From assembly GCF_003148465.1 (NCBI RefSeq), contig NZ_QGGI01000006.1, positions 62,001 through 126,000 of the forward strand: a stretch of DNA of 64,000 nt. Reading direction: 5' to 3'. Source of the stretch: Oceanotoga teriensis (GTDB lineage Bacteria > Thermotogota > Thermotogae > Petrotogales > Petrotogaceae). The translations under genes were made by a program, and so were the position numbers. The notes beneath the pieces were generated by a model. The model searched no databases and was not told the origin of the DNA. It was given only the letters and a program-made list of their open reading frames with translations. Below are positions 1 to 64,000 of this stretch, in pieces. Numbering within the stretch: position 1 is the stretch's first letter; every line of letters begins with the position of its first letter.

Positions 1-1
1 A

Positions 2-1090
2 AAAGCAGAAAATACATTTTTTAATTATGTGGATGAAATGGTAAATTCATTTATAAATGCAGTAAGATTACAAGATTTTTTAGATCCTGCAATCTTTATT
101 TCTCAAGGAGTTGGATTGGTGATAATATATACATATAGTTTTAATCTAATAAAAAATAATCAATTAACAATAGGAGAATTATTTGCATTTACATGGTATA
201 TGTCGATATTTTGGAGACCTATATTCAATATAGCTAATTTTTACAATAATTTAATAACAAGTTTTTCAGCAGCTGATAGAGTTTTTGAAATATTTAATAT
301 AAAACCATCAGTTAAAGATACAAAAGAAAATAAAATGCCTGAAATAAAAGGAGAAATTGAATTTAAAGACGTGAATTTTTCCTATGATAGAGAAAAAAAG
401 GTTTTAAAATCTATAAATTTTAAAGTAAAAGAAGGAGAATCAATAGCACTCGTAGGTCCAACTGGAGCTGGAAAAACTACTATAATAAATTTGCTGAGTA
501 GATTTTATGATCCAAGTGAAGGTCAAATACTTGTAGATGGTAAAGATATAAAAGATTATTCAATAGAAAGTTATAGAGAACAAATGGGAATAATGTTACA
601 AGATACATTTTTATTTTCAACTACAATAAAAGAAAATATAATTTATTCAAACCCAAATATAAATGAAAAAGAAATAGTAAAATCATCAATAGCTATTGGT
701 TCTCATACTTTCATACAAAATTTAGAAAAAAAATATGATACAAATGTAAATGAAAGAGGAACAAGATTATCAGTAGGTCAAAGACAATTAATTTCTTTAA
801 CAAGAGCTATGATAGCAAATCCAAAAATATTAATACTTGATGAAGCAACTTCAAACATAGATACAGAAACAGAACAAAAAGTCCAGCAAGGAATAAAAGA
901 ACTATTAAAAAATAGAACATCTTTCATAATAGCTCATAGATTATCAACTATAAGAGATTGTGATAAAATATTTTATATAGATAATGGAGAAATAGAAGAA
1001 ATGGGAACACATATGCAATTAATGGAAAAACAAGGAAAATATTATGAATTATATATGACACAATTTAAATTTTTAAAAGAAGGAGTATAA
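2..1090 (+). CDS. ABC exporter half-transporter (permease + ATPase), 5' end cut by window
   Basis: C-terminal part of a lipid- or multidrug-type ABC exporter. The reading frame is open to the first bases of the window, so the gene starts outside; the GTG at 29 is internal. The first ~90 residues hold the last membrane helices of the ABC transmembrane domain. The nucleotide-binding domain follows, with Walker A GPTGAGKTT, Q-loop LQDTFLFS, signature LSVGQRQ (a common variant of LSGGQ in exporters), Walker B ILILDEATS and the H-loop histidine in IIAHR. These half-transporters work as homo- or heterodimers in the cytoplasmic membrane; the partner may lie just upstream. The substrate cannot be told. 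A strong hairpin terminator follows the stop codon. Confidence 0.93.
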   Translation, partial: KAENTFFNYVDEMVNSFINAVRLQDFLDPAIFISQGVGLVIIYTYSFNLIKNNQLTIGELFAFTWYMSIFWRPIFNIANFYNNLITSFSAADRVFEIFNIKPSVKDTKENKMPEIKGEIEFKDVNFSYDREKKVLKSINFKVKEGESIALVGPTGAGKTTIINLLSRFYDPSEGQILVDGKDIKDYSIESYREQMGIMLQDTFLFSTTIKENIIYSNPNINEKEIVKSSIAIGSHTFIQNLEKKYDTNVNERGTRLSVGQRQLISLTRAMIANPKILILDEATSNIDTETEQKVQQGIKELLKNRTSFIIAHRLSTIRDCDKIFYIDNGEIEEMGTHMQLMEKQGKYYELYMTQFKFLKEGV

Positions 1091-1120
1091 AAAAAGTTGG
1101 AATTAATTCCAACTTTTTTT
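1091..1120. terminator. Bidirectional Rho-independent terminator
   Basis: The arms AAAAAGTTGGAATT and AATTCCAACTTTTT are perfectly complementary and have A and T runs on the outside. The hairpin can therefore end transcription of the ABC exporter from the left and of the minus-strand VTT gene from the right. Confidence 0.85.
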
Positions 1121-1129
1121 ATTTTAAAT

Positions 1130-1789
1130 TCAAATATTATCTTTAATTTTTTGAGTCACAAAATGAAGTAAAAAAATACTTCCAATTATAACTATAAATC
1201 CTATTATAGATAAAGTTTTCCCAGTTAAAAATCCTTTTATTATATCAGCAGCTAATGTATACAATAAAATATTTGGCATCATAGTAATCCAAGTCCAAAA
1301 AGCATATTTATAAAAATCAACTTTAGTCAATCCAAAAATATAATTCATCAAATTAAATGGAAAAATAGGAATTAACCGTGTAATTGCTATAAAAGTAGTT
1401 CCTTTTGAGGCAGTTAATTCGTATATTTTATTATAATTAGGTTTTTTAGACAAAAAATTTTTAATAGAATCTTGAGCAAAATACCTTGAAATTAAAAAGG
1501 CAAAACAAGCTCCCAATGTAGAGGAAAAAGAATTAATAAAAAAACCATAAAAACTTCCAAAATTAATAGAAGTTAAAACAAACAATATAGAACCAGGAAC
1601 AGCCATTATAACAGCAATAATGAATATTATTGAATAAATAATAAAATTATTATTGGAGAAAGAATTAATGAAATTAAGTAAAATATTCAAATATTTCTCT
1701 ACATCCATAGTGCTTCCAATGATCATAAAAAACAGAACTATTGATATTAACAAAATAGGTTTCCATAGTTCTCTAAAAAAGTCTTTCAT
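1130..1789 (-). CDS. TVP38/TMEM64 (VTT/DedA-like) membrane protein
   Basis: 219-residue integral membrane protein of the VTT/SNARE-associated family. The core motif around residues 70-105 reads LTSINFGSFYGFF, then a GACFAFLISRYF segment, matching the family's F-G-x3-G and G-x3-F-x3-R signatures. A second conserved part, TRLIPIFPFNLMNYIFG, lies near residue 140. Members are thought to act in lipid scrambling or undecaprenyl-phosphate recycling, but most bacterial ones have no proven substrate. The start is supported by a GGGAG ribosome binding site just upstream. It stands alone, convergent with the ABC exporter and divergent from the nucleotidase. Confidence 0.85.
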   Translation of the reverse strand: MKDFFRELWKPILLISIVLFFMIIGSTMDVEKYLNILLNFINSFSNNNFIIYSIIFIIAVIMAVPGSILFVLTSINFGSFYGFFINSFSSTLGACFAFLISRYFAQDSIKNFLSKKPNYNKIYELTASKGTTFIAITRLIPIFPFNLMNYIFGLTKVDFYKYAFWTWITMMPNILLYTLAADIIKGFLTGKTLSIIGFIVIIGSIFLLHFVTQKIKDNI

Positions 1790-1889
1790 AAAAAATACTC
1801 CCTTAACGAAAATATGATATATAATAGAATTATAACATAGAGATTAATAAAAAATATGGAATAAAATAAAAAATTTTAAAATTGTATAG

Positions 1890-1918
1890 TTGATACACTC
1901 ATAAGGTTAATGTATAAT
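1890..1918 (+). promoter_or_regulatory. Sigma-70-type promoter for the 5'-nucleotidase gene
   Basis: TTGATA (1890-1895), a 17-base spacer and TATAAT (1913-1918). This predicts a start near 1925 and a leader of about 60 bases before the ATG at 1987. Confidence 0.75.
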
Positions 1919-1986
1919 TAATGTATATCAATTAAAAATATACTAAATTATAATATTATTCTAATGAAAATAAGGGGGAGATTTTT

Positions 1987-4188
1987 ATGGCAAAGAAAAA
2001 TAATAAAATATGGCTAATATTATCTATAATAATAGTTATTATATTGATAATATTATTCTCTGTATTAAATATGAATTCAAACAAGGAAGAACAGATAAAA
2101 AGTCAAAATGAAGATACAAATCTCCAAAAACTCTATGAAGATGATCAAAAAATAAATAATGAAATAAGTGATGAATCCACAGATGATAAATTAAAAATTG
2201 ATGAAATAACTGATGAATCTACAAATATACAACAAAAAATAGAATATTCAGATAACGGCAAAAAAATAAATATGATAATAATAGCTACGAGTGATATACA
2301 TGGAAGGTTTATGCCTTATGAATATGCTATAAGAAGTGAAAATAAAAAAGGATCATTAGCTCAAATTTCTACAATAGTTAAAGAAATAAGAACAAAAAAT
2401 CCAAATACAATAGTTGTAGATGCTGGAGATACAATACAAGATAATTATGCTGATATATTTATAAATGAAACAAAAAATCCTATAATAGAAGCTATGAATT
2501 ACATAAATTATGATGCTTGGATACTTGGAAATCATGAATTTAACTTTGGCATAGAACCATTAAAAAAAATAATTAAAGAGTTCAAAAATGAAGTAATTTC
2601 ATCGAATATATATGATGAAAGTGGTAATAGACTTGTAAAACCATATACAATATTAGAAATAGAAGATGGAATAAAAATAGGAATAATAGGAACAACCCAT
2701 CCGGATATAATGAAATGGGATAGAGAAAATTTAAATGGTTATACAGTTACAGATCCAGCAATAGAGACAAAAAAAATAATAAATGAAATTAAAGAAAATG
2801 TAGATTTTATATTATCTGTAAATCATATAGGAATGAAAACAGATGAAAAAGATATTACAGGAATAAAAAATATCCTGAATAAAAATCAAGAGATAGATGC
2901 ACTTATATTTGGACATGACCATAAGAAAATTCAATCATATTATTATTCAAATGGTCAAATATATGAAAAACCACAAAATCAAATTAAAGAAAAAATGATT
3001 CCTATAATAGAGCCTGGAAAATGGGGAGAAACCTTAGCAAAAATAGAAGTTACTTTCACAAAAGAAAATGGAAAGTATGAAATAAAAAATAGAGAAGAAG
3101 ATATAAAAATAAGTTTAATAGACATACAGACAAAAGAAAAAACAATAGAACCGGATCCGGAAATTGTAGAAATATTAAAACCATACCATGAAAAAGCCTT
3201 AAAAGATGCTGATACAGTAATAGGAACTTTAATGGGAGGAGATCTTGTAGAACCAAATCAAATAGAAAATATACCTCAAGTATGGCTTGAACCATCAGCA
3301 ATGATAGATTTAATAAATAAAGTTCAAATATACTATGCAAACAAATTAACAGAACAAAATGTTTTTATATCTGCTGCTGCTGCATTTAGAGAAGATGCAA
3401 ATATAAAAAAAGGATCTATTACAAAGGCTGATATATCAAAAATATACAAATTTGATAATACTTTATATGTATTACAAATGACAGGTAAACAATTGAAAGA
3501 GTATATGGAATGGAGTGTAGAGTTTTATAATCAATATCAGAATGATGATTTAACAATATCTTTTACTCAAAGACCCGGATATTTGTATGACATGTTTACA
3601 GGAATAAAATATCAAATAGACATATCTCAACCAAATGGAAATAGAATAAAAAATTTAAAATATATGAATGATGAAGAAATAAAAGAAAAAGATAAAATAA
3701 ATATAGCTGTCAATAATTATAGAGCTAATACACAATTATTGACTCCAGGGATAATATTTCAAGAAGAATTACCAAAAGTAATAGCAAAATCAGACTATAC
3801 AACTTTATTAGAAGATGAAAATATAAGAGAAATGATAATAAGATATATAAAAGAAGAAAAAAATGGAATAATATTTCCAACAAAAGATGATAATTGGAAT
3901 ATAATAGGAAATAATTGGAATTTAGTAAAATGGCATAAAATGATGAAATTAATAGAAGATAAAAAAATAGAAGTAGATCCTTATACATCCGTAAAATGGG
4001 AAAATATAAAAGATCTTGCAAAAAATATAATCTTAAAATATAAAGTTATAAAAGGTGATTGGTTATTAAAAATTTCAAGAATGTATGGAATAGAATATAT
4101 GAAAATAGCCGAAGAAAATAACATAAAAAATCCAGATTTAATATATCCAAATCAGATATTTACAATACCTGAAAATTATATTGAATAA
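1987..4188 (+). CDS. Membrane-anchored 5'-nucleotidase/cyclic phosphodiesterase with C-terminal LysM
   Basis: 733 residues. Residues ~8-28 form one membrane anchor, followed by an acidic low-complexity linker to ~90. The calcineurin-like metallophosphatase domain shows the metal-binding series: DIHGRF (D103, H105), DAGDT, GNHEFNFG, VNHIG and GHDHK. The 5'-nucleotidase C-terminal domain (about 400-620) contains the TGKQLKEYMEWS segment. The last ~45 residues are a LysM module (from YKVIKGDWLLKISRMYGI) expected to bind peptidoglycan. The enzyme should hydrolyse extracytoplasmic nucleotides or 2',3'-cyclic nucleotides to salvage nucleoside and phosphate. The start follows GGGGGAG and a consensus promoter. 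Anchoring at both membrane and wall is unusual for UshA-type enzymes. Confidence 0.9.
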   Translation: MAKKNNKIWLILSIIIVIILIILFSVLNMNSNKEEQIKSQNEDTNLQKLYEDDQKINNEISDESTDDKLKIDEITDESTNIQQKIEYSDNGKKINMIIIATSDIHGRFMPYEYAIRSENKKGSLAQISTIVKEIRTKNPNTIVVDAGDTIQDNYADIFINETKNPIIEAMNYINYDAWILGNHEFNFGIEPLKKIIKEFKNEVISSNIYDESGNRLVKPYTILEIEDGIKIGIIGTTHPDIMKWDRENLNGYTVTDPAIETKKIINEIKENVDFILSVNHIGMKTDEKDITGIKNILNKNQEIDALIFGHDHKKIQSYYYSNGQIYEKPQNQIKEKMIPIIEPGKWGETLAKIEVTFTKENGKYEIKNREEDIKISLIDIQTKEKTIEPDPEIVEILKPYHEKALKDADTVIGTLMGGDLVEPNQIENIPQVWLEPSAMIDLINKVQIYYANKLTEQNVFISAAAAFREDANIKKGSITKADISKIYKFDNTLYVLQMTGKQLKEYMEWSVEFYNQYQNDDLTISFTQRPGYLYDMFTGIKYQIDISQPNGNRIKNLKYMNDEEIKEKDKINIAVNNYRANTQLLTPGIIFQEELPKVIAKSDYTTLLEDENIREMIIRYIKEEKNGIIFPTKDDNWNIIGNNWNLVKWHKMMKLIEDKKIEVDPYTSVKWENIKDLAKNIILKYKVIKGDWLLKISRMYGIEYMKIAEENNIKNPDLIYPNQIFTIPENYIE

Positions 4189-4284
4189 TAATGAAAAATA
4201 TTTCAAAAAATCATATGTTAAAATTTAAGTAATGAAAAAGTCAAAATACTATGTTATTTATATATACATACAAGTAAATAAAAA

Positions 4285-4446
4285 ACGGAGGCGCAATCGA
4301 GAAAAGTAAAATCATGGAGCATTGAGAAAAGCTTTGAAATGATTTGAAAGGCGAGATTGCCGAAGAAAATAGAATTCTCAAACTATTTTTTGGGTGTATG
4401 ATAAACAATCATACAACTGTCACGAATCAATTTCGTGGAGAGCCGT
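4285..4446 (+). ncRNA. Lysine riboswitch (L-box) aptamer
   Basis: The 336-base gap before asd contains the conserved L-box blocks in order: GGAGGCGC near 4287, a GGAGC/GAGAAAAG stretch, GGCGAGATTGCCGAAG near 4350, a GGGTGTATGA...TCATACAACTGTCACG arm near 4392-4424, and GGAGAGCCGT at 4437-4446. The P1 ends ACGG (4285-4288) and CCGT (4443-4446) pair. Lysine binding in the leader should control the downstream lysine biosynthesis operon. The motif agrees with its gene context; exact helix borders are estimated by eye. Confidence 0.9.
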
Positions 4447-4477
4447 AAAAATCATATAAAAATATTTTTTATATAAT

Positions 4478-4512
4478 AAACTCTCTACGTTAATCGTAGA
4501 GAGTTTTTTTTT
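4478..4512 (+). terminator. Riboswitch-controlled intrinsic terminator
   Basis: AAACTCTCTACG and CGTAGAGAGTTT form a 12-bp stem with a 5-base loop, followed by a run of T, 12 bases before the asd start codon. Its left arm (4481-4488, CTCTCTAC) can instead pair with GTGGAGAG at 4435-4442 of the aptamer, which gives a mutually exclusive antiterminator. Confidence 0.9.
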
Positions 4513-4524
4513 GGAGGTGTAAAA

Positions 4525-5517
4525 ATGAAAATAGCGGTAGTTGGTGCAACAGGAGCGGTTGGGAAAAATATGGTAAAAATATTAGAAGAATTAAAAATAA
4601 AAATTGAAAAAATAGATCTTTATTCAAGTTTAAGATCAAAAGGGAAAAAAATAAAATTTAAAGAAAAAGAAATAATTGTAAAAGAATTAAATCAAGAAAG
4701 TTTTAATGAAGAATATGATTATGTATTATTTTCTGCAGGAGCATCCGTATCAAAAAAATATGCTCCTATTGCTGCAAAACATGGAAGTGTAGTGATAGAT
4801 AATTCATCGGCTTTTAGAATGCAAAAGAAAATTCCACTTATAGTTCCTGAAATAAACAAGCATTTATTAAAAAAATATAAAGGAATAATATCAAATCCAA
4901 ACTGTTCTACTATACAAATGGTATTAGCTTTGAATCAAATACAAAAAAACATAGGAATAAAAACGATAGTAGTATCAACATATCAAGCCGTTTCAGGTGC
5001 TGGTAATCTTGCAATAAAAGAACTTATTGAACAGTCAGAAAATATAAAAAATGATAAAAAAATATTTTCAAAACAAATAGACAAAAACTTAATACCAATA
5101 ATAGGAGAAACATTAGAAAATGATTTTACAACAGAAGAAGAAAAACTTATAAAAGAAACAAATAAGATATTTAATTCAAAAATTCATATTATTCCTACTG
5201 CAATAAGGGTACCGGTTATTTACGGCCATTCAGAAAGTGTTTATATAAAAACAAAAAAAGATACAAATAAAGAAGAAATAAAAGAATATATATTAAAATC
5301 GGAGCATGTAAAAATATATGAAAATGATTTATTGACCCCTAAAGATGTTGAAAATAGTAATATAACATATGTAAGTAGAATTAGGCAAATAAAAGAAAAA
5401 GAATATGCATTATGGATAGTTGCAGATAATTTAAGAGTTGGAGCTGCAACAAATGCTATAAGAATAATGTTAGAGCATATGAAAATAAATGGTGTTGATC
5501 ATGAAGAAAATATATAA
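4525..5517 (+). CDS. asd: Aspartate-semialdehyde dehydrogenase
   Basis: 330 residues, the full family length. It reduces aspartyl-4-phosphate to aspartate semialdehyde with NADPH in the cytoplasm. The N-terminal nucleotide-binding loop is VVGATGAVG, the catalytic cysteine is C127 in SNPNCSTIQ, and the NSSAFR segment and the later PTAIRVPV segment are typical. The start ATG follows GGAGGTG just after the riboswitch terminator. First gene of the lysine operon; its last codons overlap the longest lysA frame. Confidence 0.96.
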   Translation: MKIAVVGATGAVGKNMVKILEELKIKIEKIDLYSSLRSKGKKIKFKEKEIIVKELNQESFNEEYDYVLFSAGASVSKKYAPIAAKHGSVVIDNSSAFRMQKKIPLIVPEINKHLLKKYKGIISNPNCSTIQMVLALNQIQKNIGIKTIVVSTYQAVSGAGNLAIKELIEQSENIKNDKKIFSKQIDKNLIPIIGETLENDFTTEEEKLIKETNKIFNSKIHIIPTAIRVPVIYGHSESVYIKTKKDTNKEEIKEYILKSEHVKIYENDLLTPKDVENSNITYVSRIRQIKEKEYALWIVADNLRVGAATNAIRIMLEHMKINGVDHEENI

Positions 5518-6727
5518 TGCTATAAAACAAATAAATAAAGTTGAAAAAACTCCATATTATATATACTCTCAAGAACAAATAGAAGAAAATATAAAAAATC
5601 TTCAAGAAGCATTTAATTGGGCAGATTTCAAAGAATATTTTGCAGTAAAAGCTACACCTAATCCTCATATATTAAAAATAATGAAAAATAACCAATGTGG
5701 TGTTGATTGTAGTGGAATAAATGAAATAAAACTTGCAAAAATGGTTGATTATAAAGGTCAAGATATATTTTTTACTTCTAATAATACAACAGAAGAAGAA
5801 TATAAATATGCAATAAAAAATGAATGCATAATAAACATAGATGATTATAAACATATAACCATGATAAAAAAAATAAAGCAAAAACCAGAAACAATAAGCA
5901 TGAGAATAACCCCACTTCTAAAAGTTGGAAATGGAATAATAGGAAATCCTGAACAGTCAAAATTTGGCAATACTCCAGAACAGATAAAAGAAGGTTTAAA
6001 ACAAATAAAACAAATTGGAATAAAAAAAATTGGATTACATACAATGATGGTATCAAATGAATTAGAAATAGAAACTTTGTTAAAAGTATACAAATATATA
6101 TTCGGTTTTGTAAGTCAAATAAAAGAAGATTTAAAAATAGAATTAGATTTTATAAATTTAGGCGGTGGAATTGGATATAACTATGAAAATAGAGAAAAAC
6201 AAATAGATATTCAAAAGCTTGGTAAAAAAACGCAAGAAATATATTCAAAAAGTTTTAAAAAATTTGAAAATACTCCAAAAATATATATGGAAAGTGGAAG
6301 ATATATAACAAATAATGCCGGATATTTAATAACTAAAGTAATAAATATAAAAAAAACATATAAAACATATATTGGGGTAGATGCCGGAATGCAAAATCTT
6401 ATGAGACCTGGAATGTATGGAGCATATCATGAAATAGAAATAATAAACAAAGATTTAGAACAAAGAAAAGAGAATATACAAAAATATGACATAGTTGGAT
6501 CATTATGTGAAAACAATGATAAATTTGCAATAGACAGATTATTACCAAAAGTTCAAAAAGAAGATCTATTAATAATAAAAGATGTTGGAGCACATGGTTT
6601 TTCAATGGGATTTAATTATAATGCTAAATTAAAATCAGCAGAATATCTAATAGAAAAAGATAATATAAAAAAAATAAGAAGAAAAGAAACATTTGAAGAC
6701 TATATACAAACTATAATGGAGGTATAA
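5501..6727 (+). CDS. lysA: Diaminopimelate decarboxylase
   Basis: Fold-III PLP enzyme, ~408 residues, converting meso-DAP to lysine. Visible motifs are the PLP lysine in YFAVKATPNP, GLHTMMVSNE, the glycine loop LGGGIGYN, ESGRYI (usual EPGR), the cysteine in LCENNDKFA and DVGAHGFSM before FNYNAKL. It belongs to the divergent LysA subgroup with GAHG instead of GAYG. The frame is open from ATG 5489, but ATG 5501 has a GGTG site seven bases upstream, so 5501 is preferred; that still overlaps the asd end by 17 bases, implying translational coupling. A related amino-acid decarboxylase is conceivable, but the operon points to DAP. Confidence 0.9.
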   Translation: MKKIYNAIKQINKVEKTPYYIYSQEQIEENIKNLQEAFNWADFKEYFAVKATPNPHILKIMKNNQCGVDCSGINEIKLAKMVDYKGQDIFFTSNNTTEEEYKYAIKNECIINIDDYKHITMIKKIKQKPETISMRITPLLKVGNGIIGNPEQSKFGNTPEQIKEGLKQIKQIGIKKIGLHTMMVSNELEIETLLKVYKYIFGFVSQIKEDLKIELDFINLGGGIGYNYENREKQIDIQKLGKKTQEIYSKSFKKFENTPKIYMESGRYITNNAGYLITKVINIKKTYKTYIGVDAGMQNLMRPGMYGAYHEIEIINKDLEQRKENIQKYDIVGSLCENNDKFAIDRLLPKVQKEDLLIIKDVGAHGFSMGFNYNAKLKSAEYLIEKDNIKKIRRKETFEDYIQTIMEV

Positions 6728-6729
6728 AA

Positions 6730-7608
6730 ATGTTTAAAGGCACAGCAACCGCGTTAATAACACCTTTTAATAAAGAAAAAGAATTAGATATAAAAAACTT
6801 TGAAAAATTAATAAATGATCAAATAGAAAACAATATAAATGCACTTGTAATACTTGGTACTACTGGTGAATCGCCAACCATAAACGAAAAAGAAAAATAT
6901 GAAATAATAAAAAAAGCTATCGAAATAACCAATAAAAAAATACCAATAATAGTAGGAACAGGATCAAACGATACAAAAAAAATTTTAAAAAATAATAAAA
7001 TAGCTGAAGAATTAAATGCTGATGGATTATTAATTGTTACCCCATATTACAATAAAACTACACAAAATGGATTATATGAAAACTATAAATATATATCTCA
7101 AAATACAAAATTACCTATAGTACTATACAATGTACCATCAAGAACAGGATTAAACATAGAACCTAAAACTACAATAAAACTTTTGAAAAATATAGAAAAT
7201 ATAATAGGAATAAAAGAAGCAAGTGGAAATATATCTCAAATAAATAAAATATTAAATGAAAAGCCTAAAAATAAATACCTTTACTCTGGAAATGATGATC
7301 AAATAATACCTATAATGGCTAATGGTGGTGATGGAGTTATATCAGTTATATCAAATTTAATACCAAAACAAATATCAAAAATGACAGAAAATATTTTACA
7401 AAAAAAATATGAAGAAGCATTAGAAATAAATAATAAATATTTAAATTTAATGAATATGATGTTTGAAGAAGTAAATCCAATACCGATAAAATATGCTATG
7501 AGTTTAAAATATAAAACAGAAAATACATTAAGATTACCATTAATATCTGTTACTAAAGAATTAGAAGAAAAAATAAAAAAAGAAATGAAAAGAGTTGAAA
7601 TAATATGA
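6730..7608 (+). CDS. dapA: 4-hydroxy-tetrahydrodipicolinate synthase
   Basis: 292-residue TIM-barrel aldolase condensing pyruvate with aspartate semialdehyde. Key elements are GTTGESPT (T44/T45), VTPYYNK, Y133 in LYNVPSRTG and the Schiff-base lysine K162 in GIKEASGN. The start lies two bases after the lysA stop codon, with GGAGG directly before it inside the end of lysA. The stop overlaps dapB in an ATGA. Confidence 0.97.
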   Translation: MFKGTATALITPFNKEKELDIKNFEKLINDQIENNINALVILGTTGESPTINEKEKYEIIKKAIEITNKKIPIIVGTGSNDTKKILKNNKIAEELNADGLLIVTPYYNKTTQNGLYENYKYISQNTKLPIVLYNVPSRTGLNIEPKTTIKLLKNIENIIGIKEASGNISQINKILNEKPKNKYLYSGNDDQIIPIMANGGDGVISVISNLIPKQISKMTENILQKKYEEALEINNKYLNLMNMMFEEVNPIPIKYAMSLKYKTENTLRLPLISVTKELEEKIKKEMKRVEII

Positions 7609-8249
7609 AATATGGATTAATAGGGTATAAAGGAAAAATGGGAAATTCGATAAAAAAGTTGATGGATGAAGAAAATCACCAACTTGTATATAAATTAGAT
7701 AAAAACATAGAAGAAGAAATAGATATACCTCAATTAATAATAGATTTTTCAAATAAAAGCCTTATAGATAAGGTAATAGAAAAAACACAAAAATATAAAT
7801 CAAAATTAATAATAGGAACTACAGCATTAGAACAAAAAGACATAGAAAAATTAAAACAAATATCTCAAAATACAGCTATAATACAAAGTTATAATTACTC
7901 TATAGGAATACAATTATTAATAAAAGCAGCTCAAATGATAAACAAACAAACACTAAATTGGGATAAAGAAATATCAGAAATACATCATAGATTTAAAGTA
8001 GATAAACCTTCAGGAACGGCAATAATGATAAAAAATTCTTTAGACCAAGAAATAAATATAACTTCTAAAAGATTAGGAAATGTATTTGGAGAACATGAAA
8101 TAAATTTTTCTTCTCTTGAAGAAATAATAACTATAAAACATCAAGCACTTACAAGAGATGTATTCGCAAGAGGAGTATTAAAATCTGTAAATTATATAAA
8201 AGATAAAAAAAATGGATATTACACATTCAAAGATGTTATGGAGGGTTAA
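7605..8249 (+). CDS. dapB: 4-hydroxy-tetrahydrodipicolinate reductase
   Basis: 214 residues, a short form like those in Thermotogota. It reduces hydroxytetrahydrodipicolinate with NAD(P)H. The N-terminal GYKGKMG is the nucleotide-binding loop, GTTAL sits near 71, and [15 protein letters not shown] (H127, H128, K131) is the catalytic and substrate-binding signature. Its ATG overlaps the dapA stop codon. Confidence 0.96.
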
Positions 8250-8251
8250 AA

Positions 8252-8947
8252 ATGGACTCATTTCAAATAATAGAATATATATCAAATTCAGAGAAAAAAA
8301 CACCTTTAAAAGTTTATCTAAAAGGCGACTTAAATTTTTTAGAAAAAGAAGAGAATTATTATGGTGATGAAAAAAATGGAATATTATTTATTGAAGAAAA
8401 GAATTTTCAAAAAATATATCAAGAAAATAAAGAAAAAATAAAAAAATTTAAAATAGAATATGATAGAAAAAATTCAGCTATACCACTTGCAGATTATTCA
8501 AAATATAATGCAAGAATAGAACCTGGAGTTAATATAAGAGAAATGGTTGAAATAGGTAATAATTGTGTGATAATGATGGGTGCTGTAATAAATATAGGGG
8601 CAAAAATAGAAGAAAAAACAATGATAGATATGAATGTAGTAATTGGAGGAAGAGCACAAATAGGAAAAAATTGTCATATAGGAGCCGGAGCTGTAATAGC
8701 TGGAGTTATAGAACCTCCAAGTGCTCAACCAGTGATAATAGAAGATAATGTATTAGTTGGAGCGAATGCAGTAATATTAGAAGGTGTAAAAATAGGAAAA
8801 AATTCTGTAATAGCTGCAGGATCTATAGTTACTAAAAATGTTGAAGAAAATACTGTAGTAGCAGGAGTGCCAGCAAAAAAAATAAAAAAAATAGACATAG
8901 AAACAAAAAATAAAACTCAAATAATGGAAGAACTCAGAAATTTATAG
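8252..8947 (+). CDS. dapH: Tetrahydrodipicolinate N-acetyltransferase
   Basis: 231 residues. The first ~80 form the DapH-specific N-terminal domain; the rest is a left-handed beta-helix of hexapeptide repeats (for example [17 protein letters not shown] and [15 protein letters not shown]). It acetylates tetrahydrodipicolinate from acetyl-CoA, committing the pathway to the acetylated branch. The later deacetylase in the same operon supports acetyl rather than succinyl transfer. The start follows GAGGG, two bases after dapB. Confidence 0.94.
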
Positions 8948-8958
8948 GAGATGAAACA

Positions 8959-10146
8959 ATGAATATAATAGTACAAAAATATGGTGGATCATCTGTTGCT
9001 GACAGTGAAAAAATAAAACAAATAGCAAAAAAAATAAAAGAAAAGATAAAAGAAAACAATAAATTAATAATAGTAGTATCGGCTATGGGAAAAACTACAG
9101 ACAATCTCCTCAAATTATCAAGAGAAATATCCAAAAAACCAAATCTTAGAGAATTAGATATGCTTTTAACTACAGGAGAACAAATATCTGCCTCATTATT
9201 ATCAATAGCATTAAACGAAATAAAAATAAAAGCAAAATCTTTAAATGCATATCAAGCTGGGATATATACAAATAATGAATACAATCACGCAAAAATAGAA
9301 AAATTTGATACAAAAAATATATTAAATCATTTAGAAAATTATCAAGTACTTGTTATAACAGGATTTCAAGGAATTAATCAAAATGGTGATCTAACAACAC
9401 TCGGAAGAGGTGGCTCAGATACATCAGCAGTAGCATTAGCTTCCTCTTTAAATGCAAAATGTGAAATATATAGTGATTATCCTGGTATATATACAATAGA
9501 TCCTAAATTATATCCGAATGCAAAAAAAATTAAAAAAGTTAATTATGATGAAATGTTAGAAATGTCAAGACTTGGCTCAAAAGTATTACATTATAGATCT
9601 GTTGAAATAGCCAAAAAATATAAAACAATAATATATTGTGGAGCAACATTTAGTGAAGAGGAGGGCAGTTATATAATGCCAGGCATAGAAGACTCAGTAG
9701 TTACAGGATTAAGTGTTGACAGAGGTCAAACACAAGTTAATATAATAAACTTACCAATAAATTATAGTTTAATAAATGAAATATTTAAAATAACAACAGA
9801 AAAAAGTTTCAATGTAGATATGATATCCATAATAAATGCAAATGATAAAATAAATGTTTCATTTAGTATAGTTGAAAATGATAAAGCAGATATGGACGAA
9901 TTTTTAAAAACACATTTAAAAGAATTTAAAGATGTGAAATTAAGTTATAGATATAATTTAACAAAAATATCTGTAGTTGGAGTTGGAATGAGAAGTAGCA
10001 AAGGAGTTGCAATGAGATTTTTTAAATCATTAGATAAAATACCTATAACTCTTGTAACAACATCAGAAATAAAAATATCTGCTTTAATAGATGAAACAAA
10101 TTTATCAAAAGCGATAAAGAATATAGCAGAGGAGTTTAGCTTATGA
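8959..10146 (+). CDS. lysC: Aspartate kinase
   Basis: 395 residues, monofunctional. The amino-acid kinase domain has the N-terminal VQKYGGSSVAD, TTGEQISA and GRGGSDTSAVALA. Two ACT domains follow from about residue 255 (VVTGLSVDRGQTQVN, then KISVVGVGMRSSKGVA), which in the family give feedback inhibition by lysine and/or threonine. The first enzyme of the pathway is thus placed late in the operon. GGAG precedes the start and the stop overlaps the next gene. Confidence 0.96.
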   Translation: MNIIVQKYGGSSVADSEKIKQIAKKIKEKIKENNKLIIVVSAMGKTTDNLLKLSREISKKPNLRELDMLLTTGEQISASLLSIALNEIKIKAKSLNAYQAGIYTNNEYNHAKIEKFDTKNILNHLENYQVLVITGFQGINQNGDLTTLGRGGSDTSAVALASSLNAKCEIYSDYPGIYTIDPKLYPNAKKIKKVNYDEMLEMSRLGSKVLHYRSVEIAKKYKTIIYCGATFSEEEGSYIMPGIEDSVVTGLSVDRGQTQVNIINLPINYSLINEIFKITTEKSFNVDMISIINANDKINVSFSIVENDKADMDEFLKTHLKEFKDVKLSYRYNLTKISVVGVGMRSSKGVAMRFFKSLDKIPITLVTTSEIKISALIDETNLSKAIKNIAEEFSL

Positions 10147-11273
10147 ATTATTTAAAAATGTATGATTCATTTGATATAGAAATTCAAAATACAGATAGAA
10201 TGTATATATATGATATAAAAGGGAATAAATACATAGATACTTTTTCTGGAATAGGAGTAAATGCATTTGGCCATAGCTATAAACCATTAATAGAAACAAT
10301 GGAAAATAAAATGAAGAAGTTTATACATATATCAAATTTAATTTTAGATAAAGAAATACTTCAAGTAAGTGAAAAAATATCAAAAAGAGTAGATAAAAAA
10401 TCAAAAATATATTTCTCAAATTCTGGAGCAGAAGCAATAGAAGCTTCTTTAAAAGCAATAAAAAAAATATCAACGAAACAAAAAAATAAAATAATTTACT
10501 TTACAAATTCATTTCATGGAAGAACACTAGGAGCTTTATCAATAAATGGATTTGAAAATCTAAAAAAACCATTTTATCCATTATATGAAAATACTGTAGA
10601 ATTACCTTTTAATGATTCAAAAAAATTAAAACAATATTTTGATAAAAATGCAGAACAAATAATAGCTTTATATATAGAAACTATACAAGGATCAGGTGGA
10701 GTAAATCCAATAAATCAAGAATTTGCTAATACTATAAATGACTTAAAAGAAAAATATAATTTTGTATTAATAGCTGATGAAATACAAAGTGGACTTGGAA
10801 GAACAGGAAAATTTTATTCATATGAAAATTTTAATATAAAACCTGATATAATAACATCAGCAAAAGCACTTGGCGGAGGATTACCACTTGGTGCAACAAT
10901 ATTCACAGAAAAATATGCAGATATATTACAAAAAGGAGATCATGGAACAACATTTGCGCCAAATCCAGTAGCTATAAGTGCTGCAAACTATCTCATGGAA
11001 AATATAAACGAATTGATGCAAAATGTAAATGAACTATCTCCTTATTTTATGAATAAATTATCAAAGCTCTCAAAAGTAAAACAAATAAGGGGAAAAGGAT
11101 TTATGATAGGAGTAGAAATAATAAAAGAAGACCCTGAATTAAAACAAAAAGCTTATGAAAATGGAATATTATTAAATATAATAAAAAATAAAACTATAAG
11201 ATTATTACCTCCTTTAAATACTACAAAAGATGAGATAGATGAAATAATAAAAAAATTGGAGAGTGTAATATGA
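10143..11273 (+). CDS. Class III aminotransferase, probable N-acetyl-L,L-DAP aminotransferase
   Basis: 376-residue PLP fold-I enzyme of the acetylornithine aminotransferase (ArgD) type. Motifs are SNSGAEAIEAS, NSFHGRTLGALS, the cofactor aspartate in IADEIQSGLGRTG, the Schiff-base lysine in SAKALGGGLPLGA and GTTFAPNPV. By sequence alone it could act on acetylornithine. Its place between lysC and dapL, with 4-base overlaps on both sides, suggests it makes N-acetyl-LL-DAP from N-acetyl-2-amino-6-oxopimelate, the step done by class I PatA in Bacillus. It may serve both pathways. Confidence 0.85.
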   Translation: MNYLKMYDSFDIEIQNTDRMYIYDIKGNKYIDTFSGIGVNAFGHSYKPLIETMENKMKKFIHISNLILDKEILQVSEKISKRVDKKSKIYFSNSGAEAIEASLKAIKKISTKQKNKIIYFTNSFHGRTLGALSINGFENLKKPFYPLYENTVELPFNDSKKLKQYFDKNAEQIIALYIETIQGSGGVNPINQEFANTINDLKEKYNFVLIADEIQSGLGRTGKFYSYENFNIKPDIITSAKALGGGLPLGATIFTEKYADILQKGDHGTTFAPNPVAISAANYLMENINELMQNVNELSPYFMNKLSKLSKVKQIRGKGFMIGVEIIKEDPELKQKAYENGILLNIIKNKTIRLLPPLNTTKDEIDEIIKKLESVI

Positions 11274-12364
11274 TAAAAAGTGCTGAAGAAATAAGGCATC
11301 ATCTTCATATGAATCCTGAAATCTCATTCGAAGAAAAAGAAACTACAAAATATTTAAAAAACCAAATAAAAGCTCTTTCGAAATACTATAAAAAAGAATT
11401 AAAAATATATACACCTTTGGAAACAGGATTAATAGTAGAATATAGTTATGGAGAAGGAAATTACGTACTATATAGGGCTGATATAGATGCATTAGAAATA
11501 AAAGAAACTACAGAATATGAATACAAATCAAAAAATGGAAAAATGCATGCATGTGGACATGATGTACACACATCTATACTCTATGGACTATTAGAATACT
11601 TATTAAAAAATGAAATACAAAAAAACATATTATTATTATTTCAACCCGGAGAAGAAACTGGTGGCGGAGCTTTAAAAATACTTCAAACGGGAATATTAAA
11701 AAATTTTTCAATAGAAAGAGCACATGCTCTTCATGTAACAGATGAATATGAAAAAGGGACATTATATACCAATGATGATATACTATTCTCATCTGCAATG
11801 GAAGTAAACATAGAAATTATTGGTAAATCTGCTCATTGTGCATTTCCTGAAGATGGTATAAATGCAATGGAAGCAATGATAGATTTAATACAAAAAAGTA
11901 AAACAATAGAAAATCCTGAAAAATATATATTTGCAATGGGAAAATTAAAATCTGGTAATATAAGAAATGTAATACCAGAAAAAGCTAAAATAGAAGGAAC
12001 AATAAGAACAAAAAAATCTAAAAATGCTGAAATAATATATAAAGAAATAGAAAAAATATTAGAAGAAATAAAAAACGAAATGAAAATAGATTATAAAATT
12101 GAAAAAGGCTCATTTTATAAAGAAGTAAAAAATGATGAAATATTATATCAAAAAATTATCAAAAAAATACCTGAAATTAGAAAATGTGATTACAAATTTA
12201 CTGGAGAAGATTTTGGATTTATCAGTCAAGAATATCCATCAATAATGTTTTGGTTGGGAACTAAAATAGAAAATCATTATGGACTTCATTCGCCAAATTT
12301 TTTGCCAGATGATCAAAATATAGAAATTGGTAAAAATTTTTTAATAAAAACATTAGATATATAA
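11270..12364 (+). CDS. dapL: N-acetyldiaminopimelate deacetylase (M20 family)
   Basis: 364-residue amidohydrolase of the M20D group. The metal ligands appear in HACGHDVHT and PGEETGGGA, followed by the ALHV segment; YRADIDALEI and the N-terminal HHLHMNPEISFEE are typical. It should release acetate from N-acetyl-LL-DAP. Generic M20 amidohydrolases look similar, but a lysine operon containing dapH makes this role by far the best fit. Some databases use the symbol dapL for an unrelated aminotransferase. The ATG overlaps the preceding stop. Confidence 0.88.
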   Translation: MIKSAEEIRHHLHMNPEISFEEKETTKYLKNQIKALSKYYKKELKIYTPLETGLIVEYSYGEGNYVLYRADIDALEIKETTEYEYKSKNGKMHACGHDVHTSILYGLLEYLLKNEIQKNILLLFQPGEETGGGALKILQTGILKNFSIERAHALHVTDEYEKGTLYTNDDILFSSAMEVNIEIIGKSAHCAFPEDGINAMEAMIDLIQKSKTIENPEKYIFAMGKLKSGNIRNVIPEKAKIEGTIRTKKSKNAEIIYKEIEKILEEIKNEMKIDYKIEKGSFYKEVKNDEILYQKIIKKIPEIRKCDYKFTGEDFGFISQEYPSIMFWLGTKIENHYGLHSPNFLPDDQNIEIGKNFLIKTLDI

Positions 12365-12377
12365 AGGAGGCTTAAAA

Positions 12378-13166
12378 ATAAAATTATCAATAGTTCAAAT
12401 GTATTCTAAATTCAATGATATAAACCAAAACTTAGAAAAACATATACAATATATAAAAAAAGCTCATGAGAATAATTGTGACACAATATTATTCCCAGAG
12501 TTATCATTAATTGGTTATGATCTTAATCAAATTAGCAATTATAAAAACACATATGAACAAGAACAAATATTAAAAGAACAAGCATTAAAGTATCAAATGA
12601 ATATATTGTATGGAACTATTCATGAAACAAATGATAAAAAATATATAACACACAAATTAATAAACAAAGATAAAGAAGAAAAAATATATAAAAAAATACA
12701 CTTAGGTAAAAATGAAAAAAAATATTTTAACGAAGGAAATGAAATTCCAATATTCCAAATACAAAGTAAAAAAGAAAAAATATCAATTGCTTTTGGAATA
12801 TGTTATGATATGCATTTTCCTGAATTATCTTCAATATATGCAAAAAATAATGTAAAAATAATATTTTCGCCTCATGCATCATATATAAATGCAAATATGA
12901 GATTAAAAATATGGAATAAATATATGATGGCAAGAGCATATGATAATCAATTATACATAATAGCTTGTAATAACATATTTTATAAAGATGATCAAATATT
13001 GGGAGGCGGAATAGCTGTTTGGAATAAAAAAGGTGAAATAGAAATAAAAGAAGAAACAAATAAAGAAAAAATGATAATACATAAAATAAATCCATTCCAA
13101 TATGAAGGAAAAAGAAGTAATTACTTAAAAGATAAAAAATATGAACTATACAAAAAATACATATAA
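12378..13166 (+). CDS. Carbon-nitrogen hydrolase (nitrilase superfamily), apparent AUA start
   Basis: Last gene of the lysine operon. The nitrilase triad is visible: Glu in FPELSLIGYD, Lys in KKIHLGKNE and Cys in GICYDMHFPE. The substrate is unknown; an omega-amidase-like or other small amide is possible. The first ATG in frame is at 12399, but the strong AAGGAGG (12364-12370) sits ideally before an in-frame ATA at 12378. The residues coded from there, KLSIVQM, are the normal first strand of this family. So either AUA is used as start or an ATG has mutated (or been misread). Starting at 12399 would give 255 residues and lose that strand. Confidence 0.85.
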   Translation: MKLSIVQMYSKFNDINQNLEKHIQYIKKAHENNCDTILFPELSLIGYDLNQISNYKNTYEQEQILKEQALKYQMNILYGTIHETNDKKYITHKLINKDKEEKIYKKIHLGKNEKKYFNEGNEIPIFQIQSKKEKISIAFGICYDMHFPELSSIYAKNNVKIIFSPHASYINANMRLKIWNKYMMARAYDNQLYIIACNNIFYKDDQILGGGIAVWNKKGEIEIKEETNKEKMIIHKINPFQYEGKRSNYLKDKKYELYKKYI

Positions 13167-13178
13167 AAAGACAAAAAA

Positions 13179-13217
13179 TGAAATAGAGCTATTTTATATT
13201 AAATAGCTCTATTTTTA
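13179..13217 (+). terminator. Rho-independent terminator of the lysine operon
   Basis: AAATAGAGCTATTT pairs with AAATAGCTCTATTT around a short loop and ends in a T-rich run, 15 bases after the nitrilase stop. Confidence 0.85.
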
Positions 13218-13301
13218 TTTAATCGCTTATAACTGGTCTTTTTGGGGAATTTTGGGATAGACTATAAAAAACCTTCCAAAAAAATGGCAAAAGAATGTAA
13301 A

Positions 13302-13330
13302 TTGACTGTAACCTAATTTACAACTATAAT
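13302..13330 (+). promoter_or_regulatory. Sigma-70-type promoter of the PTS operon
   Basis: TTGACT (13302-13307), a 17-base spacer and TATAAT (13325-13330). The predicted start near 13337 falls in the GGTGATC ribosome binding site, so the transcript leader would be only about 10 bases. Confidence 0.75.
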
Positions 13331-13346
13331 TAAAACGGTGATCAAA

Positions 13347-15404
13347 ATGTTAAATCAAAGAGAATTAGAAATAATTAAATTTCTGATAGAAAATAAAAAA
13401 ATAAGTTCTGAAGAACTTTCTGAAAAATACAATGTATCAGAAAGAACTATAAGACAAAATATAAAAAATATAAACGATTTTCTAAACATAAAAGGACTAT
13501 CAAAAATATATACAAAAAATAGTCTTTATTTTATGGATACAGATCAAGACTTTCAAAAAATACAAAATATATTTTATGATATAAGATTATTAACTCAAAA
13601 TGAAAGATTAGATTTAATGGAATTATATTTATGTTTAGAAGATAGTTTAAATCTTACAAGAATATCAGAAGAACTTATGGTATCAAGAACAACGATAAAA
13701 AATGATTTCAATTATTTGATGCAAAAATTATTAAAATATAATATACATTTCAAGTATTCACAAAAAATAGGTTATTACATAGAAGGAAATAAAAGTACTT
13801 TGAACGATTATATATACAATAGATTAAATAAATTTTGTAAATATTTTATAAAAGATAATATAGAAGACTCATTTCAAAATAAAATAAATGAATTATTTCT
13901 TGAAAAATTACCTAAAAATATAAAAATAAGTATAAAAGAATTTTTGAAAAATATAGAAAAAAAATTACAAATAGAACTCACAGTTGAATCATATAAAATA
14001 ATATTTTTAAAAATAATATTAATAATGCTTAAAAAAAATTGTGATATAGAAAATAGAGAATTATATGAAAGTTTTTTGAAAGATACTCAAGAATATAAAA
14101 TAATAGAAAAAGATATAAAAAGCTTATCAAAAAAAATAAAATATGAATTTACAAAAGAAGAAATACTTGAAATAACTGACTATATAATGGGAATGACAAT
14201 ATCGCATAATAACGATTATTTTCTTGAAAATTGGATACATGTTGAAATATTAGTTAAAATGTTAATAAATACATTCAATAAAATGTCAGAAATAGACATA
14301 AGTAATGACAAGATATTATTCGATTTTTTAATATATCATATAAAACCTACATTGTATAGAATAATGAGAGGGTTAAAATTAGATAATATGATAATAGAAG
14401 ACTTTGTGATAAAAGAAACTCCTGTTATAGAAAAAACAAAAAAATTAATAAAGATAGCAGAAAAAAACTTAAAAATAAAATTTCCAGAAGAAGAAATAAT
14501 ATTATTAGCTTATCATTTTAAAGCGGCGATACAAAGAAATATAAACAAAAAAAATGTGAGAATACTACTAGTATGTGGACTTGGTTATGGTACATCAAAA
14601 TTATTAGAAAAAACAATATTAGAAAATTTCAAAGTAGACATAATAGATACGATACCAAATCATAAGCTTCAAGATGCTTTAAAACAATATAAAAATATAG
14701 ACATAATACTAAGTACGATAAATATAAATACAAAAACAGAAAAACCAATAATAAAAATAGATCCTTTCAAAGAAAATGATGTAATAGAAAAATTAGATGA
14801 ATACAAAATAGAAAGAAATCATTCAAAAATAAAAATAACAGAAATATTTGAAATAATAGAAAGTTCACAAAAAATAAAAAACAAAGAATTACTTGCCGAA
14901 AGATTATATAAAAAATATCCAAATATATTTATAAACAATTTAAAATCAAATGTAAAAAATATATCAAATTTTATAAATGAACAAAATGTAAAAATAATTC
15001 AAAAAGCTGAAAATTGGGAAGATGCTATAGCAAAAGGTGGTGAACTACTACCTTTAAAAGGAATAAAAAAACAAGACTATATAAATCAAATGCAAAGAAT
15101 AGTAAAAGAATACGGTACTTATATCGTATTTGACGAAGGTGTAGCAATACCACATGGTTCTATCGAACCAGAATTAAAAAACTTTGTAATGAGTATTTTA
15201 GTCTTAAAAGAACCGGTATACTTTCCGGATGGCCGAAGTGTAAATATATTATTTTGTTTTGCGACAAATAATAAAAATTCTCATATGTTCTTCTTAGATG
15301 ATTTATTCTATATGATGAGAAATCTAAATATTAGAGAAGAATTTACAAAATTTAAAGAAGAAAAACAATTAATAAATTTCATAAAAAAAATACTATGTGA
15401 TTAA
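13347..15404 (+). CDS. PRD-containing transcriptional activator with EIIB and EIIA domains (MtlR/BglG type)
   Basis: ~685 residues. Two N-terminal helix-turn-helix parts (LSEKYNVSERTIRQNI and ISEELMVSRTTIKNDF) are followed by two PTS regulation domains with candidate phospho-histidines in MTISHNN, LIYHIKP and LAYHFKA. A GatB-like EIIB domain has its cysteine in LLVCGLGYGTS, and an EIIA type 2 domain has its histidine in VAIPHGS. Proteins of this design sense PTS phosphorylation and activate the adjacent transport operon. ATG 13347 is chosen over the upstream in-frame GTG because GGTGATC lies just before it. First gene of the operon. Confidence 0.92.
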   Translation: MLNQRELEIIKFLIENKKISSEELSEKYNVSERTIRQNIKNINDFLNIKGLSKIYTKNSLYFMDTDQDFQKIQNIFYDIRLLTQNERLDLMELYLCLEDSLNLTRISEELMVSRTTIKNDFNYLMQKLLKYNIHFKYSQKIGYYIEGNKSTLNDYIYNRLNKFCKYFIKDNIEDSFQNKINELFLEKLPKNIKISIKEFLKNIEKKLQIELTVESYKIIFLKIILIMLKKNCDIENRELYESFLKDTQEYKIIEKDIKSLSKKIKYEFTKEEILEITDYIMGMTISHNNDYFLENWIHVEILVKMLINTFNKMSEIDISNDKILFDFLIYHIKPTLYRIMRGLKLDNMIIEDFVIKETPVIEKTKKLIKIAEKNLKIKFPEEEIILLAYHFKAAIQRNINKKNVRILLVCGLGYGTSKLLEKTILENFKVDIIDTIPNHKLQDALKQYKNIDIILSTININTKTEKPIIKIDPFKENDVIEKLDEYKIERNHSKIKITEIFEIIESSQKIKNKELLAERLYKKYPNIFINNLKSNVKNISNFINEQNVKIIQKAENWEDAIAKGGELLPLKGIKKQDYINQMQRIVKEYGTYIVFDEGVAIPHGSIEPELKNFVMSILVLKEPVYFPDGRSVNILFCFATNNKNSHMFFLDDLFYMMRNLNIREEFTKFKEEKQLINFIKKILCD

Positions 15405-15433
15405 AAAACCTCTAATAAAAAGGAGTCAAAGAA

Positions 15434-15910
15434 ATGTTGGAAATATCAAATTTACTAAATGAAGATTTAATACTATTAGACTTAGAAGCAGAAGATTGTG
15501 AAGACGCCATAAAAAAGATGTCAAGTAAATTAATTGAAAAAGGATATGTAAAAGAAAGTTATAAACAAGCGATACTCAAAAGAGAACAAACATTTCCTAC
15601 AGGATTAGACACGGGAGAAATCAAAATAGCTATTCCACATACAGACTCAACACATGTAATAAAACCTGGAATACTTGTAGCGAAATTAAAAAATGAAATA
15701 GAGTTCAAAGACATGGGAAATCCATCTAATAGATTAAAAATAAAAATGGTATTCATGCTTGCAGTAAAAGATCCAAAAGCACAAGTGCCAGTACTTACAA
15801 AATTGATGGGAATATTTTCAGATCAAGAAGGAATAAAAAAAATATATGAATCAAAAACAGAAAAAGAATTATTAAATTCAATATTAAACACAATTGATTC
15901 AAAAAAATAA
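15434..15910 (+). CDS. PTS EIIA component, galactitol/fructose-type
   Basis: 158 residues of the PTS_EIIA_2 fold. The phosphorylated histidine is in IKIAIPHTDS, and the upstream FPTGLDTG is the usual approach segment. It relays phosphate from HPr to the EIIB encoded next. AAAGGAG precedes the start. The sugar cannot be read from this subunit. Confidence 0.92.
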   Translation: MLEISNLLNEDLILLDLEAEDCEDAIKKMSSKLIEKGYVKESYKQAILKREQTFPTGLDTGEIKIAIPHTDSTHVIKPGILVAKLKNEIEFKDMGNPSNRLKIKMVFMLAVKDPKAQVPVLTKLMGIFSDQEGIKKIYESKTEKELLNSILNTIDSKK

Positions 15911-15936
15911 AACACAAAGTATGGGGAGGAAGAAAT

Positions 15937-16212
15937 ATGAAAAAAATAGTTGTAGCATGTGGTTCAGGAGTAGCAACATCTCAAACAATAGCATCAAAAA
16001 TTGATAGTATGTTACAAGATGAAGGAATAAAAGCTAGTGTAGAAGCAGTAGATATAAAATCTTTAGACAATATAATAGATCAAGTAGATGTATATGTAAA
16101 AATAGTTTCAGGACCTACAAATTATGATATTCCAACTATAAATGGAATACCTTTCTTAACAGGAATGGGAAGAGATGCAGAATTTGAAAAATTAAAAGAA
16201 TATTTAAAATAA
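15937..16212 (+). CDS. PTS EIIB component, galactitol family
   Basis: 91 residues, the normal size for a free-standing GatB-like EIIB. The active cysteine is C8-9 in VVACGSGVATSQ. It passes phosphate from EIIA to the sugar bound by EIIC. GGGGAGG stands before the start, 26 bases after EIIA. Confidence 0.93.
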   Translation: MKKIVVACGSGVATSQTIASKIDSMLQDEGIKASVEAVDIKSLDNIIDQVDVYVKIVSGPTNYDIPTINGIPFLTGMGRDAEFEKLKEYLK

Positions 16213-16250
16213 AATTTTTTTAAACGATAAAAAACAGGGGAGGTTCTAAC

Positions 16251-17591
16251 ATGTTTGCCGATATTCTTAATTATATATTAGACTTAGGTGCAGCAATATT
16301 TTTACCTATTATAATGATAATACTCGGATTAATTATGAAAATGAAACCTAGAAAGGCGATAATTGCTGGATTAACACTTGGTGTGGCTTTTACAGGAATG
16401 AACTTAGTGTTAGGATTTATGTTTGATACAATAAGTCCAGTTGCACAAGAATTTGTAAAAAATACAGGGATACAATTTAATACAATAGACGTTGGTTGGT
16501 CACCTATGTCAGCAATATCATGGGCTTGGCCATATGCGCTTTTAATGTTCCCAGTTCAAATAGTATTAAACATAATAATATTAGCTTTAAATAAAACAAA
16601 TGTATTAAATGTAGACTTATGGAACGTATGGGGAAAGATATTTACAGCCACTATGGTAGCAGCTATAACAAACAGTGTAATATTAGGATTTGCTGCAGCT
16701 ATAGTACAAATAATTTTAGAATTGAAAATTGGAGAATTAAATCAAAAACAAATATATGAAGTAACAAAAATACCTGGAGTAACTTGTACACATTATATGA
16801 CATTACAATGTGTAATAATGAATCCTGTAAACAAATTATTAGATTTTATACCAGGATTAAAAGATTCGAAAATGAATGCTGATAAATTAAAAGACAAAAT
16901 AGGAATATTTGGTGAAAATAGTGTTATGGGTTTCATAATTGGTGGAATAATAGCATTAGTTGCAGGTTATACAGTTAAAGATTCGTTAAATATAGCAATA
17001 AAAGTTGCAACAGCATTGGTTTTATTCCCAATGGTAGCAAAATTATTCATGCAAGCTTTAGCTCCAATAGCTGATGCTGCTGGTGAATATATGAAGAAAA
17101 AATTTAAAGATAGAGAAATATTTATAGGATTAGACTGGCCATTTATGGCAGGACAATCAGAAATATGGGTTGTAGCTATATTATTAGTTCCATTAGAATT
17201 ATTATTTGCAATATTAATGTCAAAAATGGGACTTAGCAATATATTACCTCTTGCAGGTATAGTAAACATAATAGTGGTTGTTCCAGCTTTAATAGTAACA
17301 GGTGGAAATTTAATAAGAATGCTTATATTAAGTATAATATTCACACCGTTTTACTTATTTGTATCATCAAGTTTTGCTCCATTTGTAACAGATCTTGCAA
17401 GAAAAGTAGGTACTATAAATATACCTGATGGTCAAATGATATCATATTTTGGAGTTGAAGCTCCTTTCTTTAGATGGATAATTTCAAATGGACTTGCTGG
17501 AGATATATTAGGTATAATTGGAATGATAATATTCGCAGTATGTTATTATTTCTTTGTAAAAGAAATGAAAAAAAGAAATGCAAACTTATAA
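16251..17591 (+). CDS. PTS EIIC component, galactitol (GatC) family
   Basis: 446 residues with about ten membrane segments, beginning with a hydrophobic LGAAIFLPIIMIILGLIM stretch. The length and the FGENSVMGFIIGG and GLDWPFMAGQSE segments agree with GatC-type permeases. It translocates the sugar and donates the site for phosphorylation. Members carry polyols, pentoses and other sugars, so "galactitol" is only the family name. GGGGAGG precedes the start. Confidence 0.93.
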   Translation: MFADILNYILDLGAAIFLPIIMIILGLIMKMKPRKAIIAGLTLGVAFTGMNLVLGFMFDTISPVAQEFVKNTGIQFNTIDVGWSPMSAISWAWPYALLMFPVQIVLNIIILALNKTNVLNVDLWNVWGKIFTATMVAAITNSVILGFAAAIVQIILELKIGELNQKQIYEVTKIPGVTCTHYMTLQCVIMNPVNKLLDFIPGLKDSKMNADKLKDKIGIFGENSVMGFIIGGIIALVAGYTVKDSLNIAIKVATALVLFPMVAKLFMQALAPIADAAGEYMKKKFKDREIFIGLDWPFMAGQSEIWVVAILLVPLELLFAILMSKMGLSNILPLAGIVNIIVVVPALIVTGGNLIRMLILSIIFTPFYLFVSSSFAPFVTDLARKVGTINIPDGQMISYFGVEAPFFRWIISNGLAGDILGIIGMIIFAVCYYFFVKEMKKRNANL

Positions 17592-17606
17592 AGGTACGGT
17601 GATAAA

Positions 17607-18266
17607 ATGTTAGAAAATTTAAAAAAAGAAGTAATAAGAGTTGCAGTACACGCTCAAGAAACAGGACTTTGCAAACACAAATCAGGAAATTTTAGTATAA
17701 GAGATAAAGAAACAAACTATGTAGTAGTAACTCCTTCGGCAGTTGATAGAACAGAACTTACAGTAGATGATATGTGTGTTTTAGACTTAGATGGAAATGT
17801 AGTTGAAATAGTAAATAAAAATAGAAAACCATCGAGTGAAACAATGATGCATCTTGAAATATATAAAACAAGAGATGATGTTTTTTCAGTTGCACATACA
17901 CATTCAAAAATGGCAACATCATTTGCAGTTCTTGCAAAACCAATACCTGCTATAATTTATGAAGTTGCTGGTTTTGGATTGAAAGATGGCATAGTACCAG
18001 TTGCACCATATGGAAGACCTGGTACAAGAGAGCTTGCATTAAGTGTAGTTGAACCAGTTAAAAGATCTGATATGTTCCTACTTGAAAAACATGGAGTTGT
18101 TGCGGTAGGTATAAATATAGATGATGCATTATTAAAAGTTGAATATGCTGAAGAACTTGCTGAAATATATTTCAATGCTTTATTAATAAATGGAGGAAAA
18201 GAACCGGATGCATTTACTCCAGAAGAATTAAGAGGATGGAAATACCCTGAAAAATTTCAAAAATAA
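17607..18266 (+). CDS. Class II aldolase/epimerase (FucA/AraD family)
   Basis: 219 residues. The signatures are SGNFSIRD, the catalytic region SSETMMHLEIYK, the zinc ligands in AHTHSKMA and a later KHGVV histidine. The family cleaves ketose 1- or 4-phosphates to dihydroxyacetone phosphate (or dihydroxyacetone) plus an aldehyde, or epimerises pentulose phosphates. Directly behind a PTS and before a dihydroxyacetone-type kinase, an aldol cleavage is the likely step. GGTGAT precedes the ATG; the gene starts 15 bases after EIIC. Confidence 0.9.
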   Translation: MLENLKKEVIRVAVHAQETGLCKHKSGNFSIRDKETNYVVVTPSAVDRTELTVDDMCVLDLDGNVVEIVNKNRKPSSETMMHLEIYKTRDDVFSVAHTHSKMATSFAVLAKPIPAIIYEVAGFGLKDGIVPVAPYGRPGTRELALSVVEPVKRSDMFLLEKHGVVAVGINIDDALLKVEYAEELAEIYFNALLINGGKEPDAFTPEELRGWKYPEKFQK

Positions 18267-18272
18267 ATAAAA

Positions 18273-18309
18273 TAAGACACTCTTATATTAAAAATATAAG
18301 AGTGTCTTA
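18273..18309 (+). other. Intercistronic 16-bp perfect hairpin
   Basis: TAAGACACTCTTATAT and its exact complement flank a 5-base loop between the aldolase and dhaK. No T run follows on the plus strand, so it is more likely an mRNA processing or stabilising element than a terminator, separating PTS/aldolase from kinase expression. Confidence 0.6.
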
Positions 18310-18324
18310 AAAATGGAGGCAAAA

Positions 18325-19332
18325 ATGAAAAAAATAATAAATAATCCAGAAAATTTTGTCAAAGAAACTGTTGAAGGAATAAAACTTGCATATCCTGAAA
18401 AAGTTGATACACTTGAAAATGATTTTAGAATATTAATAAGAAAAAATAATCCAAAAAAAAATAAAGTGGGAATAGTTACAGCCGGTGGAAGTGGACATCT
18501 CCCAGTATTTCTTGGATATGTTGGAGAAGGCATGATAGATGGATGTGCTATAGGAAATGTATTTGCTTCTCCATCATCACAAAAAATGTATAAAATGATC
18601 AAAGCTTGTGAATTTGGAAAAGGTGTTTTATGTCTGTATGGAAACTATGGTGGAGATAGAATGAATTTTGAAATGGCATGTGAAAATGCAGATTTTGATG
18701 ACATAAAAACAGCTCAAGTTCTTGTGAAAGATGATGTTGCTTCTGCAGATGAAAATAAAAAAGATACAAGAAGAGGAGTTGCGGGTCTTGTATATGCTTA
18801 TAAAATAGCTGGAGCAGCAGCAGAAATGGGATATGATCTTGAAAAAGTAGTGGAAATAACTCAAAAAGCTTTAAATAATATAAAAACAATGGGTGTAGCC
18901 TTAACACCATGTATAGTCCCAGAAGTTGGAGAACCTACATTTAAAATAGAAGAAGGTAAGATAGAAATAGGAATGGGAATACATGGAGAACAAGGAATAG
19001 AAATAAAAGATATGATGAATGCAGATGAAATTGCACAATTAATATTTGAAAAATTAAATAAAGAATTAAAATTACAAGAAAATGATGAAGTATCAGTTAT
19101 GATAAATGGACTCGGTGCTACCCCTCTTGAAGAACAATATATAGTATTTAGAAAAATTGCAAAAATATTAAATGAAAAAAATATAAATATAATAATGCCT
19201 CATATTGGAGAGTATGCAACATCCATGGAAATGGCTGGTTTATCAATTACCATATTCAAACTCGATCAAGAGCTAAAAGAATTATTAAAAAAACCTGCAA
19301 ATACTCCATTTTATACAAATATAAACAAATAA
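18325..19332 (+). CDS. dhaK: Dihydroxyacetone-type kinase, DhaK subunit
   Basis: ~335 residues. DhaK binds the ketose substrate covalently through a histidine, here H220 in MGIHGEQGIE. VTAGGSGHLPVF, YGNYGGDRMNF and VKDDVASA are family signatures. It works with DhaL to phosphorylate dihydroxyacetone or related short ketoses. ATG 18325 is preferred because GGAGG lies six bases before it; the upstream ATG at 18313 overlaps that site. No dhaM gene follows, so the phosphate donor may be ATP, or a DhaM-like protein encoded elsewhere. Confidence 0.92.
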   Translation: MKKIINNPENFVKETVEGIKLAYPEKVDTLENDFRILIRKNNPKKNKVGIVTAGGSGHLPVFLGYVGEGMIDGCAIGNVFASPSSQKMYKMIKACEFGKGVLCLYGNYGGDRMNFEMACENADFDDIKTAQVLVKDDVASADENKKDTRRGVAGLVYAYKIAGAAAEMGYDLEKVVEITQKALNNIKTMGVALTPCIVPEVGEPTFKIEEGKIEIGMGIHGEQGIEIKDMMNADEIAQLIFEKLNKELKLQENDEVSVMINGLGATPLEEQYIVFRKIAKILNEKNINIIMPHIGEYATSMEMAGLSITIFKLDQELKELLKKPANTPFYTNINK

Positions 19333-19345
19333 AGGTGGAATAAAA

Positions 19346-19969
19346 ATGAAAAAAGAAGACTTAAAATCAATCATAAATAATATACATGAATTAATAAAAG
19401 AAAATAAAAAATACCTTATAGAACTCGATCAAATGTTTGGTGATGGAGACTTAGGAATATCTATGGAACAAGGATTTGAAGGAGTAAAAAAATCACTTTT
19501 AGATGAAGAAAAAGATATGGGAAAAATATTTAGAAACATGAGTACAGCCTTAAATGAATCAGCACCATCTTCATTGGGAACAATAATATCATTTGGAATA
19601 CTTGGAATGGCAAAACAATTAAAAGGAATAGAAGAACCAAATACAAATCAAATGTCTGAAGCATTTGAAAAAGGATTAGAAACAATAATGCAAAAAGCAA
19701 GATCTGAAAAAGGTCAAAAAACAATATTAGATTCTATTATACCTGCAATAGAAACCTTCAAAAAATTATCTCAAGAAAATAAAAACATAAATCAAATAAC
19801 ATATGAAACATTTAAAGCAGCAGAAAAAGGTTGTGAATCAACAAAAGAAATGATGGCTGTTCATGGAAGAGCTGCATACCATAAAGAAAAAACACTTGGA
19901 GTAATAGATGGAGGTTCAGTTGTTGGAAAATTAATATTTGAAGGAATATGCAAATATTATAATGACTAA
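19346..19969 (+). CDS. dhaL: Dihydroxyacetone-type kinase, nucleotide-binding subunit DhaL
   Basis: 207 residues. The metal-nucleotide site is DQMFGDGDLGISM, with SAPSSLGT and GRAAYHKE further on. It carries ADP/ATP and transfers phosphate to the ketose on DhaK. RBS GGTGG precedes the start. The TAA stop overlaps the frame of the next gene. Confidence 0.93.
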   Translation: MKKEDLKSIINNIHELIKENKKYLIELDQMFGDGDLGISMEQGFEGVKKSLLDEEKDMGKIFRNMSTALNESAPSSLGTIISFGILGMAKQLKGIEEPNTNQMSEAFEKGLETIMQKARSEKGQKTILDSIIPAIETFKKLSQENKNINQITYETFKAAEKGCESTKEMMAVHGRAAYHKEKTLGVIDGGSVVGKLIFEGICKYYND

Positions 19970-19980
19970 TGGTGAAAAAA

Positions 19981-20790
19981 ATGATAAAATTAATAGCTTT
20001 AGACTTAGATGGAACATTATTAAATTCTCAAGGTAAAATAACTGAAAAAACTATACAAACGATAAAAAAAGCTCAAAATATGAATAAAATAATAACCCTA
20101 TCTTCAGGAAGAACAAAAAAAGGACTTGAAGAATATATAAAAATTTTAAAATTAAATAATACAAACAGTTTCATAATAGCAAATACAGGCTCATACATAT
20201 ATGAATTAAATACAAATCAAATAATTCATATGGCCACAATTGATATCAATATAGCAAAAAATATTTATGAAAAAACTAAAACAGAAAATATACAAATATG
20301 TATGTATGATGAAGAAACATTATACTATTATGGAGATAAACCGAATGAAGCCCTAAAAAAAGATGCTTCAATACTAAAAATGAATACAAAATATATAGAT
20401 ATATATAAAAAAGAAAATCAAACAAAGAAATTTGGTAGGATAAATATAATGGGAACAAAAGAAAATATAGAAAAATCATTAAAAAAAATTGATAAAGAAA
20501 TTTTAAAAAATTATTATACAGTTTGGAATATAGAATCTAGTTTTGAAATATTAAACAAAAAAGCTAACAAAGCAAATGCTTTAAAAATTTTGGCAAAATA
20601 TTTAAAAATAGAAAAAGAAGAAATAATGGCAATAGGTGACAATAACAATGATAAAGAAATGCTTGAATATGTAGAAAATTCTGTTGCAATGGGAAATTCA
20701 AATCAAAAAATAAAAAAAATATGTAAATATACGACAAAAACAAATGATCAAGATGGAGTTGCTCACGCAATAAATAAATGGGCATTATAG
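19981..20790 (+). CDS. HAD-superfamily (Cof-type) sugar phosphatase
   Basis: ~269 residues, haloacid dehalogenase type IIB. Motif I is ALDLDGTLLN, motif II the serine in LSSGRT, and motifs III/IV lie in MAIGDNNNDKEML with the preceding lysine. It dephosphorylates sugar phosphates or cofactors and may remove excess intermediate of this catabolic operon. The frame opens at 19969, but ATG 19981 follows a GGTG site and begins immediately before the conserved first strand. Confidence 0.9.
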   Translation: MIKLIALDLDGTLLNSQGKITEKTIQTIKKAQNMNKIITLSSGRTKKGLEEYIKILKLNNTNSFIIANTGSYIYELNTNQIIHMATIDINIAKNIYEKTKTENIQICMYDEETLYYYGDKPNEALKKDASILKMNTKYIDIYKKENQTKKFGRINIMGTKENIEKSLKKIDKEILKNYYTVWNIESSFEILNKKANKANALKILAKYLKIEKEEIMAIGDNNNDKEMLEYVENSVAMGNSNQKIKKICKYTTKTNDQDGVAHAINKWAL

Positions 20791-20819
20791 TATACTTCTC
20801 AATATATAGCATATGATCA

Positions 20820-20842
20820 AAATGGAGGCTTTGCCTCCATTT
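20820..20842. terminator. Hairpin between convergent genes
   Basis: AAATGGAGGC-TTT-GCCTCCATTT, a 10-bp stem with a short T run. It lies between the PTS operon and a minus-strand gene and could serve both. Confidence 0.6.
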
Positions 20843-20847
20843 ATCAT

Positions 20848-21612
20848 TTATAAAGGTAAAGTAAAATAACTATCATATATAAAACAATTAAAATTCAAAT
20901 CCCAATCAAAAATTAAAAGGTTAGAATTTATATCCTTAAAAGAAAAAATTCTTTTACCCTCAACAATCAAAGAACTTTCAGCATTCCAAAATTTTAAAGA
21001 TTTTTCTTCACCAGTTCTATTACAGACAAAAAAAGGAATACCAGTTTCAATACTTCTACTTTCCCATTCCCCATTAGGTCCATAAAGACCAGGCCCCCAT
21101 GATGAAGGTGCTAAGACAATATCAACATTCTGAGATTTTAAGTAATTTGAAAATTCTTTTTCATATGCATCTGCACATATAACAATACCAAAACGTTTAT
21201 TAAAAATTTCGAAAACTTCTATAATATTACCTGGACTTGACCATTCATCTATAAAACTTGAAAATTTTCTTTGTTTACCTACTAATACACCATCACTATT
21301 AATAAAAAAAATAGAATTATAATACTTATTATTGAAAAAATCTTTCTCTGGAGAACCTAAAAAAAGATTCAAATCATACTTTTTACATTTACTCATAATA
21401 GATTTCATCCAATTATCTGGCTGAACACATATCTTATTAATAATTTTTTTAGAAAAAAATTGTAGTCCAGAAACAGCTAATTCAGGAGTTAAAACAATAT
21501 CAACATTATTTTTATAAGCTAAAAAAAGACCTTTTTCTATATATTTTTTATTAAAATCAAAATCATCGCATAAAAGATTCAAATGTAAAAAAGCAACTCT
21601 AATAGTATTCAT
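20848..21612 (-). CDS. Carbon-nitrogen hydrolase (nitrilase superfamily)
   Basis: ~254 residues with the full triad: Glu in TPELAVSG, Lys in KQRKFSSF and Cys in VICADAYE. A conserved NRTGEE segment near 210 matches amidase and carbamoylase relatives. The substrate is unknown. The frame opens with a TTG that overlaps the ribosome binding site; the ATG at 21612 after GGAGGTG is the better start. It stands alone and is divergent from the diguanylate cyclase. Confidence 0.87.
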   Translation of the reverse strand: MNTIRVAFLHLNLLCDDFDFNKKYIEKGLFLAYKNNVDIVLTPELAVSGLQFFSKKIINKICVQPDNWMKSIMSKCKKYDLNLFLGSPEKDFFNNKYYNSIFFINSDGVLVGKQRKFSSFIDEWSSPGNIIEVFEIFNKRFGIVICADAYEKEFSNYLKSQNVDIVLAPSSWGPGLYGPNGEWESRSIETGIPFFVCNRTGEEKSLKFWNAESSLIVEGKRIFSFKDINSNLLIFDWDLNFNCFIYDSYFTLPL

Positions 21613-21646
21613 AAACACCTCCAAAATTTTAGAATAATTTATAAAG

Positions 21647-21662
21647 TGTTATAATTATAACA
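21647..21662. promoter_or_regulatory. 16-bp palindrome holding opposed TATAAT elements
   Basis: TGTTATAATTATAACA is perfectly self-complementary and contains TATAAT on both strands. It lies between a minus-strand amidase gene and the plus-strand diguanylate cyclase, so it may be a shared bidirectional -10 region. The -35 regions are weak on both sides. Confidence 0.5.
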
Positions 21663-21711
21663 AACAATTAATACAAAACTTAAATGAATTTATAAAAATA
21701 GGGGGAAACAA

Positions 21712-22749
21712 ATGAATAATGATTATAAACTTGAAAACAAAATATTTGATATTATACTTATAATATCTATAGTATTATCTATATTTTCTATGATAGGAAA
21801 CATACTTTTTAAATTTCCTCTAAATGTAAACATAAAATGGATAGGGTTTATATTAATTTCTTTGATAACTTATATAAAGAAAAATGATGAAGAAAGAAAA
21901 ATCGGTAAAATACTATACTTTTCATTTCTTATATTTTTTATGATACCATATGGATGGTTTAATTCTGGTGGAGCGGCTAATAACACTATGGGATATGCAT
22001 TTTTATTATTAATTGCAATTACCTACTTAGTATATGGAAAAACAAGAATATTTTTTATAACATCACTAATAGCAATGCTCACAATTCTACATATAATAAG
22101 TTATTATTATCCTAGTTTAGTTGCTATATATGACTCAAAAAGTCAGTTTTATGATAGACTTATACAAATTCCTTTAACCTTCATAGGTACATATTTACTC
22201 GTAAAAAAATTTTCAGATGCATATAGAAATGAAAAAGAAAAACTTGAAAAAACCAATAATAAATTAAAATTTTATGCCAATAAAGATACAATAACAGGAC
22301 TATACAATAGAAGATTTTTAGATCAAAAATTAAAATTAATAATAAATAATGCTGATTGTGAAAAAAAAGAAATTTATTCAATAATATATGATATAGATAA
22401 TTTCAAAAAAATAAATGATAATTACGGTCATGATTATGGAGATTTAATAATAAAAGAAATTGGAAATATAACAAAAAATATTTTCAAAGAAGATTCTTTC
22501 AATGCAAGATGGGGAGGAGATGAATTTTATACAATATATTTTGGTGAAAAAGAAAAATTAATAAAAAAATTAGAAATGTTAAAAAAAGAAGTACAAGAAA
22601 AAACAAATATAAAAAGTATTAAAATTACAATAAGTATAGGATATACAAGAATAAAAAATGTTGATACCATAGAAAGCCTTTTAAAAAGAATAGATAAAGC
22701 TTTATATACATCAAAAAAAGCGGGTAAAAATCAATATACATATCTATGA
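21712..22749 (+). CDS. Membrane-bound diguanylate cyclase (GGDEF)
   Basis: 345 residues. About six membrane segments fill the first ~175 residues with no recognised sensor domain. A GGDEF domain follows: TGLYNRRFLD, DNFKKINDNYGHDYGD and the intact active site RWGGDEF. It should make cyclic di-GMP from GTP. The inhibitory RxxD site five residues before GGDEF is absent (KEDS instead), so product inhibition at that site is not expected. GGGGG precedes the start. The sbcD gene follows after 13 bases. Confidence 0.92.
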   Translation: MNNDYKLENKIFDIILIISIVLSIFSMIGNILFKFPLNVNIKWIGFILISLITYIKKNDEERKIGKILYFSFLIFFMIPYGWFNSGGAANNTMGYAFLLLIAITYLVYGKTRIFFITSLIAMLTILHIISYYYPSLVAIYDSKSQFYDRLIQIPLTFIGTYLLVKKFSDAYRNEKEKLEKTNNKLKFYANKDTITGLYNRRFLDQKLKLIINNADCEKKEIYSIIYDIDNFKKINDNYGHDYGDLIIKEIGNITKNIFKEDSFNARWGGDEFYTIYFGEKEKLIKKLEMLKKEVQEKTNIKSIKITISIGYTRIKNVDTIESLLKRIDKALYTSKKAGKNQYTYL

Positions 22750-22762
22750 AAGGAAGGGGAAA

Positions 22763-23893
22763 ATGAAGATAATACATACAGCAGATTGGCATCTTGGTAA
22801 AATAATATATTCAAATTATATGACTCAAGAACAAGAATATATATTAGAACAATTCATAAATTATGTAGAAAAAAACAAACCTGATGTAATAATAATATCT
22901 GGTGACATTTATGATAGATCAATACCTCCTTCAGAAGCTGTAAACTTATTAAACAAAGTTTTATCAAACATAGTTATAAAAAATAAAATACCGACTATGA
23001 TAATATCTGGAAATCATGATAGCGAAGAAAGATTAGAATTTCTCAATGGAATACTTTCAGAAATGGACTTACATATAGAAGGAAAAATAAAAAAACAAAT
23101 AAAAAAAGTTATAATAAATAAAAATTCTAAAGATAAAACAAATTTTTATTTATTGCCATATATAGAAATGCAAAAAGTAAAAGATCTATATGAAATAGAT
23201 TTCCAAACAAAAAATGAAGCTTTGAAATATATAATAAAAGAAATGAAAATTGATACAAATGAAATAAATATATTAATATCACATGAATATGTTGCTGGAG
23301 GAATAGAAAGCGATTCTGAAAGAATATTATCAATAGGAGGAACAGAATATATTGATCCTCAAATATTGAAAGACTTCGATTATGTTGCACTTGGACATTT
23401 ACATGGACCGCAAAAAATAAAATATGAAAAAATAAGATATTCAGGTTCACTCATGAAATATTCATTCAGTGAAACTAATCAAAAAAAAGGAATGAATTTA
23501 ATAGAAATAAATCAAAAAAATGATATAAAAATAAAACAAATAAACTTCAAACCAAAAAGAGATATGAAAATAATAAAAGGGTTATTCAATGAAATAATAA
23601 AAATGGAAAATACTGATGATTATTTACACATAATAATAGAAGATCAAGAACCAATATATGAAGCAATAAACAAATTGAGAACAAAATATCCAAACGTACT
23701 ATCATTAGAATTTCCTAATCTAAAAACTAATAATGATATAAAAACAAATAAAAAAAATATCAAAAATATATCACCAAATGAATTATTCTATTATTTTTAT
23801 GAAGAAATTAAAGGGAAAAAAATAAATGAAAATCAAAAAACATATACAAATAAACTTTTTGAAGAAATACTAAAAGAAAGAAGTGAAGAATAA
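22763..23893 (+). CDS. sbcD: Exonuclease subunit SbcD (Mre11-like)
   Basis: 376 residues. Phosphodiesterase motifs are HTADWHLGK, GDIYDRS, GNHDSEER, SHEYVAGG and LGHLHGPQ, which bind two Mn ions. With SbcC it cleaves hairpins and blocked DNA ends. AGGAAGGGG stands before the start and the stop TAA overlaps the sbcC ATG (TAATG). Confidence 0.95.
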   Translation: MKIIHTADWHLGKIIYSNYMTQEQEYILEQFINYVEKNKPDVIIISGDIYDRSIPPSEAVNLLNKVLSNIVIKNKIPTMIISGNHDSEERLEFLNGILSEMDLHIEGKIKKQIKKVIINKNSKDKTNFYLLPYIEMQKVKDLYEIDFQTKNEALKYIIKEMKIDTNEINILISHEYVAGGIESDSERILSIGGTEYIDPQILKDFDYVALGHLHGPQKIKYEKIRYSGSLMKYSFSETNQKKGMNLIEINQKNDIKIKQINFKPKRDMKIIKGLFNEIIKMENTDDYLHIIIEDQEPIYEAINKLRTKYPNVLSLEFPNLKTNNDIKTNKKNIKNISPNELFYYFYEEIKGKKINENQKTYTNKLFEEILKERSEE

Positions 23894-26800
23894 TGAAACC
23901 TATAAAATTAAAATTAAAAGCATTCGGCCCATTTCTTGAAGAACAAAACATAGATTTTTTAAAATTACAAAAAGAAGGTTTATTTTTAATAACAGGACCT
24001 ACTGGAGCTGGGAAAACAACTATTTTTGATGCTATATGTTTTGCTTTATATGGAATTGGATCGATGGGAGAAAGAGGGAACTTAAACTCAAGATCCGACT
24101 TCGCAGATGAAGAAACTGATACTAAAATAGAATTCGAATTTATGCTCAAAGAAAAACTCGTGAAAATAAAAAGGAATCCTTCGTATATAAGAAAAAGAAA
24201 AAGAGGAGAAGGAATAACAGAACAAAAAGCAGATGCATCATTAAAAGTTTATGAAAATGAAAAATTAATAATACAAGAAAATGGATACATTCAAGTAACA
24301 AAGAAAGTAGAAGAAATATTAAATTTAAACTATGAACAATTCAGACAAATAATGATGATACCTCAAGGTGAATTTAGGACATTCTTAACGGCTGATTCAA
24401 ATCAAAGAGCTGATATTTTTAAGAAAATATTTAATATAAAAATATATGAAAAATTTGAAGATAAAATAGATGAAAATTATAAAAAAATAAGTGCAGAACT
24501 CGAAAAAAATAAATTGAAGATAAAAACAATATCAGAAAAAGTATATATAAACACAAAAGAATACACAGAATTAATAAAAAACGATTACATAAATACAGAG
24601 GATATAAAAATACAAATAGAAAAAGAAATAAAAAAAATAGATGAAGAAAAACAAAAAACAATATTAGAAAAAAATAAAAAACAAAAAGAACAAAAAGAAA
24701 ATAATCAAAGATATGAACAAATAAAAAATACAAATGAATTAATAGCAAAAAAGGAAAACATAGAATTAGAAATAAAAGAACTATTAAATAAAGAAAAATA
24801 TATAAAAGAAATAGAAAAAATATTGGAAAAAATAAAAAAAACAGAGAAAATAGTACCTTATGAAAAAAAATACGAAGAACAAATATCTGAAAGATTAGAA
24901 AAACAAGAAAAAATAAACTCAGAAGAACAAGAACTAAGAAAAAATATAGAAAAACAAAGTATAATATCAGAAAATTTATTAAAAATAGAAAAAGAATATC
25001 AAAAAATATCAGCAATAAAAAAATTAAATGAAGAATTAGAAGAAAATATAAAAAAAATACAGATTTTAAAAGAAAAAGAAGAATTTTATAAAAAAATAAG
25101 CAAACAATTATATGAAAAAGAAAAATATATAAAAGAAAAACAAAAAATTATAGACATAAATAAAATAAATCTTGAAAAAAACGAAAAATATATAGAAGAA
25201 AGTGAAAATATAGATTCAACAATGACAAATGAACATATAAAAGAAAAACAAAAAATCTTAAAATCAATTAAAATTATTGATCAAAAATACCTACAATTTG
25301 AAACAACTTTAGAAGAATATGAAAAAAAACAAAAAGAAAAAAATTCTATCGAAATGAACTTACAAAATCTCAGAAAAGAACAAAATGAAAAAATAGAAAA
25401 ATTATTAAAAAATCAGTCTTATAAAATTGCAGAAACATTAAAAGAAGGTCAACCATGTCCAGTATGTGGTTCTATAAATCACCCAAATCCAGCAAAAACT
25501 CACACCGAAATCATAAATCAAGAAGAAATAGAATATTTAAATAAAAAAATAGAAAAAGAAGAAGAAGAAAAACAAAATATACAAAAAAAATATGAAATAA
25601 TAAATAAAAAATACAATGAATTAGAATCATTTATAAAACATGAATATATAAGAATATGTCAAGAAAAAAATATAAAAAATGAATTAGACCAAAAAAAACA
25701 TATAAAAAATTTAATTAAAGAAACTCAAGAAGAATTAGAAAAATTAATGGAAAAATATGTAAAAGAAAGAAATCAAATAGAAGAAATAAAACAAATAAAA
25801 GAAAATAATAAACAAATAAAAGAAAATTTAAAAAAATATGAGAAAGAAGAAAAAAGTATACAAATTGAAATAGATCAAATAAAAAAAACTGAAACAGAAG
25901 AAAAAATAAAAATAGATCAAATAAAAAATGAAATAAAAAATAAAACAGAACAAGAAATAATAAAAGAAAGAGATAAAAATATTAAATTTATACAAGAAAT
26001 AGAAGAAAAATATAAATTTTATAAAAAAGAAAATGATCAATTATTAGAAAAAATAAACTCCCAAAAAGGTATAATAAATTTATTAAAAGAAGATATTGGA
26101 ATTTTAAATGAAAAAATAGAATACACATTAAAAGAATTAAAAGAAAAATTAGAAGAATATAAAATGAAAGATTTAGAGGAATATAAAAAATTTAAAAATA
26201 AAATAAATGAAATAAACAAATTAGAAGAAGAAATAAAAGAATATGATGAACAAACTCAAAATAAAAAAATTATATTAAAAAATCTTGAAGAAATGACAAA
26301 AAATCTACAAAAAACAGATGAAAATCCAATATTAAAAGAAATAGAAAAAACTGAAAATGAAATTGAATTATTAATAAAAAAAGAGTCAAATATAGACTAT
26401 AAAATAAAAGATTTTAAATCAATTATTGAAGAAATAAATGAAATTCAAAAAGAAACAGAAAAACAAGAAAAAAATTATAAAATGATAAAAGAATTGAGAG
26501 ATATTGCAAAAGGCAACAATGAATCTAGAATAAGTTTAAGCAAATATGTACTTGCTTATTATTTTGAAGAAATATTAGATCAATCAAATCAAAGATTAAA
26601 AAAATTAACTGAAAATAGATATAAACTTTTTAGAGCTTCAAAAGTATTAGATGCAAGAAAAAATGAAGGACTTGAAATAATGGTATTTGATAATTATACA
26701 GCTAAAGAAAGAGAAATAAAAACTTTATCCGGAGGAGAAAGTTTTAAAGCGGCTTTATCGTTAGCTTTAGGCCTTGCGGATATAGTACAAAAACATTCTG

Positions 26801-27015
26801 GTGGCGTATCTTTAGATACTATATTTATAGATGAAGGATTTGGAAGTCTTGATAATAACTCTTTAGATAATGCAATAGAAGTATTGTCTCAATTAAATGC
26901 AAATGGAAGAATGGTTGGAATAATATCTCATGTAAATGAATTAAAAGAAAGAATAAATTCGAAGATAGAAATAATACCAAATAAAAAAGGAAGTATTATA
27001 AAAAGAGGGATTTAA
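23893..27015 (+). CDS. sbcC: Exonuclease subunit SbcC (Rad50-like ATPase)
   Basis: 1040 residues. Walker A is GPTGAGKTT near residue 40. Two very long coiled coils rich in E/K flank a zinc hook, CPVCG, at about 521-525. The C-terminal half has LSGGESFKAALS and Walker B IFIDEGFGSLD. It is the ATP-driven clamp of the SbcCD nuclease. Translation is coupled to sbcD, and the next gene starts at the very next base after its stop codon. Confidence 0.96.
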   Translation: MKPIKLKLKAFGPFLEEQNIDFLKLQKEGLFLITGPTGAGKTTIFDAICFALYGIGSMGERGNLNSRSDFADEETDTKIEFEFMLKEKLVKIKRNPSYIRKRKRGEGITEQKADASLKVYENEKLIIQENGYIQVTKKVEEILNLNYEQFRQIMMIPQGEFRTFLTADSNQRADIFKKIFNIKIYEKFEDKIDENYKKISAELEKNKLKIKTISEKVYINTKEYTELIKNDYINTEDIKIQIEKEIKKIDEEKQKTILEKNKKQKEQKENNQRYEQIKNTNELIAKKENIELEIKELLNKEKYIKEIEKILEKIKKTEKIVPYEKKYEEQISERLEKQEKINSEEQELRKNIEKQSIISENLLKIEKEYQKISAIKKLNEELEENIKKIQILKEKEEFYKKISKQLYEKEKYIKEKQKIIDINKINLEKNEKYIEESENIDSTMTNEHIKEKQKILKSIKIIDQKYLQFETTLEEYEKKQKEKNSIEMNLQNLRKEQNEKIEKLLKNQSYKIAETLKEGQPCPVCGSINHPNPAKTHTEIINQEEIEYLNKKIEKEEEEKQNIQKKYEIINKKYNELESFIKHEYIRICQEKNIKNELDQKKHIKNLIKETQEELEKLMEKYVKERNQIEEIKQIKENNKQIKENLKKYEKEEKSIQIEIDQIKKTETEEKIKIDQIKNEIKNKTEQEIIKERDKNIKFIQEIEEKYKFYKKENDQLLEKINSQKGIINLLKEDIGILNEKIEYTLKELKEKLEEYKMKDLEEYKKFKNKINEINKLEEEIKEYDEQTQNKKIILKNLEEMTKNLQKTDENPILKEIEKTENEIELLIKKESNIDYKIKDFKSIIEEINEIQKETEKQEKNYKMIKELRDIAKGNNESRISLSKYVLAYYFEEILDQSNQRLKKLTENRYKLFRASKVLDARKNEGLEIMVFDNYTAKEREIKTLSGGESFKAALSLALGLADIVQKHSGGVSLDTIFIDEGFGSLDNNSLDNAIEVLSQLNANGRMVGIISHVNELKERINSKIEIIPNKKGSIIKRGI

Positions 27016-27834
27016 ATGAATAAAACAAAAATTTATAAACTCTATAAAAAAATACAAAAAGATCAAGTAAATGCAATAAGTGGAGAACTAACATATTTTC
27101 TAATACTTTCTATATTTCCATTTTTGATATTCTTTTTAAATATATTAAATTATACGGGAATACCCCATGAAATACTGATAAGTGAATTAATAATAACATT
27201 ACCGGAACAAACTCAACAACTTTTAAATAACATAATAAAAGAAATCTCTCATAATAGTTCTGGAACTCTTTTATCTATAAGTTTTATATTGACATTATGG
27301 ACTGGATCAATAGGAATAACAGCGATGATAAGAGCTATAAATAAAGCTTATAACATAATAGAAAACAGATCATATATAAAAATAAAATTAATTTCATTAA
27401 TTTTTACAATATTCTTGGCATTATTAATAATAATAGTTTTAACAATGCTTGTATTTGGACAAATAATAGGAAACAAAATATTTGTATATTTTGGAGTTTC
27501 AAAATTTTTTAAAGATTTTTGGGAAATAATAAGAAAAGTAATACCTTTAATCGCTATGATATTGACTTTTGCAATGCTTTATAAAATAGCTCCTGCACAA
27601 CAAAAAAATTTAAAAATAAAATTAAAACAAACAATTCCTGGTGCAGTATTCACAACTATAGGTTGGATAATATCTTCTCATATATTTTCATTATATATAA
27701 ACAATTATGCAAATTATTCTACAATGTATGGTAGTTTAGGGGGAATAATAATACTATTAATTTGGTTATATATAACAAGTATGATGATAATAATAGGTGC
27801 TGAAATAAATGGAATAAACATAAATCCAATATAA
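27016..27834 (+). CDS. YihY/BrkB-family inner membrane protein
   Basis: 272 residues with six predicted membrane segments. The opening GELTYFLILSIFPFLIF and the later GSLGGIIILLIWLYITS (with IIGAEING after it) are hallmark sequences of the family. The function is not established; the family was once misnamed ribonuclease BN. It starts on the base after the sbcC stop and is presumably cotranscribed. Confidence 0.88.
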   Translation: MNKTKIYKLYKKIQKDQVNAISGELTYFLILSIFPFLIFFLNILNYTGIPHEILISELIITLPEQTQQLLNNIIKEISHNSSGTLLSISFILTLWTGSIGITAMIRAINKAYNIIENRSYIKIKLISLIFTIFLALLIIIVLTMLVFGQIIGNKIFVYFGVSKFFKDFWEIIRKVIPLIAMILTFAMLYKIAPAQQKNLKIKLKQTIPGAVFTTIGWIISSHIFSLYINNYANYSTMYGSLGGIIILLIWLYITSMMIIIGAEINGININPI

Positions 27835-27866
27835 AAAAGGGCATTTTAAATTTTTAAAATGCCCTT
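27831..27866 (-). terminator. Terminator of the chemoreceptor gene
   Basis: AAGGGCATTTTAAA and its complement form a stem followed on the minus strand by TTTTTTAT. It overlaps the stop codon of the convergent YihY gene; no T run exists on the plus strand. Confidence 0.75.
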
Positions 27867-27871
27867 CAGTA

Positions 27872-29578
27872 TTAAACATCAAACTGTGAGATAATATTTT
27901 TTAAATTTTTAGAAACAGTATCAAGATTTTCAGCTTTATAATGTAAATCATTCTGTACTGTAGAAAGACTGTCTATTGCTTTAGAAGATTCTTTTATTTG
28001 TAAAGCAATTTCATTTACAATAGAAGAAACTTTTGTCATTGCAGCTCCCATTTCTTCAGCTGAAGCACTTTGTTCTTCACTTGTAGCTGTCATATTTTCT
28101 ATTTCTGAATTCATCTTCTCAACCATATTTTTAATTCTATCAAATTGAGAGGTTACTCTTCCCATCTCATTATAAATTTGAGTTATTATATTAGTATTTT
28201 CTATTGATGAATCATTAACAGAAGAAGTAGAACTTCTAATATCCTGTAAAATAATACCTATTTCAGAAGTTGCTTTAGAACTCTCTTCAGCAAGTTTTCT
28301 GATCTCTTCTGCTACAACTGCAAAACCTTTACCAGCTTCACCTGCTCGAGCTGCTTCAATGGCTGCATTTAAAGCTAATAAACTTGTTTGTTCAGTTATA
28401 GAATTAATAGTCTCTATAATCTTACTAACATTATCAGCACGTTCTTTAAGTATGGAAACTTCTTTTTGAGATTCTTCTGATTTATTTTTTGCCAAATTAA
28501 TAGTTTGTTCTATTTTTTTTATTATTTCGGAACCAGACTCAGAAGCTTCGGTAGTCTCTTCAGCTGAAATATTAATCCCCTGAGCTGCTTTTGCAACCAT
28601 TTGAGCACTTGTTGCAACTTCATGAACTCCAGAAGAGATTTCTTCTACATTAGAACTTGCATTTATAGCATTATCGGTTATATTATCAGTTTGAGCGACG
28701 AGTTCTTCTGTAGAAGAAGAACTTTCTTCAGAAACTTTTTTAAGTTCATCACTTGAAATATTTAAATTGGAAGTAATTTCTATAATATCAGAAACAATAG
28801 TTCTTAGTTTTGAGACCATAATATTTAAATTATAGGACATATAAGAAATTTCATCAGAACCTTTTTCTTCAAAAGAAACTTTTAAATTTCCAGAACCAAA
28901 ATCTGCAATTTTTTCATTAATGCTTTTAATCCTCTTCCTTATAAAAAACCCTATAAAACTTATAATGATTATAGAAATAATAGTTGATATTATAAAAAGT
29001 ATCAAATCAGATATAAAAACATTAAGAACTTCTTTTTGAATATCATCTATATAAAACCCAGTTCCCCAAAAGAAATCTAAACTATTAGAAGAATCGATAT
29101 AAGAAAGTTTTGGTGCAACTAAATTAGAATTAGGTTTTTCAAAATTATAATCATAAAATCCACTTTTATCTTTCTTAGCGATATCTATAAAATCTTGCAC
29201 AATATATTTTCCATCACTATCTTGCATATTTATAAAATTCTCACCTATTTTTCTTCCACCATAAGGAACTACAATATTCCCTTTAAAATCATAAACAAAA
29301 ATATAATTATTATCATCATACTTCATCTGAGGAATTAAAATTCTCAACTGCTCATAAATATCTTCTAAAGAAATTTCATTACTCTCAAATTTTTCTTCAA
29401 AAGAATTAATAATTCCACTTGAAATATCAACTAGATATAAAAGGGTTTCTTGTTTTTGTTTATAAATAGTATTATATATCTCATTATAAAGCCTTGTTAA
29501 AAATAAACTACTCAAAACAATTAAAATTATAACTATAGGTATCAGAAATTTCATTGTAAGACTTAGTTTTGATTTCAT
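27872..29578 (-). CDS. Methyl-accepting chemotaxis protein with Cache sensor
   Basis: 568 residues. A membrane segment at ~9-29 precedes an extracytoplasmic single Cache-2 domain (to ~185; [13 protein letters not shown] and [14 protein letters not shown] are typical). A second membrane segment (~190-213), a HAMP region and a long signalling coiled coil follow. The hairpin tip [20 protein letters not shown] is the CheW/CheA-binding core. It senses a small ligand outside and signals to the flagellar system. No C-terminal CheR-binding pentapeptide is seen. GGAGGTATT precedes the start; monocistronic with its own terminator. Confidence 0.94.
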
Positions 29579-29689
29579 AATAATACCTCCAGTCTATTTG
29601 GTTTCAAAAAGCAAAAGTTAACTTATTATTAGAAAATATATTACAATATTTATTATATCATAACTTAAATTAAAAAAAACGTTTAAATT

Positions 29690-30916
29690 TTAATCATTTA
29701 TTTCATTTATCCAAATATTAACAAGATTTATAGCTCCTCTATAACCAATAAAAGGAACAGAATAATCATGTAAACGCCATTTAGTATCTGGGTTAGAAAT
29801 TTGAAGTTCATCATTTTTATCAATCCATTTTAAAATTTCTCCACTGGTCATTAAAATTCCTTTATCATGTTTATTCACAAAATTTAACCAAATTTCTTCT
29901 TCTAAAAATGGAATATCATCATCAAAAAAATCAGGACAATTACTCCAACAAAATCCTTTTGGGAGATTTATTTCATTACAACCAAAATTTAAAATACCTC
30001 TTACAACATCAACATGTCCGCCTAAAGATAATAAAGATTCTTCTGTATGATCTCTTATAATATGTTTGAAATGAGGAATAACATTAAAAGATTGTTTTTT
30101 AAACAAATCCTCTTCTAAATTTATATAATCTAAATTTAAATTAAAATTACATAAATTTGATATTTTTTTTAACCAAGAAGAAGTTCCTTTAATGCCATAA
30201 GGTCTTTCAAAAATAAAAGGAGTACCAAATTTTTTTTCCAAATATTTAGCTGATTTAACCCCTTCACGACGAATAACAATATTTAAATGAGCAGCTCCTA
30301 TTTTTTGAATATCATCTATAGAAGTATTAGAACTTAAGACACATAAAGGGTCAATATCAAAAGCATTTTTCATAATACGTATAATTTCATTCGAATCTTC
30401 TTTAAACTTAAAAATATCAGCACATGAACCTATTATATTAAAAGTTGGTCTTTCAGTTTTTTTTAATTTTACTGGAATTGATTTACATAAAGAAAAAAGA
30501 GTTTCCTGAACCCCTTTATTTTTATTAATATTAAAACCTCCAAAGCCAAAAGGAATAAATATAATCTCTGGATATTTATATTTAATTTCTTCAGTCATTG
30601 AAAAAATATCACTTCCAATCATTTCAGGAATAGCAGAAGGAATTAAAAAAATAACTTTTGGATTTTCAATTTTTACAACTTCATCAATAGTATCTTCAAA
30701 TCTTTTAACTTGTCCAAGAGAAATATCAGTTTCATCAATATGAGTTGAATAAAGCTTACTTCCTTCATAAATTCCAGCTCTTTTTAAACTAACACTACTA
30801 TAATGCATATGGCCCATACATCCAAATTCTATAATTGCAGAATTTTTAATAGTAGAAAGAGTCCACAAAATTCCCATTCTTCCCGAAGGAACAGGTTTAA
30901 ATCTATGCAATCCCAT
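29690..30916 (-). CDS. Nitrogenase-like component 1 subunit B (NifK/BchB-like), one cysteine ligand
   Basis: ~408 residues of the nitrogenase component 1/oxidoreductase family. The N-terminus has RFKPVPSGRMG, then EFGCMGHMHYSS with C33 at the cluster-ligand position, and IPSAIPEMIGSD where nitrogenase has TTCxxExIGDD; the ligand cysteine is a serine here. It therefore offers one cysteine ligand to a shared cluster. The longest frame begins upstream; the ATG at 30916 follows AAGGTGG and overlaps the previous gene by 14 bases. Expected partners are the two preceding genes. The substrate is unknown; nothing indicates nitrogen fixation. Confidence 0.82.
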   Translation of the reverse strand: MGLHRFKPVPSGRMGILWTLSTIKNSAIIEFGCMGHMHYSSVSLKRAGIYEGSKLYSTHIDETDISLGQVKRFEDTIDEVVKIENPKVIFLIPSAIPEMIGSDIFSMTEEIKYKYPEIIFIPFGFGGFNINKNKGVQETLFSLCKSIPVKLKKTERPTFNIIGSCADIFKFKEDSNEIIRIMKNAFDIDPLCVLSSNTSIDDIQKIGAAHLNIVIRREGVKSAKYLEKKFGTPFIFERPYGIKGTSSWLKKISNLCNFNLNLDYINLEEDLFKKQSFNVIPHFKHIIRDHTEESLLSLGGHVDVVRGILNFGCNEINLPKGFCWSNCPDFFDDDIPFLEEEIWLNFVNKHDKGILMTSGEILKWIDKNDELQISNPDTKWRLHDYSVPFIGYRGAINLVNIWINEIND

Positions 30917-32174
30917 TATAAAAACCACCTTTAATAGCATCATAAACTTTCAAAATTCTATTTAATAAATTTAGAGTACGTTCGTAACCAACTTGACCAT
31001 AAAAATCAAACATGTTACCTATATTTGGAATATTTTGGTTATATGGAATATATCCAAAACACATATCAAAATTTAATTTTTTTATTATTTCAATATCTGA
31101 ATCAATATTAGTAATCTTACATATAAAAGGATCAACACCCATAGAAAAAAGTTTATTTGAATCTTCTTTATCATGATTATAAAATTCTTCTATATGAAAA
31201 AGTAATGGAATCATACCAAGTTCTGTTAAATAAATTCCAAGAGGAATTGGTAAATCTATTCTAAGAGATAATATAAAACTTAAATCTTTTAACTTCTTTT
31301 TCGCTTCTTTTTCAATTTTTAAAGATTCTTTTCTTAAAGAATTGAAAGAATTTAAATCAAAATTAAAATATTTTGAAATTTTATTATAGGCATCATCTAT
31401 ACTCTTAATATCATATATATCATGAAGAGAAATATATGGAATTTTAAATTCTTCATACATTTTTATGGCCAAAGGTTTCATATAAGGTGAAAAAACTATA
31501 TTTAAAACACTATCAGTTGAATTTTGGAAATCATATAAACTTGAATCTGGTGATAAATAACGAATATTAGCATCAATTTTTTTTAATTCTGAAACTAATA
31601 ACGGAATAGAACTGTGACCGTCTAAAGAGACTCCTAAAAGATTAACCTGATTATTTTTTTGTTCTTTTTTTAACATCAATTTATGCATAGCTTCCATTGT
31701 CTTCCAAGAACCTGAAGGAAAACTTATATGTTTAAATTGTCCAAGCATAATAAAAGAAACTTTAGCATCTATTTCATGATTAATTTCTTCTAAAATACCT
31801 TCCATATCTTCACCTATAAGTTCAGGAACACAAGTTAAAATAACTAGTATAGCTTTAGAACCTAATTTATCCATTTTTTTTAAAGAATCTATAATTCCTT
31901 GACGGCATCCAAAGACAACTTCATTAGAGTTTAAAACATATAACCAATGAAATTCATTATTTTCACCTTCTGGATTAGGACTAAAAAGTCTTGAATGTAT
32001 TGTACATTCTGGCATTCCTACCAATAAAGTTGATAAACCTTTAATATTTTCTGCAATTATAGATGCTCTATGCATAGGACAATGACTTCCATTATGAACA
32101 GCAGGAGTTAAAAACTTAACACCTCTATTTGAATTAACTTTAGATAATTTATTTAAATGAGAAAATTCATTCAA
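30903..32174 (-). CDS. Nitrogenase-like component 1 subunit A (NifD/BchN-like), three cysteine ligands
   Basis: 423 residues of the nitrogenase component 1 superfamily. Three cysteines match cluster ligands: C32 in HCPMHR, C57 in PECTIHSR and C115 in LTCVPELIGED. The 25-residue step between the first two equals that in NifK and BchN. A fourth, C90 in FGCRQG, stands where nitrogenase has FGG. No clear match to the FeMo-cofactor ligands is visible. With the next gene it should form the catalytic component of a NifH-driven reductase. It starts two bases after the NifH-like gene. Confidence 0.84.
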   Translation of the reverse strand: MNEFSHLNKLSKVNSNRGVKFLTPAVHNGSHCPMHRASIIAENIKGLSTLLVGMPECTIHSRLFSPNPEGENNEFHWLYVLNSNEVVFGCRQGIIDSLKKMDKLGSKAILVILTCVPELIGEDMEGILEEINHEIDAKVSFIMLGQFKHISFPSGSWKTMEAMHKLMLKKEQKNNQVNLLGVSLDGHSSIPLLVSELKKIDANIRYLSPDSSLYDFQNSTDSVLNIVFSPYMKPLAIKMYEEFKIPYISLHDIYDIKSIDDAYNKISKYFNFDLNSFNSLRKESLKIEKEAKKKLKDLSFILSLRIDLPIPLGIYLTELGMIPLLFHIEEFYNHDKEDSNKLFSMGVDPFICKITNIDSDIEIIKKLNFDMCFGYIPYNQNIPNIGNMFDFYGQVGYERTLNLLNRILKVYDAIKGGFYNGIA

Positions 32175-32175
32175 T

Positions 32176-32922
32176 TTATTTCACATCCTCCAAAAGTAAT
32201 TTTGCAAGATTTTTATAATGCTCGCTCATATCTGATTCTGGAAAAACTTCTATTACTGTTTTAAAATCAATCTCTGCATCTTGAACATAATGACTACGTG
32301 GAATTTGATAAACAACTGGAATACCTATTTCATCAGCAGCCTTGTCTACAAGCATTCTTTCATTTTCTATATTTTTTGAATTTAAAATCAAACCTTTTAA
32401 AGAAGCGTAACCACGTTTTTCAAAATTTTTAACAGCATAAGAAATATTTGAAGCTGCATATAAAGACATCATTTCTCCCGAAGTTACGATATAAACTTCA
32501 TCAGCATAACCACCCCTTATAGGCATTGCAAAACCACCACAAACAACATCACCTAAAACATCATATAATACAATATCTGGTTTATATATTTCATAAGCAT
32601 TTAATTCTTCAAGTTTTTCAAAAGCCGTTATTATACCTCTTCCAGCACAACCAACACCGGGAACAGGACCTCCTGCTTCTACACATAAAACATTTGTATT
32701 ACTTAAAGCGACGAGTTCTTCAAGAGTAGCATCACCATTAACTCTTAAAGTATCTAAAACTGTTGGAATTTTTTTACCCATTAAATTACGAGTTGAATCA
32801 GCTTTAGGGTCACAGCCAATTTGCATAACTGTAAATCCCATAGAAGCCATTGCAGCGGATATATTTGAAGTTGTTGTTGATTTCCCAATTCCACCTTTTC
32901 CATAAATAGCTATTTTCTTCAT
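32176..32922 (-). CDS. NifH/BchL-like ATP-dependent iron-sulfur reductase
   Basis: 248 residues. Walker A is [14 protein letters not shown], followed by [12 protein letters not shown]. The two cysteines that bridge the [4Fe-4S] cluster of the homodimer are present: C92 in GVGCAGRG and C128 in [10 protein letters not shown], together with the arginine that is ADP-ribosylated in NifH. It should use ATP to deliver low-potential electrons to the two component 1-like proteins encoded downstream. It begins 33 bases after the FecE-like ATPase, in what appears to be the same transcript. GGAGGG precedes the start. Confidence 0.93.
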
Positions 32923-32955
32923 AAAAGAGAACCCTCCTAATTTTTCAAATCAATA

Positions 32956-33744
32956 TTATACTTTTATTAAATCATAAGAAATACATGTAGGTTTTTTTGT
33001 TTTTGGATCATTTATGATATTTGCATCAATGTTAAAAGTTTTTTCTAAAATATCTTTTTTCATAACTTCCTCAGGTGTTCCATAAGAAATAATTTTTCCT
33101 TTTTTTATAGCTATCATATAATCTGCAAATCTTGAAGCGAGATTGAGATCATGAAGAACCATAACAATAGTACGATTTTGTTCTCTATTTAATTTATATA
33201 AAAGTTCCAGTAAATCTAATTGATAAGAAAGATCTAAATAAGTTGTAGGTTCATCCAATAAAATTAAATCTGTTTGTTGTGCGAGAGCCATTGCAATCCA
33301 AACACGTTGCCTTTGTCCGCCTGAAAGATTATCAATAGGAATATTTCTAAAAACTTCTAATTTAGTTACACTCAAAGCCCAATCAATTATTTTTGTATCC
33401 TCAGAATTTAATTTTCCAAAACCTTTTTGATGAGGAAATCTTCCATAAGAAATAAGTTCTTCAACTGTTAAACCATCGGGTGCTTGAGGTGTTTGAGGTA
33501 AAATAGCTATTTGTTTAGCTATTTCTTTAGTATTCAAACTATTGATATCTTTTCCATTTAAATAAATCAATCCACTCTTAGGTTTTAATAAACGGCCTAA
33601 AGCTTTTAAAATAGTTGATTTACCACAACCATTTGAACCAATTATTGTAGTTATTTTTTTTTCGAAAATTTTTATATTCAAATTTTCAACGATTAAATTA
33701 TTATCATAAGCTATATTTAATTCTTTTGAATTCATACATTCCAT
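32956..33744 (-). CDS. FecE/FepC-type ABC transporter ATPase
   Basis: 262 residues. Walker A IGSNGCGKST, signature LSGGQRQRVW, Walker B LILLDEPTTYLD and the H-loop VLHDLN are intact, with the FecE-family pattern of ferric siderophore, haem and cobalamin importers. It powers the two FecCD permeases encoded immediately upstream. GAGGAAG precedes the ATG. Confidence 0.93.
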   Translation of the reverse strand: MECMNSKELNIAYDNNLIVENLNIKIFEKKITTIIGSNGCGKSTILKALGRLLKPKSGLIYLNGKDINSLNTKEIAKQIAILPQTPQAPDGLTVEELISYGRFPHQKGFGKLNSEDTKIIDWALSVTKLEVFRNIPIDNLSGGQRQRVWIAMALAQQTDLILLDEPTTYLDLSYQLDLLELLYKLNREQNRTIVMVLHDLNLASRFADYMIAIKKGKIISYGTPEEVMKKDILEKTFNIDANIINDPKTKKPTCISYDLIKV

Positions 33745-33760
33745 ACAAATCTTCCTCTCA

Positions 33761-34777
33761 TTATAATTTACTTTTAATTAAAAGATATAAAAAATAAGGA
33801 GCACCAATTATTGCAACAACTATTCCTGTAGGTATTTCAGATGGTTGTACTATAGTTCTGGCAATTGTATCAGCAGCTAATACAAGTATAGAACCTGTTA
33901 TAGCACAAGTTGGTAATAATATAGAATGTTTGGGACCTACTAATCTTCTTGAAAGATGTGGGGCGATTAATCCCACAAAACTTATACCTCCACTTATTGA
34001 TACAGCAGAAGCAGCAAGAATGACAGAAACCATTAATAATCTTCTTTTTTCTTTATTTATAGAAACCCCAAGGCTTTTAACTACATCATCATCAAGATTT
34101 AAAATATCGAGTATTTTTGATTTAAAGAGTAAATATGGAACAAAAATCAAAATCCAAGGTAAAAGTGCTAAAACAAAATACCAATTACTTCCCCAAATAC
34201 TCCCCGCTTGCCATGAAGCAACAAAATCAAATTGTGTATCATCCAATTTAACGACTAAAATAGTTGTTAAAGCAGAAATACCTGCTTGAATTGCTATACC
34301 ATTTAAGATTAATCTAATTGGTTTTATACCTTCATGTTTATTTTTACTTAAAATATAAATAATTATAGCAGTTATACCAGCGCCAATAATTGCTAAAAAA
34401 GGTAAAGTAAAAATAGAAAAAAATGTATTAGTTCCAAATAATAAAACATAAACAATTATCATCAAACCAGCTCCTGCATTAATACCCAGAAGTCCAGGAT
34501 CTGCGAGAGCATTTTTACTTATATCTTGAATTATACAACCCGACAAAGAAAGAGCCATACCTACTAAAATAGAGATTACAATTCGAGGCAATCTAAACTT
34601 AAACAAAATAAGATTTTCTTTTGTTGATCCTCCTCCAAATAAAGTTTTTAAAGTATCCAATGGAGAAAGTTTTATATATCCTGTATTCATACTCAAAATG
34701 AAAAAAATTAAAATTAAAATAAAACATATAATTAAAATATTAACATTATATAAATTTTTTTTGTTTTTATATTCCAT
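33761..34777 (-). CDS. FecCD-family ABC permease (first of two by position)
   Basis: 338 residues with about ten membrane helices. LRLP-type N-terminus FRLPRIVISILVGMALSLSG and the NALADPGLLGINAGAG segment define the family, as does the GGISFVGLIAPHLSRRLVG loop that contacts the ATPase. It forms the membrane channel with the neighbouring permease. Its start codon and the stop codon of that gene overlap. Confidence 0.93.
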   Translation of the reverse strand: MEYKNKKNLYNVNILIICFILILIFFILSMNTGYIKLSPLDTLKTLFGGGSTKENLILFKFRLPRIVISILVGMALSLSGCIIQDISKNALADPGLLGINAGAGLMIIVYVLLFGTNTFFSIFTLPFLAIIGAGITAIIIYILSKNKHEGIKPIRLILNGIAIQAGISALTTILVVKLDDTQFDFVASWQAGSIWGSNWYFVLALLPWILIFVPYLLFKSKILDILNLDDDVVKSLGVSINKEKRRLLMVSVILAASAVSISGGISFVGLIAPHLSRRLVGPKHSILLPTCAITGSILVLAADTIARTIVQPSEIPTGIVVAIIGAPYFLYLLIKSKL

Positions 34778-35799
34778 TATAATTTTCTCCTCTCATTATT
34801 AGCAAGATACAAGAAAAAAGGAGTACCTATAAGAGAAATTATAGCTCCTATAGGAGTTTCAAATGGAGGATTTAAAGTTCTGGATCCTAAATCGGCAAGG
34901 ACCATCAATAAAGCACCTAAAACTGCTGAAGAAGGAATGATTTTTCTATAATCAACGCCAACGAAATATCTTGAAATATGTGGTATGATCAAACCTACAA
35001 ATCCTACAGAGCCAACAACAGCAACAGAAACTCCTGCAAGGATCAAAACTGTTAAAGTTGACAAAATAGTAATAAATTTTATATTAAGACCAAGACTTTT
35101 AGCAACATCTTCTCCAAGGCTTAAAAGAGAAATTGATTTAGATAAAAGTATTGACAAAATCAAAGCTAATAAAATCCATGGAGTAATAATTTTTAATTGA
35201 ATCCAATTAGAACCAGCAACACCACCAACTGTCCAGAACATTATATTTTGTGCTACATTAAAATAAAGAGCAATACCTTGACTTAATGCAGATAAAAGGG
35301 CACTAACAGCAACTCCAGCTAAAACAAGTCTCATTGGTGAAGATTTTCCATGTCTAAAAAAAGTTGCTCCTTTAACTAAAAAAGAACCAAAAGCTGCACC
35401 TAAAAAAGAAAAAAATACTATGTATATATAACCAATATTAGGAAAAAAAGCAAAACAAATTGATAAAGCAAAAGCTGCACCAGCATTTAAACCCATGAGC
35501 CCAGAATCAGCAAGAGGATTTCTCGTTGTTCCTTGCATAATAGCTCCAGAAACTGCAAAAGCTGCCCCAACCAAGGCACTTGCAATTATTCTTGGCAAAC
35601 GTAAATCTATTATTATTAAATGTTTCATATTTTCATTGTCAAACCTAAAAAAAGCTGTCCAAACATCTTTAAAAGAAATATCAGAAGCACCTCTTGTTAT
35701 TGAAAACTGTATCAATAAAAAAAGTAAAAAACTTCCAAAAGTCATAATAATAAAAAATATTTTGGAATTTTTTCTTTCATTTTTAATTTTTGCACTCAA
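34777..35799 (-). CDS. FecCD-family ABC permease (second), TTG start
   Basis: ~340 residues, paralogue of its neighbour, with RLPRIIASALVGAAFAVSG, NPLADSGLMGLNAGAA and the ATPase-contact loop GSVGFVGLIIPHISRYFVG. The open frame reaches 35877, but that part runs through a hairpin and lacks a ribosome binding site. GGAGGTAATC stands ideally before an in-frame TTG at 35799, giving an N-terminus of normal length. It forms the heteromeric channel of the importer. Confidence 0.9.
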   Translation of the reverse strand: MSAKIKNERKNSKIFFIIMTFGSFLLFLLIQFSITRGASDISFKDVWTAFFRFDNENMKHLIIIDLRLPRIIASALVGAAFAVSGAIMQGTTRNPLADSGLMGLNAGAAFALSICFAFFPNIGYIYIVFFSFLGAAFGSFLVKGATFFRHGKSSPMRLVLAGVAVSALLSALSQGIALYFNVAQNIMFWTVGGVAGSNWIQLKIITPWILLALILSILLSKSISLLSLGEDVAKSLGLNIKFITILSTLTVLILAGVSVAVVGSVGFVGLIIPHISRYFVGVDYRKIIPSSAVLGALLMVLADLGSRTLNPPFETPIGAIISLIGTPFFLYLANNERRKL

Positions 35800-35826
35800 A
35801 AGATTACCTCCTATAAAAATCAAAAT

Positions 35827-35864
35827 ATAAAAAAATTGGTACAGTCTATATAAAAGGCTGTACC
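35827..35864 (-). terminator. Hairpin with T run between binding protein and permease genes
   Basis: On the minus strand GGTACAG...CTGTACC (35864-35838) closes a short loop and is followed by AATTTTTTTATA. It would act as a partial terminator or mRNA end behind the binding-protein gene, leaving more of that product than of the permeases. Confidence 0.65.
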
Positions 35865-35880
35865 GCTTATATATCAAAAA

Positions 35881-36789
35881 TTATTTTGAATAAATTTCAA
35901 GAAGTTTTTCAGCTGTAACTCTTAAAGCAAGAGGTCCAAAAGTATTTAAAGAATCATCGAAATAAAAAATATGATTATTTTTAACTGCTTTTATTAAATA
36001 CCAAACTGAAAAAGACTCTTGGGTTTTAACAAATGTTTTTGAAAGATCTACATAATTTTGAAAAGCTATATAATCAGGATTCATTTCGGCGACAGTCTCT
36101 AAAGAAATAGTTTTATAATCATAAGGGTAATTTTCAGGAGCCTTCAATCCAAAAGTCTTATAATAAAATTCATTGCCACGTGTTATAAAAGATTTACCAT
36201 CAGTACGAAATAAAGCGAATGTTTTATCATTTTTTTCACTTAAAATTTTTCTTGTGTTTTCAATTATTTCTTCAGTTTCTTTGATAAATTCTTTTGCAAA
36301 CTCTTCTTTTCCAACTATTTTAGCTGCATCCATAGTTTGTTCTTGCCAAGATTTTGAAAAATCAAGTAATATAACAGGAGCAATTTCATTTAACTGATTA
36401 TAAAGTTCATTAACATGACCCTGTCCTTTAAAAGTAACTATTACATCAGGATTTGATGCAAGAATTGCTTCTAAATTTAAACTACGAGCACTACCTAAAT
36501 CAATTATTTTTTCACCATTGGAATAAGGTTTAAGTGTTTCCCATTCTTCTAGAGCTTTCATAGCTGTACCAGTTGAAGATCCTGCAGAAGCAGCTGGTGG
36601 AGTACCTAAAGCCATAAAATATTCTAGATATAAAGAATGAAGAATAGCAATTTTTTTTGGTTGAGATTTAAGAACAATTTTTTTGCCAGTGGCATCTATA
36701 ATAGTTTTTGGCCATTCATTGTTATGAGCAAAAGCCAACAATGATGAAAAAATAGAAATTGATAAAATCAAAACTAAAATTTTTTTCAT
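35881..36789 (-). CDS. Periplasmic binding protein of the FecBCD-type importer
   Basis: 302 residues. A signal peptide (about 1-21, cleaved near AFA-HN) lacks a lipobox cysteine, so the protein should be soluble in a periplasm. The body shows the TroA/FecB-type bilobal fold, with DATGKKIVLKSQPKKIAIL and NLEAILASNPDVIV. The ligand may be a siderophore, haem, corrinoid or other chelate; ligand residues cannot be read with confidence. First gene of a seven-gene run into the nitrogenase-like cluster. A TTAG-N6-CTAA dyad lies in its promoter. Confidence 0.88.
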   Translation of the reverse strand: MKKILVLILSISIFSSLLAFAHNNEWPKTIIDATGKKIVLKSQPKKIAILHSLYLEYFMALGTPPAASAGSSTGTAMKALEEWETLKPYSNGEKIIDLGSARSLNLEAILASNPDVIVTFKGQGHVNELYNQLNEIAPVILLDFSKSWQEQTMDAAKIVGKEEFAKEFIKETEEIIENTRKILSEKNDKTFALFRTDGKSFITRGNEFYYKTFGLKAPENYPYDYKTISLETVAEMNPDYIAFQNYVDLSKTFVKTQESFSVWYLIKAVKNNHIFYFDDSLNTFGPLALRVTAEKLLEIYSK

Positions 36790-36823
36790 GAATATTCCTC
36801 CAATATTTTTAATTCTACAAAAA

Positions 36824-36837
36824 TTAGTTTACGCTAA
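36824..36837. promoter_or_regulatory. TTAG-N6-CTAA operator 1 (DtxR-like iron box), binding-protein operon
   Basis: TTAGTTTACGCTAA, extended to 7-base inverted arms AAATTAG/CTAATTT (36821-36840). It lies just upstream of a possible minus-strand -10 (TAGAAT, 36817-36812), inside the -35/spacer region. The same core occurs at two other promoters of the island. Confidence 0.65.
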
Positions 36838-36869
36838 TTTATTCAAAAAATATTATATCAAAAATCAAT

Positions 36870-37724
36870 TTATATTGGAATAGCAATATCCTGAAAATCA
36901 TATGGACAATTCCTGAATTTTTTTCTATAATTAGTTGGAGAAATATTATAATATTTTTTAAATAATCTACTAAAATATAAAGCATCCGGATATCCAACAT
37001 TCTTTGCAATGACATTTATAGGATAATTATTATTTATTAAAAATTCTTTGGCTTTATCAAGTCTAATTTTAATGATATAATCCCCTGGGCCCATATTAAT
37101 ATGTTTTCTAAAAATATAATATAAATGATTCTCATTTATATTATTTTTATTGCATATTTCTTTAACGCTTATATTATTCATATAATTATCCATTATATAA
37201 GAACATACTTGATTAAAAAGGTGAGAAGAATTTTTTTTATCTATTTCATTATTTTGGGCGCTTATAAAAATTTCTTCAAGGATATTTCTGAAAAGAGTTT
37301 CTGTTCTAAATTCAGAAATTAAAGTTTTTTCATTAAATTCTTTATAGATTTTAAATAAAATTTCATTTAATTTTATATTATTATATGTATTAACTTCAAA
37401 ATGAATATTTGATAAACTTATATCAGTTTTTATTTCTTTGGTATCATATAAAATAGAAATAAACTCCCAATAATCAGTTCCAAGTACTTTTTTTTGAAGT
37501 TTAGAAGAAGCAGAACCATGAATTATGTTCCCTGTACCAGCAATATATGGATTATCATTAAAAGAAAATTTTGCTTTACCATTAAGAGGAAAAATAAACC
37601 CAGGAAAAGGAGCTGATCTTTGTACACCAAATCTTCCAGGATTTATTTTACAATGATAAACTCCTTTTATATTGAAAGACATATTTCCAAAATATTTAAT
37701 AAGATCATTTAAATCCATTCGCAT
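36870..37724 (-). CDS. AraC-family transcriptional regulator (1)
   Basis: ~285 residues. The N-terminal ~150 form a cupin-like sensor region. The C-terminal double helix-turn-helix includes NNINENHLYYIFRKHINM and VIAKNVGYPDALYFSRLFKK, ending with the usual SPTNYRKKF. It probably activates the adjacent importer or exporter operon in response to the imported chelate, as YbtA does. The start at 37724 is chosen because GGAGG lies eight bases upstream. The promoter has a TTAG-N6-CTAA dyad. Confidence 0.88.
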   Translation of the reverse strand: MRMDLNDLIKYFGNMSFNIKGVYHCKINPGRFGVQRSAPFPGFIFPLNGKAKFSFNDNPYIAGTGNIIHGSASSKLQKKVLGTDYWEFISILYDTKEIKTDISLSNIHFEVNTYNNIKLNEILFKIYKEFNEKTLISEFRTETLFRNILEEIFISAQNNEIDKKNSSHLFNQVCSYIMDNYMNNISVKEICNKNNINENHLYYIFRKHINMGPGDYIIKIRLDKAKEFLINNNYPINVIAKNVGYPDALYFSRLFKKYYNISPTNYRKKFRNCPYDFQDIAIPI

Positions 37725-37757
37725 ATAAATTTCCTCCAATTAAATCATAAAATATAA

Positions 37758-37771
37758 TTAGATTAACCTAA
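37758..37771. promoter_or_regulatory. TTAG-N6-CTAA operator 2, upstream of AraC regulator 1
   Basis: TTAGATTAACCTAA, a near-perfect palindrome (one mismatched pair) 34 bases before the start of AraC regulator 1, overlapping its likely -35/spacer region. It closely resembles DtxR/MntR-family sites. Confidence 0.65.
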
Positions 37772-37801
37772 CTTATGTAAATTATATCATTTGAAATTAA
37801 C

Positions 37802-37847
37802 AAAAAAAATAAAAATTGCTCATCTTTTTTACAGATGAGCAAATTTT
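37802..37847 (-). terminator. Rho-independent terminator of the ABC half-transporter operon
   Basis: On the minus strand AAATTTGCTCATCT pairs with AGATGAGCAATTTTT and is followed by a long T run. It sits immediately after the second half-transporter gene. Confidence 0.85.
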
Positions 37848-39602
37848 TCAATCTTTTAAAATTTTCCAACCTTCAGCATTTTTTCGAATATCTAAAAACT
37901 TTTTATAAAGGCCATTTTCTTTTATAAGTTCAGAATGAATTCCCTTTTGAACAATTTTTCCATTATCTAATACCAATATTTGGTCAGCATTTTTGATTGT
38001 TGCTAAGCGATGAGCTATTATTATTATTGTTTTTCCATGTGTTAATTCATTAAGTGCCTCTTGTATAAAATGTTCATTTTCTGGATCAATACTTGCAGTG
38101 GCTTCATCTAAAATTACAATTGGAGAATTTTTTAAAATAGCTCTTGCTATTGAAATTCTTTGTTTTTCTCCACCAGAAAGTGAAGCTCCAGATTCTCCAA
38201 TTAAAGTATCATAACCTTTTGGAAAAGACATTATAAAATCATGGCAACGAGCTTTTTTAGAAGCAATGATGACCTCTTCTCTGCTTGCATTGGGATTTCC
38301 AAATTTTATATTATTAAAAATACTATCATTAAATAGATAAACTCTTTGAAAAACCATACTAATATTTTTTAAAAGACTATCACAGGTAAAAAGTTTTATA
38401 TTCTCATTTCCAATAAAAATATTACCTGAATCTATATCATAAAATCTTGCAATTAAATTACATATAGTTGTTTTTCCACTTCCAGATGGACCTATAATAG
38501 CTGTTGTAGTATTTTGATCTATATTAAATGAAACATTATTTAAAACTAAATTTTTATCATAAGAAAATGAAACATTATCAAATTTTATATCAAAAGAATT
38601 CAACTTAATATCAGAACCATCTTTATCTATAAATTCGGCATTTTCAATTTTTTCTATTTTATCCATATTTGTATCTATCATTTTCAAAACATGTACAGCA
38701 TTATTAATAGTTTCAACATGACCAAATATAACAAAAGAAAATATCATCATCATTGCCATATATGGAATACTCATATCGCCATTTAAAGCAAAATATGCGG
38801 AAAGAAATATTAATAAAACAGAAGCTGATTTAAGACTGAAAAGATGAAAACAATTGAATGGAACAAAATTTTTTTCAATTTTAATATTAATATTTTTACT
38901 TTCTTCATAAGCTTTTTCTATATTTTTTATGGCAAAATTTTCTTTACCAAAAGATTTTATAATAGGAATACCTTTAAGATATTCAATAGTTGAGCCAACC
39001 ATACGACTTTGAGATTTCAAATGTGCAGATGAATTATTTTTGCTTTTAACTCCAAGAAAATGTAAAGCTAATGTTGAAAAAATAACACCTATTAAAGCAG
39101 AAAAAGCAAGATAAATATTAAAAAAACATAAACATAAAATAAGCGTAAAAACACTTATATAACCATTTATAACGGTATCTATCATTTTCATACCATACAT
39201 TTCTAAATATGAAAGATCATTAGTTACAGATGTAGTAATATCACCAGATTTATTACTTTGAAAAAAACCAAGTGGAACACGTTTTAAAACATCTCCTATA
39301 TAAATTCTTTGTTTTGCAGTTAATTCATATATTATACTATCTTGTAATACTGCACGACGATAAGAAGTATAAAAACGTCCCAAAACAGATAAAAATATAA
39401 ACAAAGTTATGTATAATATCCAAATAGGATTAATTTTTTGTACATTTTTAAAATCATCATATATCATATTCATTGCAAAACCACCAGCCATAATAGGAAA
39501 TGCAATAAATAATGAATTAAAAAAAGAATAAACAAAACCTTTATACAAACGTGATTTATAATCACCTATCCAAATTATAATTCTTTTAATTATTTTAAAC
39601 AT
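37848..39602 (-). CDS. ABC half-transporter, YbtQ/IrtB-like
   Basis: 584 residues: an exporter-type six-helix domain (to ~320) and an ATPase with Walker A GPSGSGKTT, signature LSGGEKQR, Walker B IVILDEATASID and the IAHR H-loop. Paired genes of this type next to AraC regulators and iron genes resemble YbtPQ and IrtAB, which import ferric siderophores despite an exporter fold. Drug export remains possible. Its start overlaps the upstream partner gene by eight bases. Confidence 0.87.
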   Translation of the reverse strand: MFKIIKRIIIWIGDYKSRLYKGFVYSFFNSLFIAFPIMAGGFAMNMIYDDFKNVQKINPIWILYITLFIFLSVLGRFYTSYRRAVLQDSIIYELTAKQRIYIGDVLKRVPLGFFQSNKSGDITTSVTNDLSYLEMYGMKMIDTVINGYISVFTLILCLCFFNIYLAFSALIGVIFSTLALHFLGVKSKNNSSAHLKSQSRMVGSTIEYLKGIPIIKSFGKENFAIKNIEKAYEESKNINIKIEKNFVPFNCFHLFSLKSASVLLIFLSAYFALNGDMSIPYMAMMMIFSFVIFGHVETINNAVHVLKMIDTNMDKIEKIENAEFIDKDGSDIKLNSFDIKFDNVSFSYDKNLVLNNVSFNIDQNTTTAIIGPSGSGKTTICNLIARFYDIDSGNIFIGNENIKLFTCDSLLKNISMVFQRVYLFNDSIFNNIKFGNPNASREEVIIASKKARCHDFIMSFPKGYDTLIGESGASLSGGEKQRISIARAILKNSPIVILDEATASIDPENEHFIQEALNELTHGKTIIIIAHRLATIKNADQILVLDNGKIVQKGIHSELIKENGLYKKFLDIRKNAEGWKILKD

Positions 39603-41361
39603 AAAAATCTTCCTTTCTATTTCCTGCGGCCCAACTTTTAGAGCCTATATGAGATTTCCACATTTCAATATATAAATTACAATTTCTTAAAAGATAATCT
39701 TGTGTTCCTTGTTCTACAATTTTTCCATTATTTAAAACTACAATATTATCGGCATCTTTAATTGTTGAAAGACGATGAGCTATGACGATTAATGTTTTAT
39801 TTTTAGTTAATTCTGAAATAGATTTTTGAATATTATCTTCATTTTCAGAATCTGTAAAAGCTGTTGCTTCATCAAGAATAAGAATTGGAGAATTTTTAAG
39901 CATTGCTCTTGCTATTGTTATTCTTTGCATTTCTCCACCAGAAAGTTTTTTGCCAGCTTCACCAGCTTCTGTATGATAACCATTAGGTAATTTTTTTATA
40001 AAATCATCACATTGAGCTTTTTTGGCAATATTAAAAACTTCTTCGTCAGTTGCATCTGAATTTCCAATTCTTATATTTTCTAATATAGAACAATCAAATA
40101 AAAAATTATCTTGAGTTACAAAACTTATAATATTTCTTAATTGAGTTAAAGGTATATCTTTTATATCAACTCCACCTATTTTTATAGAACCCGAATCAAT
40201 ATCCCAAAATCTACTAATTAACCTTGCTATAGTTGATTTTCCTCCACCTGAAGGACCAACAAGAGCATGAAATTCTCCTTGAGGAATATTAAGAGTTATA
40301 TTATCAATGGCATTAGATTCATTATTATAAGAAAATGAAACATCATTTAAATTGATACTATAATCTTTTAAATCAATACATAATTCATTATCTTTCAATT
40401 CTTCAATATTTAAAATTTTATTAACATCGTTTACAGCATATTCGATTGTTTTTAAATCATTAATAGCCGTTGTAAACCACATCAAAGGAGATATTATTCC
40501 CATAGAAAGAATTAAACACATTACAAATTCAGATGGGCTTAATGAACCATTAATATATAAAATCATACCTATAGGAATTGTACCTAATAATGAAGAGGGT
40601 AAAAAAGTTGCTGTAAAATTCATCAATTTCCATGTACTTCTAAACCAATCTAAAGTATAATCTTTAAAAAATTTTACAGAATCACTGAATTTTTCATAAG
40701 ATTTTGAAGATTGATTAAAAGTTTTAATAACTTCTATACCATTTATATATTCAACAATAACACTGTTAACATGATTTGAAGCTTTCATATAATCGGAATA
40801 TTTTTTATTAAATTTTTTCATTTCAAAAGAAAATAAAATTAAGGGTAAAGGTACGGTTATCAGTGAAGCAAGGGCCATACGCCAGTCAATAAATAATAAA
40901 TAAGAAAAAACAAATAATGGTAGAATTAAATTAGAAATACCTTCTGGAATCATATGTGCAAGAGGTAATTCAATTGTTTCAACTCTATCAACAATAACAT
41001 TTTTAAATTTACCAGAAGTTTCATTCAAAACAGTTCCAAGTGGTGCTTTAAGTAATTTGTTGATCAAACGTAAACGTATTTGTTCCAAAATGGAATAAGC
41101 TGAAATATGAGAAAGTGTAGTTGAAAAGGCATAAAATAACAATTTACCGAAATAGCCAAGAAAACATATCAAAGACCAAAAAATAATATCTTTTAAATCA
41201 GGATTACCTTCAAAAAAAATATTTAAAATATTATAAACAGCAATATAAGGAATAAATCCACCTAAAACACTTATAATTGCAAAAATAACTGAGAAAAAAA
41301 TCTTCCATTTACAAAAAGTTGCAAATTCAAAGACAACTCTCATCCATTTTTTATTCTTCAT
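39595..41361 (-). CDS. ABC half-transporter, YbtP/IrtA-like
   Basis: ~588 residues with the same architecture as its partner. Walker A is GPSGGGKST, the signature LSGGEMQR, and Walker B LILDEATAFTD. The two products should form a heterodimer. The ATG at 41361 follows GAGGTG; the longer frame begins at a GTG within that site. A strong palindrome lies only 27 bases upstream over the predicted transcription start, so the operon is probably repressed by an iron-responsive protein. Confidence 0.87.
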   Translation of the reverse strand: MKNKKWMRVVFEFATFCKWKIFFSVIFAIISVLGGFIPYIAVYNILNIFFEGNPDLKDIIFWSLICFLGYFGKLLFYAFSTTLSHISAYSILEQIRLRLINKLLKAPLGTVLNETSGKFKNVIVDRVETIELPLAHMIPEGISNLILPLFVFSYLLFIDWRMALASLITVPLPLILFSFEMKKFNKKYSDYMKASNHVNSVIVEYINGIEVIKTFNQSSKSYEKFSDSVKFFKDYTLDWFRSTWKLMNFTATFLPSSLLGTIPIGMILYINGSLSPSEFVMCLILSMGIISPLMWFTTAINDLKTIEYAVNDVNKILNIEELKDNELCIDLKDYSINLNDVSFSYNNESNAIDNITLNIPQGEFHALVGPSGGGKSTIARLISRFWDIDSGSIKIGGVDIKDIPLTQLRNIISFVTQDNFLFDCSILENIRIGNSDATDEEVFNIAKKAQCDDFIKKLPNGYHTEAGEAGKKLSGGEMQRITIARAMLKNSPILILDEATAFTDSENEDNIQKSISELTKNKTLIVIAHRLSTIKDADNIVVLNNGKIVEQGTQDYLLRNCNLYIEMWKSHIGSKSWAAGNRKEDFYV

Positions 41362-41387
41362 GGATAAAAACACCTCACAAAAAAAAA

Positions 41388-41420
41388 TTTAGTTAGGTAT
41401 GCCTAACTAAAGTAATTATA
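41388..41420 (-). promoter_or_regulatory. TTAG-N6-CTAA operator 3 with -10, half-transporter operon
   Basis: The inverted arms TTTAGTTAGG and CCTAACTAAA are perfect 10-mers around TATG (41388-41411); the core TTAGGTATGCCTAA is at 41393-41406. The minus-strand -10 TATAAT is at 41420-41415, so the dyad covers the expected start site. It matches half-sites of the DtxR/IdeR consensus TTAGGTTAGSCTAACCTAA closely. Confidence 0.72.
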
Positions 41421-41498
41421 GCTTATAATAAAAAAAACTTCAGCTCCATAAAGATAAAAAATATACCATTTAGACATTTAATACGATAAAATTATGAA

Positions 41499-42449
41499 TT
41501 ATAAAAAAGATTTTCTATATTCTAAAGGAGTTTTTCCCATAATATCTTTGAAAGCAACAGAAAATTTACTTGGACTTTCATAACCAACATCACCAGCAAT
41601 AAAAGCAATACTTTTTTTTGTGTGTCTTAACATAATAGCAGCTTGGTTTATTCTATAAACTCTAATATAAGAATAAATAGAATTTCCATAAATAGCTTTA
41701 AAACAATTCTTCATAGAAGTTAATGATATATCAAACCTTTTAGCTAAAAAATCTAAAGTATAATGTTTTTCAATATCTTCAGTTATAAATTTTTCAATTG
41801 ATTTTACTTTTTCTACTTGAGACCTATAAAAATAAGGAGGTTTTTCATTATTTTTTGAAATATCAATAACACTTAAATAAAGTAACAATTCAAGTATTTT
41901 AATCTGAAAGTACTGTTTTTTAATATCATTTGGTACTGAATATAATTCAGAAAAAATATGTTCAATGGATTTTTCAGATCTTAAAACAAAATAATCAGTT
42001 TTATTTAAGAATTTATTTTTTAATGATCCAATATTAATTGGGAATCCATCAAGTGCTTTTTTTATTGAATATTCAGCTTTATCCAAATAAAAACATATAG
42101 TAATACCATGATAATGCTTTATTGGAAATTCAAAAGTTTTTTTATGATTATCTCTATCATCAATTCTTAAGTCTCCTTGTTTTAAGTACATGAACAAATC
42201 ATCTTTAATATTCCATTGTATTCTTCCTTCTCTACAATGATCAATACAAAAAATATTTTCGGGAGTTTCGAATTTTGATTCAGTTTTTTCCATATAAAAA
42301 TCATTATACATTAATGATATTCCAGGAAAAACATCATATAAAATCATTTTTCCATCTCCAGTATCATTATGCATTTCAAAAACTGTACAATCTTCATTCT
42401 CACAAATTTTATTCACATTATCTCCAAGATTATTTTTATTATAAATCAT
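41499..42449 (-). CDS. AraC-family transcriptional regulator (2)
   Basis: 316 residues. The N-terminal sensor region includes HCREGRIQWN and the QGDLRIDDRD loop. The C-terminal DNA-binding domain has LAKRFDISLTSMKNCFKAIYG and VGYESPSKFSVAFKDIMGKTP. The type is common beside YbtPQ-like transporters, where it senses the chelate and activates uptake. It lies 26 bases after the ECF ATPase gene, so it may be expressed with the ECF operon while acting on the operon downstream. Confidence 0.88.
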   Translation of the reverse strand: MIYNKNNLGDNVNKICENEDCTVFEMHNDTGDGKMILYDVFPGISLMYNDFYMEKTESKFETPENIFCIDHCREGRIQWNIKDDLFMYLKQGDLRIDDRDNHKKTFEFPIKHYHGITICFYLDKAEYSIKKALDGFPINIGSLKNKFLNKTDYFVLRSEKSIEHIFSELYSVPNDIKKQYFQIKILELLLYLSVIDISKNNEKPPYFYRSQVEKVKSIEKFITEDIEKHYTLDFLAKRFDISLTSMKNCFKAIYGNSIYSYIRVYRINQAAIMLRHTKKSIAFIAGDVGYESPSKFSVAFKDIMGKTPLEYRKSFL

Positions 42450-42475
42450 AAAAATCTCCTTTTATCTTCAATTAT

Positions 42476-43858
42476 TTAAAAATTGTTCATCTGTAAAATT
42501 TTTGAACAAGTATTATTCAAAAATTCTATATCATGAGTTATTACAATAATAATATGATTTTTAGAAAGTTTTTTTATCATAGAACTAACTTTAATCATAT
42601 TATCATAATCTAATCCACTTGTTGGTTCATCAAATATAAGTATTTTTTTATTTGATAAAATACCTGTAGCAATTGCAAGTCTTTGTTTTTGTCCGCCAGA
42701 AAGTGACATTGGATGAGAATCTTTAAAATCGATTAAATTAAAATTATTTAAAACATTTTCAATATCCAAATCGTTAGAATGACCATCGATATTACATTCA
42801 TTCCATACACTTTCACTAAAAAGCTGATGATTAACATCTTGCATTATCATATAACAATAATCTATTCTTTTTTTATGATTCAGTTTAATATCATTGAATT
42901 TTATATATCCTTCATATTCTTTAATAAGTCCAGTAATACATCTCATTAAAGTACTTTTCCCAGAACCATTTTTCCCTAAAACTCCAAGAATTTCACCTTG
43001 TTTAACTTCAAAAGATATATTATTAAAAATTATTTTATTTTTAATTTTACATGAAAGATTATTAACTTTTAAAATATTTTTAGAATAAACATTAGGAGTA
43101 TTTTTTAAATTTATAGTTTCTTTATTTATAGATCTTAGTCCCATATCAACTCTATTTTCAAAATTTAAAGAAAAAAAATCCTTAGAGTTAAAAATTTTAG
43201 AAATATAACCATCTTTCATTAAAACTACTCTATCAACAATATCTTTAAGATAAAAAAGTCTGTGTTCAGCTATTATAATTGTTTTTCCTTCAGATTTTAT
43301 TTTTTTTAGTATGTTTTTTAAAACTGATATAGATTCTTCATCCAAATTGGCGGTAGGTTCATCTAATACAAATACTTCAGGATTCATTGCAAAAACTGAG
43401 GCGAAAGCAAGACTTTGTTTTTCTCCGCCAGACATTTTAAATATATTCCTGTTCAATAATTTCTCGATTTTTAAAGAATTTATAGTTTCTTTTAATCTTA
43501 ATTCTATGTTTTTCTGAGGTATACCATTATTCTCAAGCCCAAAGACAATTTCACTATTAGAATCAATATTAAAAAATTGAGATTTTGGATTTTGAAATAC
43601 GGATCCTATAATTCTTGAAATTTCATACATTTTATGATTCTTGATATCAAAGTCATTACATAAAACTTTTCCATTAAAATAAAAATTTTCAGTCAAATGT
43701 GGAATTATACCATTTATAAGTTTAGTTAAAGTTGTTTTACCTGAACCACTTTTACCACATAATAAAATACATTCATTTTTTAAGATATTTAAATTAATAT
43801 TTTTTAAAATTATATTATCTTTATTATAACCAAAAATAATATTTTTTAATTCAATCAT
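42476..43858 (-). CDS. ECF transporter double ATPase (EcfA-EcfA' fusion)
   Basis: 460 residues with two complete ABC domains. Domain 1 has GKSGSGKTT, MSGGEKQSLAF and VFVLDEPTANLD; domain 2 (from ~255) has GKNGSGKST, LSGGQKQRLAI and ILIFDEPTSGLD. It drives an energy-coupling-factor importer with the T and S proteins encoded upstream. Fusion of both ATPases is typical for dedicated (group I-like) ECF systems. Its ATG and the stop codon of the T-component gene overlap. Confidence 0.92.
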   Translation of the reverse strand: MIELKNIIFGYNKDNIILKNINLNILKNECILLCGKSGSGKTTLTKLINGIIPHLTENFYFNGKVLCNDFDIKNHKMYEISRIIGSVFQNPKSQFFNIDSNSEIVFGLENNGIPQKNIELRLKETINSLKIEKLLNRNIFKMSGGEKQSLAFASVFAMNPEVFVLDEPTANLDEESISVLKNILKKIKSEGKTIIIAEHRLFYLKDIVDRVVLMKDGYISKIFNSKDFFSLNFENRVDMGLRSINKETINLKNTPNVYSKNILKVNNLSCKIKNKIIFNNISFEVKQGEILGVLGKNGSGKSTLMRCITGLIKEYEGYIKFNDIKLNHKKRIDYCYMIMQDVNHQLFSESVWNECNIDGHSNDLDIENVLNNFNLIDFKDSHPMSLSGGQKQRLAIATGILSNKKILIFDEPTSGLDYDNMIKVSSMIKKLSKNHIIIVITHDIEFLNNTCSKILQMNNF

Positions 43859-44516
43859 TATATCACATTCTCGATTCTTAAAATTATAGACACAAAAAGA
43901 AAAATTATACCAATTAAAAGAGAAAAAAAATCAATATAATGAAAATTCAGATCTATTAAAGAAGTTTTTTTTATTGGATTTTCTATTCCTCTTGTCACGG
44001 CTGCAGCACTTAATTCTTCTGAAGTATTTGTTGCAGAAATCATAATTGGAACTAAATAAGACTCAAATTTTTTAAATCCTTTAATTCCTCTTAATTTAAA
44101 AGCATCTTTAATATGATTTCTTTCTTCTTTTAATGCGGGAAAATATCTTATAGTTATGGCCAAAGGTATTATAATACTTTGTGGGATTTTCCATTTTTGT
44201 AAAGCTAAAATAAAAGCTCTTACAGGAGTTTTTTTTATTATCAAAGTTCCAAACATTAAACAAGGGAAAATTTTTCTTGAATACATAACAATTATAGAAA
44301 ATAAATTAATAAATATACTCGGTGCAATTGGAAACAAAAAATATTGAATTATTAATAAAAATAAAAAAGATAATAACCAATAAAAAGAATGTTTTCTACA
44401 GCCACATAAAAAAAGAAGAATAGCTATAAAAAAAACTAAAGAAGTTTCTATATAAATAAAAGAAGTATTTCTGTTCTTGGATCTAAAGTAAAACTATTGT
44501 TTAAATCAAACATCAT
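43858..44516 (-). pseudogene. ECF transporter T component, broken by a frameshift
   Basis: The intact-looking part (from about 44450 down) codes for several membrane helices and the coupling motifs KLRGIKG and TRGIENP of EcfT/CbiQ proteins. The N-terminus MMFDLNNSFTLDPRTEILL, typical of the family, is in another frame: it starts with an ATG overlapping the S-component stop (ATGA) and hits TAG at 44450-44448. The two parts are joined by a -1 change (one base lost or two gained) near 44448-44465. Without repair only a short product from a TTG at 44337 is possible. A sequencing error or a true mutation could both explain this. Confidence 0.8.
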
Positions 44517-45091
44517 ACAATACCAGCCTTTTTAAAATGTTTATTAAAAAGTTTTTTAGTTATCCAAGCTCCTATAAATGCACCTAAAATTGGTGCAATG
44601 AATAAAACTGCAAGCATACCATTGGAAGCAATAGAATTCAATGTACTAACATATTCTTCTGGCATACCTTGACTTGAAATTTGAGCTAAAAAATCTTCTT
44701 TAAAAAGCCATATTGGTAAAGGTGATCCAATCATTCCTAGTGAAAAAAATACGAAAGAAAACATATTACCTTTAAAATTTTTATACTTCGAAATATAACG
44801 AATTAGTTCGGCAATTCCACAAGAAATAATAAATGTAATTAATATAACAATTGTAAATTGACCAGTTATAAAATATAATAAACCAGTTATTAACCCCATA
44901 ATAAAAATTGCTCCAAATTTTTGAACTTTAGAAATCATTATCATATAAGGTATACCTGTAAAAATAGCTATTAAACCAGGCATTAAAATCCATATATAAG
45001 GTGAAAAACCAGATAATAACATAAACGTAAAGTTTATAACGAAATAAATAGCCGAGAAAATTCCTATAGTTATTAAATCTTTACCCTTCAT
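44513..45091 (-). CDS. ECF transporter S component, MptE/Trep_Strep family
   Basis: 192 residues with about six membrane segments. The opening KGKDLITIGIFSAIYFVINF and the central MPGLIAIFTGIPYMIM match the Trep_Strep (TIGR02185) group of putative substrate-binding ECF subunits. The substrate is unproven; related loci lie with AraC regulators and YbtPQ-like pairs, hinting at metal chelates or haem. AGGAGGG precedes the start; first gene of the ECF operon. Confidence 0.85.
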   Translation of the reverse strand: MKGKDLITIGIFSAIYFVINFTFMLLSGFSPYIWILMPGLIAIFTGIPYMIMISKVQKFGAIFIMGLITGLLYFITGQFTIVILITFIISCGIAELIRYISKYKNFKGNMFSFVFFSLGMIGSPLPIWLFKEDFLAQISSQGMPEEYVSTLNSIASNGMLAVLFIAPILGAFIGAWITKKLFNKHFKKAGIV

Positions 45092-45238
45092 AAAAACCCT
45101 CCTAAATAAATTATAGTTAGAATATCATAAATTATTATACTTATTAAAAGGGTTTCTTTCTGCTCCATATTGACTTTTATATACCGAAAAGACAATATTA
45201 TATATATCTTAAACTAAATTTAAACTCGTCTCCAAAAA

Positions 45239-48200
45239 TTAGTCTGAGCTAACTTTTAAATATTTTCCAGTATAACTATTAATATTTTCAGAAACAATTT
45301 TGGGAGTTCCTTGAACTATAACTTCACCACCAAATTCTCCACTTTCTGGGCCTATATCAATTACCCAGTCGGCATTTTTGATAACATCTGGATTATGTTC
45401 AATTATTATTATGGTACATCCTTTGTCTGTCAGTTTTCTAAAAAGAGTTAATAAATTTTGAATATCAGAAAAATGAAGTCCTGTAGTAGGTTCATCTAAC
45501 AAGTAAAGATCATTTTTTCCAGAAGATTTACAAAGTTCTTTAGCAAGTTTAAGCCTTTGAGCTTCGCCACCAGATAATGTGGCTGAATTTTGTCCTAACT
45601 TCAAATAACCTAATCCAACATCCATCAATATATTTAGAACATTGTATATTTTTTTATTTTTATTTTTATGAAAAAAATCAAAAGCTTCTTCTATAGTCAT
45701 TTTAAGAATATCAAATATATTTTTTCCATCAAAGTCAAAATCTAAAATCTTTTTCTTATATCTTTTACCATCACATGCTGGACATTTTGACCAAGTATTT
45801 ATAAAATCTATTTTAATTTCACCGCAACCTTTACAATTATCACATTGTCCATCAGGTGAATTAAAGCTAAAATAACTTGAATTTATATTATTTTTTTCAG
45901 AGAAAATATTTCTAATTTCGTCCATTATACCTATATAAGTTGCTGGTACACTTCTTGGAGTTCTTCCAATAGGTGATTGATCAGCAAGAATTATTTTTTT
46001 AAATTTTTCTCTTACAGTATATTTACAATTAATCTCTCTATTTTTATTAAAAGTAGGAAATAAAACGCCTTCCAATAAGCTTGATTTACCACTACCACTT
46101 ACTCCTGTAATACAAGTTAATGATTTAAGTGGAATTTTTATAGATATATTTTTTAAATTATTATATTTAATATCTTCAAATTCTATGAAATTAATATTTT
46201 TATGTTTGTTTTTTGGAATAAATAAATTTTTATCATTTTTTATATACTCTATAGTTTCAGAGACATTATTATTATTATTTAAAATATCATTTATTTCTCC
46301 ATCTAAAACAATGTTTCCTCCATCTTTGCCTGCTTTAGGCCCAATATCGATTATTCTATCTGAACTTTTAATAATGTTTTTATTATGTTCAACAAGTAAT
46401 ATAGTATTTGAATTTTCCTTTAAATTTTTAATTATTTTTATTAATTTTTCATAATCTTTTGGATGAAGTCCAGCTGTAGGCTCATCCATAACATAAAGAA
46501 CACCAGAAATATTACTTCCAAATTGAGATACTAGTTTTAATCTTTGAAGTTCTCCACCTGATAGAGTCGTAACGGATCTATCTAAAGAAAGATAATCTAA
46601 TCCAAGTTCTTTACAGGTACTTAAATCATAAATAAGTTTTTTCAAAATAGGAGATATAAAATCATATTGATAATCAGTTATAGTGGAATATAAAGATTCA
46701 CACCACTTTTTAAGTTCTTTTAGAGACATTGATAATATTTCTGGGTATCTAATTTTATTTATAGTAACAGATCTTCCTTCAATATTAAGTCTTTCACCAT
46801 CACAATAATTACACTTGATTTTTTTCATATAACCAATATTTGATTTTGAAGCTTTTTCATCCGAAACAAGTCTTTTTATTATATGATAAGCACCCTCAAC
46901 AGGTCTTGTAATATTCCCGTTTCTTCCACTTTTATTATTACTAAAATTCAAAGTCACATTTCTTCCATTACTGCCATAAATCGCTTGTTTTTTAAACTCT
47001 TCGGGAAGATCTTTCCAAGGAAGATTTAAATCAATATTCATTTCATTTGCAAGAGCTATTATTTGACCTCTTATCCAATTGTGATTTGGATTCTTTAAAA
47101 AGACTCTTAGTTTACCCCAAAGTTTTGAAGCTCCATCTAAAATAGAAATTTCTGGATTTTGTATAATTGAGTCAACATCAACATCATAAATTTCACCCTT
47201 TCCATTACATACAGGACACATACTTTCTGGATTTGTATAACTAAACATAGAAGGAGAAATATCAAAAAGAATTTTACCACATTTGCTACAAGTATTATTT
47301 GTTTGTAAAACCATTTTTTTATCTGAAGCAAGAATTAAATAAAAAACACCTTTTCCTATATTCAAAGCTAATCTAAAATCATTATGAGTTTTTCCATAAA
47401 TATCTTCTATTTTATAATTATCTAAATTTAATAATATATTTTCTATAGTATCTTCAGTCATTGGGATAACAGGATTTCCACATTTTGGGCAATGCCTTAT
47501 ACCAATTGTTGAAAAAAGTATTCTTAATTGATTTATCATACCAGTTGCAGTACCAACAGTTGAATATATATTTTGTCCTAATGAATTTTGAGAAATTGCT
47601 ATTGCAGGAATAATACCTTCTATACTATCAAAATCAGAATTATCATTTAAAGAATTTTCACCAGAAGCATCGAGAAATCTTTTTCTACATTCAGAATATA
47701 AAGTATCAAAAGCTAAGCTTGACTTACCACTGCCACTCACACCAGTAATACTCGTTATTGTTCCATAAGGAATTTCAACATCAATATTTTTTAAATTATT
47801 ATGTCTTGCTCCATTAATTTTAAGACTATTTTTTTTATAAAAGTTTTTTTTATTTAGTTCCAATTTTCTCTTTGGATTAGAATAGTTAAAAATAGTATCT
47901 TCAAGATAAGAATTTATTATATTTAACTTTCCATCAGAGTATTCATTTTCTTCTATGCTATCTCTCCAGTGAGAGAGCCATTTAGGTATTTTAGCATTTA
48001 AAATAGAATCATTATTGTTATAAGGCAGTATACCGATTAAAGGAGTATGATCAAAACATTCAAGTTCAGTAACATATATTTCATCTTTTTTTATATCAAT
48101 TATCTTAGCAATTGTCAAAGCTATAGGAGTAGGTCTTACAGGAGATCTAGAAGCAAAAACACCAGTTTTTGGAGCATTTTCATAAGGGGGATTACAAATT

Positions 48201-48685
48201 AATGTTTTTCTATATTTTACTTTATCAAATCTGTCAAACCACCAAAATATTTTTATATATGAATTAATTTCAAATGAATTTAAAAAATCATTATTCTCTA
48301 TTTTTAGTTTATATTTTCCATTTTTTTTTAAAATAAGCCCTTTTTGTTCTATAGAAAGATTTTTAATATTTGAAATATTTTCAAAAAGATTTGGATTAAA
48401 ATTAAAATCTTTTATATTATCTTCTGAAGGAAAATAAGGCTTTATATCATAAACTAATAACTCTTTATTTTCTAAACCTTCTAATTTTATATATCCAAGT
48501 TTTGAATCAATATTCTTTATTTTGAATACTCTTTCTTTTAAAATATACAATTCATCAGAATATATAAGTATCAGATGACTAAAATTTTCAATATATTTTA
48601 GACCTTTTAAGAAATCTTTTTTTACTTTTAAAACACCATTTTTTGAAACATCTCCGATTATTTCAAGTTTAAATGATTTATTCAA
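45239..48685 (-). CDS. Tandem TrmO-like domains fused to a UvrA-like ABC ATPase
   Basis: ~1148 residues from a TTG start placed after GGAGGTGAT. Residues ~1-93 look like a shortened TrmO: GLKYIENFSHL and VYDIKPYFPSEDN but no catalytic loop. Residues ~125-225 are a second copy with the signature GVFASRSPVRPTPIAL and a CFDHTPLIGILPY end. From ~290 on it is UvrA-like: TGVSGSGKSS, zinc-binding CPKCG and CPVCNGKG, LSGGELQRL with MDEPTAGLHP, a second TGVSGSGKSS, CDNCKGCG and LSGGEAQRL with LDEPTTGLH. Compact UvrA paralogues often give resistance to DNA-binding drugs. A MerR-type promoter precedes it. Confidence 0.88.
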   Translation of the reverse strand: MNKSFKLEIIGDVSKNGVLKVKKDFLKGLKYIENFSHLILIYSDELYILKERVFKIKNIDSKLGYIKLEGLENKELLVYDIKPYFPSEDNIKDFNFNPNLFENISNIKNLSIEQKGLILKKNGKYKLKIENNDFLNSFEINSYIKIFWWFDRFDKVKYRKTLICNPPYENAPKTGVFASRSPVRPTPIALTIAKIIDIKKDEIYVTELECFDHTPLIGILPYNNNDSILNAKIPKWLSHWRDSIEENEYSDGKLNIINSYLEDTIFNYSNPKRKLELNKKNFYKKNSLKINGARHNNLKNIDVEIPYGTITSITGVSGSGKSSLAFDTLYSECRKRFLDASGENSLNDNSDFDSIEGIIPAIAISQNSLGQNIYSTVGTATGMINQLRILFSTIGIRHCPKCGNPVIPMTEDTIENILLNLDNYKIEDIYGKTHNDFRLALNIGKGVFYLILASDKKMVLQTNNTCSKCGKILFDISPSMFSYTNPESMCPVCNGKGEIYDVDVDSIIQNPEISILDGASKLWGKLRVFLKNPNHNWIRGQIIALANEMNIDLNLPWKDLPEEFKKQAIYGSNGRNVTLNFSNNKSGRNGNITRPVEGAYHIIKRLVSDEKASKSNIGYMKKIKCNYCDGERLNIEGRSVTINKIRYPEILSMSLKELKKWCESLYSTITDYQYDFISPILKKLIYDLSTCKELGLDYLSLDRSVTTLSGGELQRLKLVSQFGSNISGVLYVMDEPTAGLHPKDYEKLIKIIKNLKENSNTILLVEHNKNIIKSSDRIIDIGPKAGKDGGNIVLDGEINDILNNNNNVSETIEYIKNDKNLFIPKNKHKNINFIEFEDIKYNNLKNISIKIPLKSLTCITGVSGSGKSSLLEGVLFPTFNKNREINCKYTVREKFKKIILADQSPIGRTPRSVPATYIGIMDEIRNIFSEKNNINSSYFSFNSPDGQCDNCKGCGEIKIDFINTWSKCPACDGKRYKKKILDFDFDGKNIFDILKMTIEEAFDFFHKNKNKKIYNVLNILMDVGLGYLKLGQNSATLSGGEAQRLKLAKELCKSSGKNDLYLLDEPTTGLHFSDIQNLLTLFRKLTDKGCTIIIIEHNPDVIKNADWVIDIGPESGEFGGEVIVQGTPKIVSENINSYTGKYLKVSSD

Positions 48686-48709
48686 TAAAATCACCTCCGT
48701 TTTAAAAAC

Positions 48710-48740
48710 AGTATAACATCTAACATCATGTTAGGGTCAA
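48710..48740 (-). promoter_or_regulatory. MerR-type promoter with 19-bp spacer, upstream of TrmO-UvrA gene
   Basis: Minus-strand -35 TTGACC (48740-48735) and -10 TATACT (48715-48710) are separated by 19 bases that contain the dyad CTAACAT-C-ATGTTAG (48720-48734). Overlong spacers with an internal dyad are the hallmark of MerR-activated promoters. The -35 overlaps the stop codon of the MerR gene. Confidence 0.85.
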
Positions 48741-49591
48741 ATTTTTAATACAGGAATTTGTATTTCTGTTAAATAATTTTCAGGATTTTTATTATAAAAA
48801 GGTTCTTCATTTGAAACATGACAAATTTGTCGACTTTTACCACAAATTTTATAATGATTATGTGAATTAAGCCAATAAATTAAAAATTTATAAGCTTTTT
48901 CTAAATTAGTATAAGGACCTTTTACCATCATACATGCCATTAAATTTACCTTTCTTGTATTTCTAAATATCAATTTTTCAAAGTCAATATATTTTTTTTC
49001 TATTATATATCCAACTTCTACATCAATACTATTTTTAACAAAATCATCATTATGAAAAATACATAAATTATTTCCTATACCTTTTTTCAAAGTAATATTA
49101 TATTTATTTACAAGAAAATCTAATTTCTTCCATAACTTTTTTTCATCATTATAAGAAGAAATAGTTTCTCTTATAGAAACTATGTTATATTGCGGAATAC
49201 TTTTAAAATTTATATTAAAATTAATACAAATATTATTTTTCTTAATATCTTCTATGGCAGTATTTATGTTATTTATTTTATTATATAAAGAATTTATTTC
49301 ATTTAAAATGATATCTTTTCTTTTGTTTAAATTTTCAATCAAAAAATTATTTTCCCAACTTTCCAGTATTTTTTTTATTTGTTTTACAGAAAAATTCATA
49401 TCTCTCAATAAGATTATTTTTTGAATGATAGGAATCTGCTCTACACAATAAAAACGATAACCTGTAAATTCATCTATTTTAAAGGGTTTAAAAATTCCTT
49501 GTTCATCATAATATCTAAGCATTCTAATTGATACTTCGGTTAATTTAGAAAAATCTCCAATTTTAAAAAGAATAGAATTATCTTCTATCAT
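48737..49591 (-). CDS. MerR-family regulator with GyrI-like effector domain
   Basis: ~284 residues. The N-terminal winged helix-turn-helix reads FKIGDFSKLTEVSIRMLRYY with FTGYRFYCVEQI and a dimerising helix after it. The C-terminal ~150 residues (from QYNIVSIRETI) resemble the GyrI-like small-molecule binding domain of BmrR/BltR proteins. It probably senses a drug and activates the downstream UvrA-like gene. The start at 49591 follows GGAGGTG, though the spacing is rather long; longer frames lack support. Confidence 0.88.
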   Translation of the reverse strand: MIEDNSILFKIGDFSKLTEVSIRMLRYYDEQGIFKPFKIDEFTGYRFYCVEQIPIIQKIILLRDMNFSVKQIKKILESWENNFLIENLNKRKDIILNEINSLYNKINNINTAIEDIKKNNICINFNINFKSIPQYNIVSIRETISSYNDEKKLWKKLDFLVNKYNITLKKGIGNNLCIFHNDDFVKNSIDVEVGYIIEKKYIDFEKLIFRNTRKVNLMACMMVKGPYTNLEKAYKFLIYWLNSHNHYKICGKSRQICHVSNEEPFYNKNPENYLTEIQIPVLKI

Positions 49592-49619
49592 TCTATTAAA
49601 AACACCTCCAAAAATATAG

Positions 49620-50198
49620 TTAAATATATCTATTTTTAAACTCATTTTTTGCAATAGATGTATATTTTTTTATAAAATCAGTCTTTGATTCTGTATATGC
49701 ATTTCTGTTATTTTTATATTTGAGCATAAGAGATAATTTTAATTTTTCATATTCTTTTGCAATGTTAGGATATTTAATTAAATAATCTCTAAAATAAAGT
49801 TCGTCATTATCTCCATAAGGTCTTATATGCAGATGATAAACTTTCTTAGCAAATCCTTCTGGTGTATATCCTTTGTTTAAAGATAATCTAAAATCTTTTG
49901 AGTTATTGTTTGACATAATAGTCCAATCATTTTTTAAAAGAGGAATTATAAAATTATTTATGTCAATATCATGTAAAGTTTCTATAAGAATATCTATTGT
50001 AGGTTTTGCTATTAATCCTTCAACGGCGGTACTTCCAATATGACTTAATCTTTTTATATATTTATTTTCTAATAAACTCAATAAAAGCTTTTTTTCATCA
50101 TTATACCACTTTTTGTACTCTGGATTATGTTCTTTTAGAATTATTGGAAATAATATCCAAAGTTCTTCTAAAGTCATTTCAGATAATTTTTTATTCAT
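49620..50198 (-). CDS. GrpB family protein (UPF0157, nucleotidyltransferase-like)
   Basis: ~192 residues. LSHIGSTAVEGLIAKPTIDI and YHLHIRPYGDNDELYFRDYL are family signatures; the fold is related to nucleotidyltransferases. The role is unknown. The start at 50198 follows CAGGAG. It precedes the MerR gene on the same strand and may be cotranscribed. Confidence 0.85.
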   Translation of the reverse strand: MNKKLSEMTLEELWILFPIILKEHNPEYKKWYNDEKKLLLSLLENKYIKRLSHIGSTAVEGLIAKPTIDILIETLHDIDINNFIIPLLKNDWTIMSNNNSKDFRLSLNKGYTPEGFAKKVYHLHIRPYGDNDELYFRDYLIKYPNIAKEYEKLKLSLMLKYKNNRNAYTESKTDFIKKYTSIAKNEFKNRYI

Positions 50199-50280
50199 TA
50201 TTATCATCTCCTGTTTTAATATGTTAAAGTATTCCTTTGTATTATACAACAAATTAAATTTATTTTTTTAAAATAATATA

Positions 50281-50324
50281 AAAAAATAAAAAATATAGAA
50301 GATTAAAAAATCTTCTATATTTTT
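50281..50324 (-). terminator. Terminator of the NAD biosynthesis operon
   Basis: AAAATATAGAAGATT and its complement make a long stem that includes the nadC stop codon, followed on the minus strand by a T-rich run. Confidence 0.82.
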
Positions 50325-51139
50325 AAAGAAAAATCTATATAATTTATTTCAGTAGTTAAAATTCCCATTGATATAATATCTATATCATTAGATAAAAATT
50401 CCAAATAATTATTTTCAGAAATTCCTCCAGAAACTTCAATTAAAATATTATTATTTAAAGATTTTAATTTTTTAGCAGTTTCTTTTGCTTCGTAAGAATT
50501 AAAATTATCAAGCATAATTATATCAACATTATAATTTAAAGCTTCTAATGCCATATTTAAATTGTTTACTTCAATTTCTAATTTTTGAGTGAAGGATTTA
50601 AACTTTGATACAGCTTCAATAGAATTCTTGATTCCACCATATAAAGAAATATGATTATCTTTTATCATTATTGTATTATATAAATTAAAACGATGTGTAT
50701 CTCCACCACCAATCATAACAGCATATTTCTGAATTTTATTAAGTCCAGGAATAGTTTTTCTTGTTGCAGCAATTTTTGTTTTAAATCCCAAATCAAGTAT
50801 TTTTTCATTGATTTTATTTGTTTTAGAACTTATAGAACTCATAAAAGATAATATATTTAATATAGTTCTTTCACATAATAAAATATTATAAGCATCACCA
50901 AAAATACTTCCTATAATACCTTTTTCAGCAATTTCTCCGTCATTATAATTAAAAGATCCATTTAAATTAAAAGATTTTAGAACATCATATATTATATTAA
51001 TTCCACAAATACAAACCTTATCATCCTTTAAAAAAATTTTAGCTTCAAAATTTTTGTTTTTAAGTTCATAAGAGGCAAGATCAATAAAATTTTCATCATT
51101 TCTTATGTTTTTTATAATATTATTTATTTCATCTTTCAC
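50315..51139 (-). CDS. nadC: Nicotinate-nucleotide pyrophosphorylase (quinolinate PRTase)
   Basis: 274 residues, normal family length. It converts quinolinate and PRPP to nicotinate mononucleotide. RKTIPGLNKIQKYAVMIGGG with THRFNLYNTIMIKDNHI is the active-site signature, and EVSGGISENN lies near the phosphate site. Last gene of nadX-nadA-nadC, four bases after nadA. Confidence 0.96.
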   Translation of the reverse strand: MKDEINNIIKNIRNDENFIDLASYELKNKNFEAKIFLKDDKVCICGINIIYDVLKSFNLNGSFNYNDGEIAEKGIIGSIFGDAYNILLCERTILNILSFMSSISSKTNKINEKILDLGFKTKIAATRKTIPGLNKIQKYAVMIGGGDTHRFNLYNTIMIKDNHISLYGGIKNSIEAVSKFKSFTQKLEIEVNNLNMALEALNYNVDIIMLDNFNSYEAKETAKKLKSLNNNILIEVSGGISENNYLEFLSNDIDIISMGILTTEINYIDFSLKI

Positions 51140-51143
51140 TTTA

Positions 51144-52055
51144 TTATACCTCCATAAGCTTAAACATATTTATTATAGAACGTCTTGAATCATTTATCAA
51201 ATTTCTATCTAATAAAATTTCATTAATTTCAAAATTTAAGACATTATAGATATCTTCTAATTTATTTTTTTTCATATCATGACAAATTGCTTCATTATTA
51301 AATGGAATTATTTCAACATTTTCAAACATATTTTTTAATACGTCAACCATACCTATCTCAGTACCGATAATATATTTTTTATCAAGATTTTCAGATATAA
51401 ACTTAGGCATTTGACCTGTTGAGCCAACTTTAAAAGACTTATCTCTCAAATTTTTTTTACACTCTGGATGAACTATTAAATTAAAATCAGAGAATGATTT
51501 GAGATTCAAACTATTGTTTTCTATGGAATCATGCACATAACAAAATCCATCTTCTCCCGGTATAGCTAAAACATTTTTTTTAGTTTTTTCTTTAACATAA
51601 TTAGCCAAATTTTTATCTGGTCCAAATAAAATATTATTATTATCAATAGCATTAACTATTTCTACAGCATTTGCTGAAGTGCAAACACAATCAGCATATC
51701 TCTTACATTCAGCTGTTGAATTAACATATAAAACAATCGAATAATTCGGGAATTTTGATTTAAAATACAATAATTTTTCAGGAGATAATGAATTAGCCAT
51801 AGGACATGTAGCAGATTTATTGGCAACAAAAATTCTTTTTTCTGGATTAAGAATTTTCATAGTTTCAGCCATAAAATCAACGCCTATAAAAAGAATATTT
51901 TTTTCTTTATTAATATTTTGAGCAACCTTAGCAAGACCTAAGGAATCACCATTATAATCACATAAATCAAGAATATTTTTTTCTACATAATTATGACCTA
52001 TAAAAATAAAATTTTTCTTTTCTTTCAAATATTTAATTTCTTTTAATAAATCCAT
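51144..52055 (-). CDS. nadA: Quinolinate synthase
   Basis: 303 residues, the short NadA form known from Thermotoga. It condenses iminoaspartate and dihydroxyacetone phosphate to quinolinate with a [4Fe-4S] cluster. The three cluster cysteines are at C84 (ATCPMA), C172 (GFCYVH) and C258 (AICHDM), spaced as in the family. CTSANAVEI and HPEC are further conserved segments. GGAGG lies before the start; nadX ends two bases earlier. Confidence 0.95.
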   Translation of the reverse strand: MDLLKEIKYLKEKKNFIFIGHNYVEKNILDLCDYNGDSLGLAKVAQNINKEKNILFIGVDFMAETMKILNPEKRIFVANKSATCPMANSLSPEKLLYFKSKFPNYSIVLYVNSTAECKRYADCVCTSANAVEIVNAIDNNNILFGPDKNLANYVKEKTKKNVLAIPGEDGFCYVHDSIENNSLNLKSFSDFNLIVHPECKKNLRDKSFKVGSTGQMPKFISENLDKKYIIGTEIGMVDVLKNMFENVEIIPFNNEAICHDMKKNKLEDIYNVLNFEINEILLDRNLINDSRRSIINMFKLMEV

Positions 52056-52057
52056 TA

Positions 52058-52810
52058 TTAAACACCAACCTTAATACTATTATTAAATTTTTTTAGAAAT
52101 CCAACTACAGATAATGGTGCCATTAAACTTGTTTTTGGATTATTAGAAGGATTATTTTCAATTTTTATTTCATATTTACCTGCTTTTGAATCTATAAATA
52201 TTTTATGAATATTTTTAATTATTTTTGGATCAGAAATAATTTTTACTTTAACTTTATCAAAACTTTCAACGGCCATTGAAAGAGTGATAGCAACATTAAT
52301 ATTTTTAGGATAATTTTTAATAGCTTCTTCGGCAGTTCCATAAAAAATAAGTTCTTCTTTTGTATTTATCATATTAAAACTTAATGGGGGTTTACGAGTT
52401 TCTATAGTAATAGAATTAATTTCATCTTTCAAAGAATTAATAATATCAATTCCACCAATAGCTCCAGATGGAATAAATATTTGAGACCTTGAATTTTTTA
52501 AAATATTTTCAACATTGTTTCGAAAATCAAAATCTGAAAAAGCGCCACTTGATAAAATAATAATATTCTTATTATTCCTAATTATGTTTTCAGTATATTT
52601 TTTCACAGCTTCAACACTCGCACATTCCACATAAAAATCAATATCATCAGAAATAAAAAAATCGGATTCAATACAAAAATGAAATTTTTCTTTTAAAAAA
52701 TTAATTTTTTCAACATCATAATCTAATAAATAAGCTTTTTTTATACAATTCTGCATTTTTTCAAGAATTATTTCAGTACAATTTCCTGCCCCAATAAAAA
52801 AAATATTCAA
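52058..52810 (-). CDS. nadX: L-aspartate dehydrogenase
   Basis: ~250 residues. It oxidises aspartate to iminoaspartate with NAD(P), replacing the oxygen-dependent NadB. The Rossmann loop is IFFIGAGNCTE, and IFIPSGAIGG, ETRKPP and the TLSMAVESFD segment correspond to the catalytic half. This gene order is that of Thermotoga maritima. The frame opens at 52861, but a TTG at 52810, about nine bases after AAAGGAG and directly before the first strand, is the best start; the ATG nearest the site has no spacing. Confidence 0.9.
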   Translation of the reverse strand: MNIFFIGAGNCTEIILEKMQNCIKKAYLLDYDVEKINFLKEKFHFCIESDFFISDDIDFYVECASVEAVKKYTENIIRNNKNIIILSSGAFSDFDFRNNVENILKNSRSQIFIPSGAIGGIDIINSLKDEINSITIETRKPPLSFNMINTKEELIFYGTAEEAIKNYPKNINVAITLSMAVESFDKVKVKIISDPKIIKNIHKIFIDSKAGKYEIKIENNPSNNPKTSLMAPLSVVGFLKKFNNSIKVGV

Positions 52811-52831
52811 TAAAAACATCTCCTTTGTATA

Positions 52832-52855
52832 TACTGTATATACAGTAACATTATA
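52832..52855 (-). promoter_or_regulatory. Operator palindrome and -10 of the nadXAC operon
   Basis: TACTGTATATACAGTA (52832-52847) is perfectly self-complementary and lies just downstream of a minus-strand TATAAT (52855-52850), so it covers the expected start site. A repressor of NAD synthesis such as NiaR is a reasonable candidate, but I cannot identify the regulator. Confidence 0.65.
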
Positions 52856-52959
52856 CTTCAAAGTATAAATTTAAATAACGAATAAATGAAAATTGTATAA
52901 ACAAACTGTTTAATAAAATTGTGATATAATATTAAACATAAAAATAAGGGGGATAAAAT

Positions 52960-54561
52960 ATGAAAAAAATTCTAATTATTTTAATCTTTATAATTTCATT
53001 AAATATTTTTGGAGTTGAATATACTGAATATATCAACAATAACAAAGATTTTTTATCTATGACATCAAAAAATTTTGAGACACTTATAACTTACAAATTA
53101 AAAAATAAAGAATATAACTTTTTTATATGGGATATTAAAGAAAGAAAAATTCCTGAACATAAATTTATATTTAGTTCAACAGATAGAACTTATTCGATTT
53201 CTGGAGATGGTCAAAAAATAGCTTTTAGAAGTAATAATATGATTCAAATATTCCGTAAAAATGGTATAATGATTAAAAATTTTGTTCCAAACAATTTTTA
53301 TAAAACTTCTAATATATCGAGTATAAATTTAGATCATAATGCAGAAAAAATAATAATAGCTTTTAAAAATTATAGTATAACGACTAATGATTATATACAC
53401 TATTTGCAAATATATGATATATCAAGTGGAAATATGATCTCAGAATATAAAGGAAATTATGAAAGTCTTTATGTTAGTGATATAACAAAAGAAAGTTTTA
53501 TATTATTTCAACAAAATAAAAGCAATAAATATAGCGTTTCAATAATTAGTATAAAGGACCCAAAAAAATTTTTATATTCAGCAAATTATTCAAATTATAT
53601 ACATCCAAAATTTTTTGATGATAAAAATCTAATAATAGAATATATTAATGGCATAAAAAAAATAATAAATATAGAAAATTTCACTGAAAAAACTTATAAA
53701 ATTGGAGGAGTTTATTGTTTTGTAAATGAAGAATTAATATATAGCAAAGAAGAAAATGGGATAAACCAATTCATAACAGATGGTAATTCATTACTAAAAG
53801 TAAAAACAATAAAAGGAAATTATTTTATATATACATATGATAGAGAAGAAAAAAACTTTATATTGATAGACAAAGATGGAATAAAAAAATATCCAGCATT
53901 TGATTTAAATTTAAAAACATATATTCAAAAATATGATAAAGGAATAGAACTTCTTCAAATTGGATTTGATGATGGAGTGGAAGAAATAAAAGCTGCATTG
54001 GAGAAAGAAGAATTAAGTTTTTTATCACAAAATAATGGGATTTTTTTAAGTCAAAATCTTCAAATCGACGAATTTATTAGATCAAAATTAATTGTTATGG
54101 AATATTATAATCTAATAAAAAATGGAGAAGTTATGGACATATTATATGCACATAGAAAACTTCTTGAATATATAATGATATCTTGCAAAACAAATAATAT
54201 AGAACTCGCTGAAAATGCGTTAACAAAACTAAAAAATTTAAAAAAAGAATATCCAAAAACATTAAAATGGGAAAATATAGAGAAACATATAGTTTTATTT
54301 GAAGCTTTAATAATATCAACAAAAGATAACTCTAAAGAAGGATATTATCACATTTTAAATAATAATGGAATATTATACAATGATCAAAACTATGTGCTTT
54401 TTTATCTTATTGATCATCCAGAATATTTTTCTCCTTTATATGAAGATAAAAAGAAATTATCATATTTTACGAATATACAAGAATCAAATTTAAAAAATCC
54501 TAAACCATTTTCTAAAGAACAAAAAGAAATATATAATATTGATGAAAATCCATTTTTGTGA
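52960..54561 (+). CDS. Exported protein of unknown function (possible beta-propeller plus helical domain)
   Basis: 533 residues, not recognised. A signal peptide (1-18, cleaved near IFG-VE) has no lipobox. Residues ~40-290 contain repeated beta-rich units resembling WD40/PD40 blades, for example FIWDIKERKIPEHKFIF, SISGDGQKIAFRS and QIYDISSGNMISEYKG. From ~300 on it is helical and perhaps TPR-like (AENALTKLKNLKKEYP), ending with a charged tail. The promoter has an extended -10 (TGATATAAT at 52922-52930) and the ATG follows GGGGG. It stands alone, divergent from nadXAC. Confidence 0.75.
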   Translation: MKKILIILIFIISLNIFGVEYTEYINNNKDFLSMTSKNFETLITYKLKNKEYNFFIWDIKERKIPEHKFIFSSTDRTYSISGDGQKIAFRSNNMIQIFRKNGIMIKNFVPNNFYKTSNISSINLDHNAEKIIIAFKNYSITTNDYIHYLQIYDISSGNMISEYKGNYESLYVSDITKESFILFQQNKSNKYSVSIISIKDPKKFLYSANYSNYIHPKFFDDKNLIIEYINGIKKIINIENFTEKTYKIGGVYCFVNEELIYSKEENGINQFITDGNSLLKVKTIKGNYFIYTYDREEKNFILIDKDGIKKYPAFDLNLKTYIQKYDKGIELLQIGFDDGVEEIKAALEKEELSFLSQNNGIFLSQNLQIDEFIRSKLIVMEYYNLIKNGEVMDILYAHRKLLEYIMISCKTNNIELAENALTKLKNLKKEYPKTLKWENIEKHIVLFEALIISTKDNSKEGYYHILNNNGILYNDQNYVLFYLIDHPEYFSPLYEDKKKLSYFTNIQESNLKNPKPFSKEQKEIYNIDENPFL

Positions 54562-54712
54562 CAATTTTGTTGCATTCTTCTTTGTAAATAAATAATTAAA
54601 ATTAAACGACATTAACGACAAATATTTAAAAAAATCAAAAACAAATCAAACTTTTTTAAATGAATACGATATTATAAAATCATATGACTGAACATTAAAT
54701 TGGAGGTGTAGT

Positions 54713-55702
54713 ATGAAAAAATTACTTGTATCCATTTTTATTATTATATTAAGTTTGACAATTTTTGCAAATGAAAAAGTTGGTGCATACACAACTTTAG
54801 AAGAACCATTAGCAAAAGAACTTTTTGATGAATTTGAGAAAGAAACTGGAATAAAAGTTGAATGGGTAAGATTATCTACTGGAGAAGCAGTTGCAAGAAT
54901 GGAAGCGGAAGCAAACAATCCTCAAGCCTCTATATGGGTTGGTGGAGTAGGTCTTGGACATATTGAAGCAAAACAAAAAGGATTAACGACTCCATACAAA
55001 TCACCGATGGCGAGAAATACACCAGATAAATATAGAGATACTGAATCTTATTGGATAGGACTATATGTTGGACCTTTGGCTTTCGGTATTAATACAGATA
55101 GAGCAAAAGAACTAGGTATAAAAGCTCCTGAAGGATGGTTTGACATAATAGATTCTAAATATACAAAAATGGTAAGAGTCGCTAATCCTGGGACATCCGG
55201 AACTGCATATAATGTAGTTACAAATATAATCTCTCTTTTTGGTGGAAATGAAGATCTTACATTTACATATTTAAAAAAATTAGATAACAGTATAGATCAA
55301 TATACAAAGTCTGGATCAGCAGGTGGAAAAAGTGCTGCAATAGGAGAAATACCTATTGCAATTGGATACTTACATGATCTTGTAAAACTAAAAGCTGGTG
55401 GAGCTCCTCTTGAAATAGTTATACCAAAAGAAGGTACAGGATTCGAACTCGCTTCTATGTCATTGATAAAGAATGGCCCTGACTCATTAAATGCAAAAAA
55501 ACTTTATAATTGGGTACTTGGTGAAAAAGCACAAGCAATGATAGCTGCATGGTATGTAATTCCAGTATCAAAAATAGCTCCAAAAGACAAAGTAGTTGTT
55601 GAAATAGATACCTTAAATACAGTAAATCAAGATTATGAATGGGATGCTTCAAATAAAGAAAGATTAGTTGAAAGATGGAATAAAGAAATAGGCTCTAAAT
55701 AA
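54713..55702 (+). CDS. Ferric-iron-type ABC substrate-binding protein (AfuA/FbpA-like)
   Basis: 329 residues. The signal peptide (1-19, ending IFA-NE) lacks a lipobox. The mature protein begins VGAYTTLEEPLAKELFDEFE and has ASIWVGGVGLGHIEA and ANPGTSGTAYNV, which place it in the type-2 periplasmic family for Fe3+ and some organophosphonates or sugar phosphates. It delivers ligand to the permease and ATPase downstream. GGAGGTG precedes the start. A stem-loop separates it from the permease gene. Confidence 0.87.
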   Translation: MKKLLVSIFIIILSLTIFANEKVGAYTTLEEPLAKELFDEFEKETGIKVEWVRLSTGEAVARMEAEANNPQASIWVGGVGLGHIEAKQKGLTTPYKSPMARNTPDKYRDTESYWIGLYVGPLAFGINTDRAKELGIKAPEGWFDIIDSKYTKMVRVANPGTSGTAYNVVTNIISLFGGNEDLTFTYLKKLDNSIDQYTKSGSAGGKSAAIGEIPIAIGYLHDLVKLKAGGAPLEIVIPKEGTGFELASMSLIKNGPDSLNAKKLYNWVLGEKAQAMIAAWYVIPVSKIAPKDKVVVEIDTLNTVNQDYEWDASNKERLVERWNKEIGSK

Positions 55703-55704
55703 AA

Positions 55705-55730
55705 AATAGCGGCTATAAAAAGCCGCTATT
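55705..55730 (+). other. Intercistronic hairpin after the binding-protein gene
   Basis: AATAGCGGCT and AGCCGCTATT pair perfectly around a 6-base loop. No T run follows, so it probably protects the 3' end of the binding-protein message from decay or partly stops transcription. Confidence 0.7.
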
Positions 55731-55754
55731 GTAAATATATTCAGAGGTGATTAA

Positions 55755-57944
55755 ATGTTTACTAAAAAAAAGGTTATCATATATATTTTTACAATATTAA
55801 TAATAGCTATACTTGATATATGGATATTCAACAGTATAAAAAGTTCATTCGATGATATAACAAATGAAAATAATAAAAATATAGTCTCATTAATAGATAC
55901 AGTTCATTTAGATCAAGATTATTCTAAATGGGTGAAAAATATATCTGAAAGTTATGAAAATTTAAATCTAATATATTTAAACGGAGTGCCTGGATTTGAT
56001 GAATTAAAAGCATATGTTAAATCTGAGGAATATTTAAAATTTTATGATGAAAATATAAATACTGATGATTTTCAAAAAGGATTAGAATATGCTTCTTATA
56101 GTGAAGTATATAAATTACCTTCTCAATATACTTTTCAAAATAAAAAAATAGATATTTATTTTTCACCTATATTTGATGAAGATGAATATATTGTAGGAGT
56201 TGGGATATATCTTTTTGATAATTCAAAAAATAATGATTTTTTTAAACTGCTGGATATATTTTCAATAGGGATATTAATAATTGTATCAGTATTCATATAT
56301 CTTTCAAGATTTACAAGAGATCCAGTAATGAGTTATATAATACTTGGTTTGTTTATTATAGTTGGCATATTTGTAGTATACCCTTTATACGAAGCGATAA
56401 GACTTACATTTATAAAAAATGGTGTGTTTTCATTTGATATATGGAAAACGATATTAACAACCAATCAATATATGCAAGCATTTTGGGGTAGTATAAAACT
56501 TGGGTTATTTACTGCAACTTTATCAACAATAATTGGATTTTTATTTGCTTTTACCTTAAGCAGAACATCTATAAAAGGTAAAAAATTTATATCAACTATG
56601 GCAACATTACCTGTAATATCACCACCATTTTCTTTAACTTTATCTATAATACTTCTTTTTGGAAATAATGGTTTAATAACAAAGCAATTACTTGGAATAA
56701 CAAATTTTTCAATATATGGGCTTGGTGGGCTTACACTCGTACAAACAATGGGAATGTTTCCTATAGCATATTTAACAATGGTGGGAGTCTTACAATCTAT
56801 TGATTCAACACTTGAAGATGCTTCTTTAGATTTAAATGCATCAAAGAGTAAAACATTTTTTAAAGTTACTTTACCATTATCTGCACCAGGAATTTTAAGT
56901 GCTTGGTTATTAGTTTTTACAAATAGTCTTGCAGATTTTGCAAATCCTTTAATACTTGGGGGAAGCTACAAAGTCCTATCAGTTGAAGCATATATAGAAG
57001 TAACTGGAATGGGAAGACTTGGTAATGGAGCGGCTTTATCTCTGTTATTATTATTACCAACAGTAACAGCATTTCTTATACAAAGATTTTGGGTAAGTAA
57101 AAAATCTTTTGTAACGGTTACTGGGAAACCATCTGGAAGATTAACAGAACTCGTATCAAAACCTATTAAAATAACACTCAATACATTAATAATTTTAATA
57201 ATAATATTTTTAATAGGTCTTTATGGAACTATAATAGCTGGTAGTTTCGTAAAAAACTGGGGAATAGATTATACATTCACTTTAGACAACTTTAAAGAAG
57301 CATTGCAAAGAGGAAAAGAAGCAATTGGTGATACAGTTACACTTGCAACAATAGCCACACCAATAGCCGGAATTCTTGCAATGTTAACGGCTCTTGTAGT
57401 AGTCAGAAAAAAATTCCCAGGTAAAAAATTGATGGAAATACTTGTTATGGTTCCGTTTGCAATACCAGGAACATTGATAGGTATAAGTTATATATTAGCT
57501 TTTAATAAACCACCAATATTAATAGTGGGAACAGCTTTCATAATAATAATAAACTATGTAATAAGAGAATTGCCTGTTGGAGTTGAAGGCGGAGTTGCTG
57601 CATTAAGACAAATAGATCCAGCAATTGAAGAAGCTGCAGCAGATTTAGGGGCAGATGTTCCAACAATATTTAAAACAATAGTTCTGCCTCTTCTAAGACC
57701 GGCATTTATATCGAGTTTATCATATACATTCGTGCGTTCAATGACAGCTGTAAGTGCAGTTATATTCTTAATATCTGCAAAATGGTATCATATAACAGTT
57801 TTAATATATAATTTTTCAGAAAACCTGAGATTTGGTTATGCAAGTGTTCTTGCTACGACACTTATAATTATAGTACTCATAGCATTTGGACTTATGAGAT
57901 TATTGATAAAAGATAACAAGAACTTAGAAAAAACAATATCTTAA
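55755..57944 (+). CDS. Double ABC permease (FbpB/AfuB-like) with N-terminal extracytoplasmic domain
   Basis: 729 residues. A membrane segment at ~6-28 and another at ~172-190 enclose about 140 residues outside the membrane that look like a small Cache-type sensor fold (IYFSPIFDEDEYIVGVGIYL). The FbpB-like part follows, with two MetI-type permease domains; their ATPase-contact loops are EDASLDLNA and EEAAADLGA. The permease should import ferric iron or a similar anion complex. Usual family members begin straight with the permease, so the extension is notable. RBS GAGGTG. Confidence 0.88.
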   Translation: MFTKKKVIIYIFTILIIAILDIWIFNSIKSSFDDITNENNKNIVSLIDTVHLDQDYSKWVKNISESYENLNLIYLNGVPGFDELKAYVKSEEYLKFYDENINTDDFQKGLEYASYSEVYKLPSQYTFQNKKIDIYFSPIFDEDEYIVGVGIYLFDNSKNNDFFKLLDIFSIGILIIVSVFIYLSRFTRDPVMSYIILGLFIIVGIFVVYPLYEAIRLTFIKNGVFSFDIWKTILTTNQYMQAFWGSIKLGLFTATLSTIIGFLFAFTLSRTSIKGKKFISTMATLPVISPPFSLTLSIILLFGNNGLITKQLLGITNFSIYGLGGLTLVQTMGMFPIAYLTMVGVLQSIDSTLEDASLDLNASKSKTFFKVTLPLSAPGILSAWLLVFTNSLADFANPLILGGSYKVLSVEAYIEVTGMGRLGNGAALSLLLLLPTVTAFLIQRFWVSKKSFVTVTGKPSGRLTELVSKPIKITLNTLIILIIIFLIGLYGTIIAGSFVKNWGIDYTFTLDNFKEALQRGKEAIGDTVTLATIATPIAGILAMLTALVVVRKKFPGKKLMEILVMVPFAIPGTLIGISYILAFNKPPILIVGTAFIIIINYVIRELPVGVEGGVAALRQIDPAIEEAAADLGADVPTIFKTIVLPLLRPAFISSLSYTFVRSMTAVSAVIFLISAKWYHITVLIYNFSENLRFGYASVLATTLIIIVLIAFGLMRLLIKDNKNLEKTIS

Positions 57945-57957
57945 GAGGTGACTGATA

Positions 57958-59052
57958 ATGATAAAAACAAGTGCTTCTGTGAAGCTTGAAAATATAACAA
58001 AAATATTTAAAGATCCTGCTGGAAAAGGTGAAGTATATGCCGTAAATGATGTTAACTATGAAATACAACCTGGAGAATTAATAACTCTTTTAGGACCATC
58101 TGGATGTGGAAAAACAACAACTTTAAGAATGATAGCTGGATTTGAACTTCCAACAAAAGGAAAAATAATAATATCTAATCAAGATGTAACACAACTTCCA
58201 CCAAATAAAAGAGATACAGCAACAGTATTTCAAAGTTATGGATTATTTCCACATATGACAGTTTTTGAAAATGTAGCTTATGGATTAAAATTAAGAAAAA
58301 TAAATAAAAATGAAATAGAAAAAAGAGTAATGCAAACACTCGATATGGTTGGTTTAAAGCATCTTGCACATAGATCTCCATCGAGGCTCTCTGGTGGTCA
58401 ACAACAAAGAGTTGCACTTGCAAGATCTATAATAGTAGAACCTTCAGTACTTTTATTAGATGAGCCACTTTCAAATCTTGATGCTCTTTTAAGAGAACAA
58501 ATGAGAATAGAAATAAGAAGAATACAAAAAACACTTGGAATAACTGCAGTATATGTAACTCATGATAGGGTAGAAGCCATGAGTTTATCAGATAGAATTG
58601 TATTGATGGATTCTGGTAAAATAATTCAAACAGGTACTCCAAATGAAATATATGAATCTCCAGAATCAAAATTTGTTGCCGGTTTTGTTGGAAAAGTAGC
58701 TTTTATAAATATAGAGATAAAAGAAATTTCTGAAAATATAACAATAAAACTTGAAGATAAAATTTTAAATATAAAAAAATTTCAAAAAAATTTAACATTA
58801 GAAGATAAAGCAGTATTAATGTGTAGACCAGAATCCATGAAAATAGCAGAGTTTGGAAAAGGACATATAGATGGAATTGTAAAAAATAATGTGTACCTTG
58901 GAAATAGTATTGAAAGTTTTATAGAAACAAAATATGGAGAATTACTCGTTCAAATAGATAATCCTTCACAAAAAACAGTATATTCAGAAGGGCAAAAAGT
59001 TGGTATAGAAATAGTTCCAGAACTATCAAAAGTTTTAAAAGATCAAGATTAA
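57958..59052 (+). CDS. ABC transporter ATPase (FbpC/PotA-like)
   Basis: 364 residues. Walker A GPSGCGKTT, signature LSGGQQQRVA, Walker B LLLDEPLSNLDA and H-loop VTHDRVEAMS, in which R replaces the usual Q. The last ~110 residues form a TOBE-like regulatory region. It powers the preceding double permease; 13 bases separate the genes. GAGGTGA precedes the ATG. Confidence 0.94.
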   Translation: MIKTSASVKLENITKIFKDPAGKGEVYAVNDVNYEIQPGELITLLGPSGCGKTTTLRMIAGFELPTKGKIIISNQDVTQLPPNKRDTATVFQSYGLFPHMTVFENVAYGLKLRKINKNEIEKRVMQTLDMVGLKHLAHRSPSRLSGGQQQRVALARSIIVEPSVLLLDEPLSNLDALLREQMRIEIRRIQKTLGITAVYVTHDRVEAMSLSDRIVLMDSGKIIQTGTPNEIYESPESKFVAGFVGKVAFINIEIKEISENITIKLEDKILNIKKFQKNLTLEDKAVLMCRPESMKIAEFGKGHIDGIVKNNVYLGNSIESFIETKYGELLVQIDNPSQKTVYSEGQKVGIEIVPELSKVLKDQD

Positions 59053-59056
59053 AACG

Positions 59057-59098
59057 ACAAATTGGAGTTTATGTATTCATAAACTCCAATTTGTTTTA
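59057..59098 (+). terminator. Rho-independent terminator of the iron ABC operon
   Basis: ACAAATTGGAGTTTATG and its exact complement form a 17-bp stem with a TATT loop and a T-rich end, five bases after the stop codon. Confidence 0.9.
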
Positions 59099-59178
59099 TA
59101 TATTTATATCAAAACTATATTTTTGTAATAAATTTTTGTTAATATTTTTTTTATACTAAAAAAATGAGAGGGATAAAC

Positions 59179-60513
59179 ATGTCGAGTTTTTATAAAAGAT
59201 TATTTTACTTAGCTTTACCAATAGCAATACAACAACTCATATCTACAGGAGTAAATTTTATAGATACTCTTATGATGGGTCAACTAGGAGACATTGCAAT
59301 AGCAGCTGTAGGACAAGCAAACAGAATATTTTTTCTTTTTTCATTATTAATGTTTGGAATATCAAGTGCGGGTTCTATATTTATATCACAATATCATGGA
59401 AAATCAGAAAAAGAAAACATATCAAAAACTACAAGTTTAATGTTTATATTTGCTTTCTTAGCCTCTCTGATATTTTTTATACCGGCATACTTCAAGCCAG
59501 AATTTGTGATGAGTTTTTTTAGTCCAGATTCTGAAGTAATAAACGCAGGAAAGCAATATTTAAAATTAGTATCGATATCATATCCTATCATGTCTATAAT
59601 ATTTGTTTTCGAAACTGCATTTAAAAGTACAGAACATACAACAATTCCAATGATATCAAGTTCTTTAGCAATGGGAATAAATATAATTTTGAATTATATA
59701 TTCATATTTGGAAAATTTGGAGTTCCTCAAATGAACGAAGCAGGAGCAGCTATAGGAACATTATTTGCTAGAATAGTACAAGCAATATTTTTAGTATATT
59801 ACATAATAAAATTAAAACATCCTGCCTTTTTTAAATTTAAAAGTATCAAATATATATCAAAAGATTTTGTTATAAGATTTATAAAACATGCAGCACCAGT
59901 TACAGGAAATGAATTCTTATGGGCTGCAGGGGTAACAGCATATTCAATAATATTTGCTAATATATCGACAGAAGTAATAGCAGCAAAAAATATAGTAGAT
60001 ACTATTGAGCAATTTATATGGGCATTTTTATTTGCTTTGGGATCATCAACTGCTATAATAATAGGTAAAGAACTTGGAGCATCGAGATTTGAAGAGGCAC
60101 AAAAATACTCTAAAAAACTTATAAAATTAAATTTTATATTTAGTATCATATTAATATTATTACTAATATCTATATTACCTTTCATATTAAAAGCATTTAA
60201 CGTATCTCAAGAAGTAAAACAAATGATAAAAACTATATTATATATATCTTTTTTATTCATACCATTAAGATCATTCAATCTTATAAATGGTGTTGGTATA
60301 CTAAGAGCTGGTGGAGATACTAAAATAATGTTTTACACAGAAATAATAACTCTTTGGGGACTAGGTGTTACAGCGGCATTCATTTCAGGAATAATTTTAA
60401 AACTCGATTATTATTGGGTATATCTCCTTACAATGCTTGATGAAATAGCCAAAGCAATAATACTTGGACATAGATATTTAACAAAAAAATGGGTAAAAAA
60501 TGTTATAAATTGA
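59179..60513 (+). CDS. MATE-family efflux transporter (1)
   Basis: ~444 residues with twelve membrane segments in two related halves. LFYLALPIAIQQLISTGVNF and the following DTLMMGQLGDIAIAAVG open the family fold, and the second half begins near HAAPVTGNEFLWAAG. It exports cationic drugs or metabolites using Na+ or H+. The ATG at 59179 follows GAGAGGG and is preferred over the ATG at 59164, which overlaps that site. Confidence 0.92.
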   Translation: MSSFYKRLFYLALPIAIQQLISTGVNFIDTLMMGQLGDIAIAAVGQANRIFFLFSLLMFGISSAGSIFISQYHGKSEKENISKTTSLMFIFAFLASLIFFIPAYFKPEFVMSFFSPDSEVINAGKQYLKLVSISYPIMSIIFVFETAFKSTEHTTIPMISSSLAMGINIILNYIFIFGKFGVPQMNEAGAAIGTLFARIVQAIFLVYYIIKLKHPAFFKFKSIKYISKDFVIRFIKHAAPVTGNEFLWAAGVTAYSIIFANISTEVIAAKNIVDTIEQFIWAFLFALGSSTAIIIGKELGASRFEEAQKYSKKLIKLNFIFSIILILLLISILPFILKAFNVSQEVKQMIKTILYISFLFIPLRSFNLINGVGILRAGGDTKIMFYTEIITLWGLGVTAAFISGIILKLDYYWVYLLTMLDEIAKAIILGHRYLTKKWVKNVIN

Positions 60514-60560
60514 TCTATAAAATTATTTTAAATTATTATAATAGTTAAAACTCTCCAAAA

Positions 60561-60578
60561 CCTTATACTCAGTATAGG
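60561..60578. promoter_or_regulatory. Possible MerR operator before the second MerR gene
   Basis: CCTTATACTCAGTATAGG contains the dyad TATAC-TCA-GTATA. A related CCTTATAT...AGTATA sequence lies in the spacer of the MATE promoter 860 bases downstream, so the regulator may bind both. Confidence 0.55.
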
Positions 60579-60616
60579 GTGAAAATATAAAATAAAGTTA
60601 AAAAGTGGGGATTATA

Positions 60617-61426
60617 ATGGAAAATTATCTAACTATTGGAGAACTATCAAAGTTAACTTTTATAAATAGACAAACAATATTATATTATGAAAAATGTGGT
60701 CTCATAAAACCAAAATACAAACATGAAAATAATTATAGATACTATAGTTATAAAGATATGGAAAGAATAGAAGCAATATTAATATTGAGAAGACTTGATT
60801 TTTCAATAAAAGAAATAAAAGAATATTTTTTAAATGAAGATATGAAAACTTTAAAAGTAGCTTTAAAAAATAAAAAGAAAAAAATAAAAAAAGAAATATT
60901 AACACTTTTAAACAAAGAAAGCATAATAGATGAAATAATGGACAATATGGATATATTGAATGAAAAAAGAAATGAAATACATTTAGAAACTATAGAAGAA
61001 ATAAATTATATAGAATTCCCAGCAGATTATAAAAATAATATAATAAATTACAATAAAATAAAAGAATTTAATCAAAAAATAGAATATGACAAAAACAGGT
61101 TAAAAATAAAAAGTATAATGTTTTTTGATTTAAATGATAAAAGTTATAAAGAAACTTATTTTGGATTTATTTTTGATAAAAATTATTTCATAATAAATAA
61201 TATAGAATATAAAACAATAAATAAAAAAGAATATTTAACTTATTATTTTTTTGAAACTGAAGAAATAATAGGACAAAAAATAAAAGAAATATTAAAATAT
61301 ATAAAAGATAAAAAATATCAAATAATAGACACACCTTTTGTATTAGATACAACCAATCCTTTTTTAATAAATACTAATGATAGATACTTTGGAAAACTTT
61401 GCATACCAGTCAAAAAATTAACTTGA
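60617..61426 (+). CDS. MerR-family regulator with GyrI-like effector region
   Basis: ~269 residues. The DNA-binding part reads YLTIGELSKLTFINRQTILYY, with NYRYYSYKDMERI as wing and a charged dimerising coiled coil after it. The C-terminal half resembles effector-binding domains of multidrug MerR proteins, less clearly than the other MerR here. The ATG follows GGGGA; an earlier in-frame GTG overlaps that site. It lies between two MATE genes, and its stop codon overlaps the promoter of the second. Confidence 0.88.
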   Translation: MENYLTIGELSKLTFINRQTILYYEKCGLIKPKYKHENNYRYYSYKDMERIEAILILRRLDFSIKEIKEYFLNEDMKTLKVALKNKKKKIKKEILTLLNKESIIDEIMDNMDILNEKRNEIHLETIEEINYIEFPADYKNNIINYNKIKEFNQKIEYDKNRLKIKSIMFFDLNDKSYKETYFGFIFDKNYFIINNIEYKTINKKEYLTYYFFETEEIIGQKIKEILKYIKDKKYQIIDTPFVLDTTNPFLINTNDRYFGKLCIPVKKLT

Positions 61427-61453
61427 CCTTATATCAAGTATATACTTTAAAAT
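61423..61453 (+). promoter_or_regulatory. MerR-type promoter with 19-bp spacer, upstream of second MATE gene
   Basis: TTGACC (61423-61428) and TAAAAT (61448-61453) are separated by 19 bases holding an imperfect TATATC/GTATATA dyad. The TGA stop of the MerR gene is inside the -35 element, just as at the TrmO-UvrA promoter. Confidence 0.8.
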
Positions 61454-61483
61454 CTCAACGGAATAAGTTGAGGTGATAAAAAA

Positions 61484-62815
61484 ATGAATTCAAAAGTTGA
61501 TATGGGAAGAATGGATATAAAATATTTATTTTTTAAATTTGCAACACCAGCTGTTATATCTTCTATTATAATGTCATTATACACAATAATAGACGGTATA
61601 TTCATTGGAAGGGGAGTTGGATCTGTAGGGCTTGCAGCAGTAAATCTTGCTATGCCTTTTATATTTTTTATATCTGCTTTTTCTATAATGGTTACAATAG
61701 GCGGTGGAACATTCATAGGAGTAAGTTTAGGTCAAAAAAACAAAGAAAATGCTAATAATGCTTTTTCTGTGTCATTTTTCATATTAGTTATTTTCTCCAT
61801 TTTGATAACAATATTCACAAATTTATTTCTAAATAAAATAACCTTATTCTTAAAGGCAGATGAAATTACATTTGAACATCTAAAAAATTATTTAAAAATA
61901 TTAAGTTATTTTTCATTTGCTTTTTCAATAACTTATTTGCTCGAATTAAGTATAAGAAGTCAAGGTTATCCGATATTTGCCATGATATTTACTTCTACTG
62001 GAGCAATATTCAATATATTTCTTGATTATATTTTAGTGATAAAATATAACCTTGGTACATATGGAGCAGCTTGGGCAACTGGAATATCACAATTCATACC
62101 ATTCATAGTATTTTTTATATTCATAATATCAAAAAAATCAATAATAAAATTTAAAATTCCAAAATTTCAAAAAAATATGATAATAAAAATATTCTATAAT
62201 GGTTCATCAGAATTTTTATCTCAAATTTCAGTTGGAATAACAACATTTTTATATAATTGGGTACTAATAAAAAATCTTGGAAATATAGGAGTTAGTGCCT
62301 ACTCTATAATTTCTTATATAAGTGTATTTATAATATCCTTTATAATGGGAATATCTTCAGGAATAGCACCAATTATAAGTTATAATTATGGCGGTAAAAA
62401 TATTAAAAGAATAAAAAAATTGATGAAATATGCTGTAATTACTGGTTTTATGATAGGAATAATCTCTTTAATAGTTGTATTACTATTTTCAGAACAAATA
62501 ACAAAATTATTTATAACTAATAATGTAGAACTTCTAAAGATAACAAGTGAAGCAAATAAAGTATATTCAATAGGTTTTGTTCTTATGGGATTTAATATAA
62601 TAGCCTCTTCTTTTTTTACGGCAATAACAGATGCAAAAACCTCAATATTAATATCTTCCTTGAGAACATTAATATTATTCATAATAAACTTGTTGATTCT
62701 TCCAATTATAATAGGATACTGGGGTTTATGGCTTGTTGTACCAATAACAGAAACTTTCACATTTTTTTATTCAACATATAAATATAAAAAATTCAAATTA
62801 AAATATGAAAATTAA
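61484..62815 (+). CDS. MATE-family efflux transporter (2)
   Basis: 443 residues with twelve membrane segments. FKFATPAVISSIIMSLYTI followed by DGIFIGRGVG, GLAAVNLAMPF and GGGTFIGVSLGQ place it in the NorM/DinF-like group, of which MepA-type pumps export many drugs. GAGGTGA precedes the start. It is probably activated by the MerR protein encoded immediately upstream. Confidence 0.92.
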   Translation: MNSKVDMGRMDIKYLFFKFATPAVISSIIMSLYTIIDGIFIGRGVGSVGLAAVNLAMPFIFFISAFSIMVTIGGGTFIGVSLGQKNKENANNAFSVSFFILVIFSILITIFTNLFLNKITLFLKADEITFEHLKNYLKILSYFSFAFSITYLLELSIRSQGYPIFAMIFTSTGAIFNIFLDYILVIKYNLGTYGAAWATGISQFIPFIVFFIFIISKKSIIKFKIPKFQKNMIIKIFYNGSSEFLSQISVGITTFLYNWVLIKNLGNIGVSAYSIISYISVFIISFIMGISSGIAPIISYNYGGKNIKRIKKLMKYAVITGFMIGIISLIVVLLFSEQITKLFITNNVELLKITSEANKVYSIGFVLMGFNIIASSFFTAITDAKTSILISSLRTLILFIINLLILPIIIGYWGLWLVVPITETFTFFYSTYKYKKFKLKYEN

Positions 62816-62822
62816 ATATAAA

Positions 62823-62880
62823 AAAAGAGCAATAATCATATGATACTTTCAAAGTAAACATATAATTAATGCTCTTTTAT
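62823..62880. terminator. Hairpin terminator between convergent genes
   Basis: The outer arms AAAAGAGC and GCTCTTTT extend into a nearly complementary ~20-base stem around a 16-base loop, with T runs on both strands. Confidence 0.7.
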
Positions 62881-62903
62881 TTAATAGATATATTATTAAT
62901 TTA

Positions 62904-63674
62904 TTAAATAATACTCATAGATCTTTTTAAAGATTCATTGAAAAAATACCAATCATGATTTCCATCAAATTCATCATAAAAAAAATCAAAATTTAAAGAC
63001 TTCATCTCAGTAGCAAGTCTGTTACAATCCTTAATTAAACCATCGCTTAATCCACATGAAATATAAATTTTTGGTTTCTCTTCAAAATCATTTATTTTAT
63101 TCATCAAATCTAATATTTCATAACTTGAATTCCATAAAAGTTCTTCTCCAAAAATAGACTCAAAATCATTTACAATTCTTTCACCAAAAAATTCTTTAAC
63201 CTTTTCTGGATTATTTCTTTGAAAATCAAGTCCTTCTTTTAGAAATAAACATGCTGGAGAAAATGAACAACATACGCCATATTTTTCTGGAAAAGTTAAA
63301 GCTGATTTTAAAGCACCATATCCTCCCATTGAATTACCAATAATTGAAGTATTCTCTCTACTGGTATTTATATTAAAAATATTTTTACATAAAGTTGGCA
63401 ACTCTTCATTTACGTAAGTAAAATATTTAAGGCCGTATTTCATATCAGTATAAAAACTTCTCGAAGCATCGGGCATTATAAAAATAATATTATACTCTTC
63501 AGAAAAAATAGGAAGTTGTGTATAATCCAGCCAATCTCCACTACTACCACATAATCCATGAAGTAAATAAGAAACTTTACATTTACTAATATCTTTTGAA
63601 TTATTTGGAATAACAACAGTTAAATTTGTTTCCATTTCAAAAATGCTTGAAAAAACTTTACCTCTAAATATCAT
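62904..63674 (-). CDS. Alpha/beta-hydrolase esterase (EstA/FrmB-like)
   Basis: 256 residues of the putative esterase family. The nucleophile is the serine in GNSMGGYGA; the aspartate is probably in CGLSDGL and the histidine in GNHDW near the C-terminus. LLHGLCGSSGDW forms the oxyanion-hole region. There is no signal peptide, so it acts in the cytoplasm on small acyl or acetyl esters. The start follows GGGGATG-like sequence upstream. It is convergent with the MATE gene. Confidence 0.9.
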   Translation of the reverse strand: MIFRGKVFSSIFEMETNLTVVIPNNSKDISKCKVSYLLHGLCGSSGDWLDYTQLPIFSEEYNIIFIMPDASRSFYTDMKYGLKYFTYVNEELPTLCKNIFNINTSRENTSIIGNSMGGYGALKSALTFPEKYGVCCSFSPACLFLKEGLDFQRNNPEKVKEFFGERIVNDFESIFGEELLWNSSYEILDLMNKINDFEEKPKIYISCGLSDGLIKDCNRLATEMKSLNFDFFYDEFDGNHDWYFFNESLKRSMSII

Positions 63675-63778
63675 TATTTCATCCCCTTTTATATTATTTA
63701 AATTGATTTGGGGAACTTTTTTTACATTTTAAACACCTCGATATTCAATAATTTGAAAATAATTATAATCTAATAATA

Positions 63779-64000
63779 TTATAACTTATTATTTCTAAAA
63801 TCATCAAGCCATTTGGTAAAAGCTTTTAAAAACATTTTTCTATTTTTTGAAATATCATCTGGTAATTTAGAAACAAGTTCTGCTTTTTTTTCAGCTCCAA
63901 AATTACCACATTCCCATATTTTATTAGTAGTTACAAAACACATTGGAATATCAGAATTTCCATCCCATCTTTCTTGGATTTTAAATCCAAGAGAAGACAA
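63779..64000 (-). CDS. C-terminal part of an unidentified protein, cut by window end
   Basis: The last ~73 residues of a minus-strand gene whose frame stays open to the window edge. The end is KAFTKWLDDFRNNKL, and a FVTTNKIWECGNFG segment lies in the middle. I do not recognise the family from this fragment. Confidence 0.65.
   Translation of the reverse strand: MSSLGFKIQERWDGNSDIPMCFVTTNKIWECGNFGAEKKAELVSKLPDDISKNRKMFLKAFTKWLDDFRNNKL

Follow-up and report, generated by a model that had tools for sequence, protein, structure and literature searches.

A NifH-D-K gene set in the siderophore-type importer operon of Oceanotoga teriensis: a candidate nitrogenase-superfamily reductase for iron acquisition

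Relatives of nitrogenase have known roles in nitrogen fixation and maturation, in tetrapyrrole reduction and in the reduction of sulfur compounds. MarHDK and Nif/Vnf/Anf share with the system described here their fold and a gene set of a NifH-like protein with D and K subunits (HDK), but they carry a P-cluster and a large cofactor and depend on NifB or MarB, all of which are missing from it. DPOR (BchLNB) and COR (BchXYZ) combine a NifH-like donor with a heterotetramer that holds a small interface [4Fe-4S] cluster, a design that HDK may share; however, the proteins of our locus have His45/Cys42 where BchB has Asp36, and no link to pigment genes. The FhuF/SIP siderophore reductases have the job that we propose for HDK, reductive release of iron from imported siderophores, but their folds are unrelated, they use no ATP and they act at milder potentials. 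None was found in the source genome or in 10 carriers of HDK, in searches that detected the controls, an absence that may be a simple effect of anaerobic life. Iron-import operons ending in an enzyme gene, as in the sister branch described below, are also known from the Isd system with IsdG and from HmuW/ChuW, whose enzyme families differ from HDK. IsdG is a haem oxygenase and requires oxygen, whereas HmuW is a radical SAM enzyme that opens haem anaerobically.

A clostridial NifH-NifEN-like clade adjoining an ABC transporter was described, with no function given, by Dos Santos et al. in 2012 (PMC3464626), so that the linkage of Fec-type transporters to HDK has been on record since then. In the accessible part of that paper, the C. 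botulinum/Alkaliphilus clade resembles our locus in that a NifH gene and two component-1 genes neighbour an ABC ATPase gene, and in that the D subunit has three cysteines and no FeMoco ligands; its K subunit lacks cysteine. Function, regulation and siderophore or haem context are not reported for the clade in that part. A literature search, with most subscription papers and preprints outside its reach, returned no functional report on Fec-linked HDK.

The locus lies in a 64,000-nt stretch of the O. teriensis genome (the window). A sequence-only reading had described seven minus-strand genes, almost without gaps, running from a binding protein to a NifK-like protein. All seven were recovered at those positions, each with the expected Pfam family:

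35881..36789, minus strand, FecB-type binding protein (Peripla_BP_2), of siderophore class by its nearest solved relatives
34777..35877, minus strand, FecC permease (FecCD)
33761..34777, minus strand, FecD permease (FecCD)
32956..33744, minus strand, FecE ATPase (ABC_tran)
32176..32922, minus strand, NifH-like Fe protein (Fer4_NifH, 307 bits)
30903..32174, minus strand, subunit D, NifD/E-like (Oxidored_nitro, 204 bits), TTG start
29690..30916, minus strand, subunit K, NifK/N/BchB-like (Oxidored_nitro, 179 bits)

The interval of 33 bases noted between the ATPase gene and the NifH-like gene was confirmed (32956 to 32922); NifH and D are 1 base apart, and D and K overlap. The listed FecC start probably makes its N-terminus too long. 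The start of subunit K is most likely the 10th codon of the listed frame, the ATG at 30916 instead of 30943, which agrees with the MGLHRF of homologues and has a GGTGG site just before it. One Peripla_BP_2 protein, two FecCD permeases and one ABC_tran ATPase make the transporter a Fec/Btu-type siderophore importer, and the PF00148 pair together with a PF00142 protein carrying a P-loop (GKGGIGKST) and the conserved cluster cysteines places HDK in the nitrogenase superfamily, with folds matching Nif and DPOR.

In trees, the D/K and NifH-like proteins formed a branch of their own outside the clades of known substrate, CfbCD being compared by model scores only and the exact C. botulinum/Alkaliphilus sequences of PMC3464626 lying outside the tree set. 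The NifH-like protein shared its branch with the Treponema copy and that of the sister-branch genome G263, and fell outside the MarH+NifH group; among solved structures it was most similar to the MarHDK/nitrogenase group. The closest fold to the AlphaFold model of subunit K was BchB (TM 0.80), the fold matches to DPOR/COR being at 14-18% identity. Assignment to the known families was rejected on NCBIfam scores for BchB (99 bits against a cut-off of 490), BchL (198 for the NifH-like protein against 345) and CfbC (338 against 402). For CfbD, D and K scored 21-22 bits against 268, and two different subunits are present where CfbD forms a homodimer. Methylthio-alkane reductase was likewise rejected, as the NifH-like protein lies outside the MarH grouping and a NifB-type (MarB-like) gene is missing.

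Cys32, Cys57 and Cys115 of subunit D align with NifD Cys62, Cys88 and Cys154, while the FeMoco ligands are absent from D, with Ser and a gap at the positions of NifD Cys275 and His442. In subunit K (residues counted from the longer ORF starting at 30943), Ser20, His45 and Ala104 stand at the positions of NifK Cys70, Cys95 and Cys153, so that of the P-cluster cysteines only the three of D are present. Cys42 and His45 of K are invariant at the site corresponding to BchB Asp36 and NifK Cys95, whereas the K subunit of G263, like that of the C. botulinum/Alkaliphilus clade, has no cysteine. These residues fit a DPOR/COR-like [4Fe-4S] relay, in which either K Cys42 or His45 could provide the fourth ligand to the three cysteines of D. 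K Cys174, Cys201, His310 and Cys334 and D Cys352 are further residues that may lie in the cavity corresponding to the FeMoco site.

The lack of nifB, nifE and nifN, previously read from the window, holds for the whole genome: D and K are its only PF00148 genes, with no further NifDKEN-type gene, and nifB had zero matches. Together with the missing FeMoco ligands and the incomplete P-cluster set, this upholds the view that the system does not fix nitrogen. It also bears on the proposal of Dos Santos et al. 2012, in the part of PMC3464626 accessible, that such proteins form an assembly or scaffold complex, in which the imported metal would be built into a metal cofactor. The similarity to NifE/NifN and the adjoining metal transporter favour this role, but with no NifB-like gene, no second component-1 pair and no cofactor ligands, and with a regulation shared with feoAB and flavodoxin that points to iron starvation, we regard it as distinctly unlikely.

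That regulation became apparent from a repeated palindrome in the region upstream of the operon, which holds further transport and regulatory genes:

36822..36839, no strand, operator-like palindrome AATTAGTTTACGCTAATT, 33 bp upstream of fecB
36870..37739, minus strand, AraC-family regulator, the conserved first gene of homologous operons
37756..37773, no strand, palindrome upstream of the AraC gene
37848..39602, minus strand, first half-transporter of a YbtPQ/IrtAB-like ABC pair
39595..41373, minus strand, second half-transporter of this ABC pair; nearest solved bacterial half-transporters YbtP/YbtQ, IrtA next
41391..41408, no strand, palindrome upstream of the YbtPQ-like ABC pair
41499..42449, minus strand, second AraC-family regulator
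42476..45091, minus strand, ECF-type importer with a double ATPase, a CbiQ-like T component and a Trep_Strep S component
45237..45254, no strand, palindrome upstream of the ECF operon

The 18-bp palindrome ARTTAGNNNNNNCTAAYT, of the form TTAG-N6-CTAA, occurs in just six copies in the 2.79-Mb genome, and all six head iron-type units: the HDK operon, its AraC gene, the YbtPQ-like pair, the ECF operon, feoAB and flavodoxin. Four copies fall within the window against 0.06 expected. A related palindrome was 76-fold enriched upstream of AraC/FecB in homologous loci, and in Metaclostridioides N8 the operon is headed by a Fur box (18/19 match); no strict Fur box was found in the window, the best site matching 10-11 of 19. 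The putative operator common to the HDK operon, feoAB and flavodoxin thus describes an iron-starvation regulon. The single iron-type operator before fecB, and the absence of predicted minus-strand intrinsic terminators within the operon, give no indication that the Fec and HDK groups are regulated separately.

The order AraC-FecBCDE-NifH-D-K was found in ∼25 loci, from Bacillota, Deferribacterota, Spirochaetota, Coriobacteriia and the window, a recurrence which argues that the arrangement is not due to chance. FecD was 49-72% identical to the same-type copies of linked loci, and the FecC/D and D/K distances were correlated (Mantel r 0.51-0.62, p 0.0005). In the sister branch, five genomes have nifH on one side of the transporter genes and nifDK on the other, two of them with flavodoxin first, and in G263 HDK stands at the end of an Isd haem-uptake operon with two NEAT proteins, a sortase and an IsdE above the curated cut-off. 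The link to FecBCD-type importers is kept across phyla and arises independently in the sister branch; in all, such pairing is recurrent and independent in three branches. This recurrence, and the separation from MarH in the NifH tree, make it very unlikely that HDK has a substrate with no relation to the import, for instance an organosulfur compound, and sits in the operon for regulatory reasons, a reading that a gut branch without the transporter would favour.

That monophyletic gut/termite/rumen branch has HDK in genomes without a same-type FecD (best 28-36%), although one member (L036) carries another FecCD-FecE-FecB set upstream of HDK. Two loci (L087 and L088) have AraC-HDK without adjacent Fec genes, and one genome (G365) has the transporter without HDK. 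These cases count against iron release as the function, as does the uptake of siderophores by most clostridial anaerobes without such an enzyme. Among the genomes of the source's family and order, the genes turned up in just 2 of 61, the source genome included; they are missing from its close relatives, which leaves no basis for a vertical comparison. The co-occurrence test in class Clostridia (K in 2/3 carriers of the FecD type vs 5/341) carries little weight, one carrier being the search centre.

The substrate can be narrowed to a siderophore in the HDK clade of the window and to haem in the sister clade. The nearest solved relatives of FecB are FeuA, FhuD and the vibriobactin- and enterochelin-binding proteins, with the haem protein IsdE matching weakly. 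Didermic relatives have an extra FemA/BauA-type siderophore receptor at the locus; that of Sporomusa is above the TIGR01783 cut-off and did not pass the haem models, and a Fes-type esterase gene (PF00756) follows K there. A corrinoid is unlikely, and its import was rejected, as no cobalamin riboswitch was found in 12 homologous loci and the window; mlp corrinoid clusters were considered as relatives and dropped. For the same reasons we consider it unlikely that the transporter carries a tetrapyrrole (haem or corrinoid), to be reduced by HDK in the manner of DPOR, COR and CfbCD, even though known small-cluster relatives work on tetrapyrroles (PMC12552129), the K fold is nearest to BchB, and the sister branch lies beside IsdE-type haem transporters. 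HDK might instead make or recycle a siderophore, providing a reductive biosynthetic step and releasing no iron. Operon and regulation are indeed shared with siderophore uptake; however, genes for siderophore synthesis (NRPS, NIS or other) were missing from those window genes covered by reading or domain scan and from the domain-scanned neighbours, and in every linked branch the genes are tied to import functions, making this reading very unlikely.

We propose, with a probability of roughly 0.6, that NifH-D-K is an ATP-dependent nitrogenase-superfamily reductase for iron acquisition, one that would release the iron of a ferric siderophore after its import. The earlier suggestion of a reductase for the imported compound thus gains support from the separate branch, the conserved transporter link and the joint regulation, the activity itself being deduced from homology. 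FecBCDE would import the ferric siderophore into the cell, and flavodoxin, produced in iron starvation, would pass electrons to the NifH-like Fe protein. With ATP hydrolysis, the Fe protein would deliver low-potential electrons to a [4Fe-4S] cluster at the D/K interface, and from there to the siderophore, seated in the cavity equivalent to the FeMoco site of nitrogenase or the pigment site of DPOR. Either Fe(III) would be reduced to Fe(II) or a chelating group of the ligand would be reduced, and the iron thereby freed. What the sequence shows directly is the operon and its conservation, the common iron-type operator, the siderophore-class parts of the transporter, the pattern of cluster ligands and the lack of FeMoco ligands and of nifB, nifE and nifN; we infer the catalysis, electron donor, cluster type, substrate and chemistry (metal or ligand reduction) of this scheme.

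More tentatively, and at somewhat less than even odds, an entire nitrogenase-superfamily branch may have its role in supplying strict anaerobes with iron, with one of its sub-branches releasing siderophore iron and the sister of that sub-branch dismantling or reducing imported haem. The regulon, the receptor type, the sister Isd operon and the cysteine map are new here and turn the linkage into a testable claim. If it is true, iron acquisition would be a fourth role, new for nitrogenase-type enzymes, and would explain how strict anaerobes release iron from tight siderophores and haem without oxygen. ATP-driven electrons would reach ferric complexes of potential too low for ordinary siderophore reductases, and the sister-branch enzyme would replace the oxygen-dependent haem oxygenase of aerobes.

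The seven minus-strand genes that the sequence-only reading had described were all recovered where it placed them, with the Pfam families Peripla_BP_2, FecCD, FecCD, ABC_tran, Fer4_NifH, Oxidored_nitro and Oxidored_nitro in order. The fecB gene spans 35881-36789 and the last four genes, the final three being HDK, are:

32956-33744, minus strand, FecE ATPase
32176-32922, minus strand, NifH-like protein
30903-32174, minus strand, NifD/E-like subunit (D)
29690-30916, minus strand, NifK/N/BchB-like subunit (K)

FecD and FecE are separated by 16 bases, FecE and NifH by the 33 bases claimed, and NifH and D by 1 base; D and K overlap, and no intrinsic terminator is predicted on the minus strand within the operon. 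The K subunit probably starts at 30916, since its homologues begin MGLHRF. Genome-wide, neither nifB nor any PF00148 gene beyond D and K was found, in agreement with the reported lack of nifB, nifE and nifN. Elsewhere in the window lie:

4278-4453, plus strand, lysine riboswitch (114.5 bits)
45239-48694, minus strand, 1151-aa UvrA-type excinuclease protein, possibly a fusion, its N-terminal part resembling a small domain of its own that by eye looks TrmO-like
50315-52861, minus strand, NAD-synthesis-like genes (nadC, nadA, aspartate dehydrogenase) bordering the region

D Cys32, Cys57 and Cys115 align with NifD Cys62, Cys88 and Cys154, and the NifK positions Cys70, Cys95 and Cys153 are occupied in K by Ser20, His45 and Ala104; K Cys42, three residues ahead of His45, is invariant. 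This pattern does not fit a P-cluster, and FeMoco ligands are absent. The pattern does fit a single interface [4Fe-4S] cluster like that of DPOR, which is ligated by (Cys)3Asp (PMC4157233); here Cys42 or His45 would be the fourth ligand. K Cys174, Cys201, His310 and Cys334 and D Cys352 are also nearly invariant across the family. In the two AlphaFold models (pLDDT 84.7 and 89.0), K matches BchB (TM 0.80) and D matches nitrogenase beta chains (TM 0.64-0.66). The proteins fell in none of the families of known substrate, CfbCD being judged from model scores alone.

A genome-wide scan using the K alignment gave 41 loci. The order AraC-FecBCDE-HDK, allowing slight variants, occurs in about 25 loci, counting the window. 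Carriers belong to Pelosinus, Anaerospora, Metaclostridioides, Anaerotignum, Sedimentibacter, Lacrimispora, Sporobacter, Faecalispora and Seleniivibrio, together with Treponema and Coriobacteriales MAGs. K was present in 5/341 sampled Clostridia, thus the system is rare. In the D+K tree, the window copy branches close to the base, and a gut/termite/rumen branch (support 1.0; L023, L026, L027, L030-L037 and L048) without this transporter is separate from the linked loci; its tested genomes have no such importer and no FecD above 36% identity. Within that branch, L036 has a different FecCD-FecE-FecB plus a methyltransferase upstream, and in L026 a FecBCD set is accompanied by a nearby gene resembling sulfite reductase. 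Five carriers with HDK apart from the transporter encode a FecD of 62-72% identity elsewhere in the genome; L008 (6717-11230) and L047 (6879-11230) show AraC-FecB-HDK with no adjoining permease or ATPase and such a FecD elsewhere. FecC/FecD and D/K distances are correlated (Mantel r 0.51-0.62, p 0.0005). A Seleniivibrio MAG locus (L019) carries a second NifHDK set (16617-21038, minus strand) 5 kb from the siderophore-type set, its NifH grouping with Anf/Vnf-type proteins.

Across the 2.79 Mb genome there are six copies of the 18-bp palindrome ARTTAGNNNNNNCTAAYT (reversed control pattern, four). Four sites fall inside 8.5 kb of the window, for an expectation of 0.06 in the whole window, upstream of fecB, araC, an ABC pair and an ECF operon; the fifth precedes feoA-feoB (PF04023; TIGR00437 equivalog) and the sixth a flavodoxin (TIGR01753). 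In homologous loci, the stretches ahead of AraC/FecB are enriched 76-fold in a related palindrome (11 sites/7.8 kb versus 9/488 kb), and the AraC gene of Metaclostridioides N8 is preceded by an 18/19 Fur box. From these sites at iron-type units and the Fur box, the operon most likely belongs to an iron-starvation regulon. No cobalamin riboswitch was found in the window or in 12 homologous loci.

The nearest matches to FecB are siderophore-binding proteins, FeuA and FhuD among them; IsdE comes much lower in the list. A Sporomusa termitida plasmid encodes, in a row, a TonB-dependent siderophore receptor, AraC, FecB, FecC, FecD, FecE, NifH, D and K, with a PF00756 esterase last; the receptor is closest to FemA (E 9e-146) and BauA, and passed the siderophore-receptor model threshold while failing haem models. 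Among solved bacterial half-transporters, the ABC pair adjoining the Oceanotoga operon is closest to YbtP/YbtQ, then IrtA; the neighbouring ECF importer has a CbiQ-type T component and a Trep_Strep-type S component. Two further features of the window are:

54713-59052, plus strand, putative second iron importer, FbpABC/FutA type by eye (binding protein, double permease, ATPase), no palindrome ahead
62904-63674, minus strand, PF00756 esterase, of the same family as the Fes-type esterase that adjoins the Sporomusa HDK genes, but lying far from the operon; best match S-formylglutathione hydrolase, below cut-off

In the sister-branch genome G263, whose D/K are 31-38% identical and lack the K cysteine, HDK closes an Isd haem-uptake operon: LRR-NEAT, NEAT-LPXTG, IsdE (357.7 bits, above the 298.65 cut-off), permease, ATPase, sortase, HDK. 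In a survey of its family, 12/207 genomes were positive. Half of ten further loci have transporter genes between nifH and nifDK (nifH-FecB-FecCD-FecE-nifD-nifK), a PF12641 flavodoxin coming first in two of these five; all five binding proteins are IsdE-like, three scoring 267-276 bits, just below cut-off, and two 94-103. A Treponema saccharophilum plasmid carries a third, distant HDK set adjoining FecB-FecC-FecE. The NifH proteins of the three sets form one branch (0.889) outside NifH/Anf, MarH and BchL/BchX, and their D proteins likewise group together (0.97).

For Clostridium botulinum and Alkaliphilus, Dos Santos et al. 2012 (PMC3464626) reported NifEN-like pairs whose genes follow those of NifH and an ABC ATPase; the D-type subunit carries three Cys and the K-type has none, and the authors proposed that metal transport is coupled to cofactor assembly. 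A functional assignment for the NifHDK-like/transporter linkage was not found in the literature searched, whose coverage was incomplete.

We propose that on iron starvation the importer, HDK and flavodoxin would all be produced through a common operator type. The flavodoxin is the likely electron donor, because it is co-regulated in Oceanotoga and comes first in two sister operons. The Fe protein would use ATP to raise reducing power, and the D/K cluster would then reduce the ferric siderophore after import, at either metal or ligand. Ferric tris-catecholates have potentials below the FhuF range, which would account for an ATP-driven reductase. For FhuF the working range is -0.24 to -0.48 V (PMC8068687); SIP or FhuF was found in 0/12 genomes or records. 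Since haem iron stays bound when merely reduced, the haem-linked branch favours ligand reduction as the shared chemistry. Genomic association upholds the earlier suggestion that the enzyme would reduce an iron chelate after its import, and narrows the probable substrate to a siderophore in Oceanotoga's clade, alongside a haem-linked sister branch.
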